A DNA stretch of 64,000 bases from an uncultured Pirellulaceae bacterium (GTDB lineage: Bacteria > Planctomycetota > Planctomycetia > Pirellulales > Pirellulaceae), in assembly GCA_937944405.1 (NCBI GenBank), contig CALDYR010000117.1, positions 1-64,000 on the forward strand. The letters run 5' to 3'. A program made the position numbers and the translations under genes. A model generated the notes under the pieces. It ran no database searches and was not told where the DNA came from. It was given only the letters and a program-made list of their open reading frames with translations. How positions within the stretch are numbered: the first letter of the stretch is position 1; each line of letters begins with the position of its first letter. Below, one piece after another: positions 1-64,000 of the stretch.

Positions 1-1
1 C

Positions 2-943
2 TGGACCGTGTTCGGACTGTTCGTTATTGGCTCAGTGGCCACGATATTGGCCGATGTTTTGATCAAAACCAAACGCATCGACCTAATCTCTAGTCTCTAT
101 TTTGGGTTGGTGGTAGGCTTCTTTCTAACCTTCATTGTCAACGTCGCGCTGACACCATTGTTCAACATACTGGGACGTAATGATGTGATCGGCGGAGCGG
201 GCAGCGCTGATTTGATCCGCTCGTTGGTGATCTCGTTTTTAGGTTCGGCCATCTGTTACACGTGCGTCAGTCTATTGTGGCAGACCAAGGACGACTTCCG
301 ATTTGTAATTCCCTACGTGGAATTCAGCAAAGATGTTAAAGGCCTTAAACCCTATGTGCTCGACACCAGCGTCGTGATTGACGGCAGAATCGCCGACGTA
401 ATCGACACCGGCATCATCGACAATGCCTTGGTGATGCCGCGTTTCGTTTTAGCCGAACTTCAGGCCATCGCCGACAGCAGCGACAAAATGCGACGCGCCA
501 AAGGTCGCCGCGGTATGGACGTGTTGGACAAAATGCGAAAAAACACGCAAATTGATCTGAAAATCTACGACCGCGAACTCCCAGAGATGCAAGGCCAACC
601 GGTCGACATGAAGCTTTTGATGTTAGCCCGGCATTTAGAGGGAAAAGTGGTCACCGGAGATTTCAATCTGAACAAGGTTGCCAAACTCCAAAACGTATCA
701 GTGATCAACCTCAACGAAATCGCTAATTCTCTAAAACCCGTCTTTTTGCCCGGTGAAAGGATCTCGATTCGTGTCGTCAAGGCTGGTGAAACGCTCGGGC
801 AGGGTGTAGGGTATCTTGACGATGGCACCATGATTGTTGTCGAAGATGGCAAAGACTTCATCGGTCGCGAAGCCGAAATCACTGTCACCAGCATGCTTCA
901 AACGAGCGCCGGCAGAATGGTCTTCGGACGGGTATCGGCTTAA
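2..943 (+). CDS. Membrane PIN/TRAM domain protein (YacL-like), 5' end outside window
   Basis: The reading frame is open from the first bases, so the gene probably begins before the window; a GTG at position 8 is only the first in-window start codon. The visible N-terminus holds several hydrophobic segments (about residues 1-95). A PIN nuclease domain follows (about 116-235), with the Asp-bearing motif YVLDTSVVIDGRI and a later VVTGDFNLNKVA. The C-terminal 60 residues (LPGERISIRVV to the end) look like a TRAM RNA-binding domain. This order matches the YacL family of membrane-anchored PIN-TRAM proteins, presumed RNases whose substrate is generally unknown. The family call is firm; catalytic activity is inferred from the conserved acidic residues. 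Confidence 0.85.
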   Translation, partial: WTVFGLFVIGSVATILADVLIKTKRIDLISSLYFGLVVGFFLTFIVNVALTPLFNILGRNDVIGGAGSADLIRSLVISFLGSAICYTCVSLLWQTKDDFRFVIPYVEFSKDVKGLKPYVLDTSVVIDGRIADVIDTGIIDNALVMPRFVLAELQAIADSSDKMRRAKGRRGMDVLDKMRKNTQIDLKIYDRELPEMQGQPVDMKLLMLARHLEGKVVTGDFNLNKVAKLQNVSVINLNEIANSLKPVFLPGERISIRVVKAGETLGQGVGYLDDGTMIVVEDGKDFIGREAEITVTSMLQTSAGRMVFGRVSA

Positions 944-1384
944 ACTTCTAACCACCGCCGTCTCTCCATACGAACAATTTTGCGCCCTTGGGCTTCATTC
1001 GAGATTGTAAATTTGACAACCGCGGATCTTGAGTTAGCGTCCGTTGGGATCTCAACACCCATTTTGGCAATAATTACCAATCAAAATTTCCGTAAACCGC
1101 ACGACCGCACCAAGAAAAAAATTTATCAAGCCAAAATCAGTTCGGCGGCACAGAATCGGCGGCACTTTTATCACCGTGTGATACCTTTGGTTGAAAGCGA
1201 ATTTGCGTTGAGAAATCAACACGATTTGGTAACGGACAATTCGAAATTCGATTTTCTTACATCACCTCGGACGCTGGCTGCAAACCTTTTTGCAGCCAGC
1301 GTTTTTTCGAGACACCATCCACCGATCGATCCACTGTTTGCTTATCTTCCTTGGTGATGAGGGTGGCCAATGTGGAGAGTTTTA
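944..1384. other. Intergenic gap of 441 bp with a terminator and no supported gene
   Basis: A 125-codon open frame runs through here (980-1357), but it reads straight through a strong terminator hairpin and its translation resembles nothing I recognise, so I do not call it. The only clear element is the hairpin at 1271-1307. The AT-rich stretch at about 1190-1260 just before it could hold a small RNA or simply be the 3' trailer of the PIN/TRAM gene. Confidence 0.5.
1271..1307 (+). terminator. Strong intrinsic terminator
   Basis: A perfect 12-bp stem (ACGCTGGCTGCA at 1271-1282 pairing with TGCAGCCAGCGT at 1291-1302) closes an 8-nt loop and runs into a T tract at 1302-1307. This is a textbook Rho-independent terminator for plus-strand transcription. 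It lies 328 nt after the PIN/TRAM stop codon, which is far for that gene's own terminator. Confidence 0.85.
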
Positions 1385-2119
1385 TCAAAATGATCGGCGC
1401 TTATTGCTTATGAGATCGCGCTTTTGAACCGCCGAAAATACAACGTGTTCGTTAATCCGTTGCTTCCACTGGTTCACCGTTGTCTCATTTTTAACAAACA
1501 CCGAAACCGCGTTGTCGCAAAACGGTGGCGTAAAACAATGTCGGGAATGAAATCGCTTGTTACGAAAGAGGCCGCTGCTTCTCAATTCCGCATTGCCGAT
1601 AAAATTCACCGCTAAAACACCGGAGCGACTTAGGTGTCGACACAGACATTGGGTCCATTCATCGTCCACCTCGAACGCTCGGGCAACTTCTCCGTCGGTG
1701 TCCCCGAAGAGGTCATCAATGATAAGATCAAATTTCGGCCCGTGATAATTTTGTAACCAAACCCGCGCGTCGGCATGAATTAACATCGCATCACTTTGCC
1801 CGATATCAAACCACTTCTTGGCGATCAAGATGTGGACAGCATCCAATTCGACCCCCAAAATTTCGCACTCAGGAAATAGGGCGACCAGCTGTTTAATCAC
1901 AACGCCTCCGCCGACGCCTAAAATCAGAACACGCTGTAGCTTCGACTCTTCGATGAAAAACGCGGCGGTCATCAATGAATCCCAAACCGATCGCGTCAGC
2001 AAACGAGACGGATTCCACTGGCTGTGGAAAACACCGTTGGTGTAAAGCCGTACAGACTTTCCAGCGGTACGAACCTCATGGAGAGTATCACCAGTGCGCT
2101 GCGACCAAACAATGGCCAT
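1385..2119 (-). CDS. Spermidine synthase-like SAM-dependent methyltransferase-fold protein
   Basis: This 244-residue protein has the Rossmann core of the spermidine synthase family. The glycine-rich loop RVLILGVGGG sits near residue 65, followed by the acidic cofactor-binding motif ILGVELD, then a HADARVWL segment and an FDLIIDDLFGD strand where the synthases keep their catalytic acid. It is shorter than a true spermidine synthase (about 280-300), and the C-terminal 45 residues are basic and divergent. No polyamine genes lie nearby. It may be a member of the wider family of uncharacterised spermidine-synthase-like proteins rather than a polyamine enzyme. It is monocistronic and starts at an ATG at 2119. 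Confidence 0.75.
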   Translation of the reverse strand: MAIVWSQRTGDTLHEVRTAGKSVRLYTNGVFHSQWNPSRLLTRSVWDSLMTAAFFIEESKLQRVLILGVGGGVVIKQLVALFPECEILGVELDAVHILIAKKWFDIGQSDAMLIHADARVWLQNYHGPKFDLIIDDLFGDTDGEVARAFEVDDEWTQCLCRHLSRSGVLAVNFIGNAELRSSGLFRNKRFHSRHCFTPPFCDNAVSVFVKNETTVNQWKQRINEHVVFSAVQKRDLISNKRRSF

Positions 2120-2245
2120 GAAAGACCTCGATATAAACGTGGGATGCCAGTCGATTATCCATTAATCCCTCATACTATCGCCGGATTTGATTGCAAATAG
2201 AACCCAAGGGAAAGTGTGATCATTTCACATCGCCAATCGACGGGC

Positions 2246-2251
2246 TATAAT
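2246..2251 (+). promoter_or_regulatory. Possible -10 box (TATAAT)
   Basis: A perfect TATAAT at 2246-2251 and a second at 2411-2416 both occur in the context GCTATAAT, upstream of the gene starting at 2498. Neither has a convincing -35 hexamer at 17 bp spacing (TTTCAC and GGCCAC). Candidates only. Confidence 0.25.
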
Positions 2252-2287
2252 TACAGTGCTTGCTAGAACTTTGTGGCACCCAGTGCG

Positions 2288-2410
2288 TCCAAAGCTTGCC
2301 TTTTCCAGTGAATGCAGTGGGGTTCGCCCAAATTCCTTTAAACACAGCGTCGGGAATTATCGCCAATCCTACTACGATTTCGAAGCTGGCCACCTAAACC
2401 TGCGAAGAGC
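2288..2410 (+). repeat. Long interspersed repeat, copy A
   Basis: This stretch aligns over its whole length with 23484-23618. Shared blocks appear in the same order: AAGCTTG, GTGAATGC, AATTCC, TAAACACAGC, GAATT, CCAAT, ACGATTTC, GCC and GAAGAGC. The two halves around TAAACACAGC form an imperfect inverted repeat. The right half (2354-2374) resembles the short repeat core found at 19259, 54687 and 63957. Confidence 0.7.
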
Positions 2411-2497
2411 TATAATCATTGGTGGTTCTGATTTTCCGGATGCCGCTTCACGTAACTGCGGGCGTCGCCAGACGAAGCTATTTCTGAAACCATTGAA

Positions 2498-4102
2498 ATG
2501 AGCACCCATAACCCATCGCAGCCCGAACGTGCCCATATGAAAACTGCCAAGCCAAAAGAAGACGAACAAATCATCGACGATGAAATGTTGGAAGAGGAAA
2601 TGTCGCGAGAGGAAATCGGTGAAAGCAGATTTTTGCTATTCAACGTGATGCCTTCTTGGGTTGTCAGCTTCATCGCCCACGTCGTACTGATTCTCCTGAT
2701 GGGTTTCTTGATCATGCCGAAGATCGAAGACAATTCGGTCAGCTTCCAAGCCAGCGCAGTCGCGTCCGAAAGCATCGATTCCATCGACTTAAATCTCGAT
2801 GCAGATCTTGACATTTCCGATGATGTTTTAAAAACCGAAATCACTGAAGAGGTCGTCGACAACGTCGAGGAGTTTGCCCCCGAAATCGACGTCGAGATTC
2901 CCTTCGAAAAATTCAACGAATTCGATCTTACCTCCGAGGTTTTTGACACTACGGCATCCTCCACCGACAGTTTTGAAGTTGGCGTTGCCAACGAAGTCCA
3001 AAGCCGCAGCGCCGAATCCAAACAACGGTTACTGCGTGAGTACGGAGGCAGCAAGGCGTCCGAAGAAGCCGTCGCATTGGCGTTGAAATGGATCGTCGAC
3101 CACCAATTACCGGACGGAGGCTGGAACTTCGATCACCAGATTGGTTCGGGCGATCGCAGCAGCCCCGACACCGGCAACGCAGTCGAAGCTCGCGCCGGCG
3201 CGACCGCGATCGCGTTGTTGCCGCTATTGGGCAACGGTCAAACCCACCTTGCCGGCAAATATAAAAAAGCCGTTCGGCGCGGCCTGGAATACCTAATGGC
3301 CCGTGGAAACCCGCAAAGCAACGGAGCCATTTCTTATATGGAACCCAGTGGCACCATGTATTCGCATGGTTTGGCCTCCATCGTTTTCGCCGAAGCATTT
3401 GCGATGACCGAAGACCCGCTACTGGCCCCTTTTGCTCAAGGGGCGATTTGGTTTATCGAACAGGCGCAAGATCCCGTCGGTGGCGGCTGGAGATACAACA
3501 TCCGAGAACCCGGTGACACTTCCGCGGTCGGTTGGCAAGTCATGGCAATCAAAAGCGCGAAACTTTCTGGCATTCAAATTAGAAAACGCACCTTCAAACT
3601 GATCGATAAATTCCTGAACAATGTTTCGGTTGGAGATGGAGCCCTTTACGGATACCTCGATTCCCCCACGCGCGTCGACAAAGGGCGACGTGGAGTCACC
3701 GCCATTGGTCTACTTTGCCGAATGTATATGGGATGGGAAAAAGATCATCCGGGCCTCAAAGCCGGCGTCGAATGGCTCAGCGACGAAGTTGGCCCCGATG
3801 TCAATGAGGACATCGACCTAACCGATATTTACTACAACTACTACGGCACCCAAGTAATGAAACAGTATGGTGGTACCCATTGGCGAAAGTGGAACGCTAA
3901 GATGCGCGACTACCTTGTCAAAACCCAAGATAAATCAGGCCCCGCCACTGGTAGTTGGATCTTTCAACGACGCCAACACTCGATTGAAAAAGGAGGCAGG
4001 CTCTATTGCACCGCGATGGCGTGCATGACACTGGAAGTCTATTACCGGTACTTGCCGCTATACACCCAAAAGGCAACCGAAGACAACTTCCCGCTGGACT
4101 GA
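2498..4102 (+). CDS. Membrane-anchored prenyltransferase/squalene-oxidase repeat protein
   Basis: The protein has 534 residues. A charged N-terminus (about 1-50) is followed by one membrane segment (53-73, SWVVSFIAHVVLILLMGF), then an acidic linker to about 165. The rest is an alpha/alpha-toroid of the prenyltransferase and squalene oxidase repeat type, with recurrent motifs such as ALKWIVDHQLPDGGWNF, QDPVGGGWRYN and IYYNYYGTQVM. Proteins of this layout are common in planctomycetes; the toroid is presumed to face the periplasm. Real terpene cyclases need a catalytic DxDD, which I do not see, so cyclase activity should not be assumed. Function unknown; fold call firm. Confidence 0.85.
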   Translation: MSTHNPSQPERAHMKTAKPKEDEQIIDDEMLEEEMSREEIGESRFLLFNVMPSWVVSFIAHVVLILLMGFLIMPKIEDNSVSFQASAVASESIDSIDLNLDADLDISDDVLKTEITEEVVDNVEEFAPEIDVEIPFEKFNEFDLTSEVFDTTASSTDSFEVGVANEVQSRSAESKQRLLREYGGSKASEEAVALALKWIVDHQLPDGGWNFDHQIGSGDRSSPDTGNAVEARAGATAIALLPLLGNGQTHLAGKYKKAVRRGLEYLMARGNPQSNGAISYMEPSGTMYSHGLASIVFAEAFAMTEDPLLAPFAQGAIWFIEQAQDPVGGGWRYNIREPGDTSAVGWQVMAIKSAKLSGIQIRKRTFKLIDKFLNNVSVGDGALYGYLDSPTRVDKGRRGVTAIGLLCRMYMGWEKDHPGLKAGVEWLSDEVGPDVNEDIDLTDIYYNYYGTQVMKQYGGTHWRKWNAKMRDYLVKTQDKSGPATGSWIFQRRQHSIEKGGRLYCTAMACMTLEVYYRYLPLYTQKATEDNFPLD

Positions 4103-4268
4103 TCTCCGACGATGGATCTTTTACGGTGGGAGTTTCTTCGAACTATCCCAACAATTCAGTGACTCCAGCATAAGCAGTCGTTGGCTTCATCAATCAAACT
4201 AGAGAAAACTAGAGAGGGTTCAATCCCCCTGCGATTTCTGGAAAAACCTTACTCAAGGATGAAAGAAA

Positions 4269-5471
4269 ATGTCCCCCATAAGACTCATCGAACGCGCGTC
4301 GTGGTCGCGTTCGTTTTGCATCAACAGTTTAGGACTTGCGATCTTTTGCTCTGCCGCCATCGCGCAAGACTTTGAAATTCCGAAGATCAATGAATACTTC
4401 CCAAGTTCGAAGTTGCGCGTCAAACAAACGAAACTGACCCAAGCCAAGTTCCCCGCTGTCGACGTTCACACCCACTTTGGATTCAAGCTAAAACTTGACC
4501 AAGATGCACTCGGCGCTTACGTGGAATTGATGGACCGTCAAAACATCGCAATTTCTGTCAGCCTTGATTCAAAACTGGGTAATGAAGAAAAGCATTTAAC
4601 ATTTCTCAAACCCCATGCTGAACGTTTTTTGTCTTTTGCACACATCGACTTTATGGGCAGCGGCCCCCCCGAAACCCCCGTCAAATGGGCGTGCAACCAA
4701 CCCGGATTTGTACGCCTCACGTGCGAACAACTAAAAACCGCGAAATCAAAAGGCATTTGCGGGCTCAAGTTTTTTAAAACTTTCGGGCTGACGGTAAAAA
4801 AACCGGATGGCAGTTTGTACGCGATCGATGATCCCAAATGGTTTCCGATCTGGGAAACGTGCGGTGAACTTGGCCTTCCGGTGATTATTCACACCGCTGA
4901 TCCAATCGCTTTCTTCGATCCGATTGGGCCCCAAAACGAACGTTTTGAAGAACTGCTACGCCATCCAGATTGGAGTTTTCACGGTGACCAATTCCCATCC
5001 CGTGAGGCGCTTTTGAGCGCGCGTAACAACGTAATTCGGAAATTCAGCACCACCAAGTTCATCGGGGCTCACGTCGCCAATAGCTCAGAAGATTTAGCCG
5101 CCGCAGCATCGTGGCTGGATGAATTCCCCAACCTAACCGTGGAGATCGCTTCACGCATTTCTGAACTTGGCAGACAACCGTTTTCCGCCAAAGCATTTAT
5201 TGAAAAGTACCCTACCCGCATTCTTTTTGGTACCGATGGGCCTTGGCCAGAAGTGCGATTAGGCTACTACTGGCGTTTCCTAGAGACCAACGACGAGTAC
5301 TTTCCTTATTCCGAAAAAGAGCCCCAACCTCAGGGTTTTTGGAATATCTATGGGGTCGCGTTGTCTGACGATGTGTTGAAAAAAATCTACTTCCAAAACG
5401 CGTTCAACGTCATCCCCGGCCTCCGAACGGCATATCAAAACGTCATCAATCAAACAACGCAAACGCCCTGA
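4269..5471 (+). CDS. Secreted amidohydrolase-family (TIM-barrel) metal hydrolase
   Basis: This 400-residue protein begins with a signal peptide (hydrophobic core about 18-32, ending near SAAIAQ). The mature part has the amidohydrolase-2 pattern: the metal-binding VDVHTHFG near residue 65, a VIIHTADP strand with a further His, KFIGAHVAN near 263, and the C-terminal FGTDGPWP carrying the catalytic Asp. Members of this group are hydrolases or decarboxylases; the substrate cannot be told from sequence. A purine-rich AAGGATGAAAG stretch lies before the ATG. It is convergent with the DUF1501 gene downstream (85 bp apart). Confidence 0.8.
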   Translation: MSPIRLIERASWSRSFCINSLGLAIFCSAAIAQDFEIPKINEYFPSSKLRVKQTKLTQAKFPAVDVHTHFGFKLKLDQDALGAYVELMDRQNIAISVSLDSKLGNEEKHLTFLKPHAERFLSFAHIDFMGSGPPETPVKWACNQPGFVRLTCEQLKTAKSKGICGLKFFKTFGLTVKKPDGSLYAIDDPKWFPIWETCGELGLPVIIHTADPIAFFDPIGPQNERFEELLRHPDWSFHGDQFPSREALLSARNNVIRKFSTTKFIGAHVANSSEDLAAAASWLDEFPNLTVEIASRISELGRQPFSAKAFIEKYPTRILFGTDGPWPEVRLGYYWRFLETNDEYFPYSEKEPQPQGFWNIYGVALSDDVLKKIYFQNAFNVIPGLRTAYQNVINQTTQTP

Positions 5472-5555
5472 CACTCAGGCACCACTAAGTTCCAAGAAGA
5501 ACCAGTATTTATGCAGGGACCACTCAAGATAGGGACCGCTTGGGACAAGAAAAGC

Positions 5556-7040
5556 TTAGGACAGGATGTCCCTGATGACTTTTCCAAAGACGTCCGTTAA
5601 CCGGAAATAGCGCCCCTGAAAACGGTAGGTCAATCGTTCATGATCAATACCCAACAGATGCAAAATCGTGGCGTGCAGATCGTGGACATCGACTGGATCC
5701 TCGGTGATGTCGTAACAGAAATCATCAGTCGCGCCATGGACGTGCCCCCGTTTGACCCCGGCCCCTGACAACCACAACGAAAAACACTTTGCGTGGTGAT
5801 CGCGACCGTAAGTCGTCGCATCTAATTTGCCCTGGCAGTACGACGTCCGACCGAACTCGCCTCCCCACACGACTAACGTGTCTTCCAGCAGCCCGCGCTG
5901 TTTCAAATCATTCATCAGCGCTGCGGTGGCTTGATCGGTGTCTCGGCACTGTCCCGGCAATTGCTTTGGCAGCGTAACGTGCTGATCCCACCCCATGTGA
6001 AACAACTGGATGAACCGAACGTCGCGTTCGGCCAACCGCCGCGCCAACAAACAGTTATAAGCGTACGAACCGCGTTTTTGCACATCCGGTCCATAAGCAT
6101 CCAAAACATGTTGCGGTTCGTCTGAAAAATCGATCAACTCCGGCACCGAGGTTTGCATGCGGTACGCTAATTCATATTGCTCGATGCGGGTGTTGATTTC
6201 AGGATCGCCGAATTCGTCGAGCTTCTTTCGGTTCAATTTCGCCAAATCGTCCAACATCCGCCGTCGCGCAGTGGCGTCGATTCCCGTCGGATTGCCAAGA
6301 TACAAAACCGGATCGCCAATGCTCATCAATTTCACCCCTGCGTGGGTGGACGGCAAAAACCCACTGCCCCACAACCGGTCATACAGCGGTTGGCAATTGG
6401 GGCGCCCGGTCCCACGCGAAACCATCGCGATGAACGTCGGCAGGTTGTCGTTCATCGACCCCAAACCGTAGTGCAACCAAGACCCAATGCTGGGACGCCC
6501 GGCCAATTGATGCCCGGTTTGAAAAAACGTGATGGCCGGGTCATGGTTGATTGCTTCGGTGTGCATCGAACGAATCAAGCACATATCGTCAGCAAGCCCA
6601 GAAATATGCGGCAGCAACTCGTTGCACAGTTCGATACCGCTGTCGCCCATCGATTCAAATTTGTAACGCGTTCCCGCGATCGGGAAGGACTTCTGGCCTG
6701 CTGTCATTCCCGTGATGCGATGCTTCATGTCGACAAAATCACGAAGATCACTTCCCTCATTTTTCTGAAGCGCAGGTTTGTGGTCAAACAGTTCTATCTG
6801 CGAAGGGGCTCCGCTTTGAAACAAATAAATCACGCGTTTGGCTTTAGGCGGATGATGGTACTCCTTCAGCGCTCCGTTAGCGTTCAGCGGACCATTCGAG
6901 CCATCATTGACACCGGCCACGGCATCCCCGCCGAGTAACGACGCCAGCGCGGCGACACCAATGCCGGTGGCCGATTGGCCAAAAAAATGGCGCCGCGTTG
7001 GCAAAAGACACGCTTGAGTTTTCAGCTGATTTTCGTTCAT
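5556..7040 (-). CDS. DUF1501 domain protein with Tat signal
   Basis: DUF1501 proteins are sulfatase-like secreted proteins greatly expanded in planctomycetes and nearly always encoded beside DUF1549/DUF1553 partners, as here. The N-terminus has a twin-arginine signal (TRRHFFGQS and a hydrophobic run to ASLLGG), so export in folded form is expected. Family landmarks include KRVIYLFQSGAPSQIELFDHKP, MHTEAINHDPA, and the C-terminal GGEFGRT and GRDHHAKCFSLWLSGAG. I chose the ATG at 7040 (494 residues), which lies 4 nt after the stop of the upstream partner; an in-frame codon at 7067 would overlap that gene by 23 nt. Enzymatic role is not established for the family. Confidence 0.9.
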   Translation of the reverse strand: MNENQLKTQACLLPTRRHFFGQSATGIGVAALASLLGGDAVAGVNDGSNGPLNANGALKEYHHPPKAKRVIYLFQSGAPSQIELFDHKPALQKNEGSDLRDFVDMKHRITGMTAGQKSFPIAGTRYKFESMGDSGIELCNELLPHISGLADDMCLIRSMHTEAINHDPAITFFQTGHQLAGRPSIGSWLHYGLGSMNDNLPTFIAMVSRGTGRPNCQPLYDRLWGSGFLPSTHAGVKLMSIGDPVLYLGNPTGIDATARRRMLDDLAKLNRKKLDEFGDPEINTRIEQYELAYRMQTSVPELIDFSDEPQHVLDAYGPDVQKRGSYAYNCLLARRLAERDVRFIQLFHMGWDQHVTLPKQLPGQCRDTDQATAALMNDLKQRGLLEDTLVVWGGEFGRTSYCQGKLDATTYGRDHHAKCFSLWLSGAGVKRGHVHGATDDFCYDITEDPVDVHDLHATILHLLGIDHERLTYRFQGRYFRLTDVFGKVIRDILS

Positions 7041-7044
7041 CCCA

Positions 7045-9723
7045 TTATTCAATCGTAACAAATTCATCTAAGTTAAGAACGATGTGAGCAACTGCGGTAA
7101 GCGCCGCATATTCGACCATGTCCAGTGTTTTATCGGCCCGTTTTTCTCCGACAGATAACAGTTTTTCCGCCTCGCTGGGTTGAGTAGAAAAATGTTCCCG
7201 AAAGTAGATTAAGCTTTCACCCAGCACCGACATCGTCGACTCATCGATTGGTCGAGCGATTGCGCGGCGATAGACATCGGCGATGCACTGATCGTCAGAC
7301 GCAAGGTTTGCCCTTAGCGTCGTTTCGGCCAACGCGCGGGCGGCTTCAATAAACGTTTGATCGTTCATCAGCACCAAGGCCTGTAACGGCGTGTTGGTTC
7401 GTCGGACATCGACGCTGCAACTTTCCCGACCGCCAGCGTCGAAAATCGATTGCCGCGGCGGATTGACGGCGCGCTTCCAGTACGAATACATGCTTTTGCG
7501 GTACAACGAATCTCCGGTGCTGGTACGATAACGGGTACCCTTATCGGCAGCGACAACCTCCCAAAGCCCTTTGGGTTGGTACGGTTTGACCGCCGGTCCA
7601 CCGAGTTCGGGGTTCAACAAACCCGATGCTTGTAAGGCAATATCACGAATCGTGAACCCATCAGCCCGATAACGCGGGCCCCGCGCCAACATTCGATTGT
7701 TAGGATCAACCGCATGTTGTTCGGCGCTCATTTTTGACGACTGGCGAAACGTTTGACTGGTCAGGATCAAACGATGCATCGCCCTCAAGTCCCAACCCGA
7801 TTCCACGAATTCGACCGCCAACCAATCAAGTAGCTCAGGATGGCTGGGGACTTCGCCTTGGACACCAAAGTCGCCAGTGCTTTTGACCAAACCGGTACCG
7901 AAATGATCTCTCCAAATTCGATTCACAATCACCCGCGCGGTCAATGGATTGTCACGCGACACCAACCATCGGGCTAATTCTAATCGCGTAGTAGGCTGGT
8001 CTTGAGATTCCTTGAGCAGCACTTCGGGAACACCTCGAGACAGGGCTTCAGATTTGTCGGGTTGATCATATTGCCCACGCTGTAACAGATAGGCCGGTTC
8101 CGGATTACCGTCACGTTCGCGCATAATCATCACCTGCGCCCAGCGATCGCCGTGATCACGAAAATCTTTCAATGCCGAATCTAGCTCCGCTTTCAGCTCT
8201 CTGCGTAGGGGATCGAGAGTCAAAAAATGTGCGTTCAGCTTTTTTTTCTGGTTATCGTTCAGTTTCGGCAGCGCTAAGAATTTTCGATGCTGTTTTTTCA
8301 GTTTCTGGTATTGTTCTAGATCGGAATCCGCATCAGCCTTGCCTTCTTTAATTTCGACTTCGGTCGCCGCCTCAGCACCAGCTTTTCCTAATTCGGTAAC
8401 ACCAGCGGCCGATTTAGCCTTCGATTGAGCGCCCTTGAGATTGGTTCGAGCAACCGCTTGCATCCTTTTAATCCACGTTTTAAAACGCTGCTGAAACTTG
8501 GCCTCGTCCCGTTCCATCGCAAGATCGGCTTGCCTGAGTCGCGCCAGTCGTTCGTCGTCGACTATCTGCAGCGGCGAAGTGATTTTCATCGACGGGTTTG
8601 CATCGACGCCTTTGCCAACACCTTTTTCTCCAATGTTGTTGAAATAGGCGTACATCCGGAAAAATTCTTTTTGCGAAAGCGGATCGTACTTGTGGTCGTG
8701 GCACCGAGCACACCCCATCGTCAGTCCCAAGAAAACCGTGGCCGTTGTTTCAACGCGATCGACTACATTTTCGACGCGGTATTCCGCCGCAAGCGCTCCA
8801 CTTTCGGCGTTCTGACGGTGATTTCGATTGAATGCCGATGCGAGACGTTGCATGTCCGTGGCATCGGGAAGCATGTCACCCGCGATTTGCTCGATAATGA
8901 ATTGATCAAACGGCATATTGTCTCGGTAGGCTGCGATGACCCAATCACGCCATGGCCAATTATGCCGCTCATAGTCGTTTTGGTACCCATCGGTGTCCGC
9001 ATATCGCGCCGCGTCGAGCCACAATAGTGTTTGACGTTCGGCAAAAGCATCAGACTCCAACAGAGCATCGATCGCAATGTCCAATTGCGTTGACTGCGCT
9101 GACTGCGAAGTACTGTTATCCGATTGATGGGTTGTTGCCGACGGTAGCAGTCCGGTTAACGTTAAAGAAGACCGCCGCAACAGCACGTCCATATCCGCCG
9201 GAGGCGAAGGATGCAGATCGTTGGCCACCAATTTTGTTGCAACAAAAGCATCGATTGGATTACTCGACCACGCTTCAATTGTGCTCCGGTCCCAGTTAGC
9301 GGTGGTTGCAACGGCATCGATTTGAGGGACTTCAGGACGTTTAGGACATTCAAATGCCCAATGCTTTTCGTAGGCTGCTCCTTGCAAGATCCATTGCTCA
9401 AGAATTGTTTTTTCGGCCGCCGATAGCGTCCGGTTGCTATCTGGTGGCGGCATGACCGCATCAGGATCGTCGCTGTGAATCCGCATCAGCATTTCACTGG
9501 CCGCCAAATCACTGCGGTCAATCGCTTCGAGCAGCGCTTCTTCGGAATCCATGCGGAAGCTAGAATCTTGGTTTTTGGCGTCGGGACCGTGACAGTGAAA
9601 GCAGCGATCCGATAAGATCGGACGAACTTGCGCGCCAAAATCGATGGGCTCCTCCGCCCACGTCACCGAAGATGAAAAACCACAGTGGACGTAGAAAGCG
9701 ATAATGAAAATTGCGAAGCGCAT
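7045..9723 (-). CDS. DUF1549/DUF1553 protein with planctomycete cytochrome c domain
   Basis: This 892-residue secreted protein has a short signal peptide. A planctomycete cytochrome c domain follows, with a single haem site (DRCFHCHGPDAK, CxxCH) near residue 40 and an AVMPPPDS loop that could supply the axial Met. DUF1549 comes next (WLDAARYADTDGYQ; MGCARCHDHKYDP), then a charged coiled-coil-like insert rich in Lys/Glu/Ala (about 400-510), then DUF1553 (LVSRDNPLTARVIVNRIWRDHFG; GGRESCSVDVRRTNTPLQALVLMND). It forms an operon with the DUF1501 gene. Such pairs are thought to take part in polysaccharide breakdown or redox chemistry in the periplasm, but this is inference from genomic context in the phylum. 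Confidence 0.9.
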   Translation of the reverse strand: MRFAIFIIAFYVHCGFSSSVTWAEEPIDFGAQVRPILSDRCFHCHGPDAKNQDSSFRMDSEEALLEAIDRSDLAASEMLMRIHSDDPDAVMPPPDSNRTLSAAEKTILEQWILQGAAYEKHWAFECPKRPEVPQIDAVATTANWDRSTIEAWSSNPIDAFVATKLVANDLHPSPPADMDVLLRRSSLTLTGLLPSATTHQSDNSTSQSAQSTQLDIAIDALLESDAFAERQTLLWLDAARYADTDGYQNDYERHNWPWRDWVIAAYRDNMPFDQFIIEQIAGDMLPDATDMQRLASAFNRNHRQNAESGALAAEYRVENVVDRVETTATVFLGLTMGCARCHDHKYDPLSQKEFFRMYAYFNNIGEKGVGKGVDANPSMKITSPLQIVDDERLARLRQADLAMERDEAKFQQRFKTWIKRMQAVARTNLKGAQSKAKSAAGVTELGKAGAEAATEVEIKEGKADADSDLEQYQKLKKQHRKFLALPKLNDNQKKKLNAHFLTLDPLRRELKAELDSALKDFRDHGDRWAQVMIMRERDGNPEPAYLLQRGQYDQPDKSEALSRGVPEVLLKESQDQPTTRLELARWLVSRDNPLTARVIVNRIWRDHFGTGLVKSTGDFGVQGEVPSHPELLDWLAVEFVESGWDLRAMHRLILTSQTFRQSSKMSAEQHAVDPNNRMLARGPRYRADGFTIRDIALQASGLLNPELGGPAVKPYQPKGLWEVVAADKGTRYRTSTGDSLYRKSMYSYWKRAVNPPRQSIFDAGGRESCSVDVRRTNTPLQALVLMNDQTFIEAARALAETTLRANLASDDQCIADVYRRAIARPIDESTMSVLGESLIYFREHFSTQPSEAEKLLSVGEKRADKTLDMVEYAALTAVAHIVLNLDEFVTIE

Positions 9724-11013
9724 TTTGTTCGTGACGGGGGTAGGAAGTGAGGAGGAGTCGTCTGCACAGAGACATCCGACAGATTATAACACCGAATACT
9801 TTAGCCAATGAGGATATCAAGCACGTTTTTGTCGACAGACCCCCCGATGACTACCTCTCCCCACAACGCATCTTGATTTTAGTGCATTGGGGTACGCTGC
9901 AAACCAAAACAAAACGCATGGCGTCCCGCACATGAGGCATCGGGCAGGCTGGATAAAACCCCAAAGCATGGCCGCCTTTAATCCCGCGATTGATCTACCG
10001 CGTAGTACCACCTAATAACCACCGCAGCGTATACAGGGTTTCGGCAATTTACAAAAAATAAGCGACAGGCTTTGTCTGCCCCCCTGCAATGCTTACAACC
10101 TGACGCTCGCAAGCAAGCAACAGTGGTCTTGTTTTGAGACAAAGTCTATTTCGTCGCACACGCCAAAGGCGCTTTACCGTACTCTACGTTGCGCTTCTTT
10201 CCACGGCGGTTTTCCTATCGGAAACCGAAGTGGAACCCGAACTTCCTCCTCAAACGACGCAACCGCAGATTGACAAATCGCTTAAACCGGCGACGCAACT
10301 ATTCTGCAGCATCGTACAGCATCGACTTCGTCATCGGCCTGATTGTCGCCTGTGTCATCGCTATCACTATCACGGGCATCAACAGGAATAGGAATTTTTG
10401 GCGGCGTCAGGTTCGGCATCTCAACGCCCCGATCTTCACGTTCAACCGGGTCCGACAGCGGGAGTTTCGGTTAACGGCAGCAATCACCGAGCCGGTACGA
10501 TAGACTCGCAAGCAGAAAAAACCACGCACAAGTCCGGTTTCGCGTGCATTGTTATCCTGCAAACTAGGGCAAAGCGAATTTATTTGAATAGGTTTGAAGC
10601 GTGCCTGCATCCGTCCGCGCACGCCGTTCCAGTCGGTGACATTATTCCTCACATTTGACTGCGATTCAAGTCAGTTCTGTTTGAGTTTCTCGTCCGAAAA
10701 CACATTCGGTGGGCAATAAGTTAAGTTGACGCCAGATTGATGTCGTCAGTATTCGACTGGCCATTTCGCCAGCGCATTCGAGCATGTAGGGCCGTTATGT
10801 TGGCCGACCACAGCGCCAGCGTGCAGTGCCAACGAAAAATTTCAACGCGTACACGACGGCGTAGTTTTTTGCGGAACCCCTGGAGGGAGACAGCAGTACG
10901 TGGCGATAACGACCCGAAGAAGTTCAGCCCTCTGAGAAAACTGGAGGTTCGTTTCGTCGCGTTCTGTTGCGACCGGACATTATTCCGTCGAGCCAAACGC
11001 TCGCGTAGCATTG
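9724..11013. other. Gene-poor 1.3-kb region, probably decayed
   Basis: Open frames of 80-110 codons occur on both strands, but none has recognisable motifs and they overlap each other antiparallel. One minus-strand stretch at about 10330-10475 looks protein-like (PNLTPPKIPIPVDAR then an Asp/Ser-rich DSDSDDTGDN) but is bounded by stops, as expected of a broken gene. No inverted repeats or transposase remains could be identified. Confidence 0.4.
10334..10477 (-). pseudogene. Possible remnant of an acidic, Asp-rich protein gene
   Basis: On the minus strand one frame gives a proline-rich segment (PKLPLSDPV, then PNLTPPKIPIPVDAR) followed by DSDSDDTGDNQADDEVDA. It is closed upstream by TAA and downstream by TAA within about 60 codons. 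The composition looks like a fragment of a secreted acidic protein rather than random translation. There is no start codon with context and no homologous continuation, so this is a weak call. Confidence 0.2.
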
Positions 11014-11265
11014 TCAGTCGCACGACTGTAGTTGAGGAAGTTTTTCTGGTGATACTACAAGTTTGATACTGCGAGGAATTCCGGGTTTCCGCTCGATCAG
11101 GCCAAGTCCATCTAGCCGTACGATCATTGAGTGCACGGTCGGCGGTGTTGAGCGAAAGTACCGAACAAAGTCAGATTCTGCAGGGGCACGACCGTTCAAT
11201 GTGGAATAGCTGTATATGAACGCGAGGTACTGCCCCTGTTTATGTGTGAATTCGGTTCCGTCCAT
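11014..11265 (-). CDS. Small LexA-like winged-helix DNA-binding protein
   Basis: The 83-residue product matches the N-terminal DNA-binding domain of LexA-type repressors: TxKQGQYLAFIYSYSTLNGRAPAESD is the first helix pair, TPPTVHSMIVRLDGLGLI the recognition helix region, and RKPGIPRSIKLVV the wing. There is no C-terminal Ser-Lys peptidase domain, so it cannot self-cleave and is not a true SOS LexA. Stand-alone copies of this domain occur in planctomycetes and cyanobacteria, often scattered near mobile DNA. Its neighbours give no hint of a target. The ATG at 11265 is the natural start. It could be a functional regulator or a relic. Confidence 0.7.
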   Translation of the reverse strand: MDGTEFTHKQGQYLAFIYSYSTLNGRAPAESDFVRYFRSTPPTVHSMIVRLDGLGLIERKPGIPRSIKLVVSPEKLPQLQSCD

Positions 11266-11397
11266 TTCATTCCTTAAGGTTAAGCAGGATAACTATTGCT
11301 GTACCGGTGCGCAGAACGAAACTTCGAACGGGTAAATCGTTTTCAGCAAAAAGGATAATGTTGGCTAACGATGTAAAAAGGAAACCCTCTCCCAAAA

Positions 11398-14300
11398 CTA
11401 CGCCGTCCGATAGCTGCCCCAAAACTTGGTCGGCACCAGCGCTAATGCGATCACCAACAGATGAAAACATCCGACCACTAAGATCCACTTTTCGGTTGTG
11501 TCGTTGGAAGCCGAGTAAGCGTGCAGGCCAACCCCTAACGCGTTCACACCTTTCCACGACCACAATGTGATGATATTGCCAAAGATAACAATCATCGCAA
11601 AACCGCGTTCACGCACCAACCCCGCCCATCGCGCGTGCAGACTGATTGCGTTCCACAACACGATCATCAAAGCCCCATTTTCTTTGGGATCCCACCCCCA
11701 GAATCGGCCCCACGAATCATCGCCCCACAGTCCTCCCAAAACGGTCCCAAAGAAACTAAACAGCAACGCCAGACACACCATACCGTACATCGAATGAACG
11801 ACTTCTTGTCTTGCCGTTTTGGTGGACAGTTTTTTAGTGAACATCGCGCCAATGACATAGGCAACGCCTAATGCCCCCGCAGCGAAGGTTGTGCCATATC
11901 CAATCGTGACACACACCACATGTGTGGCCAGCCAAAACTGGGTGTCCAAAACCGCTAACAGCACGGTGAAAGTATCCCCATCAATGATCGTCATCGACCA
12001 CGCCCACATTAAAACCAAAAACGCCCCTACGCCGCCCAGCACATTGCCTATTCCGATACGCGTCATCCGTTCTACCAACATCATCAAAGGGACGAAAACG
12101 GCTGTCACGAACAAAGCCGAAGAATAAAGGTTCGTCACCGGAGGCCGACCCGAGATATAAATTCGTAATATGATGCCGACCACCAACAACACCCAACCCA
12201 ATCCCAGTAACCAGAATGAAGCTTGATTGAAGGCGCGCGAGTACCCGATCCAGCCAAAGGTTGCGACTAAAAATGCTGCACAAAAAATGACCATCGCTTG
12301 ATGAAACAAATTCGCGCCGTTGTAAATGTTTTCCGCAGCAGCACGACCAGGCGACATCCCCGGTGGAACATGGTCTGTCAGCATTTGATGGTACTGGATT
12401 AACGCTTGATTAAATGTTTCGGCATCACCGGCCCGGTAGGCAGGCCCCAATTGTGCAAACAACTGGGCATACTTTTGCGCATCGCCGCTCAAAGACTGGG
12501 AGACCAAAGACTCTGGGGGACCGATTTTTTGAAACTGGGTTACCAATGATGACACCAAAGCAGGTTTCTGTCGTGCGATAATAGTATCGACAATCGGGCC
12601 AAAGCTACTTTGAAAACCCAATTTCAAATCCGCAGGCACCGTCTCCCACTGATCGGCTAACATCTGGGTTAACTGCGCTTCGTCGTCAACACCAAGGGCC
12701 TCTTTCGCACTTTCCAACATTTGGGGATTACGCAAAATGCTTTGTGCGGCCTGCCGAGCCAACAACATTTCACGCAGTTCGTCAATCATCTCATCTTCGA
12801 TAACTTCTTCAGCAAGTTCCGAATAATTGTCGACGTCAAAGCGTTCGGCCATCGACTGAATCCAAGCCAGGTCTTTGGTGCGGGAAAACGTTAGCCATGG
12901 CACTTCAGCATCCTCCGAGGGAATCAACAGCGGCAATCCTTCACGAACTGAATTTAAAGCTAAATTCAGCCGGCGCTCAAAATCAAGTTCATCGCCTTTT
13001 TCCAACAGCGTCCCAAAAGCCACCTGAATTGCTTGGACCTTGCCAATCTTCCGCGACACGTCCACCAAACGAGATTGAAACAAGGAATAGTCATCTGGTT
13101 TAAGCCCTTTGGGCAACATCGACCGAATTTTTGCTGGTGCATCATCGAGTTCGGCGAGTGAATATCGCAGACTTGGCCGTCCAATTTCCAAATTCAATTG
13201 GGATTCTAATTCTAATTTACGATCGGCATCGGATTCGTTTTTAACCGCTTCGGCTAAACCGGACTGGCCACCATCAAAGGACCGATTCAATTTCAGGGCT
13301 GCGATCACGGTGGGGTCCTCGATTCGCAACAATCGATAGTCCTGAAATCCGTCGGCCCCAAACATCGCGTCGGCTAACCAACGCATCGCTGGCTGTTTTT
13401 CGTTCTGCCCATCGTAGACTTCTTCCCGTTTGGTCAACTGCCTCAGCGTATTTCGAGCTAATGATTCGACAGGTTGAATACGTCCGTTGAAGGTGATGGG
13501 GATTTGCCCCAATAGATCCAGTCGCATTCCTTGATGCTTCAACGACCCAAAGGTTGCCCGAGAAATATCTTTCGCCGCGTACAAGAAAAAGACGGCAACC
13601 AACCCAATCGCTAGGGCGTCGCGTTTCCACCAACGAACCGTTGGGGCAGATTGGCCAGTCAATTCAGCCTCAGATTTGGCGGTTTGTTCTTTTTTGATTG
13701 TTTGCTTTTGTTTTTTCTCCAAAAACCCTAACAACGAAGTGCCAAACTGAGCCACCAATCCGATCACCACAAACATGCAGCACACATACGGAATCATCCA
13801 ACCACGATTCTTCACAATTTGAATCGTGGAAACCTCTCGGCCCAGACCGTCGGTGGCGTAGCCAGTTTGATAGAACGTCTCCCCCGAATAACGTAGCGGA
13901 TTATTCATGAAGACCTGTTGCGCGCTTTGCGTGTTGGCCACCATGTCGTTGAGAATAAAATCCGATGAATACCACTTGGCGGTCTGCGTGCCGGGATACA
14001 TTTTGGCCTGCACGTCTTTCAGCGTCAGCGCATAAGGTTTGTAATCGGCTTTAAAACGTAGGCCGATCTGGTACGGTTTTCCGCCAACGTTTACCGTGTC
14101 GATTTGTTCGGTTTGGTACCCAACCTGCGACAGCAAGAACGTCCCGAGGTTTCGCAACGACGTTTTTTCAGTCAACCGCACGTACGCGACCGCCATATCC
14201 ACCGATTGACGGGCCCCGACACCGTTAGCCGAATTTGCATCCAACGCCACCCAACGGCGCAACACACCGTCGGTTTCAATACCACTATCAAGCGCGGGAC

Positions 14301-15408
14301 GTTGCCGGACAAGATTCGCATTCTTAATGTATTTCAACACTTCAATGCTGAACGGTAATTGCTCATGGGTTACCGCTTGGAAGCCAATTGCAGCGGTGCT
14401 CGGTGATTTTAAGAACTGGTCTGATGGAAAACGCACAAATTTGTCGAGTTCTGGATCGGATTGATCAACAACGACGATTTCTGTCGCCCGGATATCGTCG
14501 GCAACAGAGACCGTTTCGCCCTCCGCGATCTGCATTTGCGTTTCTTCATTTGTCAGCGACACGTAAAGCTCATTAGCCATCAGTCCCGCCAACCCTAGGT
14601 GCAGCAACACAATTCCGCCTTTACGGCGAAACAATAATACGCTGGCCACCAAACAGACCAAACCCGCGGCAGTCGCCTGGGTCAATTGCCAAACGATTCT
14701 CATCCCTTCGCGGTTAACGAACGTGTCTTTCCCCAGCAAAACAACGGCCAAAAGCACGCCCCCCATCACCAACCCCAGAGAGGCCATGATGATCTTTTCG
14801 ATGTGTCCGCCACCAGTTGACTGGTCGCCTTTGCCGACAAAAAAGAAGCCCACCACGCACGCCCCCAACAACAACCCGATGATGCCTTGAAGAATCAGCC
14901 ACATGATGTTGTAGGGAATGGGCGGTTGGTTATTCAGTAAAGTTTCAGTCGTCGTGTTGAAGACGATCGCCCACGTGAAAAAGGCACCCAACATTGCAAT
15001 CGCCGCCCCCAACCAAAGCTTTACCCCCTCCGCTTGCAAACGAAAACGCAACAAGTGCGCGGCCGTTAAATTCATCAACAGCAATACGATCAACGTCAGG
15101 CCACTGGGCATCACAAATGCACCGGGAACAAACGGCGCATCGGGAAACCAGCGGTCGACCAAGACTTCTTCAAACGGCACCGTCACCAACAGGGATGAAT
15201 AGTGCTGGCTCTTGATTTCCCACATGTCGTGGGTGGCCTGTTGAAGTGTGATGATGAAGATCGCAAAAACCGAAACGGCCAACAACACGATCGTCAGTCG
15301 CAAAGACGCCAACGGCGTTAGCACCACCTGCACGCGATCGGTCATCGTTAGCGCTTTGTTTTTGTTTGGACGCGCGGTTTTGGTTTGTGGCAGTACGTTG
15401 GTCGCCAT
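11398..15408 (-). CDS. Cytochrome c maturation protein, ResB-CcsA (System II) fusion
   Basis: At 1336 residues this is a fusion of the two System II haem-lyase subunits. The N-terminal half has ResB character: membrane helices near 40-60, 85-110, 130-155 and 190-215, then a long periplasmic part ending in a helix around 555-575. The C-terminal 300 residues are CcsA, with successive helices and the haem-handling WWD-type motif WGRFWGWDPKENGALM, followed by SLHARWAG. Between them sits an unusually long soluble, Glu/Leu-rich segment of about 400 residues. Expected role: export of haem and its attachment to CxxCH apocytochromes outside the membrane. I start at the ATG at 15408 (MATNVL), preceded by GGGTGA; the frame extends to a TTG at 15447. 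It follows a lipoprotein gene on the same strand. Confidence 0.85.
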   Translation of the reverse strand: MATNVLPQTKTARPNKNKALTMTDRVQVVLTPLASLRLTIVLLAVSVFAIFIITLQQATHDMWEIKSQHYSSLLVTVPFEEVLVDRWFPDAPFVPGAFVMPSGLTLIVLLLMNLTAAHLLRFRLQAEGVKLWLGAAIAMLGAFFTWAIVFNTTTETLLNNQPPIPYNIMWLILQGIIGLLLGACVVGFFFVGKGDQSTGGGHIEKIIMASLGLVMGGVLLAVVLLGKDTFVNREGMRIVWQLTQATAAGLVCLVASVLLFRRKGGIVLLHLGLAGLMANELYVSLTNEETQMQIAEGETVSVADDIRATEIVVVDQSDPELDKFVRFPSDQFLKSPSTAAIGFQAVTHEQLPFSIEVLKYIKNANLVRQRPALDSGIETDGVLRRWVALDANSANGVGARQSVDMAVAYVRLTEKTSLRNLGTFLLSQVGYQTEQIDTVNVGGKPYQIGLRFKADYKPYALTLKDVQAKMYPGTQTAKWYSSDFILNDMVANTQSAQQVFMNNPLRYSGETFYQTGYATDGLGREVSTIQIVKNRGWMIPYVCCMFVVIGLVAQFGTSLLGFLEKKQKQTIKKEQTAKSEAELTGQSAPTVRWWKRDALAIGLVAVFFLYAAKDISRATFGSLKHQGMRLDLLGQIPITFNGRIQPVESLARNTLRQLTKREEVYDGQNEKQPAMRWLADAMFGADGFQDYRLLRIEDPTVIAALKLNRSFDGGQSGLAEAVKNESDADRKLELESQLNLEIGRPSLRYSLAELDDAPAKIRSMLPKGLKPDDYSLFQSRLVDVSRKIGKVQAIQVAFGTLLEKGDELDFERRLNLALNSVREGLPLLIPSEDAEVPWLTFSRTKDLAWIQSMAERFDVDNYSELAEEVIEDEMIDELREMLLARQAAQSILRNPQMLESAKEALGVDDEAQLTQMLADQWETVPADLKLGFQSSFGPIVDTIIARQKPALVSSLVTQFQKIGPPESLVSQSLSGDAQKYAQLFAQLGPAYRAGDAETFNQALIQYHQMLTDHVPPGMSPGRAAAENIYNGANLFHQAMVIFCAAFLVATFGWIGYSRAFNQASFWLLGLGWVLLVVGIILRIYISGRPPVTNLYSSALFVTAVFVPLMMLVERMTRIGIGNVLGGVGAFLVLMWAWSMTIIDGDTFTVLLAVLDTQFWLATHVVCVTIGYGTTFAAGALGVAYVIGAMFTKKLSTKTARQEVVHSMYGMVCLALLFSFFGTVLGGLWGDDSWGRFWGWDPKENGALMIVLWNAISLHARWAGLVRERGFAMIVIFGNIITLWSWKGVNALGVGLHAYSASNDTTEKWILVVGCFHLLVIALALVPTKFWGSYRTA

Positions 15409-15589
15409 CGTTTCACCCAGTTCGTTAAAAGACTCTTCGTCGGGCAACTTCTACTCTGCCCTAACACGCTCTTCAGCACTATCAACAGCAATACGTGCGT
15501 ACGAGTAAAAGTATTGAATGTTTGCGTTAAATCGGAAGTGTGGATTGTTGAAGGTGGATCAGTGGTCGCCAATCCATCTGCGGCCACCA

Positions 15590-16774
15590 TCACGGTGCGT
15601 CGGTGAATTTGAATGACTTCAAAAACGTATCAAAAGTTGCCCGGTCTGACTTCACCATGGAGTCTTCACCGATCATCTTGAAAAACCAAGCCGCGTCGGC
15701 GTGTTTGACCATCACCCCCACCAGAGATTGTGTTGCGTCCTCGGCGCCGGGCAACAGTACTGTCTTTTTGCCTTCGACACCGCTGACGACAACTGTTTCT
15801 GTTTCGGCTTCAATCGTGGCTTCATCGGCAGGTTTCATTCCCACCGACTGCCTCCAAAAATTCACGTTGTCATTCCATTGGTTTGTCGCCGTCAGTGGCA
15901 CCACAGAAATCTGAACCTTGCCCTCATCGGTCTCTCGAACGAACCGCGCCACCACCATCGCCGACGTTTTGCCCGGCGTATAACCGGAAGGAGGATCGAA
16001 CGTAAACTTGGGGTTGGCGGTAAACTCGTTCTTTAATGTCGCAGGCCGTTTTACCGATGATCGCCTCGAGACAGCATCGGTTTGGGCGGTGTCCGATGAT
16101 TCGGCCCGGGCATCGGATTTCTGATTGCGCCGCTGCGATTGCTGGATGAAGGGGCCTCCCATCGACTGCCCCGCAGACTGCCCTTGTTGATCAAATAAAC
16201 GATACGCAGCATGTACGCCCTGCTTAACGGCTAGGTCGCTATCGATCGATTTTTCCGTTGTCGGCGGCAGCCCAAGTTGCCCGCGCCAACGATTAACGTT
16301 ACTGAGCAAATCCTGCTGTCCTCCCAAACGCGAAATACGAACTTCCACGCCGGTGTCTGGCATTTTCAAAATTGCGAATACCATTTGAGCTTTCCCTCCC
16401 AGACTCCAGCGGTCCGGCAGATCCCAAACTGGTCGTTCCGAACCACTTGCAGATTCGAATTTGACAGCGTCAATGAAAGGCCCCCAATCCGGCTGAGACC
16501 TCGCAACCTTCTCCGGCGGCCCGGAAATCTTAAAAAACCAAGCCGCTTGATCGCGCTGAAAAATAGCCACCACCATGCGCGTTGATTCGGCCGCAGTTTC
16601 AGTTCGACCAGAAGCCGCAGACGCTGTCTCAGACAGCGCAGGAGGACCGAGATCACGCATCCATTGAATCCCCGATCGCGTTTTGGGAATTAGGTCAACG
16701 GTGACTGGGGATTCTTGCTTACAGCCCACCAGCAAAGCTGGCAAACACAGCAACGGTATTGATCGAAAAAGCAT
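15590..16774 (-). CDS. Lipoprotein with duplicated domain, upstream of the ResB-CcsA gene
   Basis: I start at the ATG at 16774, giving 394 residues, because it yields a clean lipoprotein signal (MLFRSIPLLCLPALLVGC). The frame extends upstream to 16933 but that part is not signal-like. Two sequence patterns each occur twice: MVVAIFQRDQAAWFFKISG resembles VGVMVKHADAAWFFKMIG, each followed by a conserved F-hydrophobic-KF end, and VNRWRGQLGLPP resembles VNFWRQSVGMKP. This suggests an internal domain duplication. It lies 181 bp upstream of the ResB-CcsA gene on the same strand and is probably co-transcribed, so a role in cytochrome c assembly is possible. Function otherwise unknown. Confidence 0.75.
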   Translation of the reverse strand: MLFRSIPLLCLPALLVGCKQESPVTVDLIPKTRSGIQWMRDLGPPALSETASAASGRTETAAESTRMVVAIFQRDQAAWFFKISGPPEKVARSQPDWGPFIDAVKFESASGSERPVWDLPDRWSLGGKAQMVFAILKMPDTGVEVRISRLGGQQDLLSNVNRWRGQLGLPPTTEKSIDSDLAVKQGVHAAYRLFDQQGQSAGQSMGGPFIQQSQRRNQKSDARAESSDTAQTDAVSRRSSVKRPATLKNEFTANPKFTFDPPSGYTPGKTSAMVVARFVRETDEGKVQISVVPLTATNQWNDNVNFWRQSVGMKPADEATIEAETETVVVSGVEGKKTVLLPGAEDATQSLVGVMVKHADAAWFFKMIGEDSMVKSDRATFDTFLKSFKFTDAP

Positions 16775-17456
16775 ACAGTGAGTTTCTTTGAACAGCGGGG
16801 ACGCGTCGAACGAGGGGCCGGTGGACGTCACTATAACCGCAACGGGCACCACGCAGTTTCGCAGACAAATTGTCGCGACTGCGGTCGTAATTGGCAAGCT
16901 ATTGACTCCAACCATTTTAAAACAGCAAGACATTTCTAACCACCGTAGCGACCGGCAGTCGCTGATTTAACATTCGTTCTCTTTGGACCCGCGACTGCCT
17001 CGCACTATTCAATCAATGGCAATCACTTTATGGCTTTTGCTTCATGGTTTTTGCTTAATTCCGACGATTTAATCGGCGAATAAATTGTTGTTGTCGGCTT
17101 CGATTGATCACTACGATCAACCTCAGGCTATTCTCGAGATTGATTCTACGCGGAGACGCAACGAGTTCTTGTGTCGTCCCCCGGGCTGACCTCGCCGCCG
17201 ACGGTAATTAATCCGATCAACTCACGACCCATCCGCCTGCAGGCTTCCACCCCTTGCGTGCACCGACGTTGGCTGTTGTCGGTGGAGAACGGCGCGTAAA
17301 AAAAGCGGGCACCGTACGAAAACGGGCCAGCTTAATTTCTTCTTTAAATCGTTACCAGGTCGGCGTTAGCGTAGGGCTGGGTTTGATCAGTCTGAGTTAG
17401 CCCAAGGCTGAGTTAGCGCAAGGCTGAATCAGTGACCATCGCCCCCCTCACCGCGT
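16775..17456. other. 682-bp intergenic region
   Basis: No gene or RNA family was recognised in this gap between two minus-strand genes. It holds a short tandem repeat at 17392-17423. The stretch 17150-17340 is GC-rich and could be structured, but I found no signature of RNase P, SRP RNA or tmRNA. Confidence 0.4.
17392..17423 (+). repeat. Tandem repeat, 2 x 16 bp
   Basis: CTGAGTTAGCCCAAGG at 17392-17407 is followed directly by CTGAGTTAGCGCAAGG at 17408-17423 (one mismatch), and a third partial unit begins CTGAATCAG. It is intergenic, 33 bp beyond the 3' end of the acidic protein gene. Confidence 0.8.
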
Positions 17457-18980
17457 TTACGACTTCAAACCAAACGCGTCCAAAAGCATATTCATGATGC
17501 CACTGTTGACGACTTGGTCGTCAGGCATCCACAGATTTTGAGCCATCCCGTAAGCAATAATACAGCCGATAAACAGTGATACCACGGTGCCGGAGAGCGC
17601 CAGAATTTGCCCCAATGAATAAGGGGCCTCTGGTTTTCCGCCAACCATGCCCATCGCCGCACCCGCGGCCAGACCGAGGGCAGGATCGTACCCCGCTCCA
17701 AGTCCACCATCGTCCAGCATCCCCGGTTCAGAAAAATTGCTGCTTCCGCTGAGCAACGTGGCTTCAGAATCGTCTGCATAGATTTCAGAATCGGCCAACG
17801 CGATCACCTGCGACCCACTGGAATCGTCATCATCCATGGATAATTCGTGGGGCGTCAGACTGAAGTCGTCTTCCTGCATCAACGTCGCCATCTCGGGATC
17901 GGCTTCATCGTCGACCATGATGATGTCATCGTCTTCGGGAAGCTCGAGTTCGTCGATGTCCGACCCACCGAGCTCTAGGGGTTCATCGCCGAGCATGATT
18001 CCGCTCTCATTGGCGCTCAGCGCGATCCCGCTTTCGTTGGCCTCGAGCATTAAATCGCCGCTGGAATCATCTTCCAACATCAATTCACCTGAGTCCTCGA
18101 AATTGCTGCTGGATTCACTGTCGAACGAACCGCTGTCTGCCAATTCAAGGTCCAGATCATCGTCGGCCAGCATCAAATCATCGTCTGATCCACCAAGCAA
18201 TTTCCCGGTATCCGACGGACTGCCAGATGGACTGTGGTCCTCGTTGAGCAAATCATCGCCGGTGCTCGGTGAATCGCTCATCTTAACACTGTCAGAAGCA
18301 AGCACCAAACTGCTACTGCCGAACGACAGTTCATCATCGTCACCGTCGAGCACCGATTCTTCGTCGGCTAAATCGAAGCTTCCGACGTCATCAAGATTAA
18401 GTTCCTTTTTGGACTCCAGTTCCAAATCTTCGTCACTGGCAAGATTCAAACCGCTGGAGGCGAGCGACAATTCATCGTCATCGTCAAGCAAAGACGATTT
18501 GGAGCCACCTTTTACCAGCAAGCCGCTTTCGGCTAAATCGATCAAGTCACCATCGTCATCGTCGTCATCCAAAGAAAGAATGTCCGACGACGTTCCTGCG
18601 CCCGCGTTGGCACCTTGCGGTTGAAACAGCTCAATCGATGAATCCTCCATCGCGATGGAATCGGAATCGCCTTCGTCTATCACCATTGCGCTGGAAGAAT
18701 CATCGATGTCGAATGATAGTTCTCCCGAATCGTCAACCAAATCGTCTTCCTCCTCTAGCAAACCCAAACTGTCATCGGCTTTATTGACAACCGATTGGGC
18801 AGCATCATCGTTGTTGATTCCCGATTGATTTGCCACACGTTCTAATTCAGACATCTTGAACTTCCATGTCGAACCATCACGGTAGCCGAACACTTCGTTG
18901 TTCTCTCGAAGTTCATTCAACTGGTCGACCGACATACCAAGAAATTTGGCTGCCTCTTCCATAGGAATCAGTTTTGACAT
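17457..18980 (-). CDS. Acidic helix-turn-helix protein with C-terminal membrane anchor
   Basis: The 507-residue product has three parts. Residues 1-55 resemble an excisionase/MerR-type winged helix (MSKLIPMEEAAKFLGMS, then VFGYRDGSTWKFKMSEL). Residues 56-430 are extremely rich in Asp, Ser, Glu and Leu with loose repeats such as ESGIALSANESGIMLGDE and DDDELS. About residues 455-485 form one strong membrane helix (LSGTVVSLFIGCIIAYGM). Proteins of this composition recur in planctomycetes with unknown function. A DNA-binding-like head on a long acidic tether attached to the membrane suggests a scaffold or sensor, but this is inference. The start is the ATG at 18980. Confidence 0.75.
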   Translation of the reverse strand: MSKLIPMEEAAKFLGMSVDQLNELRENNEVFGYRDGSTWKFKMSELERVANQSGINNDDAAQSVVNKADDSLGLLEEEDDLVDDSGELSFDIDDSSSAMVIDEGDSDSIAMEDSSIELFQPQGANAGAGTSSDILSLDDDDDDGDLIDLAESGLLVKGGSKSSLLDDDDELSLASSGLNLASDEDLELESKKELNLDDVGSFDLADEESVLDGDDDELSFGSSSLVLASDSVKMSDSPSTGDDLLNEDHSPSGSPSDTGKLLGGSDDDLMLADDDLDLELADSGSFDSESSSNFEDSGELMLEDDSSGDLMLEANESGIALSANESGIMLGDEPLELGGSDIDELELPEDDDIIMVDDEADPEMATLMQEDDFSLTPHELSMDDDDSSGSQVIALADSEIYADDSEATLLSGSSNFSEPGMLDDGGLGAGYDPALGLAAGAAMGMVGGKPEAPYSLGQILALSGTVVSLFIGCIIAYGMAQNLWMPDDQVVNSGIMNMLLDAFGLKS

Positions 18981-19152
18981 TGTAGTTAGGCTCCGTTGGG
19001 CGTGTTTTCAACCGGCGATGATTCAGCCGAAAACTGGAAGTTAAGGTCGTTAAAATTGAGTTCCGCTTGCCCCAAGTCTGTCGATGTCGACCGAAGCCTT
19101 GGGCTCTCTATACACTGGCGAAATTTAAGTCAGTTGTAAAAGTATAACTCGT

Positions 19153-19203
19153 AAGTCTTGAATTTCCCCGCTTGAATCGCTTTTCGGCAGAAATTCAAGA
19201 CTT
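19153..19203. repeat. Perfect 13-bp inverted repeat
   Basis: AAGTCTTGAATTT (19153-19165) is exactly complementary to AAATTCAAGACTT (19191-19203) with a 25-nt loop. It lacks a T tract, so it is not an obvious intrinsic terminator. It lies 56 bp from a short interspersed repeat copy and may belong to the same element. Confidence 0.7.
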
Positions 19204-19258
19204 GGCTGAAAATCACTGCTGCTGGTTTGTCCAGATTCAAAATTGGGGCTATTGGCTT

Positions 19259-19279
19259 GAATTTTGGCGAATCCAGCTA
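19259..19279 (+). repeat. Short interspersed repeat copy (GAATTTTGGCGAATCC core)
   Basis: Matches the copies at 54687-54707 and 63957-63977 in the same orientation, and 39121-39141 in reverse. It differs from the 54687 copy at two of 21 positions. It lies in an intergenic gap. Confidence 0.75.
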
Positions 19280-19682
19280 ACCTTGGATTAAATTTTGACC
19301 GACCGTTAGACGCAAAATCAGGACTTGGGCGGAAGGCCTTCAATGTTGAGAACCCAACCTTCCTGAAATCTTCTTGCTGGCTTACAAAAGCGCTGGCACG
19401 GCAATCCGATACCACCAATCATAAATCCTAGGGCGTTGGATTCAAGCGCATTAAGCGCCGGTATCAACTTTGTTCGGCTCATTGACCAACGGATCGTTGA
19501 AAAATGATTGCCGAACGGTCCAACTAACCCGCACATCGCTGAACAGTTGACACAGTTGGCATAATCGGTCAATTCAACTGACAGCACTCGCATGGAGACA
19601 ATGCAGCGACAAGGATTGTGGCGGCCGATCATTCCCCCCTTTCCTTTCCGCTTTTGACCGCAGGCCCCCGAGCCCCGAGCTT

Positions 19683-22600
19683 TTAATCTGCATCCTGGAA
19701 AACAAGGCGACCGTGCCGCGCGGTGGACGCGAGCCGCTTCCCGTCGGGACTCCAGCGCAAACAATATGGCGACCGGCCGTGCAGCGCGAACTTCGCCAAG
19801 TACCCCCATGTTTGGCTGTCCCAAATGCAGACCTTGCCATCTTCGGTCAACGCCGCAAAACGGTTCTCCGACGAACTCCACGCTACGTCCCACACCATTG
19901 CGCTGGGACCGTCGCAAGCCTCAATCAGCGTACCGTCTTCGGCATTCCAAAGATTGACGTTACGGCGATCGCTGACCGCTAATACTTTCCCATCGGGCGA
20001 CCAGGCGAGTCCCGTTTTCCAACCGTGCTGGACGATGCGTTGGATCGTTTCTTGCGTTTGGGGATCGAAAATAATAATTCCGCCTCCGGTCCCGACCGCC
20101 GCGACCCGTTGCTTCCCTTGGGCGGTAGCGGGGGCCCAAGCTATCGACAGCATTCGACGACACTTGATTTTGCCAGACACTGGTTCGCCATCGGAGACTC
20201 GCCAGACTTTTAAAGTCCCTTTGCCTGTGACTGCGGCAAGAAATTTCCCATCGGGCGACCACTGCACACCACGACTGGTGATCGCCGGAAAAAGAACGTG
20301 GTCAACGCCGGGATCGTACAGCGTTTGCTGCTGACCGGTTTGAGCATCCACCGTCCAAACCCTTCCATTGCCGGCAACACAAGCAATGATGTCTTCGGCC
20401 GGATGATAATCAACGGCATAAATAACAGGGGCGGCTGGATCTTCGGCGCGAATCCAACGCGCATCCCCAGCGCTGTTTTGGATTACCAAATCGATCCCTT
20501 CGGCGACCACCAGCCTTTCCCCCGAAGGATGCCAAGCGAACGCGGGATAATCTTGAAGTTCTCGGTCGAACGCTTCCTTGCCAACATCACTGACATCCCA
20601 CACACGCAACGCATCCTCGGGAAATCCGCCTGAAATCACATGCGTCCCAGATCGATTCCAAGCCGCCGCATACACGGGCCCTTCGTGACCTAACAACTGG
20701 CGAACTTCTTTTTCTGTATCCGCATTCCAGATCCTGACCGTGCCATCAGCACTACTGCTTAATAGAAAATGCTTTTGAGGATGCCACTTCAACGTTTCAA
20801 CAAACAACTGATGCCCCGTGAAACGGTGCTGGACTTTACCATCGATATCGGCCACGACGATCGAATCCCCAGGACCGACGTAAGCCAATAGTTTGCCTTC
20901 GTGACTCATGCACGGGCTCACGATCCAGCTGTCTTTCAAAATGGTTTTTCGCTTCTTGGTCGCCACATCCAATCGATTAAGCTGCCGTCCGGTTGTCCAA
21001 AACAACTGGTGACCGTCGTGCCCCCACATCAATACACTTTTATTGGATTGCCTCAACACGCCTTCGGCACGCGCGACGACTTTCTGATCACCAACGTGCC
21101 AGATGACGACCTTGCCGCTGGCATCACAAGACGCCAACAGATCACCACCAATGTTCCACTCTACGTCCAACACCCGTGCGGTGTGCTCGCGATGCTGGGA
21201 CACCTGTTGTAACTCTTCGCCACCGACAGCCGAGGTCGACACCGTTACACGCCCATCCCGGTGCCCCATCGCGACCTGCGATTGGTTGCTGGTGAAGTCC
21301 ACCACCAAACAAGCAGGATCAATTTTCTGTTGAGCCAACACCTTTTGCCGTTCCAAGTCCATCGTCAGAATCGTCGAAAGCCCTTGATCGAACACTTTGG
21401 CAAACTTTTCATCGCGCGTTGTCAAAATCTGATTGGCGGTCAATTGCATCTGATAGGTCGACAGTTCGCGACTGCCCAGATTGCTAAGATGCCGCCATTC
21501 CCAACCTCGCAAAAAATCATACTCGCCATCGGCCCAATTACTAACAAGCTCCCTCATCCGCCCCAGTCCGCCGGCTTCGGTTGACGCTTCACTGGCCAAC
21601 AACATTTGATTCCCATAAAGCTGTTTGACGACAAGGTCTTCGTTGCGATTGGCGCGCCCGCGCAGATCGCGTTCAGCGCTGACCGAAGCGGTCAGTTGAG
21701 AATTCAAGGATGCGAGTTCCGCCTTTTGCCGGTTGACGACAACATTGACACCCACCAACAAAACAAAGCCAAGCAACAAAATGCCGGCCAACGTCGTCAC
21801 CAGCGTCTGATGACGGCGACCCAATCGCATCATTCGCTCATGCCACGGTTCCTCGTAGGCGTCCACCGAATCTCCCGAAAGGAAAGCTTCAACGTCTCGA
21901 CCCAATTCACCTGCGGTCGGGTAACGCGCCTCTTGCCCAAATGCCATCGCGCGATGACAGACCGCAGCAATCGATGCCGGAACCCGCGCATCCACTTCTT
22001 CGATTCTCCTAAATTCGCCTCGTTTGACCTGCGTCAATGCAACTCCGACTTCCCCCGCCCTATCGTGGTCGATAGTTCGCCGGTTGGTCAGCAAAGAAAA
22101 CAACGTCGCACCAAGCCCAAAGATATCGCTGGGCTTGCCGACCAATTCGTTTTCGCCGGCGGCCTGTTCGGGGCTCATATACTCCACCGTGCCCATGACG
22201 CTACCGGAAACCGTGATGTCAACGCCGGCGGTAGAACTGGACGTAGCACACGACAATCGGTCTTCCGTGTCGTCCCCCGTTGACGGCTCACTTTGTGAAT
22301 CACTTTGCGGCTCATATAGATTCTCCTCAACCGATTCGGTTTCATTGAGGTTTTTTGCGCACCCCCAATCTAAGACCAATGTTTGGCCGCGACTTCCGAT
22401 CATAATGTTGGAGGGTTTGAGATCGCGATGCACAACGTTTTCGGTGTGGGCATAGTCGATCGCATTACAAATGGCAATAAAATGCCGCAGCAACGGTCGC
22501 ATCGCCGACATCCATTTTTGAGGCGACGTCACACCACCAAGGGCCCGATGCGTGTCGCGAATCAGGTCCGCCATCGTCACCCCCGAAACCAACGGCATCG

Positions 22601-23234
22601 TGTAATGCGGAGACCCTCCGGCGTCGCCCAACGAATAGATCGGAACGATCCCCGGATGCTGAAGCTTCGCGGTAATGACGGCTTCCCGCAGAAACCGTTT
22701 CGCGCGGCGCGGATTGGGAGAGAGTTCAGGTCGGATACGTTTGATCGCCACTTCGCGCGCCAATTTTTCGTCATAGGCAACAAATACCTCGCCAATCGCC
22801 CCGCGCGCGTGAAGCTTGACTAAATACACGCCCGCCCCCTGCACCGAATCGTCTCCGGGGCCTCGATTATTATCTCTATCTCGATCGCCAGTTGCCTGTG
22901 CAGCCACCGACGTCTTATCGCCAGCAACGGTCGTACGACGGGCACCGTCGCTACCGTCATTAACCACCGTCTTTGCGCCATGGGAACCAACGCTTGATTC
23001 ATTCAACGCATCTGGAGGAATGAAAACCGTTGCGGCCGCTTGAATTTCTTCGTCACTGACGTGATCGATCAACGTCCTATCGCAATCCTCATTCAATCGA
23101 TCTAAACGTCTGATGATCGCGACGCGCGTCTCGGGTGGGAACCATTCCAAAAATCGTTGACGATGCTGAACGCTCAACTGCAGCGCAGCGGCGACCAAGG
23201 ATTCAAGGTCAGATTTTTCGGAACCGGACGACAT
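19683..23234 (-). CDS. Membrane serine/threonine protein kinase with WD40 repeats
   Basis: This 1183-residue protein (ATG at 23234; a GTG lies two codons upstream) has a kinase domain at about 145-455, a membrane helix near 475-500 (LAGILLLGFVLLVGVNVVV), a short coiled region, then WD40 repeats from about 590 to the end (FHWHP and WSPDGK-type motifs recur). The catalytic lysine (VAIKRI) and HRDLKPSN loop are present. The magnesium motif is DWG rather than DFG, and the nucleotide loop reads ARGAIGEV, lacking the first Gly of GxGxxG. The activation segment ends in SPE. The kinase is presumed cytoplasmic with the beta-propeller outside. DWG variants are common in this phylum and probably active. 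Confidence 0.9.
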   Translation of the reverse strand: MSSGSEKSDLESLVAAALQLSVQHRQRFLEWFPPETRVAIIRRLDRLNEDCDRTLIDHVSDEEIQAAATVFIPPDALNESSVGSHGAKTVVNDGSDGARRTTVAGDKTSVAAQATGDRDRDNNRGPGDDSVQGAGVYLVKLHARGAIGEVFVAYDEKLAREVAIKRIRPELSPNPRRAKRFLREAVITAKLQHPGIVPIYSLGDAGGSPHYTMPLVSGVTMADLIRDTHRALGGVTSPQKWMSAMRPLLRHFIAICNAIDYAHTENVVHRDLKPSNIMIGSRGQTLVLDWGCAKNLNETESVEENLYEPQSDSQSEPSTGDDTEDRLSCATSSSTAGVDITVSGSVMGTVEYMSPEQAAGENELVGKPSDIFGLGATLFSLLTNRRTIDHDRAGEVGVALTQVKRGEFRRIEEVDARVPASIAAVCHRAMAFGQEARYPTAGELGRDVEAFLSGDSVDAYEEPWHERMMRLGRRHQTLVTTLAGILLLGFVLLVGVNVVVNRQKAELASLNSQLTASVSAERDLRGRANRNEDLVVKQLYGNQMLLASEASTEAGGLGRMRELVSNWADGEYDFLRGWEWRHLSNLGSRELSTYQMQLTANQILTTRDEKFAKVFDQGLSTILTMDLERQKVLAQQKIDPACLVVDFTSNQSQVAMGHRDGRVTVSTSAVGGEELQQVSQHREHTARVLDVEWNIGGDLLASCDASGKVVIWHVGDQKVVARAEGVLRQSNKSVLMWGHDGHQLFWTTGRQLNRLDVATKKRKTILKDSWIVSPCMSHEGKLLAYVGPGDSIVVADIDGKVQHRFTGHQLFVETLKWHPQKHFLLSSSADGTVRIWNADTEKEVRQLLGHEGPVYAAAWNRSGTHVISGGFPEDALRVWDVSDVGKEAFDRELQDYPAFAWHPSGERLVVAEGIDLVIQNSAGDARWIRAEDPAAPVIYAVDYHPAEDIIACVAGNGRVWTVDAQTGQQQTLYDPGVDHVLFPAITSRGVQWSPDGKFLAAVTGKGTLKVWRVSDGEPVSGKIKCRRMLSIAWAPATAQGKQRVAAVGTGGGIIIFDPQTQETIQRIVQHGWKTGLAWSPDGKVLAVSDRRNVNLWNAEDGTLIEACDGPSAMVWDVAWSSSENRFAALTEDGKVCIWDSQTWGYLAKFALHGRSPYCLRWSPDGKRLASTARHGRLVFQDAD

Positions 23235-23642
23235 AGACACCAGATTAGAATCCCAACAAACTAAAATTCAAATCAAACGAAAACTTTCATCTTAACACTT
23301 CAAAGGCATTCCCAAGGCCCCTTGACCGCCGCCCGTTGGCCCGGAGCTATCATTTTGCTTTCTTCACGATCAAGCCGCACGACTCCTGCCCGGTCATCCA
23401 AATCGATGAAATTGAGGCCGCTCACGGAAACCAATTAGCGGTCTTCAATGGTTCTTTCCGGACCTTTGTCGCACCGAGCACACCCCAAGCTTGTCGGTTG
23501 CTGTGAATGCCACGGAATTGGCCCGAATTCCCGTAAACACAGCCGATGAGAATTCGGGCCAATTCCACGACGATTTCCACCACGAATTCCAAACTTGCCA
23601 TGAAAATCCGGGAAGAGCATTTTAAAGGAACCTGTATTGCGA
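23235..23642. other. 408-bp intergenic region carrying a long repeat
   Basis: The gap lies between the ABC permease gene and the kinase gene, both minus. About a third of it is a copy of the long interspersed repeat (23484-23618). No gene was found; a 61-codon minus frame at 23435-23620 is produced by the repeat. Confidence 0.5.
23484..23618 (+). repeat. Long interspersed repeat, copy B, with a perfect 17-bp inverted repeat
   Basis: This is homologous to 2288-2410. Inside it, GGAATTGGCCCGAATTC (23514-23530) is the exact reverse complement of 23550-23566, separated by 19 nt containing TAAACACAGC, the block most conserved between the copies. Transcribed RNA would fold into a strong hairpin. 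There is no coding potential. Confidence 0.8.
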
Positions 23643-24563
23643 TTAGGAACTGGCGCTGCGATAGCTTTTGAGCGCCAGATTAAAAACGTAGCGGCTGGCC
23701 ACTAAACTGCCGACCGCCGCCAAAACCGCATAACCAGCTTCCCAGTTCATCCATGACCGCCCCATCGGTTGGGCCAACACCCGCGCCGGCACGTTGGAAA
23801 CCACCAAAATCGGCACCACAAAAGTAAACGTCGCCCACAGCGCCATCCCGATTCCATTGCGTTGGTAGATCTCCATCGGATAACGATAAAAGTTGGTAAC
23901 GTAAAACCAGAAGGTATACAAATTTTGATTACGCCCCAACCAAATACTGGTCGATGCCAGCACGATCATCACGCTGTACATAACCAGCACACCGCACATT
24001 ACATAAAACATAAACGGAAAGATATTCCAGATCGATATGTATATCGTTCGATCGGGATCGGCCGCCAAATTGTTCAGTGAAACTAAGATAAGAATCGCTC
24101 CCAAAACTCCATTCGGCAGCTGCGCCCAATTCACACGCGGGAACGAGATCAAGAACTGCGTGTCGATCGGTTTAAGCAACGCAAAATCTAAATTGCCCGT
24201 ACGAATCAATTCGCTGAACTCCTCCGCATTGGCCATAAAAAAGGTTTGGATGAAGGAGTTAATAATCCAGATCGTCCCCAAGAAAATGAAGAACTCATCT
24301 TCGAACCATCCCGTCCCGCGCCCGATCGATTCGGTGTGACGGTAAATGATTTTGAATAACCCAAAATTCATCGCCGCCCAAGACATCGTCGCACAACATT
24401 GCAGAATGAAATTCATCCGGAACGACATGTCGCGCACCAACGAATTTCTGGCAAAGGTCAAAAAAACATGGAGATAGGACGGAGACAATCGCGCTTGCAA
24501 ACTTTCTAAAGTTGACGATTCGGAGGCCGAATCTTCCCGGCGCGGTGGATGTGTTGCTGACAT
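23643..24563 (-). CDS. ABC-2 type transporter permease (second subunit)
   Basis: A 306-residue integral membrane protein with about six hydrophobic segments. It begins with a polar N-terminus (about 30 residues), then NSLVRDMSFRMNFILQCCATMSW, typical of the ABC-2/DUF990 permeases that act as half of an export channel. The central loop contains EFSELIRTGNLDFALLKPID, the coupling region characteristic of this family. Its start lies 3 nt after the stop of the preceding permease gene, so the two are translationally linked. It should pair with that permease and the ATPase encoded first in the operon. The exported substrate is unknown. Confidence 0.85.
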   Translation of the reverse strand: MSATHPPRREDSASESSTLESLQARLSPSYLHVFLTFARNSLVRDMSFRMNFILQCCATMSWAAMNFGLFKIIYRHTESIGRGTGWFEDEFFIFLGTIWIINSFIQTFFMANAEEFSELIRTGNLDFALLKPIDTQFLISFPRVNWAQLPNGVLGAILILVSLNNLAADPDRTIYISIWNIFPFMFYVMCGVLVMYSVMIVLASTSIWLGRNQNLYTFWFYVTNFYRYPMEIYQRNGIGMALWATFTFVVPILVVSNVPARVLAQPMGRSWMNWEAGYAVLAAVGSLVASRYVFNLALKSYRSASS

Positions 24564-24566
24564 GGG

Positions 24567-25427
24567 CTACCCACCGAATCCGCTATAACGCTTGACACCA
24601 CGAAACCACAGCACGCGCGAAACCACGATGAAAAACACCACCCAAATCAATTCAACCACCAACCCTTGATACATCGCGGCCCCTTCGACTTTCCCCAAGA
24701 ATACCGCAGCCGGAAAATAGGCCAAATACTTAAACGGTAAAAACTCGACAACGGCTCGGATATTGACCGGACCCTCCGGTAGAAGCTCCAACGGAAACAT
24801 GTGGCCCGAGAGTAAAAAATTCATCAACATATAGATAAACGTTAACGATGTGACCTCTAAAAACCAAAACCCGATCAAACCGATCGTACACTCCAGATAA
24901 AAACCCAACGCAAACGACAACACCAAAGACATAAAAAACACCAACAACTTATCCGCGACCGGCCAGCCATCGATAAAGAAAGCACCGCAAAGGTAAAACA
25001 CAAACGCAAACGGCAATGCCGCGATCAAGTAATAAACCAACTTATGGGCGATCCGCTGCATCAGCAGACAGCCCTGCATGTCGACCGGCTGAATTAGAAA
25101 CTTTTTTACTTCGCCGGAACGAATTTGATTGGCAATCCCACTGGTCAAACCGGGCATGCTGGAGAACGCGCGACTGATGGTAACCATCAAGTAATAAGCC
25201 ACCATATCGCCGTACCGATAACCCGCGATCTGCCCGTCGGGGCCGCCGCTGGAGTCAGCCGAACCGGCGGTGGAAATCACATCGTAGATTGCCCACCAGA
25301 GAAATATCTGGGTCAACGTCGGAAGAAACCGCATCAGCGTGCCGATCATAAAATCGCCGCGATACACCAACCGTTCGTTGATCGAGATCTTAAAAAAAGT
25401 CCACCATGTTCGTGCGTCTGAAATCAC
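24567..25427 (-). CDS. ABC-2 type transporter permease (first subunit)
   Basis: This membrane protein has about six hydrophobic segments and the family motif GIANQIRSGEVKKFLIQPVD, the same coupling element seen in the neighbouring permease (IRTGNLDFALLKPID). I start at the GTG at 25427, which lies 4 nt after the ATPase stop with AGGG upstream. The frame extends to an ATG at 25472, but the extra 15 residues merely re-read the 3' end of the ATPase gene in another frame. The two permeases are diverged paralogues, as is usual for this transporter class. Product 286 residues. Confidence 0.8.
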   Translation of the reverse strand: MISDARTWWTFFKISINERLVYRGDFMIGTLMRFLPTLTQIFLWWAIYDVISTAGSADSSGGPDGQIAGYRYGDMVAYYLMVTISRAFSSMPGLTSGIANQIRSGEVKKFLIQPVDMQGCLLMQRIAHKLVYYLIAALPFAFVFYLCGAFFIDGWPVADKLLVFFMSLVLSFALGFYLECTIGLIGFWFLEVTSLTFIYMLMNFLLSGHMFPLELLPEGPVNIRAVVEFLPFKYLAYFPAAVFLGKVEGAAMYQGLVVELIWVVFFIVVSRVLWFRGVKRYSGFGG

Positions 25428-25431
25428 TGCC

Positions 25432-26427
25432 CTAACCCACTTTCCCAGCCGCTTCAGCCGCAGAAAACGCATTCGAGATCACTTCTTCCAGCGGTGGATC
25501 CTCCACCACAATGTCGTCGACGGCGTACGAATTTAAAATCCCGCTTAACACCGCCCCCACCTTTTCACGCTGTACCCGAAATTTGATCTTCGGGGGCGTT
25601 ACGTCAATCAAGTTAGGCAGATCCTTGAACGCGTCCCGATCAACAGAATCAGCCAAATGCAACGTCACGACTTTATCACCGCTGAACTTATCGACAATCT
25701 GCGTCAACGAACCATCATGGTAAATTTCACCATTGGCAATGATCACCACACGCTTGCACAGCGCTTCGATGTCTTTCATATAGTGACTGGTTAACAGAAC
25801 GGTATTGTTTTGTTCTTGCTGGTAGGCTTTGAGGAACTCCTGAATCTTGTGCTGAGCGATCACGTCCAAACCGATCGTCGGTTCATCCAAAAACAACACG
25901 TCCGGTTTGTGCAACAACGCCGCAATCAGCTCCATCTTCATCCGTTCGCCCAAGGAAAGCTCACGCACCGGCTGGTTTAATAATCGCGTCACATCGAGCA
26001 TATCGCAAAGCTGATCGCGCGTCGCATCGAAGTCGGCTTTGGGCACGCCGTAAATATGCTGATTCAGCCGGAACGATTCCAACGCCGGCAGATCCCACCA
26101 AAGCTGATTCTTCTGTCCCATCACCAAAGAGAACCGTCGACGGTACTGATTCTTCCGCTCCCATGGCGTGTACCCCATAACGCTGCAGGTACCCTTATCA
26201 GGATTGATAACGCCCGACAGGAGCTTCAAAGTCGTCGTTTTACCGGCCCCGTTGGGGCCAAGAAAAGCCACGAACTCCCCTTCTTCGACCTCAAGACTGA
26301 TATCTTTGACCGCATGGACGGCCTTGTACTCACGTTTGAATAACCCCTTCACCGAGGCCATCAACCCCTCTTGTTTTTGGTAGACCCGGTAGGACTTTGT
26401 CAGATTCTTAATTTCAATGATCGGCAT
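25432..26427 (-). CDS. ABC transporter ATP-binding protein
   Basis: The ATPase of the exporter. It shows Walker A GPNGAGKTT, the signature LSLGERMKM, Walker B VLFLDEPTIGLD and the H-loop LLTSHYM. After the nucleotide-binding domain (about 1-235) a further 95-residue domain ends in EDPPLEEVISNAF. This C-terminal extension matches the DrrA/CcmA-like exporter ATPases that work with paired ABC-2 permeases. I start at the ATG at 26427 (331 residues); a TTG two codons upstream is also in frame. It is the first gene of a three-gene operon running towards lower coordinates. Confidence 0.9.
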   Translation of the reverse strand: MPIIEIKNLTKSYRVYQKQEGLMASVKGLFKREYKAVHAVKDISLEVEEGEFVAFLGPNGAGKTTTLKLLSGVINPDKGTCSVMGYTPWERKNQYRRRFSLVMGQKNQLWWDLPALESFRLNQHIYGVPKADFDATRDQLCDMLDVTRLLNQPVRELSLGERMKMELIAALLHKPDVLFLDEPTIGLDVIAQHKIQEFLKAYQQEQNNTVLLTSHYMKDIEALCKRVVIIANGEIYHDGSLTQIVDKFSGDKVVTLHLADSVDRDAFKDLPNLIDVTPPKIKFRVQREKVGAVLSGILNSYAVDDIVVEDPPLEEVISNAFSAAEAAGKVG

Positions 26428-26793
26428 CCGCAAAGTATATGGCGCGATCGATGCGCCCCATAGCTGACCAATCCGATTAACGCAAAGTTACCACGAATAT
26501 TTACCACGAAAGTTTACCCGCGTCAGACAATGCGGCATCTTCTAAAGCAATCCCCGTCAAACTCTCTGGAGCTGCAGGATGGATGGAGCTGCAGGATGGA
26601 CAGGCCCGTTCCCTTCCCGCGCCAGGACGCCCAGGACTCCCAAGCCCCTGACAAGATGCCGACCACAACGTGCTAGCACCGGCGCCCTCCCAATCTGCGT
26701 GATCGGATCAACATTGCCGTACCTATAGGGCCTCTTTAGAATCCCAGCGAAACTGGATCGAAAACAAGAACCCTTGAATTAACGGACCCGTAG
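26428..26793. other. 366-bp divergent intergenic region
   Basis: It separates the ABC exporter operon (minus) from the kdsC operon (plus), so it should hold promoters for both. Only a tandem repeat (26567-26600) is evident, plus two imperfect TTACCACGAA units near 26488 and 26501. No clear -35/-10 pair was seen. Confidence 0.4.
26567..26600 (+). repeat. Perfect tandem repeat, 2 x 17 bp
   Basis: TGGAGCTGCAGGATGGA occurs at 26567-26583 and again immediately at 26584-26600. It is intergenic and carries no coding frame. Confidence 0.85.
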
Positions 26794-27318
26794 ATGAAGC
26801 TTGACCTGCGGATGCAATCCATCGAATTGATTCTATCGGATGTTGACGGCGTCATGACTGATGGTGGCATCACCTACGATAACCAAGGCATCGAAACCAA
26901 AACCTTCCACGTACGTGACGGTATGGGGATCAAGCTATGGCAGAAAACGGGCCACCGATTCGGCGTCATCACTGCGCGCAGTTCCCACATTGTGAAACTC
27001 CGCATGGAGGAGCTGGGGGCTGATTACATCCGTCAAGGCACCGAACAGAAATTGGCCGCCGCAAAACAAATCATCACCGAACTGGAGCTCGCACCTCAAA
27101 ACGTATGTTACATCGGTGACGATCTGACTGACGTTCCCCTGATGCAATTTGTTGGCGTTTCGGCTTCAGTTGCCGACGGCGCCCAAGACGTAAAGCAAGT
27201 CGCCGACTACGTCACAAAATCTGCAGGCGGCACCGGCGCAATCCGGGAACTGGTCGAACTAATCCTCAAAAGCCAAAAACGCTGGAACGAATTACTGCAG
27301 GGCTACGGCATCGCATAA
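26794..27318 (+). CDS. kdsC: 3-deoxy-D-manno-octulosonate 8-phosphate phosphatase
   Basis: A compact HAD-family phosphatase of 174 residues, the usual KdsC length. Motif I is LSDVDGVMTDGG with the nucleophile and acid Asp pair; motif II is GVITARSS; the C-terminal acidic motif is YIGDDLTDVPLM. The segment FHVRDGMGIKLWQ is characteristic of KdsC and lacks a separate cap domain, consistent with tetramer formation. The enzyme removes phosphate from KDO-8-phosphate in lipopolysaccharide core synthesis. It heads an apparent operon with a large LptA/OstA-like gene 55 bp downstream, which fits an outer-membrane role. Other sugar-phosphatase specificities cannot be excluded. Confidence 0.88.
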   Translation: MKLDLRMQSIELILSDVDGVMTDGGITYDNQGIETKTFHVRDGMGIKLWQKTGHRFGVITARSSHIVKLRMEELGADYIRQGTEQKLAAAKQIITELELAPQNVCYIGDDLTDVPLMQFVGVSASVADGAQDVKQVADYVTKSAGGTGAIRELVELILKSQKRWNELLQGYGIA

Positions 27319-27373
27319 ACCTGACTGATTTTTCGTACCCAACCCATCTGATTTCCACGAAAGTAACTCTCCC

Positions 27374-30300
27374 TTGCCACGACGGACCCACCCACTGGCC
27401 CAGTACCTTTTGGCACTGGCACTGATGATCGGCGCTTATTCGGCGTATGCCAAATTTGCGGTGCCGATGATCGAGGGGCCCGCCGGTCAAATCCGACGCA
27501 GTGTCGCAACGATTCCCGCGACGTTACCCGAAAAGCAAGACAATAAAGCCCGCCTGTTCCAGTTGCTGCCCAACAACGCTTGGGAGTTAGGCCAATGCAA
27601 AACGCTGTTCACTAATTCCGGAACGCTACTGTTCCAAGAAATGACACGTATTGACGACCAAGGAACCTATACCCTGACCCCATTCACGATGATCATGAAT
27701 GATCATCAATCGGGTACCGCATTCGCCGCCAAATTAGACCCCACCGTCCCCCCCACGGTCCTTCGGTGTGGTGAAGCCAAGCTAAAATTCGACGGCCCCA
27801 TCACCATCACTGGAAATTCCGGCATCCAGATGAGATCGGCCAGTCTTAACGGCGAAGTCACCATCTTCCGACCCTCGGCTTCCAACGAAAAAGACGAAAC
27901 GCTGAAGCTGATCACACAGAACGTCCAAATCAACACCGAACGCATTCTAACCTTCAGCGATGTCGCCTTCGCTTTCGGGCCTCACAAAGGCAGCGGTAAA
28001 AACCTTTCGATCGACTTAACCCACCACGCCCAATCGGACCAAAAGATCAAAAAGGACTTCTCCTCAATCGAAGGGATTTCGCGCATCGAACTGACCAAAC
28101 TCGATCGCCTGCTGCTGGACCCAAGCGTCCTTGGGGACGACAACTCACCGCGCACTGTTAAACCCCCATTCATGTTCGACACCGCCAGCGCCCCGTTGGA
28201 AATAACATGCAGCGGGCCATTTGTTTTCGATTACGACAAACGCGCTGCCACGTTCCAACAAAAAGTCTACGGCAAACAATTGGATGAATTCGGCGACAAC
28301 CTCAGCTGCGAAACCCTGACAGTTGCTTTTGGCCAACGGGCCCAACGCGACAGCCCGAAAAACGAATCCAACAGAGGCAATCAAGCCAATGGGGTGAACA
28401 TCAAACACCTCAGCGCGATCGGCACCACCGATCAACCAGCGGTCATCATCGCCAACTCGCGGAGGACGAAAATCACCGGCGACGAATTGCAGTTCAATTC
28501 ATTAAACAACGAAATCATCGCCAGTAGCACCGACACCGTAACGATTGTCGGGCCCGAGATTAACGTTCGCGCCAGAACGATCAAGTATCAACTGTCCGCT
28601 GATCAATCCTTAGGGAATCTCGAAGCAATCGGACCAGGTGAATTTTACCGGCGCTCCGACGACCCACGCCAAAACCTGTTCGCCCGTTGGCAACGCCGCC
28701 TCACCATCGCGCCACACGCCGACAAACAAAAACGAATCATCATCGACGGTGCCGCCGAAGTTCTGGTGCAAGATGACACTCAAATTTCCTCGGAACGAAT
28801 CAGCATCGCGCTGCACGAAATCAAAACCGCGACCCAATACGAATACCGCCCCGCTGAGATCGTCACCGAACAAACGGTCACCATCATTTCCCCCAATCTC
28901 GACGGTGTCGCCCGCAAATTGATCGCGCGATGGCCAACCCCTGTTCCTTCAGATGGGAAAAATAAATTGTCCCAGCAGGAATTCAAAAAACAGAGATCCT
29001 TCGTAAAACAACCTTCTCGGCAGCAACCTTCTCGGCAGAAAATTTCTCAGCAGAATTTCCCTAGGCGCCAAAGAACAGACGCCCATCAAGTCATGCGCCC
29101 GCAGTTCCCCCAGGCCATCGTCGACCAGCTCCAACCTCAAACCCAACCTCGAACCAAGCTACGGCAAATATCTGACTCAACCGCGCGACCCAACTTTGCA
29201 CCGCTGCAGCTTGCCACCTACCAACAGCCCGCCGAACTTGCAACTTCATCACCGCCGGCGCACGAAACGAAATCACTAAAACAATTCATCCGATTCAAAA
29301 CCGACGCTGTAGAACTCCAGCTATCACAAATCGGCGATAACATGCAATTGGCTGACCTGCGAATGGACGGCAACATCGTGATTCACCAACTACCCGAAAA
29401 AGGGTCCGACCAACCACCACTGAAGGTCGCCGGAAATCGTGTGCGGATTGTCCCGCAAGGCGAAAAAACCTTTCGGCTACTGGTCGCAGGCACTGCTGAA
29501 GCATTGGCCACCGTTGTTTCGCAAGAACTCGCGCTCAGCGGAGAAGACATTCACCTTGATCAATCGGCCAACAAAGTCTGGGTGGCCGGAACAGGTGTGA
29601 TGAACATCAAACAATCCGCCGGTCAACGAAAAAACGGCGATCCCATGCAACTGGTGTCTGCAACCAGTGTACCACCACAGAATCAATCTAATCCGGTGAA
29701 TCTTGCCCCCCGGGGCGATATCGATGTCGAATTCGCCGGCGGCATGGTTTTCGACGGATCAAAAATCTACTTCGAACGAAACGTCCTCATGACGGCTTAC
29801 GGCGCCCCCACCGGCGCCCAGCCATCGGTAACCAAAACCCTCAGCCAAGCCCTCAGCGTCGAACTATCCAATCGAGTCGACTTCAGCCAGCTTTCGTCAG
29901 GTCGCAAAATTGGTGATGTGGAGATGAACGAAATGGTATTAGTGAATTCCATCACCGACACCCAGCGCGTCTTCAAAGACCACGTCGGCCAAGACGACCC
30001 GCGTTTCAACGCCAGCGACGCACCGATCATTTTCCAAAACGAAGTCTTCGACCGCTCAGGACAGCTAACCCAACAACGACGATTCGTCGTGCCACGGGCG
30101 ACAATCAATGCCGCCACCAACACCATTTACGCCACAGGGCCAGGAAAGATTTTCACACATCAAAAAGGGAGCCAAGGGGTCGCTGGAATCGGTGGGCTTA
30201 ACCGGTTGGGCACTCAACCAAACACTCAACCCGATGTGGCTAACAACAAAACCGAAATCAACTACCTCCAAGTCAATTTTGACGACCGTTTGATCGCCGA

Positions 30301-30739
30301 TCTGGGACAAAAACAACTGAACATTACTGGCAACATTCGCACGCTGTTTTCACCTGCACCGAACTTTGATTTCGCGCTCGACCCCGACACCCATGAAACG
30401 CTCCCCGCCGGCGCGATCAAACTGAAGTGTGAAAACATGCAGCTGAGCCAATGGTTACCCGCCGGCAGCGCCAAACCCCAAAACGAACTGATCGCCACCG
30501 GCAACACCCACGTCACCAGCCCCACCCTTGAATCAACCGCCGATCGCATCAGCTACAACGATGGCAATGACCAGATGGTCGTCGAAGGCACAACGCGATC
30601 ACCAGCAAACCTTTGGTATCGCCAAACCGCGCGCGGACAACGCCAGTTTCTAACCGCCAGCAAAATCATCTACCACCCGTCCACCGGCACCGCCGAAACT
30701 CAAGGCGTTCGCAACCTAAATATCAGCATCGGTAAATGA
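27374..30739 (+). CDS. Large LptA/OstA-like LPS-transport family protein
   Basis: This 1121-residue protein has one N-terminal membrane or signal segment (about 8-28) and then a very long beta-rich periplasmic region with repeated OstA-like patterns: PFVFDYDKRAATFQQKVYG, NNEIIASSTDTVTIVG, INVRARTIKYQL, MVFDGSKIYFERNV, and the closing ISYNDGNDQMVVEG. OstA/LptA domains form beta-jelly-roll slots that carry LPS. A Gln/Pro-rich low-complexity linker lies near 525-620. The start is a TTG at 27374; no better start precedes the hydrophobic segment. The position between kdsC and a lipoprotein gene supports an LPS-transport or LptC/LptA-like role. The fold assignment is by pattern recognition, not alignment. 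Confidence 0.65.
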   Translation: MPRRTHPLAQYLLALALMIGAYSAYAKFAVPMIEGPAGQIRRSVATIPATLPEKQDNKARLFQLLPNNAWELGQCKTLFTNSGTLLFQEMTRIDDQGTYTLTPFTMIMNDHQSGTAFAAKLDPTVPPTVLRCGEAKLKFDGPITITGNSGIQMRSASLNGEVTIFRPSASNEKDETLKLITQNVQINTERILTFSDVAFAFGPHKGSGKNLSIDLTHHAQSDQKIKKDFSSIEGISRIELTKLDRLLLDPSVLGDDNSPRTVKPPFMFDTASAPLEITCSGPFVFDYDKRAATFQQKVYGKQLDEFGDNLSCETLTVAFGQRAQRDSPKNESNRGNQANGVNIKHLSAIGTTDQPAVIIANSRRTKITGDELQFNSLNNEIIASSTDTVTIVGPEINVRARTIKYQLSADQSLGNLEAIGPGEFYRRSDDPRQNLFARWQRRLTIAPHADKQKRIIIDGAAEVLVQDDTQISSERISIALHEIKTATQYEYRPAEIVTEQTVTIISPNLDGVARKLIARWPTPVPSDGKNKLSQQEFKKQRSFVKQPSRQQPSRQKISQQNFPRRQRTDAHQVMRPQFPQAIVDQLQPQTQPRTKLRQISDSTARPNFAPLQLATYQQPAELATSSPPAHETKSLKQFIRFKTDAVELQLSQIGDNMQLADLRMDGNIVIHQLPEKGSDQPPLKVAGNRVRIVPQGEKTFRLLVAGTAEALATVVSQELALSGEDIHLDQSANKVWVAGTGVMNIKQSAGQRKNGDPMQLVSATSVPPQNQSNPVNLAPRGDIDVEFAGGMVFDGSKIYFERNVLMTAYGAPTGAQPSVTKTLSQALSVELSNRVDFSQLSSGRKIGDVEMNEMVLVNSITDTQRVFKDHVGQDDPRFNASDAPIIFQNEVFDRSGQLTQQRRFVVPRATINAATNTIYATGPGKIFTHQKGSQGVAGIGGLNRLGTQPNTQPDVANNKTEINYLQVNFDDRLIADLGQKQLNITGNIRTLFSPAPNFDFALDPDTHETLPAGAIKLKCENMQLSQWLPAGSAKPQNELIATGNTHVTSPTLESTADRISYNDGNDQMVVEGTTRSPANLWYRQTARGQRQFLTASKIIYHPSTGTAETQGVRNLNISIGK

Positions 30740-31668
30740 GCCCGCATATGACGTTGATAAAATATCACGCTTTGGCTCTGGTTTTGGTTTTACTGGCCCC
30801 CATCATGGGCTGTCAGTCAGCAACCACCACCACCGGTCGGTCGCTGAACCAATTGGTGGGCAGCCTGAAACCCTCCAACGATCGCCCATGGGCACCCGAG
30901 ATGGAGACACTGCCCTATGTCATCGCCAGCCCCGGCCAACCCACGATGACCATCAAGAACATTCGCAACTCCAAATACGTTACCGCCGACCAATACGTGG
31001 TACAACACTACGACCGCACCATCGATATTTCAGACATTCAATCGGCTGACTATATTGTGGCTCCATTCAACAATGCCGCCGATTTAGCTCACACGATGAT
31101 CAGTTTTGGACTAACCGACGGATCGTTCATCGTGGTGTCAGTCGAAGTACGTAAAGAACACGACGAAAAGTATTCAGCGGTGCTGGGATTGGGGCCCAAA
31201 TTCGAATTGATGTACGTCGTGGGTGATGAGAAGGACTTGATTCGAATTCGCACTGGCCACAAGGACACCGCCGTCTACGTCTATCCCACCGTCGCCACCC
31301 GCGCCCAGGCCCAAGCCTTATTCGTCGACATCATGGCCCGTGTTAATAAACTGGCCGTCGAGCCCGAATTTTACAACACGTTGACCAATAACTGCACGAC
31401 CAACCTAAAAACGCACGTCAATCACGTCGCAGGCAACCGGTTAAACTACGATTGGCGCATCCTCCTGCCGGCGCATTCCGCACAGTACGCTTATGACCTC
31501 GGACTACTGGACAATTCAATCCCTTTTAAAGACCTGCAATCACTAGCATTGGTCAACGATTTAGCCGACCGTTACTACGACGCTCCAGATTTCTCCGAAA
31601 AGATACGTGGCCGCCGTCCAATCATCAAACGACTGGCACAACGCAACGGCTCAGTGAATCGTTATTAG
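30736..31668 (+). CDS. DUF4105 (Lnb N-terminal periplasmic domain-like) lipoprotein
   Basis: The start codon overlaps the previous stop (ATGA), so the gene is translationally coupled to the OstA-like gene. A second ATG at 30748 is equally possible. A lipoprotein signal ends at LAPIMGC. The body fits DUF4105: a YVVQHYDRTIDISDIQ opening, SFGLTDGSFIVVSVEVRKE, and the family hallmark FYNTLTNNCTTNL with a conserved Cys and following His (KTHVNHV). The domain is related to papain/NlpC-type folds, so the Cys could be catalytic, but this is inference. Length 310 residues. Confidence 0.75.
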   Translation: MSPHMTLIKYHALALVLVLLAPIMGCQSATTTTGRSLNQLVGSLKPSNDRPWAPEMETLPYVIASPGQPTMTIKNIRNSKYVTADQYVVQHYDRTIDISDIQSADYIVAPFNNAADLAHTMISFGLTDGSFIVVSVEVRKEHDEKYSAVLGLGPKFELMYVVGDEKDLIRIRTGHKDTAVYVYPTVATRAQAQALFVDIMARVNKLAVEPEFYNTLTNNCTTNLKTHVNHVAGNRLNYDWRILLPAHSAQYAYDLGLLDNSIPFKDLQSLALVNDLADRYYDAPDFSEKIRGRRPIIKRLAQRNGSVNRY

Positions 31669-32122
31669 CGACCGAAAAACCATCGCTGCTGCCCCCGGTT
31701 TGTCAGCGCAGAATTTCAGGCGCTTCCCCGATTTTAGTGGCATGCTTCGGAATCGTAGGGGGATTCACCGGAATTACGCCCGCCCAAGTTGTGGACGTTC
31801 TACATAGGGCGCTCTACATAGGGCGTTCAATTGGATGCGCCATTTTGCGCATCGACTGCAGAGGCGCGTGCGCGCTGCAGATGTTGCGTCACTGATCAAA
31901 AAGCTGTTACCCCCACACCGCCTCCGGGACTGCCGCCGAGGTAGCTGAAACAGCGGCTTGACGATCGTAAATTGAACAGCAGCCACCTCTTTCGCTAAGG
32001 GGACCTAAGAATCGCGCTCCATCACCGAACCGCTGCGGTCGTTGAGCGTTATCGCTAAACCGCCGACACGGGTCACAGCGCAACTGCCGGTGGCGCTCCC
32101 CCTAGACCGAGATACATCTGGA
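31669..32122. other. 454-bp intergenic region with repeat copy
   Basis: The gap between the convergent DUF4105 (plus) and nuclease-fold (minus) genes contains an extended interspersed repeat (31735-31776) and a short tandem pair of TCTACATAGGGCG (31799-31811 and 31813-31825). No gene is supported. Confidence 0.5.
31735..31776 (-). repeat. Extended interspersed repeat copy (reverse orientation)
   Basis: A block beginning TAGTGGCATGCTTCGGAATC leads into a degenerate reverse copy of the short repeat (GGATTCACCGGAATT). The same order of blocks is found at 39086-39141, showing that the repeat unit extends beyond the 21-bp core. Confidence 0.6.
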
Positions 32123-32722
32123 CTATTTTAGACTGCTGATCTGTTGAGCGTAGAACTCCCACGGCGGCACTGGATCAGGATCGGCCCATAATCCAATTTG
32201 CTCTTTTTGGGCTTTCCGAAATGCCTCTTGATAAGTTCGACATCCTTCAAATTTCCCGCCATCATACCAAGCCATTCCATGGCGAACCAACTCCAGCCCG
32301 ATGTCGGTCTGCCCCCCCTTTTCATCGATGTGAATCGCATGGCCAAATTCGCGCTTGAGATCGTCGTATCCGTCGATCGTTAGATTCAATATCTTGTCCT
32401 GATAGTTCTTAATCAGAAATTGGTTGGCTTCCACATGGAAGGACTGCCCAGGCTCGGGACAATCAACACCGGTGATGAAAAAGTAGTGCAACGCGTTGGC
32501 GTCACCAAACTCGAAATTGTCACCGCCCCAGACACGGCCCATACGTCCCACCAACTCCCCTGCCTCTTCGCTCCGCAACCCCGCAGGAATCGCAGTCGCT
32601 CTGGTCAGCAAGTGGTCATCGCGCCCGACGATGACGTAGATCACCAGCAGCACCGCCAGCGTCATGGCCATAAACGCAATTGTCAACTTACGAGTCAAAC
32701 GGTCGGTTGGATCTGATATCAA
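32123..32722 (-). CDS. Membrane-anchored staphylococcal-nuclease-fold protein, probably inactive
   Basis: A 199-residue protein with one N-terminal membrane helix (about 13-32) and a thermonuclease-type beta-barrel domain. The core ITGVDCPEPG corresponds to the nuclease LVDTPE motif, so the metal-binding Asp and general-base Glu are present (D87, E90). Aligned by hand to staphylococcal nuclease, catalytic Arg35 falls on F82 and Arg87 on H128 (EFGHAI in place of YGR). The last helix (FRKAQKEQIGLW) and PPWEF tail are normal for the family. The in-frame start is a TTG at 32722; an ATG at 32671 would remove the basic residues before the helix. Likely a binding domain or degenerate nuclease. Confidence 0.7.
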   Translation of the reverse strand: MISDPTDRLTRKLTIAFMAMTLAVLLVIYVIVGRDDHLLTRATAIPAGLRSEEAGELVGRMGRVWGGDNFEFGDANALHYFFITGVDCPEPGQSFHVEANQFLIKNYQDKILNLTIDGYDDLKREFGHAIHIDEKGGQTDIGLELVRHGMAWYDGGKFEGCRTYQEAFRKAQKEQIGLWADPDPVPPWEFYAQQISSLK

Positions 32723-32944
32723 AACAGCTTTAGCACCCTAAGTGCCCCGTTAACGGGAGAGAAAATGAACGGGAGAGCAAGTGACTCCGCGCGACTATTT
32801 TCACCAAAAAGTAAACTTTTTTCTATCGCAAATCGTGCTATCAACGGATTTGATCACCCAAGGCATTTCCGTAGCCTCTACGCCTTTGATTTCCGATAAT
32901 AGAAACGAGCGTTTATCGGTCTTTCCAACTCTTTTCAGGTTCTC

Positions 32945-33898
32945 ATGCTCAGCCTTCGACAAAAAATATCGAACTGTATCCCAACGCTGGTCTTCCTTGT
33001 AACGCTGTCGTTTTTTGCCCCCGCGACCTCCGCCCAAGAAATGCGAAACGCGTCCGGTAGCCCCGTACAGAGCCAAACAGTCGCCGCCCCTGCCGACGTC
33101 CCACGATCTAGCGCAGGCAAAAAAAGCAGCCTCCCCGTTGGCGACGAAATTGAAAACGTCCCCGTTGACGCAGGCGAAAAGGTTGACGCTCTGATCACGC
33201 AAATTGTGCTTAAGAACATCCCGCACCAATTTAACGAAGACAAAGACTGGGGCGCACAAGAAGAACGATGGAATGGCGTAGACATCCAACGCGACGGTTT
33301 GAAAATTCGCACTCACCGCAAGAAAAAAATGGTCAACCACGGAACGTGGAAAAAATACGAAGTGTCGCTGTTGAATCCTCAGCAACAATTTGCCATCTCG
33401 GTGAAAAACATGCGAGAAGCGCAAGAGGGAAAGATGGAGTTCGAAGTCCATGTTGCTGCCAATCTGAAAATCGATGGACGACAATCCAAATGGGTCAAAG
33501 GAGTTCAACTCTATAACGTTTCGGTCGACGGGAAAGCCAAAGTGAACTTAACGGCGACGATCGAACTGCGGTCACTGATGGACGTGACGAAGTTTCCTCC
33601 GGATCTCGTGTTTCGCCCGCAAGCCAAGTCGGTCGATATCGAGCTTTCCGAATTTCGCATCGACCGCATCAGTAAGGTCGGCGGCGAAGTGGCTCAACTG
33701 GTCGCGCGATTGGCGCGTCGTGCCATTGAAGGGCGACTGGAAAAAGAAGAAACCAAAACCCTCAAGAAGTTGAACGCTGAATTCGAGAAGAACGAAGACA
33801 AATTAAAACTTTCTCTGCACAAAGCAATATCCACTAAATGGTCTGCGGTAGCAAAAAAATTCATGCCTCCAGATGCCAAACAAGGCTTAGAGAATTGA
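32945..33898 (+). CDS. Secreted protein of unknown function
   Basis: The 317-residue product begins with a signal peptide (basic start, hydrophobic FLVTLSFFAP, cleavage near ATSAQ). The mature region has alternating charged and hydrophobic strands, probably beta-rich (for example VDIQRDGLKIRTHRKKK, VKGVQLYNVSVDGKAKVNLTATIEL), then an amphipathic helical C-terminus rich in Lys/Glu/Leu (EGRLEKEETKTLKKLNAEF), suggesting a coiled coil. No known domain was recognised. It is divergent from the nuclease-fold gene and stands alone. Codon use and composition match the neighbours, so I accept it as real. Confidence 0.65.
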   Translation: MLSLRQKISNCIPTLVFLVTLSFFAPATSAQEMRNASGSPVQSQTVAAPADVPRSSAGKKSSLPVGDEIENVPVDAGEKVDALITQIVLKNIPHQFNEDKDWGAQEERWNGVDIQRDGLKIRTHRKKKMVNHGTWKKYEVSLLNPQQQFAISVKNMREAQEGKMEFEVHVAANLKIDGRQSKWVKGVQLYNVSVDGKAKVNLTATIELRSLMDVTKFPPDLVFRPQAKSVDIELSEFRIDRISKVGGEVAQLVARLARRAIEGRLEKEETKTLKKLNAEFEKNEDKLKLSLHKAISTKWSAVAKKFMPPDAKQGLEN

Positions 33899-34607
33899 TT
33901 GTGCGCGACGTGCTCCGTTGCGAAGCTTTTATGATACGGCGCAAAAATGCGGCGCTACTTTGGGGCGGCGGAGCATACCTTTTCAAGATTCCCCAGCGCC
34001 ATTGGAGTTAACGTTGGCAGATCGGTTGAAACTCAGCGCACCAATCCCCAAATCTACTAAAAAAACCAAACATGGTCTTTGGGCGCGACGGACGGGATGC
34101 TGGACCTAAGCTAACGGTAGTCTTGATCGACAGGCACTCCAACCTAAACGCCGAACCAAACGTGGAAGTCGAACCGACAGTGAAAAATAAGCGGAGTGTA
34201 ATCACACCGCAGTTCCTGCCGCATCAGACGGACGCGCAATCGCAGATAGCACGTAAACAAAGCGCGAGATGTACCATAGACGAGATGCACATCGCCTGTC
34301 TGGTAAGATTTTCTAAAAAGAGGTGAGCGAACTAGACCCTGAGACGGCGGATGGGATGAGAACGCGTGAGATCGTTGTTCGCTCACCGACGATCCACTAG
34401 AGCACGTTCCATGCCAAAACCACCCTAAGTGAAAAAAGAACTTCGTTCTTGAGCAACCTCCGTGCTTTATTGATGTTTCCAGCCGCGAAAGAACATTGGG
34501 CGACGAAACGAGCACGCCCGCAGACGCAAAACCGTCTCGTTTTGAGAACTGTTTTTCACAACGAGACAAACTAGGCCCAGCGCTGACGGAGTATCAAAAA
34601 CCTTTTT
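33899..34607. other. 709-bp intergenic region
   Basis: No gene is supported; a 141-codon minus frame (34144-34569) has no recognisable features. It contains a perfect 11-bp inverted repeat, GGTGAGCGAAC (34322-34332) with its complement at 34377-34387; a short hairpin (34436-34450) whose minus-strand reading ends in a T run; and a hairpin just beyond the 3' end of the TVP38-type gene (34534-34567). Confidence 0.4.
34534..34567 (-). terminator. Possible terminator of the TVP38-type gene
   Basis: GTCTCGTT (34534-34541) pairs exactly with AACGAGAC (34560-34567), 41 nt past the stop codon of the minus-strand gene. In that direction the stem is followed by GGTTTTGC, a weak T run. Confidence 0.35.
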
Positions 34608-35330
34608 TCACCCCTGGGCGTCCTCTTGGGGGAGCTTTCCCAGCACCCCAAGCAGCTTCTTCGCCGCCAGTGGAAAAAGGCCCAGCAGGGCGAACGCGAT
34701 CAGAATTTGAGACATTTGACTGCGATCGAAGACCGCATTGACGCCTTTTTCTTGGATCGACTGAAGGTTAGGAATCCGCGACCCGGCGTAGCAAAAAACT
34801 AACGTACCTGCCAACATCCCTAATTGGCTGACCCACCAGAAAGTCGTAACCTTGATTTTGGTTAGCCCCATCACAGCGTTGATAACAAAAAACGGCACTA
34901 ATGGGATAAGCCGCAACGTGAATAAGTAAAATGCCCCTTCTTTTTCCAGTCGGTCCTGAAACGTTTCCAGTGATTGGCCAAATTTCTGGTTGATGTAGTC
35001 TCGAAACAAATATCGGCTGGTCAGAAAGGCCATCGTTGCCCCGGCGGTCGAAGCGAAGCTAATCAGAATCGTCGATGTCGCAAACCCAAAAAACCAAGCG
35101 CAGATCAACGTCATCACCGCCGCGCCGGGAATTAAAAGCCCGGTAATTAAGAAGTAAATCAAAAACGCTCCGGCCAGCACAATCAAGGGATGGGATTCGT
35201 AGTAGTCCTTCAACCCCTGTTCTTGATTGGCCAAGAATTCGAAATTCAGATACTGCTGAAGCAAGACGTATCCCGCCACTGCTGTGATTAAGAATCCCAG
35301 CAGGACTACTATTTTTGTTTTTGACATCAC
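34608..35330 (-). CDS. TVP38/TMEM64 (VTT-domain) membrane protein
   Basis: A 240-residue polytopic protein with five to six hydrophobic segments. The central VTT domain is recognisable by FGFATSTILISFASTAGATMAFLTSRYLFRDYI, the Gly/Ala-rich re-entrant motif, and by FTLRLIPLVPFFVINAVMGLTKIKVTTFWW, the second conserved block. VTT proteins are implicated in lipid scrambling or membrane homeostasis, and the bacterial members are often annotated as DedA-like. Nothing nearby is functionally linked. The ATG at 35330 is the clear start; the opposite neighbour (msrB) is divergent. Confidence 0.88.
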   Translation of the reverse strand: MMSKTKIVVLLGFLITAVAGYVLLQQYLNFEFLANQEQGLKDYYESHPLIVLAGAFLIYFLITGLLIPGAAVMTLICAWFFGFATSTILISFASTAGATMAFLTSRYLFRDYINQKFGQSLETFQDRLEKEGAFYLFTLRLIPLVPFFVINAVMGLTKIKVTTFWWVSQLGMLAGTLVFCYAGSRIPNLQSIQEKGVNAVFDRSQMSQILIAFALLGLFPLAAKKLLGVLGKLPQEDAQG

Positions 35331-35622
35331 CGAAAACCGTTAATTTTAATTGTTGTTTCGGCGTTAGCGGTGCGTACTGGATCGCTGAACCGAGAAAAAA
35401 TCTACCTACGTGGGACCAAATGGGCCTATGCTTGATCATCGGCGTTTAACCTCAGCGCTCAAACACCATTGGACAATCACACGATCCCGAATATGAAACC
35501 GATAAAACGCTGCTGTCGCGGTGTCGTTTTGTCGTGTTGACGCGCGATTGTTCTTTGTGAACGATGAAAAAAGTGATTTCTTACAGACTTCTTCAACAAC
35601 CAACACGATTCGAGAAAAAACG

Positions 35623-36282
35623 ATGAACCCGAACCCCATGGGCCTACTTACCGTTATCGCCTGCCTTACGATCTCAGCCTCGACCGGTTGTGCTCAATCG
35701 ACAACAACGACCCAAGCAGCGCCCGAGTTGACCCGTGCGGACAAAGTCGTAAAAACCGACGCTCAATGGAAGCAGCAATTAACGCCGCTCGAATTCCAAG
35801 TTACTCGACTCAAGGGGACCGAGCGACCGGGAACGGGAAAACTTTTGAAGGTCAAAGCCCCTGGCACTTTCACCTGCAAATGTTGTGATCTCCCGCTGTT
35901 CGACGCCAGCACAAAGTTCGAATCGGGAACCGGATGGCCGAGCTTCTTCAAACCGATTGATGAGGACGCGATCATCGACGTCGTCGACAAAAGTCACTTC
36001 ATGACGCGCACAGAAAACATCTGCAGTCGCTGCGGGGCGCATTTGGGACACGTGTTCACAGACGGCCCGGCCCCCACCGGCTTACGTTATTGCATGAATT
36101 CGGTTTCTCTAAAATTTCAGCCAAAAAGCAAATCAGAGGATAGCGCAGCACAATCATCCGGATCGGGAAGCGCCGCCAAACAATCATCCGGATCGGGAAG
36201 CGCCTCCAAACAATCATCTGGTTCGGGAAGTACCACCAAACAACCGGCCGATAAACAGCCCATGACGTCTCCCAAGAAATAA
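35623..36282 (+). CDS. msrB: Lipoprotein methionine-R-sulfoxide reductase
   Basis: MsrB reduces methionine-R-sulfoxide in damaged proteins. The zinc-site CxxC pairs are present (CKCCDLPL and [12 protein letters not shown]), as are the substrate-site [10 protein letters not shown] and the catalytic Cys in [11 protein letters not shown] start at the ATG at 35623 (219 residues), which gives a lipoprotein signal ending LTISASTGC, so the enzyme should sit in the cell envelope. Upstream in-frame codons to 35521 add an implausible leader. The C-terminus carries three near-identical 10-residue repeats (SSGSGS-type followed by Lys-Gln), a flexible tail not needed for catalysis. Confidence 0.92.
36151..36240 (+). 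repeat. In-gene tandem repeat, 3 x 30 bp
   Basis: Units at 36151-36180, 36181-36210 and 36211-36240 each begin CAATCATC and encode QSSGSGSxxK. The first two differ at one base, the third at several, implying a recent duplication of the first two. It lies in the msrB tail. Confidence 0.9.
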
Positions 36283-36382
36283 GCGTCTTTCAACGGCCCG
36301 TTTTCTCGCAATTTTGGGGGCATCAGCGGCGAAAAATCACTAGTTCGTTGCAACCCGCCAAACAGATCAAACAAGCCCGCAC

Positions 36383-36418
36383 CGCAAGCACGTGAATCTG
36401 TCGCACACCGGCATCCAC
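36383..36418 (+). repeat. Direct repeat, first copy (36 bp)
   Basis: Identical to 36499-36534 at 29 of 36 positions by hand alignment; the shared blocks are CGCAAGCACG and ATCTGTCGCAC. The copies are 116 bp apart in the same orientation. Confidence 0.7.
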
Positions 36419-36498
36419 TAACGCGATGCGGGTTTGTAGTTGCGCCATGATTCATTCCAACCTCAAAAAAACGCAAAGCGTTCTATCCCAACCCGCTG

Positions 36499-36534
36499 CG
36501 CAAGCACGACGATCTGTCGCACGCCGACGTTCAC
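36499..36534 (+). repeat. Direct repeat, second copy (36 bp)
   Basis: Partner of 36383-36418. Read on the minus strand both copies encode GVRQI followed by VLA, and the differences tend to be conservative at the amino-acid level. Confidence 0.7.
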
Positions 36535-36730
36535 GCACACACCACCGAAAGTCGCTACTGCAAAAAACAAAGTGAGTTAACTGGAAAAAACGAAACCGGC
36601 GGGTACTGACAATTCGGCGTATTTGACCCACAATAAGCATCTTGGCAACGTACCGGCCGGAGCTTGATTACGCTCAAGTCGATCCTGCCGACGTTTAAAA
36701 TCGCATTGCATATTGAGAATCAGAAGCAAA

Positions 36731-38956
36731 ATGGCAACCCCACAGCGCATCATCTATACCCTGACCGACGAAGCCCCCGCGTTAGCGACCCGCTCTTTTT
36801 TGCCGATCGTTTCGGCTTTTGCGAATGCTTGCGGGGTCGAAATCGAAACACGCGACATTTCCGTCGCGGCGCGAATTTTAGCCGCGTTCCCAGAATGCCT
36901 CACCGATGATCAAAGAGTCAGCGACGCGCTAGCCGAACTTGGTGAACTGGCCAAAACACCGGAAGCCAACATCATCAAACTTCCCAACATCAGTGCTTCG
37001 ATCCCGCAAGCCAAAGCGGCGATCGCGGAACTGCAATCCAAGGGCTACGCAGTCCCAAACTTCCCCGACGATCCTGAGACTTCTGAAGAACAAAGCATCC
37101 GAGATCGCTATTCAAAGATCCTCGGCAGTGCCGTCAATCCAGTTTTGCGCGAAGGCAATTCCGACCGGCGAGCCCCCAACGCGGTCAAACAGTACGCTCG
37201 TAAAAACCCCCATTCGATGAGCGCGTGGTCGGCGGATTCCAGAACACATGTTGCGACAATGTCGACCGGCGATTTTCGCAATAACGAACAATCCACGACG
37301 ATCAAAAAAGACGGCAAACTAAAAATTACACTCGTCCATACCGACGGCACCGAAGTGGTATTGAAACTCGCCGTCCCGGTCCTCGCCGACGAAGTCGTAG
37401 ACGCGACCGTGATGTGCGTCAGCAAATTGAAAATGTTCTTGGATCGTGAAATCGCCGACGCCAACGAAAAAGGGCTGCTGTTTTCGCTGCATATGAAGGC
37501 GACCATGATGAAGGTCTCCGACCCAATCATTTTTGGGCACGCGGTAAAAGAATTCTTTCGTGTGACGTTCGCCAAACATGCCGACGCCTTGGATAAATCG
37601 GGAGCCAATCCCAACAACGGGCTGGGAAACATTCTCGATGCTATCGCGACTTTACCCGCATCGCAGCGCGATCCTATCGATGCCGATCTCAAATCCGCGA
37701 TCGCCAAAGGCCCCCGATTGGCGATGGTGAACTCCGACAAAGGCATCACCAACCTCCACGTCCCCAGCGACGTAATCATCGACGCATCGATGCCTGCGAT
37801 GATCAGAACCTCGGGCCAAATGTGGAACGCCGACGGAAAACTACAGGACACCAAAGCCGTCATTCCCGACAGTAGTTACGCTGCGGTCTACCAAGAAACC
37901 ATCGAATTCTGCAAACAACACGGCGCCTTCGATCCCACAACGATGGGGTCGGTGCCCAACGTCGGATTGATGGCTCAAAAAGCCGAAGAATACGGGTCGC
38001 ACGACAAAACATTCGAAATCCCTGCCAACGGCGTTGTAAAAGTCACCGACGACGCGGGAGAAACAATCTTCGAACACGACGTGAAGGTCGGCGATATCTG
38101 GCGAATGTGCCAAGTGAAAGACGCGCCCATCCGCGACTGGGTGAAACTTGCGGTCACGCGCGCACGAGCGACAAACGCCCCGGCAGTTTTCTGGTTGGAC
38201 CAGACGCGTGCCCACGACGCCGAACTGATCGAGAAGGTAAATCTTTACCTCAAAGACCACGACACCGCAGGGCTGCAGATCGAAATCCTTTCGCCCGCTG
38301 AAGCCACCAAGTTCACCCTCCAACGAATCAAAGACGGCCAAGATACCCTATCGGTCACCGGTAACGTGTTACGTGATTACCTGACCGATCTGTTCCCGAT
38401 TTTAGAACTCGGAACCAGCGCGAAAATGCTTTCGATCGTGCCGTTGATGAACGGCGGAGGACTGTTCGAAACCGGGGCTGGTGGTTCGGCCCCCAAACAC
38501 GTTCAACAGTTTGTAGAAGAGAACCATCTGCGTTGGGATTCGTTGGGCGAATTCCTCGCGTTAGCCGTGTCGCTGGAACACTTTTCTGAGGTAGCACACA
38601 ATCCCAAGGCAAAAGTTCTGGCTCAGGCATTAGACTCGGCAACAGAGAAACTGCTGGACCGAGGCAAATCACCGGCCCGTAAGGCTGGTGAAATCGACAA
38701 TCGCGGCAGCCATTTTTACCTCGCGCTATATTGGGCTCAAGCACTCGCGGCGCAAAATGATGATAACGACCTAAAGTCAAAGTTCACGGCTCTGGCAACC
38801 TCTTTAGCCGAACATGAAGACACCATCATCGATCAACTCGCGCGCGTTCAAGGCCAACCGGTTGACATCGGAGGCTACTACTTGCCGGCTGAAGATAAAG
38901 TTGTCGCCGCGATGCGCCCCGCCGAGAAACTCAATGAGTTACTTAACACGATTTAG
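36731..38956 (+). CDS. icd: Monomeric NADP-dependent isocitrate dehydrogenase
   Basis: Converts isocitrate to 2-oxoglutarate and CO2 with NADP in the TCA cycle. At 741 residues (ATG at 36731; a TTG six codons upstream is less likely) it matches the monomeric type, which is unrelated in length to the 420-residue dimeric enzyme. Typical segments are [14 protein letters not shown] at the start, [27 protein letters not shown] with the isocitrate-binding Ser/Arg pattern, and [15 protein letters not shown]. The C-terminal part contains [10 protein letters not shown], also family-specific. It stands alone, with a possible hairpin terminator about 30 bp after the stop. Confidence 0.95.
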
Positions 38957-38984
38957 ACATCTTAAATTATTCGACTCAGCGGAT

Positions 38985-39014
38985 CGACCTGCGGGCCTAG
39001 CCTGCAGGTCGGTT
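38985..39014 (+). terminator. Possible terminator after icd
   Basis: CGACCTGC (38985-38992) pairs exactly with GCAGGTCG (39004-39011) and is followed by GTTTCG. The stem is good but the T run is short, so termination is plausible rather than certain. Confidence 0.45.
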
Positions 39015-39085
39015 TCGCGCCCGGCGAACATCAGCTGAATCATCGAAGACACTCTACATTTGTTTAGGGCGCGTCCCGAAGTCTA

Positions 39086-39180
39086 TAGTGGCAGGCTTCG
39101 AAATCGAAGCTTCGAAATCATAGTCGGATTTGCCAGAATTCCCGATGTCTAAGGTTACGGGGGGGAATTTTGGCGAATCA
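39086..39180. repeat. Composite interspersed repeat with palindromic end
   Basis: The block begins TAGTGGCAGGCTTCGAAATC, contains a duplicated GCTTCGAAATC (39095-39105 and 39109-39119), then a reverse copy of the short core (39121-39141), and ends in a forward core (GAATTTTGGCGAATC from 39165). The reverse and forward cores pair across 39127-39179 as an imperfect hairpin. Confidence 0.75.
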
Positions 39181-39324
39181 CACAACATTCACCGGAAAAG
39201 GCAATCATTGATCGCATGCGGGGCCACACCATTTCGGGTGGAACTCTTTTTTAAAAAACGCCAAAAGGATTTCCAACGGCGTGTCGTCGCACCGAAAGAT
39301 CACTGCCGCTTGAGAACAAGAGCT

Positions 39325-40008
39325 ATGAAGCGCATCTTAGAACCGGAACTGATGGACACCATCGAAGCGGCCCGTCAGTACAATCGGATGGACCACGCCG
39401 ACGTCAATCGGCGATTCATCGACGACCTTATTGCGTTCGCAGACCAATGCCAGTCCGAAGGATACGATGGCTTGGCGACCGATGTGGCCGATGTCGGCAC
39501 CGGCACCGCGCTGATTCCGATCGAACTTTGCCGGCGCGACGATAGGGTGCGTGTGTTAGCCGTTGATGACGCGATCAACATGTTAGATCTTGCGATTTAC
39601 AACATCGAAGCGGCCAACATGCGCGACAGGATCACCTTAGCCAAAAACGATGCAAAATCGCTAACCTTCCAAGACAACACATTTGACACAACGATCTGCA
39701 ATTCGGTAATCCATCATTCTCCCGCCCCTGATAAATGTTTTTCGGAACTCCATCGCGTTACCGCAACCAGCGGGATTTTATTTGTGCGCGACTTAGTCCG
39801 CCCCCAATCGGAGGAGATCGCCAAACAATGGGTGCAGCAATATGCAGGGGACGCGACTGATTACTGCCAGCGTCTTTTTCTGGAATCCTTTCGCGCATCG
39901 TTGACCTTAACCGAGGTCCAAAAAATAGTTGTCGATTTAGGTTACGATGCTCAAACGGTCGCCTCGACTTCAGACCGCCATTGGACTTGGGCGGCGGTGA
40001 AACCTTAA
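39325..40008 (+). CDS. Class I SAM-dependent methyltransferase
   Basis: The 227-residue product has a Rossmann methyltransferase core: VADVGTGTALIPIEL is the glycine-rich cofactor loop, RVLAVDDAINMLDLA carries the acidic ribose-binding residue, NDAKSLTF follows, and FDTTICNSVIHHSPAP is the motif IV strand. I start at the ATG at 39325 because the frame upstream (to 39130) runs through an interspersed repeat and cannot be coding. The substrate is not predictable. The P-II-like gene begins 10 nt downstream, so the two are almost certainly co-transcribed, an unusual pairing. Confidence 0.82.
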   Translation: MKRILEPELMDTIEAARQYNRMDHADVNRRFIDDLIAFADQCQSEGYDGLATDVADVGTGTALIPIELCRRDDRVRVLAVDDAINMLDLAIYNIEAANMRDRITLAKNDAKSLTFQDNTFDTTICNSVIHHSPAPDKCFSELHRVTATSGILFVRDLVRPQSEEIAKQWVQQYAGDATDYCQRLFLESFRASLTLTEVQKIVVDLGYDAQTVASTSDRHWTWAAVKP

Positions 40009-40018
40009 CGAAAATTCT

Positions 40019-40327
40019 ATGAAGCTTATTCTCGCCATTATCAAACCGTTTCTCGCAGAAAAGGTGATTCAAAACCTTTCCACGCAATGCATCGAAGAGG
40101 TCAACATTCGCGAGGTCAAGGGCTACGGTCGCCAAAAGAACTACTTAGAAAGCTACGGCGAAAACGAATACTCGCTCGCCTTTGTGCCGAAAGTGGAAAT
40201 TGCTGTCTGGGTAGAAGACGAATTTGTCGACGCTGTGTTTGACCAAATAATCCAAGTGTCGCGCACGGGCCGCTTGGGGGATGGGAAGATAATGATTTTA
40301 CCGGCAGATCAGGCTCCACTGCTGTAA
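40019..40327 (+). CDS. P-II-like signalling protein lacking the C-terminal ATP-binding segment
   Basis: P-II trimers sense ATP/ADP and 2-oxoglutarate and regulate nitrogen metabolism. This copy has 102 residues against the usual 112. The N-terminal strand (MKLILAIIKP), the T-loop with Tyr51 (GRQKNYLESYGENEY), and the B-loop TGRLGDGKIMI are kept. The chain then ends ILPADQAPLL, where normal P-II proteins continue with a RIRTGE-type segment whose basic residues hold the ATP phosphates. No frame at the 3' end restores it. There is no amtB or glnA nearby; the partner is a methyltransferase gene 10 nt upstream. It may bind nucleotides differently or not at all. Confidence 0.85.
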   Translation: MKLILAIIKPFLAEKVIQNLSTQCIEEVNIREVKGYGRQKNYLESYGENEYSLAFVPKVEIAVWVEDEFVDAVFDQIIQVSRTGRLGDGKIMILPADQAPLL

Positions 40328-40491
40328 CTTTTGGAACTCGTGCCCCCCAAGTGCGAAGATAGAGCACTCTTGTCGTCGATCCGCCGATAGTATCGTTAAA
40401 AGGTTTTAAGTAAAATACACGAGGGCTCCTCCGGGCCGAGTTCCGGGTAAACAGACGCTCTCTGGATGAATAAGCAAAGTTGGATTGAGAA

Positions 40492-41559
40492 ATGAAGACC
40501 ACACTCTCCGCGCTGTCCACGTATTTGGTGCTTTGGATTGTCACCGCGACAACCGCGGCAGTCGCCCAAAATATAGATTACGCATCCCAAATCAAACCGA
40601 TTTTCAACAAGTACTGCACCGAGTGCCACGGGGAAGAAGACGAACAAGAGTTTCGCATCGACGTCGACGAAGAAATGATTTTGTACGTCAACGCAGGTCA
40701 TCCTGAAACCAGTGACCTCTACGTCTATATGACGCTCCATGAGGACGACGATGATTTGATGCCGCCGGTGGATCACGAGCCACGTCCCGAACTTGCAGAG
40801 ATCCAATTAGTAAGTGACTGGATTACCCAAGGGGCAAAATTATCAGGGGCTGAGGCTGCAGCGGCATCCGGAGACGAAGAAACCGACGAAGTCGAACCCG
40901 TCTCGCCCGAACGGCAGCGCATTTATAATGCGCTAGGCTCATTGCACACCGCGGCGGTCCATTTGCCCATCGGTTTGTTGCTGGCCGCGGGATTGTTTGG
41001 GATGCTTAGCTTGGGCGGCAGTTTTGTAATGAGCGATTGTGCATACTATTGTTTGTGGTTGGGCACCCTAGGCGCCATTTTTGCGACGGCCTCGGGTTGG
41101 TTCTACAGCCCGATGGAACATCGTGGCACCGTCAATGGCATCGCTGATTTTCTGGATCAGACTCAGCCCGTTTATTGGCATCGATTGGGCGCGATCATCT
41201 CCACCGTCGTCGCGCTGCTGTTGTGCCTGTTCGCCAAAGGGGCACGCGGACGGAATCCAGATGATGGAATGATGTGGAAACTGGGCGCCATTTTGCTGGC
41301 CGGAGGTATTGGTTGGGTCGGCCACACCGGCGGAGAATTAACTTACGGGAAAGACCACTACAAAGACCTCAACGAACTGGTTGACTCGATCACCACCCCA
41401 GCCCAGCAAGCCGACATGCCTAAAGCCGACATGCCTAAAGCCGACATGAATGAAGCGGATATGAATGAAGGAGAAATGAACAAAGAAGAACAAACCGGCG
41501 CGGGAAGCGATAGAAGCGACTCGCAAGCAGGCGGAACAGAGGAAACGACTGATATTTAG
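40492..41559 (+). CDS. Membrane protein with planctomycete cytochrome c domain and DUF2231-like region
   Basis: The 355-residue protein has a signal peptide (to about AAVAQ), then a cytochrome c-type domain with one haem site (KYCTECHGEEDE, CxxCH) and a DLMPPV loop offering an axial Met. From about residue 145 four membrane helices follow, starting with LHTAAVHLPIGLLLAAGLFGML, a pattern typical of DUF2231-type haem/redox membrane domains. The C-terminus is hydrophilic with short repeats (ADMPK, ADMPK, ADMNE, ADMNE). It is probably an electron-transfer protein facing the periplasm. It is followed by the sigma factor gene but is not clearly in its operon. Confidence 0.75.
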   Translation: MKTTLSALSTYLVLWIVTATTAAVAQNIDYASQIKPIFNKYCTECHGEEDEQEFRIDVDEEMILYVNAGHPETSDLYVYMTLHEDDDDLMPPVDHEPRPELAEIQLVSDWITQGAKLSGAEAAAASGDEETDEVEPVSPERQRIYNALGSLHTAAVHLPIGLLLAAGLFGMLSLGGSFVMSDCAYYCLWLGTLGAIFATASGWFYSPMEHRGTVNGIADFLDQTQPVYWHRLGAIISTVVALLLCLFAKGARGRNPDDGMMWKLGAILLAGGIGWVGHTGGELTYGKDHYKDLNELVDSITTPAQQADMPKADMPKADMNEADMNEGEMNKEEQTGAGSDRSDSQAGGTEETTDI

Positions 41560-41816
41560 TGATCGATCGCGCCCTCCGGCGACGATCGCCTTCGACCGCC
41601 GCCCCTCGCCGCCGTGGGGGCAACGCTACAAACCGCCTCGCCGCCGACAGCATACCGCCGGGCCGTGCGGGCCCCAACTGCAAGCTCAGCACAGCACCGG
41701 TTTGTTCAACCGACCTCAGCGGGATGGTCTGTGGTTTAACGCTGTGCCTTGGTGATACAGCAACGTTCGACACGTTTCCCCATTTGTTGTCCTCATTTCT
41801 TTTTCTCCGCGTGAAA

Positions 41817-42470
41817 ATGAACAGGTATGATAGACGTATGGAATTACCTGCCCAAAAACAAATTATCGCGGACCTAACCAGCGATCGCGAAGAAGCACTC
41901 GCGAAATACTTTTCGCAGATACACGATCGGTTGGAAAAAATCGTAAAGTTCCGTTTGGACTACCGCTTGAACGGGCGCGTCAGTAAATCTGACGTGCTCC
42001 AAGAAGCTTACGTTCGTGCCGCTCAACGCTTGGACGGCTATTTGAGAAAACCCGAGATGCCGTTCTTTGTTTGGATTCGGCTGGAAACACAACAACACTT
42101 ACTTGACACCTATCGCAAACACTTCGAAGCTGAAAAACGTGACGTTCGTAAGGAAATTTCCTTTCACCGCCCCCAACGACATGACGCGGGTCAAACATCG
42201 ATGGCCTTAGCGGCTCATTTGGTTGCCGAAATGACTTCGGTCAGTCAACTGATTGAAAAATCCCAACAAATCGAGGCCCTGCAAAACAGCCTCAACACGA
42301 TGAGCGAACTTGACCGGGAAGTCATCGCGCTGAGGCACTTCGAAGAACTTTCCAATATCGAAACCGCCGAAGTGCTTGGCATCGACACCTCCGCCGCCAG
42401 CAAACGGTATTTAAGAGCGTTAAAAAGACTGAAGGAGATTCTCCAAGAGAGTTCGTACAAGGAACACTAA
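41817..42470 (+). CDS. ECF-type sigma factor paired with a kinase
   Basis: A sigma-70 family protein of about 217 residues. Region 2 includes YFSQIHDRLEKIVKFRLDYRL and VSKSDVLQEAYVRA; region 4 ends in ELDREVIALRHFEELSNIETAEVLGIDTSAASKRYLRALKRL, a clear helix-turn-helix that reads -35 elements. The ATG at 41817 or that at 41838 (MELPAQKQ) is the likely start. The frame extends upstream to 41559, but that part is GC-rich and not sigma-like. The gene ends 5 nt before a membrane kinase gene, the standard planctomycete sigma-kinase pairing, so the kinase probably controls this sigma factor or vice versa. Confidence 0.88.
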   Translation: MNRYDRRMELPAQKQIIADLTSDREEALAKYFSQIHDRLEKIVKFRLDYRLNGRVSKSDVLQEAYVRAAQRLDGYLRKPEMPFFVWIRLETQQHLLDTYRKHFEAEKRDVRKEISFHRPQRHDAGQTSMALAAHLVAEMTSVSQLIEKSQQIEALQNSLNTMSELDREVIALRHFEELSNIETAEVLGIDTSAASKRYLRALKRLKEILQESSYKEH

Positions 42471-42475
42471 CCACG

Positions 42476-45130
42476 ATGAAACCTTCGCAAGCCGAATCGA
42501 AAACTCTCGAAGACATCGTCGATCAGTTCACCGCTGAGATTCGTCGCGGCCAAACCCCCGACCTCCAGTGTTACATTGATCAATATCCTGCCCACGCGGA
42601 CGAATTGCCGGATCTCCTTTCATCGGTCGCGATGATCGAAGGCCTAAAAAACTACTCGCCCAACTCATCGGTACCTGACCAGCGTTTTACTGAAATCGAC
42701 GTACCTGATTTTTTAGGCGAATATAGAATCGTTCGAGAAATCGGACGGGGCGGAATGGGTATCGTTTTCGAAGCGGTCCACGAAACCCTTGGCCGGCGCG
42801 TGGCGATCAAAGTCATGACCGTCGGTTCGATCAGTAACACCAAACATCTTCAGCGCTTCCAACGCGAAGCGGTTTCTGCGGCCAGTTTACACCATACCAA
42901 TATCGCCAGTGTGTTCGGGGCTGGTGAAGATAAAGGGATGCACTTCTACGTCATGGAATTCATCGACGGCCAACCGATCAGCCGGGTCCTCAAAGGTGGC
43001 GCGATCGGGTTAAACGAAACGATCAACTTCGAAACCAAAATCGACACCGCGCCAACACATCCTTCGTTACATTCCAGCACCAGTCGCTACCGCGAATCGC
43101 TGACCATCGGTCAACAAACCGTTTCGGCAAAAGCGCGTTATAAATGGGTTGCTGACACCGGCCAGCAAATCGCTGATGCGCTGTCCTACGCCCATGAAAA
43201 AAACATTTTGCACCGGGACATCAAACCCGCTAATCTTGTCTTAGATCATCAGGGCACGGTGTGGCTGACGGATTTTGGGTTGGCGAAAAACATCGTCAAT
43301 GATGCCCTTACCAAAACCGGTGACATCATCGGGACGCCGCAGTATATGGCACCTGAATCCTTTTCGGGCCAATACGACGCGCGCAGCGAAACGTACTGCT
43401 TGGGATTGACGCTGTACGAAATGGCGACACTGAATGCGGCCTTTGAAAATTCTTCGCCCGGTCAAATCATCAAAGCGGTGACAACTTCGTCGCCTTCTCC
43501 CCCCAAAAAGATCGACGCACAAATGCCGCACGATCTGGCCACGATTATTGAAAAATCGATCGCGCGCGAACCACAACTGCGCTATCAAACAGCCGCTGAA
43601 ATGCGCGATGACTTGCGTGCGTTTATCGCAGACCGCCCGATCGCAGCACGAAAGATGTCGACATGGGATCACGCCATCCGCTTCAGTCGACGCAATCCGT
43701 TGGCGGCCGGGCTGGCGGCGTTTTCAATTCTGACGCTCGGTTTGCTGGTGGTCACGATGTCAATCGGTTTCGCCGTAACCCGGCACGCACTCGATCGCGC
43801 CGAATCCAACGTCGACATCGCCCTAGAAGCCTTCGACCAAACCTTCCGCCAATACATCACCCAAGGCGAAGGTGAATCCAATCGCGGCAAATCCTACGGC
43901 AGCGATGTCTACGGTTTCGAACAGATCGGCGGCATCGAAAAGGCGATCACTCAAGAGGATGCTCAGTTCGTTGAGAAAATGTTAGGTTATTACCAACAGT
44001 TGGCGATCGACAACAAATTCAGCCGTGACGTTCAAACCCAGGCCGCCACCGCAAACCGCTTGGTTGCCAACGTCCAGCGTTTAATCGGCCAACCCGAAAG
44101 ATCGCTCAAATCCTATCAAGAAGCTTTGGCAGAATTTGAAAATCTCGCAAACCGGCGTTCGGAATCTCTCGATACGCTACTCTCGGCGGTCGCGACCCGA
44201 AACGAAATGGCCAGCTTGCTGTCTTCGATGGGGCAATGGAAACAGGGACTAAAACTCCTGTTTCAGTCAAAGGATCAACTGGAACAACACCCACAGTTCG
44301 ACGATCCAGCGATGAAACTTAAATGGGTGCAGACCGCCAATCAGATTACCTCGGGGCATGTAAAAATGATCTTTGGGTACGCTCCTCGATCACCAGCGAT
44401 AAACGCATCGCCAATTACCGCAGAATTAGAACTCGACCGCCCGATCCGCGACGGTCAATCGACCGACGGACCGGTAAAAGACCTGTTAAATCAAATTCCC
44501 AATCTTGGGCGTCAAGCGGTGCAGGAAGTCGACCGGCTGAAAGCAACCGACCCCGAAAACCAGCGCATCGGGGTGGTGCGAGCAGAAAGCTACTGCCATC
44601 TAGCACTGCGTGAAAGCCGCGATGGTGATCCACGATCACGCGAAACGCTGCAGGTCGCGGTAGACGAATTGGAGAACCTAAAACAAATTTCGCCGACCAA
44701 TCCGCAATACCAATACTTGCTGGCCTTAACACAAGCGATTGCTTCGCAAACGCAGCCTCGAAATCAAGCCGTAGTCTCACTGAAATCTGCCCAAACCTCG
44801 ATCGCCCAACTGACCCAACGTTTTCCTAAGATACTGGCCTATCGCCAGCTTTACGGTTCGGTCAGTACCGAATTGGGTGGGCGGCAAGTTCAGCGCGGAA
44901 ATCTTGCCGACGCCCGTGTGAACTTGCAATTGGCCAGCGAAATTTTACTGCAGTTAAAATCCGACATGCCGCTTGACTGGATCGCCACCATCAACGGTCG
45001 CAAGTTGGTGCAGCACTTGGAAACGCTCGCCGGTCAGCGCGCCGCCAATGGCGCCGTCAACGATGCGATCGAAATTGGTATCCAAATCAACCGATTGGCC
45101 GAAGGGCTGAATCTACGTAGTCGAAACTAA
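42476..45130 (+). CDS. Membrane serine/threonine protein kinase with TPR-like C-terminus
   Basis: An 884-residue kinase. A short N-terminal region (1-80) looks like the accessory helical part common in planctomycete kinases. The kinase domain spans about 83-395 with a normal glycine loop (IGRGGMGIVFEA), catalytic Lys112 (VAIKVM), HRDIKPAN, DFGLAK and GTPQYMAPE, so it should be active. A membrane helix (about 410-432, AAFSILTLGLLVVTMSIGF) leads to a helical C-terminus of about 440 residues with TPR-like spacing, presumably outside the membrane. It contains an inserted loop rich in Thr/Ser between the hinge and HRD motif. It follows the ECF sigma gene by 5 nt. Confidence 0.92.
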   Translation: MKPSQAESKTLEDIVDQFTAEIRRGQTPDLQCYIDQYPAHADELPDLLSSVAMIEGLKNYSPNSSVPDQRFTEIDVPDFLGEYRIVREIGRGGMGIVFEAVHETLGRRVAIKVMTVGSISNTKHLQRFQREAVSAASLHHTNIASVFGAGEDKGMHFYVMEFIDGQPISRVLKGGAIGLNETINFETKIDTAPTHPSLHSSTSRYRESLTIGQQTVSAKARYKWVADTGQQIADALSYAHEKNILHRDIKPANLVLDHQGTVWLTDFGLAKNIVNDALTKTGDIIGTPQYMAPESFSGQYDARSETYCLGLTLYEMATLNAAFENSSPGQIIKAVTTSSPSPPKKIDAQMPHDLATIIEKSIAREPQLRYQTAAEMRDDLRAFIADRPIAARKMSTWDHAIRFSRRNPLAAGLAAFSILTLGLLVVTMSIGFAVTRHALDRAESNVDIALEAFDQTFRQYITQGEGESNRGKSYGSDVYGFEQIGGIEKAITQEDAQFVEKMLGYYQQLAIDNKFSRDVQTQAATANRLVANVQRLIGQPERSLKSYQEALAEFENLANRRSESLDTLLSAVATRNEMASLLSSMGQWKQGLKLLFQSKDQLEQHPQFDDPAMKLKWVQTANQITSGHVKMIFGYAPRSPAINASPITAELELDRPIRDGQSTDGPVKDLLNQIPNLGRQAVQEVDRLKATDPENQRIGVVRAESYCHLALRESRDGDPRSRETLQVAVDELENLKQISPTNPQYQYLLALTQAIASQTQPRNQAVVSLKSAQTSIAQLTQRFPKILAYRQLYGSVSTELGGRQVQRGNLADARVNLQLASEILLQLKSDMPLDWIATINGRKLVQHLETLAGQRAANGAVNDAIEIGIQINRLAEGLNLRSRN

Positions 45131-45215
45131 GACCGACGGTCGTTTGTCCGCCCACCTACCGGCACTTGCCGTTTTGCTCCTATTCACCTCTTCGGTGGCC
45201 TGATAGTCTGTGGCG

Positions 45216-47726
45216 ATGAATGTTACACGACGAAAACCAGAACTAATGGCGCCCGCTGGGCACTGGGCGCAGCTCCAAACCGCGGTCGAAGCCGGGGCCG
45301 ACGCGGTCTATTTTGGGCTAAATCATTTTTCAGCTCGCGCGAAAGTCGGTTTCGATTTAGAAGAACTACCCGAGGTCATCGAAACGCTGCATCAGCGCGA
45401 CGTGAAAGGCTTTGTCACCTTTAACACGTTGGTTTTCGACCACGAAATCCGTCAGGCCGAACAGGCAATTATCGGCATCGCCAACGCCGGAGTCGACGCC
45501 ATCATTGTCCAAGACGTTGGTATTGCGAAACTGGCCAAACAGATCGCGCCTGATTTAAACATTCACGGCAGCACACAAATGTCGATCACCAGCGCCCAAG
45601 GGGCCGAACTTGCGGCATCGGTGGGTTGCAGTCGGGTTGTGCTGGGACGCGAACTAAGTCTGACCGACATCCGAAAAATTGCTGGTCAAACCGACGTAGA
45701 ATTAGAAGTCTTCGTCCACGGTGCGTTGTGCGTTTCTTATTCCGGGCAGTGCTTCAGCAGCGAAGCATGGGGGGGGAGGAGTGCAAATCGAGGAAAATGT
45801 GCCCAAGCGTGCCGGCTTTCTTACGACCTAATCGTCGACGGGCAAAAGAAAGAACTCGAAGAGCTACGTTACCTAATATCCCCTGGCGATCTCTATGCGA
45901 TTGAACAAATTCCGCAGCTGATTGACATCGGCGTGCATTGTTTAAAGATCGAAGGGCGCTACAAAGACGCCAACTATGTCGCCGTCACGACCGCCGCTTA
46001 CCGTCAAGCGATCGATCTTGCGATGATGGATGTGCCCAATGAAGTCACGCCCGAAGAACTCAGCGACATCACTCAGGTTTACTCGCGCGGATTGGGGCCA
46101 CACTTTATTGAAGGAGTCAATCACCAAAATGTCGTCCAAGGCCGATCTCCGCGTAACCGGGGCGTGCGCGTTGGCACCGTCGCGGCGGTGACCAGCAAAT
46201 CCGTCCACGTCGCGTTCACACAAGAAATAAAACGCGGCGACGGCGTCGTGTTTGATAGCGCCGCCTGGCGCAGCCCCGACCAACCCGAAGAAGGCGGCCA
46301 CGTTTACGAAGTCTCCCGAATCGACGACGCACATGTGAAGCTTGAGTTTGGAAAAGGTGAAATCAATTTCAGCCGCATTCGCGCTGGTGATGTTCTCTGG
46401 AGAACGCGCGACGCTCAATTGATCAAACACCTCAAACCGCTGACTCAACCCAGCAAGCCCGTCCACACCAAACCCGTATCGTTTCACGTCGTTGCCAAAG
46501 TCGGCCAACCGATCAAGGTCAAAGCGACGCTCAACAACGGACTGGTGGCATCCATGGAAGGCGGAGAACCGCTGGCTGCGGCGGAAAAACGATGCCTTGA
46601 CGTTGAAACCTTGACAGAGAAACTTGGCAGACTCGGTGGGACGCCGTACCATCTCCACGAAATCAACTTCGATAACGACAGCCCCGTCTTCCTGCCCACA
46701 AGCCAGCTGAACAATATCCGTCGCACCTTGGTGGACGACCTATTTGAACGCAGTGGGGAAAGACGCCCCATCGCGACGACTCCTGTTATTGATGCGATGT
46801 TGCAACAACGCGCGTCACTACCACCAGCATCAACCAGAGATGTTCAAACCGGGTCGATAAACCTGCACGTTTTGGTTCGGTCGGCCGATCAATTGGACGC
46901 CGCGATCGCCGCAGATCCCGCCACCATCACGTTGGATTACCTTGAACTTTACGGTCTGCGCGATTCGGTTGAAAAAGTCACCGCGGCAGGTATCCAGTGC
47001 CGCGCCGCGAGCCCAAGGATTCTTAAACCGAGCGAACAAAACGTTATCAAATTCCTGTTGTCGTTAGACTGTGAGCTGCTGGTACGATCCGGCGGTCTGC
47101 TAAAGGATCTTGTCCAAGACCCTCGTTCGATCGGGAAACTGATTGGCGACTTCAGTCTCAACGCGGCTAATTTTTTGTCCGTGGAATCGTATTTGGCGAT
47201 GGGGCTGAAACGCATCACGCCCACCTACGATCTCAACGGCCAACAAATTGCTGAACTAACCCATCAAATTCCAGCAGAAAAACTGGAGGTCATCGCTTAC
47301 AGCCACCTCCCCGTTTTCCACATGGAACATTGTGTTTTCTGCCGGTTTCTATCCGACGGCACCGACAGCAGCAACTGCGGCCATCCCTGCGAACAGCACC
47401 AGATTTCCATTCAAGACACGCAGGGACGCAAGCACCCCGTGATGGCCGACGTGGGTTGTCGCAACACGGTCTTCGGCGCAGAAGTGCAGTTCGATGGTCA
47501 ATGGGTTGAGCAATGGTGGCAGACCGGCATCAAAGATTTTCGCATTGAATTCGTCCACCAGACCGACGCCGAAGTCACCGAAGTACTCACGGCGTTCAAG
47601 TCCTTCTTCGCCGGCAGAATTACCAACAGCGATTTAGAAACGATGCTTAATACCGACCACGTGCAAACCACCCAAGGTAGTTTCTTCGTGCCCCATGATT
47701 TCAAAGAGTTGGTGGAGCTAAAATAA
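45216..47726 (+). CDS. U32 peptidase-family protein (RlhA/TrhP-type)
   Basis: The 836-residue protein (ATG at 45216; a GTG two codons upstream is also in frame) begins MNVTRRKPELMAPAGHW and has the U32 TIM-barrel: ADAVYFGLNHFSARAKVGF, then the family signature EVFVHGALCVSYSGQCFSSEAW with GGRSANRGKCAQACR. Those Cys residues, with others near the C-terminus (HCVFCRFLSDGTDSSNCGHPC), may bind a metal cluster. Named relatives RlhA and TrhP hydroxylate 23S rRNA and tRNA, so RNA hydroxylation is more likely than proteolysis. The length suggests the RlhA branch. Gene is monocistronic. Confidence 0.85.
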   Translation: MNVTRRKPELMAPAGHWAQLQTAVEAGADAVYFGLNHFSARAKVGFDLEELPEVIETLHQRDVKGFVTFNTLVFDHEIRQAEQAIIGIANAGVDAIIVQDVGIAKLAKQIAPDLNIHGSTQMSITSAQGAELAASVGCSRVVLGRELSLTDIRKIAGQTDVELEVFVHGALCVSYSGQCFSSEAWGGRSANRGKCAQACRLSYDLIVDGQKKELEELRYLISPGDLYAIEQIPQLIDIGVHCLKIEGRYKDANYVAVTTAAYRQAIDLAMMDVPNEVTPEELSDITQVYSRGLGPHFIEGVNHQNVVQGRSPRNRGVRVGTVAAVTSKSVHVAFTQEIKRGDGVVFDSAAWRSPDQPEEGGHVYEVSRIDDAHVKLEFGKGEINFSRIRAGDVLWRTRDAQLIKHLKPLTQPSKPVHTKPVSFHVVAKVGQPIKVKATLNNGLVASMEGGEPLAAAEKRCLDVETLTEKLGRLGGTPYHLHEINFDNDSPVFLPTSQLNNIRRTLVDDLFERSGERRPIATTPVIDAMLQQRASLPPASTRDVQTGSINLHVLVRSADQLDAAIAADPATITLDYLELYGLRDSVEKVTAAGIQCRAASPRILKPSEQNVIKFLLSLDCELLVRSGGLLKDLVQDPRSIGKLIGDFSLNAANFLSVESYLAMGLKRITPTYDLNGQQIAELTHQIPAEKLEVIAYSHLPVFHMEHCVFCRFLSDGTDSSNCGHPCEQHQISIQDTQGRKHPVMADVGCRNTVFGAEVQFDGQWVEQWWQTGIKDFRIEFVHQTDAEVTEVLTAFKSFFAGRITNSDLETMLNTDHVQTTQGSFFVPHDFKELVELK

Positions 47727-47882
47727 ACGTTGTCAAATAAAAACGACGCCGCAGGGCACAAAAGTGAGCACTGTAAGGCGTTACGTTTTGAGAATGTTTC
47801 TGCGAAAGCGTGGCCGGCGGCTGCCTTGCGAATCTGGTCAGTGCCTCCATCGCATCGCTGGATTGCGTCACCCTTTTCAGTT

Positions 47883-47950
47883 CTTCCCGAAACTTTGTTG
47901 CGCCCGAAAACTTTGTTGCGCCCGAAAACTTTCCACTAACGTTCGGGAAG
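47883..47950. repeat. Tandem repeat (2.3 x 18 bp) flanked by a 9-bp inverted repeat
   Basis: AACTTTGTTGCGCCCGAA occurs at 47891-47908 and 47909-47926, then a partial third unit. It is bracketed by CTTCCCGAA (47883-47891) and its exact complement (47942-47950). It lies between the convergent U32 and transaldolase genes and might act as a bidirectional terminator, though no T run follows. Confidence 0.7.
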
Positions 47951-47982
47951 CGCGACAATTTCTGCTAACCCCCGACATACCA

Positions 47983-48948
47983 CTACGCTGAAGCGTTCAG
48001 CATGTCTTTGATCATACCTTCGAGTTTCACAATATCAGCAGAGAATTTCCGGATACCTTCGGCCGTTTTTTCGGTTGCCATCGCATCTTCATTCATCATC
48101 CAGCGAAAGGATTTTTCATCGCAAATGATCTTCGTGATGCCCATTCCCTTGGCCGCGGCAGCGTCAAGCTTTTGCGTGATGGGTTGTTCTTTGTTTTGCA
48201 ATTCTTCCAGTAGTTTCGGGCTGATGGTCAGCAAATCGCTGCCGGCCAACTCTGTGATCTGACCGATATTGCGGAAACTCGCGCCCATGACTTCGGTCTG
48301 GTAACCAAACTTTTTGTAATAGTTGTAGATCTCAGTGACCGACTGCACACCGGGATCTTCGGCCCCAACGTAGTCACGTCCTTCTGATTTCTTAAACCAA
48401 TCGTAGATCCGACCGACAAAGGGAGACACCAATTTAATATCCGATTCCGCACACGCGATCGCTTGAGCTAAAGAAAACATGAGGGTCAGATTGCAGTTAA
48501 TGCCCTCTTTTTGCAAGACCTCCGCAGCCTTGATGCCCTCCCACGTTGAAGCGATCTTAATCAAAACACGCGCGCGATCGGTGCCTGTTTTTTCATACAG
48601 ATCGATCAGCGTACGGGCCTTGGCGATTGTCCCTTGGGTATCAAAAGACAAGCGCGCGTCGGTTTCGGTCGACACGCGTCCGGGGACCACTTTAAGAATT
48701 TCGTTGCCAAAGAGGATCAGTACCCGATCAATGATCGATTCGACCAGTTGACCACCGGTCGCCCCGCCGCCTTTGAGTTCGTCAACGGCTTGTTGGACCA
48801 AATATAGGTACTTTTCATCTTGTGAGGCTTGCAGAATCAGCGACGGATTGGTCGTTGCGTCTTGTGGCTTGTATTCCGCCATCGATTGAAAATCGCCGGT
48901 GTCGGCGACGACGGTTGTCCACTGTTTAAGCTGATCTAATTGGTTCAT
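47983..48948 (-). CDS. tal: Transaldolase
   Basis: A 321-residue enzyme of the TalB type that moves a dihydroxyacetone unit between sedoheptulose-7-phosphate and glyceraldehyde-3-phosphate in the pentose phosphate pathway. Recognisable motifs are the N-terminal [22 protein letters not shown], the Schiff-base lysine strand [29 protein letters not shown], and FVGRIYDW near the C-terminus. Length and order match the classical (about 317-residue) class. It is divergent from the helicase gene and convergent with the U32 gene. Confidence 0.95.
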
Positions 48949-49220
48949 CTTGCGTTGTCCCTGTTAAAGTTTTTGTAGACAGAATTTTATCAAACTTTCT
49001 CACCGTCCATAGTCTGCCGGGGCAGATTATGCCGACAAAAAAGCAGCAGTAAGATATTTTTGGATTCCCACCATCAAGCCCCTCACGGGTATCCTCTGAC
49101 GCATTCTATCTTCTCGCCTCCCTGTTCGGATCGGGCCGACAATCTGCCTCACGGCGTCATACTTTCTGTCGTGACAATGGCCCGGTTTTTAATTGCCGCA
49201 AACCATGTTCCAATCATCTG

Positions 49221-51218
49221 ATGCTTACCCCACACGACATTCTTGGCGAAAGCCAAAAGATCGCTCAGCGATTGGACGCGTACGAACATCGCGCCGAGCA
49301 AATCCAGATGGCCGATGCTGTTGCCAACGCAATCGCCAGCAAACGTCACCTGATCGTCGAAGCCGGTACCGGCGTCGGCAAAAGTTTTGGCTATCTGGTT
49401 CCCGCAATTCTTAGTCTGGCCGAAAACCAAACCGCTAAAGACGAGCCCAAAAAACGCATCGTCGTCTCAACCCACACCATCAGCCTGCAAGAGCAATTGA
49501 TCGACAAGGATATCCCCTTCCTCAACAGCGTCATCCCGCTAGAGTTTTCAGCAGTGTTGGCCAAAGGGCGCGGCAACTACGTCAGCCTCCGGCGGTTGCA
49601 AGACGCCGCCAGCCAAGGGCGCACCGTCTTCGCCAGCGAACACGAATTTGACCAAGTGCCAATGCTGAACAAATGGGTGAAAGAAACCGGCGATGGGTCC
49701 CGCAGCGATTTGCCTATCAAAATCCTCCCCCAAGTCTGGGACGAAGTGCGCAGCGACAGCAGCAATTGCTTGGGCCGTAAATGCCCCAAGCACAGTGATT
49801 GCTACTACTTCAAGGCCCGCAACCGATTACAAAACGCCGACGTCCTGATCGTCAATCACGCACTGTTCTTCTCCGACCTTTCCTTGCGGCGATTGGGCGT
49901 AAATATCTTGCCCGATTACCACACCGTGATTTTGGATGAAGCCCACACCGTCGTCGACGTGGCCAGCGACCATTTGGGCATCAGCATCACGATGGGGCAA
50001 GTCGAATATACGCTCAAACGGCTTTATAACGGTTCACGTAATAAAGGCCTGTTGGTGGTGCATGAACTTGGCGAAGCCCAGAAAATGGTGGTGCGTGCTT
50101 TGGCCGAATCGCAAACTTTCTTCAACGACGTGCTGGGATGGGCCGAACGCCACTCCGGCGATACCAACCGTCGCAATAACAGCATTCGTATCACCAAACC
50201 GGGCATCGTGGCAAATAAGCTCTCTCCAAAACTGGTCGGGATCAGCAACGCGGTCGAACAGGCGGCCGAAAACATTAAGGACGCTTCGGCGAAGCAAAAT
50301 TTATCGTCCGCCGGCGAACGTTTGACCGCGGTCGCTAACGCCCTGGAAAGCTGGCGATTGCAATCGTTAGAAGGCGGCGTGTACTGGTTAGAACAATCGC
50401 TCAATCGCCAAGGCAAACAATTGATCAACTTAATGGCGGCGCCGATCGATGTGGGGCCGGAGATCCGAGAACACCTACTCAATAAAACCGACAGCGTGAT
50501 CATGGCCAGCGCGACGATCGCGACCGGTGGCAGCTCCTTTGATTTCTTTCGCAACCGCGTCGGGATGACCAAAGGCGATGTGCTGAAGCTGGGCAGTCCC
50601 TTCGACTATAAAAACCAAGCCAAATTGATTTTGGTCACCAATATGGCTAACCCTTCGGAGAACCGGGAACTCCACGAACGACAATGCGTCGACGCGATCA
50701 AAGAATACGTCGCACGCACCGACGGTCATGCTTTTGTGCTGTTTACCAGTTACGATTTGTTACGCCGGACCGAACGCGCTCTAACCCCGTGGTTGTCAGA
50801 ACACGATTACGGAATCTTCAGCCAAGCTTCCGGCACACCACGGGGGCAACTGTTGGAACAATTCAAATCAACGCCGCGCAGCGTTTTGTTCGGGACCGAC
50901 AGTTTTTGGCAAGGCGTCGACGTTCAGGGCGACGCCTTGCAGAACGTGATTATTACGAAACTGCCATTCAGCGTTCCCGACCAACCGCTCCTACAAGCGC
51001 GTTTAGACGCAATTCGTGAATCCGGCGGCAACCCGTTCAGCGATTACCAAGTCCCTGAAGCGGTGATTAAATTCAAACAGGGTTTTGGCAGGCTGATCCG
51101 CAGCAAGACCGACACTGGCATCGTTGTTGTGCTCGACCCGAGGATCAAGACAAAGCAATACGGAAAGATTTTTGTCCAGTCGTTGCCCGAGACAGAGATT
51201 GTGCTGGAGACCTTTTAA
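49221..51218 (+). CDS. dinG: DinG/XPD-family DNA helicase with an altered iron-sulfur site
   Basis: A 665-residue superfamily 2 helicase. Walker A is EAGTGVGKS (near 48-55), the DEAH box LDEAH is near 238-242, and C-terminal motif VI is QGFGRLIRSKTD. DinG-type enzymes unwind DNA 5' to 3' with a four-Cys iron-sulfur cluster. Three of those Cys (183, 188 and 194, in CLGRKCPKHSDC) are present with the same 5 and 6 spacing as E. coli DinG C194/C199/C205. The first ligand, normally a Cys after GRGxY, is Ser122 (GRGNYVSLRRL). An esterase gene starts 16 nt after its stop. Confidence 0.88.
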   Translation: MLTPHDILGESQKIAQRLDAYEHRAEQIQMADAVANAIASKRHLIVEAGTGVGKSFGYLVPAILSLAENQTAKDEPKKRIVVSTHTISLQEQLIDKDIPFLNSVIPLEFSAVLAKGRGNYVSLRRLQDAASQGRTVFASEHEFDQVPMLNKWVKETGDGSRSDLPIKILPQVWDEVRSDSSNCLGRKCPKHSDCYYFKARNRLQNADVLIVNHALFFSDLSLRRLGVNILPDYHTVILDEAHTVVDVASDHLGISITMGQVEYTLKRLYNGSRNKGLLVVHELGEAQKMVVRALAESQTFFNDVLGWAERHSGDTNRRNNSIRITKPGIVANKLSPKLVGISNAVEQAAENIKDASAKQNLSSAGERLTAVANALESWRLQSLEGGVYWLEQSLNRQGKQLINLMAAPIDVGPEIREHLLNKTDSVIMASATIATGGSSFDFFRNRVGMTKGDVLKLGSPFDYKNQAKLILVTNMANPSENRELHERQCVDAIKEYVARTDGHAFVLFTSYDLLRRTERALTPWLSEHDYGIFSQASGTPRGQLLEQFKSTPRSVLFGTDSFWQGVDVQGDALQNVIITKLPFSVPDQPLLQARLDAIRESGGNPFSDYQVPEAVIKFKQGFGRLIRSKTDTGIVVVLDPRIKTKQYGKIFVQSLPETEIVLETF

Positions 51219-51233
51219 CACCGAGGATCCGAA

Positions 51234-52202
51234 ATGTTGAAACCCATGTTGCCGTTACTTCTACTCATGCCCGCGGTCGCGAGCGCTCAAGACTTCACCC
51301 CCGATCGGTTGGTGGTTTACAAAACCGTGGGCGATGTAGAACTGAATTTGCATGTTTTTGCCCCCGAAGACAGCGATCCCGAAAGTATCGACACCAAAGA
51401 TGCCCCGATAAAAAATAACGCAGCGACTGAAGGTGCTGACGCGCGCGACTTCCCAACTAAGGGAAAGCCAAAAAAATCGCCTCGCCACAATCGATCGGCT
51501 ATCGTCTTCTTTTTTGGCGGGGGTTGGGTGGGAGGATCTCCGACTCAGTTCTACCCCCAATCCCGCGCGCTGTCCCAACGGGGTATGATTGCGTTTTCAG
51601 CCGAATACCGTACCAAAGGTGCTCATAACACGACGCCGTTTGAATGTGTGAAGGATGGCAAATCGGCAATCCGTTGGGTCCGCCAACACGCCGCTGAACT
51701 GGGTGTCGATCCAGATCGCATTGTCGCCGCTGGAGGTTCTGCCGGTGGTCATGTCGCAGCCTGCACCGGCATGATCGAAGGCTACGAAGAAGACGGGGAC
51801 GACACAAGCATTAGCTCGATACCCAACGCGCTGATCCTATTCAACCCGGTGTTGGACACGACGAAAAAAGGATACGGTGCGAAACGATTCAAACCGGCCC
51901 AACGCATGGCATTGTCCCCCTGCCATCACGTGCGTGGTGGAATCGTGCCAACATTAATTTTTCATGGCGATGCCGATAAAGTCGTGCCCTTCGAAAATGC
52001 TCGACGATTTGATCGGCTAATGAAGCAGGCGGAAAACATGTCGACCTTGGTGCCGTTCCCCGGTAAGGGGCACGGATTCTTCAACAATCAACGCGCTGGT
52101 AAACAACCACAATCCGATTTCGATGCCACGCTGCAGGAGTCGATTGAATTCTTAGTAACGCAAGGATTCATTGCGGACGCTCCCAAGACGCTACAAAAAT
52201 AA
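51234..52202 (+). CDS. Secreted alpha/beta-hydrolase (esterase-like)
   Basis: This 322-residue protein has a signal peptide (hydrophobic core to PAVASAQ) and an alpha/beta-hydrolase fold. The oxyanion motif is FFFGGGWVGGS, equivalent to HGGG of the hormone-sensitive-lipase group; the nucleophile elbow is AAGGSAGGHVA; DADKVVP and the final KGHGFF supply the Asp and His of the triad. Relatives are acetyl-xylan or feruloyl esterases, matching a polysaccharide-degrading lifestyle, but the substrate is inferred. It begins 16 nt after dinG with GAGGATCC as a possible ribosome site, so it may be co-transcribed by position only. Confidence 0.82.
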   Translation: MLKPMLPLLLLMPAVASAQDFTPDRLVVYKTVGDVELNLHVFAPEDSDPESIDTKDAPIKNNAATEGADARDFPTKGKPKKSPRHNRSAIVFFFGGGWVGGSPTQFYPQSRALSQRGMIAFSAEYRTKGAHNTTPFECVKDGKSAIRWVRQHAAELGVDPDRIVAAGGSAGGHVAACTGMIEGYEEDGDDTSISSIPNALILFNPVLDTTKKGYGAKRFKPAQRMALSPCHHVRGGIVPTLIFHGDADKVVPFENARRFDRLMKQAENMSTLVPFPGKGHGFFNNQRAGKQPQSDFDATLQESIEFLVTQGFIADAPKTLQK

Positions 52203-52874
52203 AAAGCAGCGCAAGGTAATGCCTCCGCCAGGCAAAATGTTGGGCTCGATTAGATCGCCTTGCTGCGTTATTGAAAACGGTAGTATCGCGCTGACGCCAT
52301 TGATGATTGTTCCACAAATTCGAAAGTGCGTCCCGTCGGTTGTGCCCGGTGTTTGAACTTTCGGCCATCTTTACGCGGTAACCATTTTAGAAAAGGTCTT
52401 TTTTCACGTGGGCGCGGTCGGAGTCCAAGTTTGTCCGATAACATATCGACTGGCTGAGGTTGGGGCAAAGTTTTATAACAGGGGGCATTTATTGACCGTT
52501 GCTGGCCTGCAGACTGGGCGCGACTTGGTCAAGTCGGCGGCCAACTTGTGCGTATTGAATCGCGGCTTTGGTTACGCGATTTTTGATTCAACGAACAGAT
52601 CATGGCAATTGACAGGGGCAGAACCCTTCCAAACCGGCTATCTTCCCCCCAAATTGAGACTCAAGGGAAGAAAATTCGCCGAATGCTAAGACTAATCTTT
52701 GGATGAAATGCGTAGTTTGCTAAAAATAAGCTAATCTTCGGTCACAACGACGTCGGTGGTATCAAGGCTATTGGTCGAGATATCTCATCGGTTGATGAGG
52801 ATTATTTTGTGGCGGCCTTTCAATAGAAGCTTGGTCGCAATTCGTATTTAACTTTTCTTCTTAAAAGTAAAAAC
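52203..52874. other. 672-bp intergenic region
   Basis: No gene is called. A 93-codon plus frame beginning at a GTG (52408-52689) has no recognised motif and no clear ribosome site; it could be an unrecognised small protein. No repeat copy was found here, although AAAATTCGCCGAAT near 52670 faintly resembles the repeat core. Confidence 0.4.
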
Positions 52875-54368
52875 ATGAGTACCGCGCCTCGCAGCCTAAA
52901 TCACGCTGAATTTTCTAACGGATCGGCCGTTTCTGAAAAATTCGAAAACCGGTATTCCGACGATCGCTCTCCAAATCCCCTATCGGCGCCTTGGGTGTGG
53001 GTGTTGGCGTTGTGCTGTGTCGTGGCCATTGGAATCTCAGGGTATCTGACTTGGGCGTCGCTGACTTCGTCAAAAATCGCGGGCTGTGGTAGTGGCAATG
53101 TGTTCGATTGCAGTCACGTCACCAGCAGCAAATGGTCGCTGTGGATGGGATTGCCGGTGAGCGCGTTAGCCATCGGATCTTATTTGGGACTTGCAACGGC
53201 ATTGGGCGTGGCGGTGTTTCAAACTTCCGTGATCTTAAAACGGTTTGCTTGGACAGCGGTAGCACTGTTTGCGATCTCTGCTGGTTTGGCAGCCATTTGG
53301 TTCACCGGTTTACAGGTGTTCGTCTTGAAGCACCTTTGCAGTTATTGCTTAACGGCTCACGCCTGCGGAATCATCGCGGCGTTGGTTGCCGTCTGGAAGG
53401 TTCCCAACCGTATCGACGTGAAGAAATTTGCCACTCCTTTGGCAACCGTTGGAATCACGGTGCTTATCGTGGGACAGATCTATCAACCCGAACCTGTAAA
53501 GTTTCGTATTGAGACTTTCGAACCGGCGGCGACGCAGTTCGAAACCTTCGATGCTCCAGCAGGTGGATTATTCGAAGCCCCGCTTGAGAGTGCCGAAGCG
53601 GCGGTGTTCGAAGCGCCCGTGGCAGCAACCAAACGGCCCAATACGATTAACGCGCTGATGCAGTTATTTTCGCCGGAACATTTCGTGTCGGCAGTGCGCC
53701 CGGCGATCACAATGCTGGCTTTCACCTCTCCTTTGCAATCGGGAAATGCGTCCAACGGTTCGGGTGCGAAACCCAAAAAATCGAAACGGCGGACCGTTGG
53801 AATCAACGGCGGCACGATCCAGCTGGATGTTAAGCAATGGCCGCTTAATGGCTCGGTCGAGGCCCGGCACATTTTCGTTGAAATGCTCGACTACAACTGT
53901 CCCAACTGCCGCAAGACTCACAAAGCCATTACCGGAGCGAAGCAACTATTAAACGGCGACGTTTCAGTGATGATCTTACCGATACCGCTGAACACCGCTT
54001 GCAACAGCGCGGTGACAAAAACGGATCCGAAGTTCATCGAATCTTGCGACATCGCAAAACTGGCGGTCGCGGTTTGGCGAACTGACGCAGACAAGTTCGG
54101 CCAATTTCACGAAGCGATGTTCGCCAGCGCCCAACCGCTAACCCTCGCTCAGGCTACCGATCTGGCAAAATCTTTGGTCGACGGAGCCAAATTGGATGCT
54201 GAAATTGCCTCCCGCATACCGGGCAGGTACATCGAATCGATGGTGCAGTTGTACGATAGATCGGGCAAAGGCGGCGTCCCAAAACTGATGTTCCCGGGCA
54301 CCAGTATCGTTGGTGAATTTACTTCATCTGAATCACTGGCCGATGTGATCAGGCAGCAGACGAAGTAA
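52875..54368 (+). CDS. Vitamin K epoxide reductase-thioredoxin fusion (disulfide-forming)
   Basis: The 497-residue protein joins a VKOR membrane domain (about 38-205) to a DsbA-like thioredoxin domain (about 305-497). VKOR landmarks are the loop Cys pair (AGCGSGNVFDCS, C71 and C79) followed by SKWSLWMGLPVS, and the active CxxC, CSYC (155-158), next to a membrane helix. A low-complexity linker with repeated FEAP units connects to the thioredoxin part with CPNC (342-345). VKOR regenerates oxidised disulfide and passes it to the thioredoxin partner, so the fusion should be a complete disulfide-making machine for exported proteins. It could serve the many Cys-rich secreted proteins of this organism. 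Confidence 0.9.
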   Translation: MSTAPRSLNHAEFSNGSAVSEKFENRYSDDRSPNPLSAPWVWVLALCCVVAIGISGYLTWASLTSSKIAGCGSGNVFDCSHVTSSKWSLWMGLPVSALAIGSYLGLATALGVAVFQTSVILKRFAWTAVALFAISAGLAAIWFTGLQVFVLKHLCSYCLTAHACGIIAALVAVWKVPNRIDVKKFATPLATVGITVLIVGQIYQPEPVKFRIETFEPAATQFETFDAPAGGLFEAPLESAEAAVFEAPVAATKRPNTINALMQLFSPEHFVSAVRPAITMLAFTSPLQSGNASNGSGAKPKKSKRRTVGINGGTIQLDVKQWPLNGSVEARHIFVEMLDYNCPNCRKTHKAITGAKQLLNGDVSVMILPIPLNTACNSAVTKTDPKFIESCDIAKLAVAVWRTDADKFGQFHEAMFASAQPLTLAQATDLAKSLVDGAKLDAEIASRIPGRYIESMVQLYDRSGKGGVPKLMFPGTSIVGEFTSSESLADVIRQQTK

Positions 54369-54876
54369 GTCAACGCCTTTCGGCTGACCTTGGTTTGATT
54401 CTCGATTTGCAGACTTGGGCCTGAACAATGAGGGGCCCAACTTTCGTGGCTCCGTGGCTCTTAACCGACCTATGGTTTATCAGAATAAAAGATTACAGGA
54501 CCGACGCCTGATGACGATAGTCAAGTCGCTGCCTGAGCTAATTCGGTGGCAGCCCCAGCGGCGGGCAGAGCAACGTTTCCTGATCATTTGAGCGAAATCT
54601 GCAACGCGCACCGCACCGGTCGACGATTGCGCAAACAGTGCTTCAATGCGATCCTAATCTGCAACCGATTTTAAAATTGCCGCCCTGAATTCTGGCGAAT
54701 CCGGCTACTCTTACGGTGTGGTTTGAAGGTGAACGGCAATTCGCATCGGCGTTAATGTCCGTTGGCAGACCCCAAACCCTATCCGCAGAACACAAAAGGT
54801 ATCCATTGTGCGAGAAATTTTTATATGATGTTGGCTGATCGAACACACCCCTGTAAATCTCCGGCTCACACGCGCG
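54369..54876. other. 508-bp intergenic region upstream of the Wadjet operon
   Basis: It must carry the promoter of jetABCD. A forward copy of the short interspersed repeat (54687-54707) lies about 170 bp before jetA. I see no clear -10/-35 pair or operator. Minus-strand frames here (to 105 codons) are not supported. Confidence 0.45.
54687..54707 (+). repeat. Short interspersed repeat copy upstream of jetA
   Basis: GAATTCTGGCGAATCC followed by GGCTA. This is the closest copy to the consensus, matching 19259-19279 at 19 of 21 positions and the reverse complement of 39121-39141 at 19 of 21. Confidence 0.8.
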
Positions 54877-56391
54877 ATGCCCCGATCCGACAAAACCAAC
54901 CCCACCACTGACCTGTGCCGGACTTTGGTGGCCAGAAAACGCAACCACTCGGCTTGGCAATTGCTGGCCGCGCGAAATGCGCCGCTGATGGTCGCGTGCC
55001 TCAAACAGCTACTGGACGCTCACCCCGAAGGAATCGATTTCGACGACACCGTCGAAGAACTGGCTCAAATGTTTGCCCAGTACGCTCACGATTCTGAATT
55101 CGATATCGAAGACGATTTCTCACTCGCAGCACGGCGCGAAATTCGCACTTGGTTAAAACGTGGCTTGATCGTCGAACGTGGGGGCCAAATTATGGCCACC
55201 GATGCGTTGCAACGCGCGTTGCGTTTCATTGAAAGCCTCGAAGACCAATCGATGACGTCGACTGCCTCGCGTTTGGCAACCGTCCAACGCGCGATCGAAA
55301 CTTTGGAAACGCAGTTGTCCCGCAGTCAAACCGATCGCGCCGACGCACTGAAGCAACGAATCGGGCAGCTCGAAGAGGAACTGAAAAATGTCCAAGCCGG
55401 CCAGTTCGACGTGCTCTCCGGACGGGCGGCAGCAGAAGGTATTCAAGAGGTTTATCAATTGGCCATCAGTCTGCGCGACGATTTCCGACGCGTTGAAGAT
55501 TCCTACCGCGACGCTGATCGAACATTGCGGCAGCGCATGATCGGTCAACAGCAACATCGCGGCGACATCGTTGACGAACTCTTAAACAGCCACGACGCCT
55601 TGGTGCAAACCAACGAGGGACAGGTCTTCGATGGATTCCACCAGCAACTGAAGAAATCAGCCGAATTGGAACTGATGAAAGCGCGACTTCGATCGATTCT
55701 ACAAGACGAAAGCTGCGACAAAGCACTGCGTCGAAAGCAAAAAAACGACCTCCGATTGCTGGTTGCACGTCTGGTTCAAGAATCTCAGCGCGTGATTCAA
55801 GCTCGCGCGCGAAGTGAACGCGACGTGCGCGGTTTCCTATCGTCTGGATTAGCGGACGAACAGATGCGTGTCGGAGCGATACTTCAACAGATTTTCAATA
55901 CCGCGGTGCACGTCGATTGGACGTCTCAAAAAATTCGACGCACTGCCAGCCCATTGCCGCCGGTTGGCATTTCATCGGCCAACTTACCGGTGATCCAGCG
56001 CCTTTTGCCGCGCGCGATCGCAACCGATGAACCAGATGAATTAAACTTCACCGTTGCCGATGCAAACCCCGAAAACATGGGGGATGAATTTTGGGATGCA
56101 TGGCAAACGCTCGACCGGACGGCGCTGTTTGAGCAAACGCTGGCGCGGCTGCGCGAATCCAACACGCCGATGACCTTAGCTGCGCTTTCTCAGTCACTGC
56201 CCCCGATTCACGACCTCGAAACGTTAACCTACTGGCTGGCGATGGCGCGTCAGGCGGGAGTCGAAGTGACCGAAGAACGAGAAACCTTTGATATCATCGG
56301 CCGGGACGATCAAATTACGCGTTTTGATGCGCCGCTGGTTAGTTTAGACAACGCGATGACCGAAAAACTGGATGTGGAAAAATTGGAATGA
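54877..56391 (+). CDS. jetA: Wadjet subunit JetA (DUF3375)
   Basis: At 504 residues, this has the DUF3375 layout: a helical N-terminal winged-helix-like region (LVARKRNHSAWQLLAARNAPLMVACLKQL), a coiled coil (about 125-185, ATVQRAIETLETQLS, then QRIGQLEEELKNVQ), the block SGRAAAEGIQEVYQLAISLRDDFRRVEDSYR, and a C-terminal globular part. JetA is the kleisin-like subunit of type I Wadjet, an SMC-like complex that recognises and cleaves small circular DNA such as plasmids. Its stop codon overlaps the start of jetB (ATGA), so the two are translated together. It is the first gene of a four-gene operon; the assignment is supported by both sequence and neighbours. Confidence 0.9.
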   Translation: MPRSDKTNPTTDLCRTLVARKRNHSAWQLLAARNAPLMVACLKQLLDAHPEGIDFDDTVEELAQMFAQYAHDSEFDIEDDFSLAARREIRTWLKRGLIVERGGQIMATDALQRALRFIESLEDQSMTSTASRLATVQRAIETLETQLSRSQTDRADALKQRIGQLEEELKNVQAGQFDVLSGRAAAEGIQEVYQLAISLRDDFRRVEDSYRDADRTLRQRMIGQQQHRGDIVDELLNSHDALVQTNEGQVFDGFHQQLKKSAELELMKARLRSILQDESCDKALRRKQKNDLRLLVARLVQESQRVIQARARSERDVRGFLSSGLADEQMRVGAILQQIFNTAVHVDWTSQKIRRTASPLPPVGISSANLPVIQRLLPRAIATDEPDELNFTVADANPENMGDEFWDAWQTLDRTALFEQTLARLRESNTPMTLAALSQSLPPIHDLETLTYWLAMARQAGVEVTEERETFDIIGRDDQITRFDAPLVSLDNAMTEKLDVEKLE

Positions 56392-57182
56392 GCAACATTT
56401 TCGATGCCATGCTTGCTGGCGACCCAGACTCCAACGCAGCACCACCGAGCCCAGCAACCAACGAGGATCCTGGTTTAACCGACCCCAGCGCTGCAAATCA
56501 GGCTGATTCGTCGGCGGCATCTTCGTCCGCCTCGACACCGCGCGACGTGAAGGACGTCGTCCAAGAGCTACTTCGGTACGGTTATATCGACCAATCCACC
56601 AAAGGGCCGTTGTTTCAAAAATCAATGATTCATTCCGATGCGGTCGGCGGCGTTCTGGAACCGCTGGACCTATCGTTCCACTTAGATGAACTGCGCGGTA
56701 TTGGACTATTGAAAGTGAAACAGGACGACCATTCCGAACCCGATCAAGCGTGGTCGCATCCGCTGGTCCGGAGGCAGCGTTTGACGTTGGAACAGTCTTT
56801 GATGGTCGCGATTTTACGTCAAGCGTTCATCGCACACGAACAAGAGGCAGGAATCGGTGAAGCAACCGCACGGATTGGCGTGGACGACCTATTGCCTCAG
56901 TTTCTGACATATTTCGAAGACAGCCACAGCGACGCGAAAAACGAAAGCCGCCTCTTAAACATCTTAGATCAGCTTAAAACGCACGGCATCATTTCCGAAG
57001 TCGACAAAAAACACGAAATCACAATTCGCCCGCTGATCGCCCATTTAGCCGATCCGGCAGCACTTCAGTCGTTGCTGGCCATACTGAAACGGCATGCCGC
57101 AAACGAACCAGAGACGAAAACCACCGAATCAGATACCAACCCGCCGTCACAACCTGACCAAGGAGCGCGCGATGTCCGATAG
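56388..57182 (+). CDS. jetB: Wadjet subunit JetB (DUF4194)
   Basis: The 264-residue product starts in the last codon of jetA (ATGA) and ends inside jetC. After a Ser/Ala-rich variable N-terminus (about 1-45), the conserved part has VVQELLRYGYIDQSTKG, then LDLSFHLDELRGIGLLKVKQD, VRRQRLTLEQSLMVAILRQ and LNILDQLKTHGIISEVD, typical DUF4194 winged-helix segments equivalent to the KITE/MukE-like regulatory subunit of SMC complexes. It bridges JetA and JetC. The last 45 residues are polar and poorly conserved and overlap the ribosome site of jetC. Confidence 0.88.
   Translation: MSNIFDAMLAGDPDSNAAPPSPATNEDPGLTDPSAANQADSSAASSSASTPRDVKDVVQELLRYGYIDQSTKGPLFQKSMIHSDAVGGVLEPLDLSFHLDELRGIGLLKVKQDDHSEPDQAWSHPLVRRQRLTLEQSLMVAILRQAFIAHEQEAGIGEATARIGVDDLLPQFLTYFEDSHSDAKNESRLLNILDQLKTHGIISEVDKKHEITIRPLIAHLADPAALQSLLAILKRHAANEPETKTTESDTNPPSQPDQGARDVR
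57160..57165 (+). promoter_or_regulatory. Strong ribosome-binding site deciding the jetC start
   Basis: AAGGAG lies 6 nt before the ATG at 57172, inside the 3' end of jetB. It decides between this start and the in-frame ATG at 57094. Confidence 0.8.
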
Positions 57183-60100
57183 CGTTCAACAACGAATTTA
57201 CCGCGACAGCGATTCGGCGAGTGAAACGCGATCGTCCGAACCGACGTGGTTACTGAATCGGCTTGAGGTCTATAACTGGGGGCCATTTGCTGGTTTCCAT
57301 CAAGCCGACTTTGACCCCTTGGGGACCGCAATCATCGGTCCTACCGGCAGCGGAAAGACCACGTTGGTTGACGCGCTGATGACCTTGTTGGTTGCCAACC
57401 CGCGCTACAATCTGGCGTCCACCGGCGGGCATGAAAGTGATCGAACGCTGATGTCGTACGTACGGGGCGTGTTGGGGGGCGACGGGTCTGATGGTGGTGC
57501 CGACGTTTCGCGTCCAGGCAAGACGGTGACGGGCATTTGCGCGACCTATGGTGCTGGCGAATCTACGCTACGCCTTGGCGGTTTATTGTGGATCGACGGC
57601 AGCGGAACATCCGCCAAAGACCTTAAACGCCGCTGGATTTTCTCTCAAGCCGAAGACCAGTCGTTAGAAGCTTGGCTCCGCCTGCTGCACGAAGAGGGCT
57701 TACGCGCGTTATTACAAATCGGCCGAGAAACGGCACGTCACCGAATCTTCGACAGCAAAAAAGCATTTCTCGCACATACGCGAAAATTTTTTGATGTTGG
57801 AGAAAATGCGTTTTCGTTGCTCAATCGGGCCGCCGGTTTGAAGCAACTCAACAGCATCGACGAAATCTTTCGCGCCCTAGTATTGGATGATCGATCAGCC
57901 TTTGACCGCGCGATCGAAGTGGCCGGCGAATTCGACAATCTTGCCGGAATCCACAAAGAACTGGAAAACGCCCGGCGGCAACAACAGGCCTTGGAGCCCG
58001 TCGCCGCAGAACACCGCAAGTGGGTCAATGCGACTCGTAAAAACACCGAACTGCAACAGCGCAAGCATCTTCTCCCGGTTTGGTTTGCCCTCACCGGCCA
58101 GCGATTATGGCAGACCGAACTGGAGAAAATCAATCAAGAAACACAAATCTACAAAACGAAGCTCAGCCAACAACAATCACTGGCCGACCAACATAAAACG
58201 CACGTCGCCACCTTGTATCACAAGTATCTTGAACTTGGGGGCGACGCGATTAGTGGTTTAGAGCAAACGATTGGGCTTTTACAGGAACGCGTTAACGAAC
58301 GCCAAAAACAGGTCGACCGGTACCTGCAGGCGGTCAACGTGCTGGGGCTTAATCCGGCGATAACTCCAAACGCACTGCAACAAAACCAAGCGGCGCTCTC
58401 CGCCAAACGCGACCAAATCCAGAAACAATTAGACGAAGCCGAAAAAGAAACACTTGATGCCAAATCCGAACAGCGCGATTTAGAAAACCAAACCCAAGAA
58501 ACCACCTCGGCCATTGAGAAAGTACGCCAGCGGCCTGGATCGAACATTCAGCCAAAGTTTCACGATTTCCGATCGGAACTGGCCCAAGAGCTTTCGGTCG
58601 AAGAAGATCAACTTCCGTTTTTGGCTGAATTGGTCGAAGTAAAACCCGATCAGGCGTCATGGCGCGGGGCGATTGAACGCGCTGTTGGGTCGGAGCGTTT
58701 ACGAATTTTGATCTCGGAAAAATTAATTAAACACGCGCTGCGGTGGGTCAATCAGCGCGACAATCGCATCCATGTACGCCTGCAGACGGCGACCGCGCCG
58801 GCAAAACCGCGCGCCTTTTTCCACGACGGTTACACTCAGAAATTGAATTTCAAACAACATCCGTTTATCGGAGCGGCCAAAGAGTTGCTGGCCCAACGCG
58901 ACCGGCACTGCGTATCATCAGCTGCCGCGTTGCAGAAAGTCGAACACGGTTTGACGATCGAAGGCACGATGTCCGGACGTGGCGGCAAATTCGAAAAACA
59001 GGATCAACGCCGGTTAACAGACGACTGGATGACGGGTTTCGATAACAAAAGCCAGCTTCAATCATTGCAACGACGGCTTCAAGAACTGTCCCAGAGGTTG
59101 ACCGAACAGACAAAGAAACTTAAATCGTGTCTGTCACAACAAAAGCAAATCCAACAGCAAATTTCGTTCATTGATCGACTGAAAGAAACAGAGTTTTCAA
59201 CGATTGATTTACCGCTGGCTCAATCGGATTTACAAACGGCTGAAAAAAGACGACTGGCGTTGTTGGATCCCAACTCCGACACCAGTCGCGCCAAACAGGA
59301 ATACGATCTGGCTAACCGGGAATTAGAAAACCTGCATGCAAAGATCAAGGAGCTTGAAAATTCTCTTGCCGTGTTGGACCATCGGGCCCAAGAGTCCCAG
59401 CAAGAGATTCAAAAAACAGATCAACGGATCGGCGATGGGCTTGATGAAGCACAAGTTCGGGCTGCGGATGACTATTTTTCAGTGCCCGACGATACCGCGG
59501 CGAAAGACCTTGGCGACATCGAGCGTTCGGCCGCCAACGAAGTAGACGGCGAACTTAAAAAGCAAACGCAACGTGTTTCCGACCATGAAAGGCGTTTGGT
59601 TAATTTCATGGGCAAAGCCAAGCAAGCCGATACCGGGGCGCTGGCTCAAGTGGACGCCGTTTTGGAAGACATTGAATCGTATTTGGATCAATTGCGTGTA
59701 CTGCAAAAAGAAGCGTTACCGGAAAAACTAAAACGGTTTTTGCAATACCTTAATGAATCGTCCGATCAAGGTGTAACCCAATTGTTGGCCGGTATTGGCG
59801 AACAAGTTGATCTGATCGAACACCGGATCGCCGAACTAAATCACACGCTGTTGAAGGTCGAATTTCGATCGGGCCGACACTTGCAGCTTGAACCGCAACG
59901 TATCTCTCATCAACGGTTGCGCATGATGCAAGCAGCACAGCGCAAGCTTACGTCCGCAGCACTCAAAGATGACGAAGGGGAAAGTCACTATAAAGCGCTG
60001 CGGGATCTTGTGACGATTTTACGTGAGGCGGGCGAAAATCGAAAACAGCGGGGATCACTGGCGCTGTTAGACCCGCGCTACCGGCTTGAGTTTTACGTCG

Positions 60101-60486
60101 TGGAGGTCGATCAAAAAACGGGCGAACAATCACCCCGCCGCAGCGGATCTCAAAGCGGAAGTGGCGGAGAAAAAGAATTGATGGCCAGCCACATTTTGAC
60201 TGCATCGCTAAGCTACGCGTTGTGCCCTGCCGGCGCACGGCGGCCGCTGTACGGTACGGTGATCCTAGACGAAGCGTTTTCGAAAAGCTCACAATCGGCG
60301 GCCACACGGATTGTGGATGCCCTGCGGATATTTGGGTTGCGCCCAATTTTTGTAACACCGAATAAGGAAATTGGATTACTGAAACGCCATACTCGGCGGG
60401 CGATCTGCGTGCAGCGTTCGCAAAAACAATCTAGCCTTGCATCGATTTCATGGCAAACCCTTGAAGGGCTGGCCCGACTCAGATGA
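57172..60486 (+). CDS. jetC: Wadjet SMC-like ATPase JetC
   Basis: I start at the ATG at 57172 because AAGGAG lies just upstream; an in-frame codon at 57094 would extend into jetB. The 1104-residue protein is an SMC-like ATPase. Walker A (GPTGSGKTTLVDAL) is at about 56-69, two long coiled-coil arms rich in Gln/Lys/Glu flank a hinge region (about 430-640), the ABC signature (GSGSGGEKELMASHIL) is near 996, and Walker B with D-loop (GTVILDEAFSKSS) near 1028. JetC dimers load DNA, extrude loops and trigger cleavage when a circle is small. It overlaps jetB by 11 nt and jetD by 4 nt. Confidence 0.92.
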   Translation: MSDSVQQRIYRDSDSASETRSSEPTWLLNRLEVYNWGPFAGFHQADFDPLGTAIIGPTGSGKTTLVDALMTLLVANPRYNLASTGGHESDRTLMSYVRGVLGGDGSDGGADVSRPGKTVTGICATYGAGESTLRLGGLLWIDGSGTSAKDLKRRWIFSQAEDQSLEAWLRLLHEEGLRALLQIGRETARHRIFDSKKAFLAHTRKFFDVGENAFSLLNRAAGLKQLNSIDEIFRALVLDDRSAFDRAIEVAGEFDNLAGIHKELENARRQQQALEPVAAEHRKWVNATRKNTELQQRKHLLPVWFALTGQRLWQTELEKINQETQIYKTKLSQQQSLADQHKTHVATLYHKYLELGGDAISGLEQTIGLLQERVNERQKQVDRYLQAVNVLGLNPAITPNALQQNQAALSAKRDQIQKQLDEAEKETLDAKSEQRDLENQTQETTSAIEKVRQRPGSNIQPKFHDFRSELAQELSVEEDQLPFLAELVEVKPDQASWRGAIERAVGSERLRILISEKLIKHALRWVNQRDNRIHVRLQTATAPAKPRAFFHDGYTQKLNFKQHPFIGAAKELLAQRDRHCVSSAAALQKVEHGLTIEGTMSGRGGKFEKQDQRRLTDDWMTGFDNKSQLQSLQRRLQELSQRLTEQTKKLKSCLSQQKQIQQQISFIDRLKETEFSTIDLPLAQSDLQTAEKRRLALLDPNSDTSRAKQEYDLANRELENLHAKIKELENSLAVLDHRAQESQQEIQKTDQRIGDGLDEAQVRAADDYFSVPDDTAAKDLGDIERSAANEVDGELKKQTQRVSDHERRLVNFMGKAKQADTGALAQVDAVLEDIESYLDQLRVLQKEALPEKLKRFLQYLNESSDQGVTQLLAGIGEQVDLIEHRIAELNHTLLKVEFRSGRHLQLEPQRISHQRLRMMQAAQRKLTSAALKDDEGESHYKALRDLVTILREAGENRKQRGSLALLDPRYRLEFYVVEVDQKTGEQSPRRSGSQSGSGGEKELMASHILTASLSYALCPAGARRPLYGTVILDEAFSKSSQSAATRIVDALRIFGLRPIFVTPNKEIGLLKRHTRRAICVQRSQKQSSLASISWQTLEGLARLR

Positions 60487-61634
60487 AACCCCCTTCGGAA
60501 CTTAAATCACAACTACGGCGTCAATGGGACATCGCCAACATCCGCCAGACGCGGCTGTTGAACGTCAATCAGTCATGGCCGGTTGCGTTACCTATTGGGA
60601 AACCAACCGCCCAAATGGTCCGCAACGACCTCGATCGCGTCAAACGCCATGTCCAAGCCTGGCGTTCGGTGACGGTAGGACACGTCCAGTGGAAACCGGT
60701 GAAGTACCAGGCCGCCGCCGAACCGGTCGACATTCCGGTGCAATGGATCATCCAACAACCGACGCAATGGGTAACCATCGCCGCCGACGCAGTCATGCGC
60801 GAGGAATTCGCGTACTTGTCTGAATTGGTGGCCAACAGCGATCCCCTGTTCCACGCTTTGCTGGTGCGGCGACGGGCACTATGGCGTGGCAAACCCGCAG
60901 CCGAAGTCATCCAAGCCGCTCGGCTGGCGATGGCGCTGACGCCAAATTGTGCAGCCGGGCGCCCGCTTCGCGCTCTTCCCGTGGAAGGCATTGACACTAA
61001 ATTTTTTCAACGCAATGCCGGACTGGTCACGTCTTTATTGGATGTCCGGTACGACGGCGAAGTCAGCCCAATGGGCCTGGAGAGCTTTCTTGACGCGCGC
61101 TCCGAGGGTAGCCACTGGTTGCTGTTGGCTGACCTGTCGGCAACGCTGTTGCCGTTTAGAAAAATGCGTGTCTCCAGTTCAGAACTACAACGGTGGTCGT
61201 TTCCCTGCCGGCGAGTAATAATTATTGAAAATGAAAATTGCCAGCATCAACTACCGAAGTTGCAGGACACTATCGCCGTGTTGGGGGCGGGGTTTGACCT
61301 TCAGTGGACCGCAAACGCGCAGTTACGATCTAAATCCGTGGCTTACTGGGGAGACATTGACACGTGGGGACTGCAGTTGTTGGGTAAGGCCAGAGCCAAC
61401 CTCCCGGACGTGACCCCCATCTTGATGGACCGAGAAACATTTGCTGCCCACCGTAGCTCAACGGTCGTCGAACCGGTGTCCGCCGGCGACACGGTGCCAG
61501 AGGGACTACTGGAGAACGAACGCCTGCTGTATCGGCAGTTACTATCAGAACCTCAAGGTCGATTGGAGCAGGAATTTCTGAGGACCGACTGGGTCGCAAC
61601 CGCGATCGCAGAATGGGTCAGCGCAAACTCTTAG
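60483..61634 (+). CDS. jetD: Wadjet nuclease JetD (Toprim, DUF3322/DUF2220)
   Basis: The 383-residue protein starts within the jetC stop (ATGA). The N-terminal half is DUF3322-like (VKRHVQAWRSVTVGHVQWKPVKYQ), and the C-terminal half is DUF2220 with a Toprim fold: the acidic strand RVIIIENENC supplies the conserved Glu near residue 245, and VAYWGDIDTWGLQLL the DxD motif near 288. Those residues bind metal for DNA cleavage in topoisomerase-related nucleases. JetD is the effector that cuts plasmid DNA once JetABC has engaged it. The motifs are intact, so the operon should be functional. A convergent terminator lies about 110 bp beyond. Confidence 0.92.
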   Translation: MKPPSELKSQLRRQWDIANIRQTRLLNVNQSWPVALPIGKPTAQMVRNDLDRVKRHVQAWRSVTVGHVQWKPVKYQAAAEPVDIPVQWIIQQPTQWVTIAADAVMREEFAYLSELVANSDPLFHALLVRRRALWRGKPAAEVIQAARLAMALTPNCAAGRPLRALPVEGIDTKFFQRNAGLVTSLLDVRYDGEVSPMGLESFLDARSEGSHWLLLADLSATLLPFRKMRVSSSELQRWSFPCRRVIIIENENCQHQLPKLQDTIAVLGAGFDLQWTANAQLRSKSVAYWGDIDTWGLQLLGKARANLPDVTPILMDRETFAAHRSSTVVEPVSAGDTVPEGLLENERLLYRQLLSEPQGRLEQEFLRTDWVATAIAEWVSANS

Positions 61635-61744
61635 TCATTGATCGTTCGAAATCGCCACTGAAACGTCACGCGCCACCGTTAAAGGCTTCCTGCAATCGAC
61701 CGTCAACAAACGCACCGTATTCATCGCTGCGTTTAAACTTAAAA

Positions 61745-61776
61745 CACCGGGCATCATCATGACGCCCGGCGTTTGT
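61745..61776. terminator. Bidirectional terminator between jetD and the aldolase gene
   Basis: CACCGGGC (61745-61752) and GCCCGGCG (61764-61771) form a stem with one mismatch and an 11-nt loop. It is followed by GTTTGTT on the plus strand and, read on the minus strand, by GTTTT. It lies between two convergent genes. Confidence 0.65.
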
Positions 61777-61803
61777 TAGTATGGGTCTGCGAGTTTTGAA
61801 AAA

Positions 61804-62892
61804 CTACAGCAATCCCTCACAGCGGTTGATGCAGTTCAAATCTTCGAAAGCGGATTTTAGTCGCGCGACGAATTGCTGTTCACCCTTCCGCAACCACGCG
61901 CGCGGATCGTAGTATTTTTTGTTTGGCGCATCGTCGCCGTCGGGGTTACCAAGCTGCGTCTGCAGGTAGCCTTCGTTGGCCTTATAGTAATCCAGCACAC
62001 CCTTCCACGTTGCCCATTGCATGTCGGTGTCTAAATTCATCTTTACCGCTCCGTAATCGATTGCTTCGCGGATCTCTGCGCGTGAGGAACCCGATCCGCC
62101 GTGGAACACAAAGTTCACAGGCAAATCGCCGGTGCCGTGTTTTTCTTTGATGAACTCTTGCGAGTTTTTAAGGATGATCGGTTGCAACGAAACATTGCCG
62201 GGTTTGTAAACGCCGTGGACGTTTCCAAATGCGGCGGCCACGGTGAAGCTTGGCGATATTTTGCTAAGTTCTTCATAGAAGTAATTGACTTCCGATGGCT
62301 GGGTGTAGAGCTTCGAGCTGTCGACATCGGTGTTATCGACGCCATCTTCTTCACCGCCTGTGATGCCCAGTTCGATTTCGATCGTCATGTTCAATTTGCT
62401 CATGCGTTCAAAATACTTACAGCAGATTTCGACGTTCTCCTCTAAAGACTCCTCAGAGAGGTCCAACATGTGCGAACTGAACAGAGGCTTTCCGGTGCGC
62501 TCGAAATGTTTTTCGCCCGCGTCCAACAGCCCGTCGATCCAAGGTAGCAATTTTTTGGCACAGTGATCGGTATGCAGCACGACCGGCACGCCGTAAAGTT
62601 CAGCCATCTGGTGAACGTGGTGGGCGCCGGAGATAGAACCTGCGATCGCGGCTTTTTGCCCATCGTTGCTCAGGCTTTTACCGGCAAAGAAACTTCCACC
62701 ACCGTTAGAGAACTGAATCATCACCGGCGAGTTAACCTCAACGGCGGTCTCTAACACAGCATTGACGGAGTTCGTTCCAACGACGTTAACCGCTGGCATC
62801 GCGTAATTGTTTTCGTTGGCGTGGCGAAGAAGTTGGTCAAGTGCTTCGCCTGAAACGACGCCGGGTTTGATTTGGGAAGTTGTAGTGCTCAT
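61804..62892 (-). CDS. fba: Class II fructose-bisphosphate aldolase
   Basis: At 362 residues this matches the E. coli FbaA type (class IIA). It converts fructose-1,6-bisphosphate to triose phosphates in glycolysis and gluconeogenesis. The zinc and active-site motifs are present: VVLHTDHCAKK near residue 100, IEIELGITGGEEDGVDN, AFGNVHGVYKPGN and NFVFHGGSGSS. I start at the ATG at 62892 (MSTTTSQIKPG); the frame extends 50 codons upstream to 63042 but that part is unlike any aldolase. Monocistronic and convergent with the Wadjet operon. Confidence 0.95.
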   Translation of the reverse strand: MSTTTSQIKPGVVSGEALDQLLRHANENNYAMPAVNVVGTNSVNAVLETAVEVNSPVMIQFSNGGGSFFAGKSLSNDGQKAAIAGSISGAHHVHQMAELYGVPVVLHTDHCAKKLLPWIDGLLDAGEKHFERTGKPLFSSHMLDLSEESLEENVEICCKYFERMSKLNMTIEIELGITGGEEDGVDNTDVDSSKLYTQPSEVNYFYEELSKISPSFTVAAAFGNVHGVYKPGNVSLQPIILKNSQEFIKEKHGTGDLPVNFVFHGGSGSSRAEIREAIDYGAVKMNLDTDMQWATWKGVLDYYKANEGYLQTQLGNPDGDDAPNKKYYDPRAWLRKGEQQFVARLKSAFEDLNCINRCEGLL

Positions 62893-63192
62893 AAAATGGT
62901 TTTCGATAAAGGGTGTGGCCGGGCTGATGCCAGGGCTGTAAAAAAAAGGCAGATCGAAAACGCGTTTCACTTCTGCCGCACGAGCGCGCCATTGTATTCC
63001 GTTAGACCGATCTTTCAACGAGCCGACGTTTGTTGATTTCAAGATGGCGTAGTTTCTGCCTTCACGCCGCGTCTAATGGGAAAGGCAGTCGTTTTTCCCT
63101 CATTGGTCCGCTAAGGTACAGGGAATTCAAGGAATCTTTGCGCTCCTTGGACTTATCGACCAAAAACCGACTTCATTGAAGCAAAACCAAGC

Positions 63193-63771
63193 ATGCACGC
63201 CATTATTGACCTACCCCAATGGGTAATTGACGAAAATGAGAAGCTGCCAAAGTTTATCGAATCGATCGAGGAGCGCATGGAGCTTGTGATCGAATTTTCA
63301 AGAAAAAACATTCGATACCAAACAGGCGGCCCTTTTGCGGCCGGAGTTTTCGAAAAAAGCACCGGTCGACCATTAGTCATTGGCGTTAATCGCGTCATCC
63401 CGCTGAATGTTTCATCGGCCCACGCTGAGATCGTGACACTGACGATGGCACAGAAAATACTCGGCACTTTCGATCTGGGCCAGGACGGAATGCCGGATTA
63501 CCAACTGGTGATCAGCGCTCAGCCCTGTGCGATGTGCTATGGGGCGATCCCTTGGTCGGGCATTCGCAGCGTCGTCATCGGTGCTTCGGGAAAACAAGTC
63601 GAATCGCTGACAGGTTTCGATGAAGGACCGGTCCACCCCCAGTGGCAATCTGAGTATCGACGACGTGGTATCGAGGTCATCGAAAACAAGCGCTCCGCAG
63701 ACGCCTGCGAGGTGCTGAAGACGTTTGCCGCATCGGGCGCTAAAATTTACAACGGTCGCCAAAGGCCGTAG
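63193..63771 (+). CDS. Nucleoside/guanine deaminase-like (CMP/dCMP deaminase fold)
   Basis: A 192-residue zinc hydrolase of the cytidine deaminase fold. The HAEIVTL motif supplies the zinc-ligand His and proton-shuttling Glu, and AQPCAMCYGAI the two zinc Cys. The rest (IRSVVIGAS, DEGPVHPQWQSEYRRRGI) is typical of guanine-deaminase-like or Cd1 nucleoside deaminases. The 30-residue N-terminal extension before the core is longer than in minimal tRNA adenosine deaminases, so a free-nucleobase substrate is more likely than tRNA. The ATG at 63193 is the start; no partner genes are seen. Confidence 0.85.
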   Translation: MHAIIDLPQWVIDENEKLPKFIESIEERMELVIEFSRKNIRYQTGGPFAAGVFEKSTGRPLVIGVNRVIPLNVSSAHAEIVTLTMAQKILGTFDLGQDGMPDYQLVISAQPCAMCYGAIPWSGIRSVVIGASGKQVESLTGFDEGPVHPQWQSEYRRRGIEVIENKRSADACEVLKTFAASGAKIYNGRQRP

Positions 63772-63956
63772 AAAACCGGCGGGCAAGAGTAAAACGGCTT
63801 TCTCCCCAGCGGTGTACTGCACGGTCGCATCAAATCGCGGTCGCTTTTTTAAAATGGCGTGCGATTCAAAAGACGTGCCCGAAAGATCGCAGGCTCAACA
63901 AGTGGTTCTTCGGAGCGTTTCATGGCGCCAAACTGCCCCATGATCTATCTGAGTTG

Positions 63957-63977
63957 GAATTCTGGCCAATCAGGCTA
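63957..63977 (+). repeat. Short interspersed repeat copy near the window end
   Basis: GAATTCTGGCCAATCAGGCTA matches the copy at 54687-54707 at 19 of 21 positions, same orientation. The 3' flank of the window (63772-64000) holds nothing else recognisable. Confidence 0.7.
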
Positions 63978-64000
63978 TGTAAAAATTGAGCACAGATAAA

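Follow-up and report, generated by a model that had tools for sequence, protein, structure and literature searches.

An apparently intact type I Wadjet operon in an uncultured Pirellulaceae-like planctomycete

Judging from its sequence, the four-gene jetABCD operon of an uncultured Pirellulaceae-like planctomycete is an apparently intact and complete type I Wadjet system. The probability that it is such a system, with a JetABC extrusion motor and a JetD nuclease, and that it is probably located on the chromosome, is put at about 0.95. Most likely it restricts small circular plasmids: JetABC would extrude the DNA and JetD would cleave it. The operon was analysed in a stretch of 64,000 nucleotides (the window). 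The annotation is sound and extends a known defence family by an intact operon from a planctomycete; it does not add a new mechanism.

Gene organisation and family assignment

The four frames are open and lie on a single strand in the order A-B-C-D (Table 1). All four genes occur in this order in 56 of 84 loci, a count which includes the window and two duplicates. The genes overlap by 4 nt (jetA/jetB), 11 nt (jetB/jetC) and 4 nt (jetC/jetD), as claimed in a preliminary description made from the sequence. Coupled translation and fixed stoichiometry had been read from these overlaps; coupling of the jet genes is plausible, but fixed stoichiometry does not follow from them. The longest mechanical frame of jetC begins upstream of the chosen start, at 57094.

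Table 1. Features of the jetABCD region (window coordinates)
Feature	Position	Strand	Remarks
jetABCD operon	54877-61634	+	four open frames
jetA	54877-56391	+	504 aa; DUF3375, kleisin subunit; PADLOC JetA1, PF11855, solved JetA 8dk1_A
jetB	56388-57182	+	264 aa; DUF4194, MukE-like KITE subunit; PADLOC JetB1, PF13835, solved JetB 9qxt_C
jetC	57172-60486	+	1104 aa; SMC/MukB-like ATPase; PADLOC JetC1, solved JetC 8dk2_C
jetD	60483-61634	+	383 aa; DUF3322 N domain and Toprim C domain (JetD_C), nuclease; PADLOC JetD1, PF11795, PF09983, solved JetD 8q72_M
JetB N-terminal IFD	56397-56405	+	residues 4-6 of IFDR-type motif
JetC Walker A	57337-57360	+	GPTGSGKT (K62), residues 56-63
JetC ABC signature	60154-60177	+	SGSGGEKE, residues 995-1002
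JetC Walker B	60259-60279	+	VILDEAF (D1033, E1034), residues 1030-1036
JetD Toprim glutamate	61227-61229	+	E249; aligns with E248A position of 8q72 chain M
JetD Toprim DxD	61353-61361	+	D291, D293
Candidate hairpin	61747-61769		CCGGGC/GCCCGG; possible shared terminator, weak; between convergent jetD and aldolase genes

Type I models rank best in PADLOC for all four proteins: JetA (670.8 bits, E=2.7e-202), JetB (277.9 bits, E=1.6e-83), JetC (1336.8 bits, E=0) and JetD (529.9 bits, E=7.1e-160). With such E-values, the assignments are far beyond chance. For JetC, the best type II and type III models reach 22.5 and 19 bits respectively, against 1336.8 for type I; LmuB, mad and AriA models also match it weakly. 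Every Jet model matched by JetA, JetB and JetD is of type I, and JetA has one additional match to an LmuB model (15.6 bits). In Pfam, JetA matches DUF3375 (306.5 bits), JetB matches DUF4194 (90.2 bits), and JetC matches AAA_29 (70.1 bits) and SbcC_Walker_B (67.8 bits). JetD matches DUF3322 (136.7 bits) and JetD_C (154.6 bits), which we take to be the former DUF2220. NCBIfam gives no match for JetA, JetB or JetD, and its JetC matches are all under the curated cut-offs. All four proteins align with chains of solved JetABCD complexes over most of their length (JetA, E=3.2e-145; JetB, E=4.2e-59; JetC, 1029 bits over residues 20-1098; JetD, E=2e-117; chains in Table 1). The preliminary description had proposed DUF3375, DUF4194, SMC-like ATPase and DUF3322/DUF2220 genes, and had assigned them to the established type I Wadjet family; Pfam, PADLOC and the solved chains agree on both points, and each protein matches its own Jet family.

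The motifs which that description had called intact can be read in place and are invariant among aligned relatives. Of 82 aligned JetC rows, 79 carry K62 of Walker A, G998 and G999 of the signature, and D1033 and E1034 of Walker B; the remaining three are gapped at these positions. In JetD, all 75 aligned rows have glutamate at E249 and aspartate at both D291 and D293. The fourth residue of the IFDR motif in JetB is Ala here and not Arg; this position varies among relatives. Among 38 listed JetB N termini, FD is present in every one and IFD in 29. The IFDR motif is reported to contact JetD (PMC10586767).

Several named systems can be compared with the window. The E. coli JetABCD structures (8as8, 8bfn, 8q72, 9qxr, 9qxs, 9qxt-9qxv and 9qxx; strain GF4-3) have subunits which match over most of their length and share the motifs, but the sequences are diverged, and the JetB N terminus is IFDA here and FFDK there. 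Among solved structures, JetA and JetC of the window match the JetABC entries 8dk1-8dk3 best, and JetD 7til matches at E=3e-113; for these structures, which we take to be from Pseudomonas aeruginosa PA14, sequence divergence is the only difference seen. MksG (8b7f, presumably from Corynebacterium glutamicum) aligns with residues 33-373 of JetD, but is far more distant (E=7.5e-14, against 2e-117 for 8q72_M). MksBEFG, to which MksG belongs, is described as the same sort of plasmid-defence system (PMC10123090).

Predicted function and alternative readings

JetA (kleisin), JetB (KITE) and JetC (SMC ATPase) would together form a loop-extruding motor, which would load on DNA and then reel it in. If the molecule is a small circle, the motor would travel all the way round it and stall; the stalled motor would free the Toprim nuclease of JetD from an inhibited state, and the plasmid would be cut. 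This scheme follows the Wadjet mechanism as given in PMC10586767, and PMC12287153 reports that a native jetABCD blocks conjugation. We infer complex assembly, extrusion, small-circle sensing, cleavage and plasmid restriction in this organism from characterised, diverged relatives. The operon could be one reason why some Pirellulaceae take up small plasmids poorly, which would be of practical relevance for building genetic tools for these bacteria.

A kleisin-KITE-SMC set such as JetABC might also be a MukBEF/MksBEF-type condensin, which would mainly fold the chromosome and for which the nuclease would be incidental or inactive. A nuclease-less MksBEF aids chromosome organisation in P. aeruginosa, according to PMC10586767, and in the locus of one relative, Oceanospirillum L137, jetABC is present but jetD was not detected. 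In the window, however, jetD is present and intact, it overlaps jetC, and it has kept E249, D291 and D293. Presence of DUF3375 within the genus is patchy (five of 28 genomes, its own included), which also speaks against a chromosome-organising role. The same genome contains another SMC match, on contig C138 (462.7 bits, model positions 2-558), which is under the family cut-off and spans about half of the model; given this separate match, JetC is unlikely to be the housekeeping condensin. A condensin role is very unlikely. Still less credible is a decayed or silent operon retained by chance after horizontal gain: no plus-strand sigma-70-like site was found in the 508-nt upstream gap and decayed-looking relatives occur (in G411, a DUF3375 match of 101 positions contains a stop), but the promoter scan covers one promoter type only, the four frames are open with their overlaps preserved and catalytic residues intact, and third-position GC of the jet genes (0.545-0.638) is within or near the range of seven neighbours (0.554-0.659).

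Genomic surroundings

Housekeeping-type genes surround the type I Wadjet operon, and no border typical of a mobile element can be convincingly recognised. There are no tRNA genes in the window, and neither GC across 44000-64000 nor third-position GC marks the operon out. Apart from one exact 15-nt direct pair within the operon, all repeats in 53800-62300 are short and inexact. A 17-nt inverted pair (53958-53974 and 61651-61667, 88% complementary) flanks the operon; it was rejected as chance-like, and one arm lies within the VKOR gene. On the downstream side, the stem of the candidate hairpin is predicted, but the 169-nt spacer as a whole shows no unusual stability (z -1.25) and the hairpin is absent from the sites of the terminator scan.

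Ten window proteins besides the four Jet proteins (eight flanking, two farther) were also scanned with PADLOC, and two of them have matches. The serine/threonine kinase at 42476-45130 matches PD-T4-6, mad6, MkoA and further kinase models; the DinG-like helicase at 49221-51218 matches typeIV_DinG models and weaker ones. A defence island was considered, and both were judged to be generic domain matches and not defence genes.

Occurrence in relatives

DUF3375 genes are present in eight of 60 relatives and in 13 of 392 genomes of the phylum, the own genome being included in both counts, and jet relatives occur in several phyla. The preliminary description had regarded an intact copy in a planctomycete as notable; this is too strong, as operons of the same lineage are present in several other planctomycete bins. 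In the open-licence PMC literature, no paper was found which joins Wadjet with Pirellula-type names, nor one on PADLOC defence systems of Planctomycetes including Pirellula; papers which mention both Wadjet and planctomycetes do occur there. According to a passage of PMC10689801, every defence system that was detected, including Wadjet, was transcribed by listed phyla which include Planctomycetota; in that passage Wadjet is not tied to this phylum.

The operon is found in different places in relatives; this and its patchy presence are as expected for a defence gene set. A clear orthologue of the aldolase gene is present in 12 congeners, and in none of them does a jet gene lie beside it. One relative (G013) has kept the aldolase-deaminase pair, with other genes on the 3' side of the aldolase gene and with jetA and jetB on a different contig. 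No clean empty site was found; exact borders cannot be drawn because the VKOR side, in the three stretches that cover it (G013 C362 and C530; G011 C318), sits on contigs of 3.9-7.5 kb.

It is conceivable, though unlikely, that planctomycetes own a long-standing type I Wadjet lineage which was the source of the Verrucomicrobia and Granulosicoccaceae copies, and which works beside the compact nucleoids that planctomycetes have; its limits on the size or shape of the circles sensed may differ somewhat from those of the proteobacterial systems studied so far. A Pirellulaceae bin (L108), with jetC and jetD on the stretch examined, belongs to the same JetC lineage as the window (SH-aLRT 100), and its JetC is 68% identical. 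Planctomycetes with all four jet genes (G001/L076) also group in this lineage (SH-aLRT 97; JetC 60% identical); in G001, the jet copy and the aldolase gene are on separate contigs.

Identity and architecture of the operon

The window operon carries the four jet genes of type I Wadjet with intact active sites, and is confirmed as an ordinary member of this known family. Pfam and PADLOC profiles match all four proteins, in agreement with the DUF3375, DUF4194, DUF3322 and Jet assignments of the preliminary description, and its type I reading is borne out by the best models and by solved chains. JetA matches DUF3375 (306.5 bits), JetB matches DUF4194 (90.2), JetC matches AAA_29 (70.1) and SbcC_Walker_B (67.8), and JetD matches JetD_C (154.6) and DUF3322 (136.7), all above the curated cut-offs. 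The top PADLOC models are JetA1 (670.8 bits), JetB1 (277.9), JetC1 (1336.8) and JetD1 (529.9); the best type II and type III JetC models score 22.5 and 19 bits against JetC. No NCBIfam profile exceeds its cut-off in the four proteins. At the sequence level, solved chains match JetA (8dk1_A, E=3.2e-145, residues 17-500), JetB (9qxt_C, E=4.2e-59, residues 2-243), JetC (8dk2_C, 1029 bits, residues 20-1098) and JetD (8q72_M, E=2e-117, residues 2-379). MksG (8b7f) is a more distant match to JetD (E=7.5e-14).

Features of the jet operon, its neighbours and its active sites
Feature	Position	Strand	Remarks
DinG-like helicase	49221-51218	+	438 bits, PADLOC typeIV_DinG model
VKOR-domain protein	52875-54368		upstream of jetA
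jetA	54877-56391	+	open frame, 504 aa
jetB	56388-57182	+	open frame, 264 aa
jetC	57172-60486	+	open frame, 1104 aa
jetD	60483-61634	+	open frame, 383 aa
Class II fructose-bisphosphate aldolase	61804-63042	-	downstream, convergent with jetD
Deaminase	63193-63771		downstream, past aldolase
JetC Walker A	residues 56-63		GPTGSGKT
JetC signature	residues 995-1002		SGSGGEKE
JetC Walker B	residues 1030-1036		VILDEAF
JetD Toprim acids	E249, D291-x-D293		E249 aligned with E248A position of 8q72

The ATPase motifs and the Toprim Glu and DxD, earlier claimed to be intact, are all present. Of 82 aligned JetC rows, 79 share K62, G998, G999, D1033 and E1034 and the other three are gapped there; for JetD, all 75 rows share E249, D291 and D293. 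The rows take in the window as well as L109 and L113, taken as duplicates of L076 and L075 because the contigs have equal lengths. The JetB N terminus reads MSNIFDAM. Among the 38 JetB N termini listed, FD is found in all and IFD in 29; the position after it is variable and holds R, Q, S, K, E, N or A. The JetB IFDR motif touches JetD, according to passages of a review (PMC10586767).

The gene overlaps are real (A/B 4 nt, B/C 11 nt, C/D 4 nt). Coupled translation, which had been read from them, is plausible, but fixed stoichiometry does not follow. The longest mechanical frame of jetC starts at 57094, 78 nt 5' of the start used here; AAGGAGCGCGCG lies 5' of the later start (57172) and looks like a ribosome-binding site. 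Two related loci, L075 and L086, have the same 4-nt A/B and C/D overlaps. The planctomycete locus L076 also has a 4-nt A/B overlap, yet about 110 nt separate its jetC and jetD.

In characterised Wadjet systems, the same review passages describe JetABC as an SMC motor and JetD as presumably kept inactive by autoinhibition before JetABC acts on the target; plasmids which are linear or larger than ~100 kb evade the system (PMC10586767). Deletion of the native jetABCD of Clostridium cellulovorans raised conjugative plasmid uptake by about five orders of magnitude, as an excerpt of PMC12287153 reports. By analogy, the window proteins would assemble into a complex, JetABC would extrude DNA, and the system would sense and then cut its target. 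JetC is probably not the sole condensin of its genome, because a second SMC match is found there (C138:2590-4281, 462.7 bits, model positions 2-558, below cut-off).

Relatives of the operon

Genome contigs were searched with a profile of four aligned planctomycete JetC proteins, and the best 80 of 87 relatives were kept (79 loci); recruitment is biased because of this query and this cut. With four loci from a separate genome search and the window, 84 loci were compared. All four genes are present in order in 56 of these (54 of 82 without two duplicates), under strict criteria: at least 70% coverage of each gene, order, one strand and no stop in the aligned segment. Eight of the 28 incomplete loci were flagged for a stop sign; in L086 the cause is that the alignment continues beyond a jetB frame of 237 aa that is itself open. 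Some other incomplete loci stop at contig edges.

In a quick JetC tree (80 rows, 32 flagged for unusual composition, SH-aLRT support only), the window groups with the Pirellulaceae bin L108 (100), then with G001, the genome of L076 (97). It falls inside an 18-row set (100) of ten named planctomycetes, two Granulosicoccaceae bins, one Verrucomicrobiia bin and five rows, the window being one, that carry no phylum label; the 15-row set that lacks the three bins has a support of 90. JetC from these bins (L111, L119 and L112) is 58-60% identical to that of the window and clusters with the planctomycete lineage, apart from other Granulosicoccaceae copies (L126-L129). Either cross-phylum transfer or mis-binned contigs may account for this; the two are indistinguishable here because the loci are metagenome bins.

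Oceanospirillum beijerinckii (L137:6956-14725) has jetA, jetB and an open jetC; jetD was not detected anywhere in the 17-kb locus, which is possibly a JetABC set without the nuclease. By eye, the gene after jetC resembles a phosphoethanolamine-transferase-type membrane protein. In a Candidatus Thiosymbion ectosymbiont (L161, 2.0-Mb contig), jetC and jetD are matched and jetA and jetB are not, though 7 kb 5' of jetC is covered.

Distribution and genomic site

DUF3375 is single-copy in the source genome. Of 392 phylum genomes, 13 have a match above the family cut-off, and a relatives sample has it in 8 of 60 genomes and 5 of 28 within the genus (source genome included in each count); absences are uncertain because completeness ranges from 71 to 100% among the genomes listed. 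At E<=0.001 the phylum count is 19, the six extra matches being short and below cut-off. One of 14 control genomes, Corynebacterium glutamicum, has a match. Two of the 13 copies are possibly decaying: G411:C3:156459-156773 (L020) matches over 101 positions with a stop inside, and L090 (G288) is near full-length with one internal stop.

Nineteen loci (L073-L091) were fetched around the matches of other genomes, leaving out G411 and the six sub-cut-off matches. Four (L074, L075, L076 and L086) hold close kin of the window genes, with JetA 59-70% identical, and the remaining 15 give matches of only ~21-30%. The phylum thus has at least two DUF3375-bearing Wadjet lineages. Both also occur in the window's genus: G001 and G013 have close kin, G004 and G006 distant copies. 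In G083, another genome of the same class, jetA, jetC and jetD are matched in each of two distant sets (L081 and L082), which a single contig of 6.4 Mb carries at a spacing of ~308 kb.

The operon neighbourhood looks chromosomal. Further upstream are an esterase, the DinG-like helicase (read as an ordinary helicase), a transaldolase, a U32 peptidase and a kinase. The window has no tRNA genes, no convincing repeat border around the operon and no break in GC or third-position GC at it; ten window proteins scanned against PADLOC include no clear defence neighbour. The source assembly (3.95 Mb, 161 contigs) is 93% complete.

A clear orthologue of the convergent aldolase is found in 12 of 27 congeners (84-90% identical; 82-89% by tblastn); twelve others have matches of ~30% only and three have none. 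The stretches fetched next to the aldolase contain no jet gene in any of the 12 congeners that have a clear orthologue, so this position is not common to the genomes sampled, which fits gain or movement of the operon. Four of these 12 (G001, G004, G006 and G013) carry DUF3375 on another contig. The stretches of G002, G012 and G021 stop 1-3 kb beyond the aldolase, and other open frames come first there. About 40 N-terminal residues of the window aldolase lie outside the matches of 11 of the 12 congeners, two of which extend further by tblastn; its true start may be further inside the frame.
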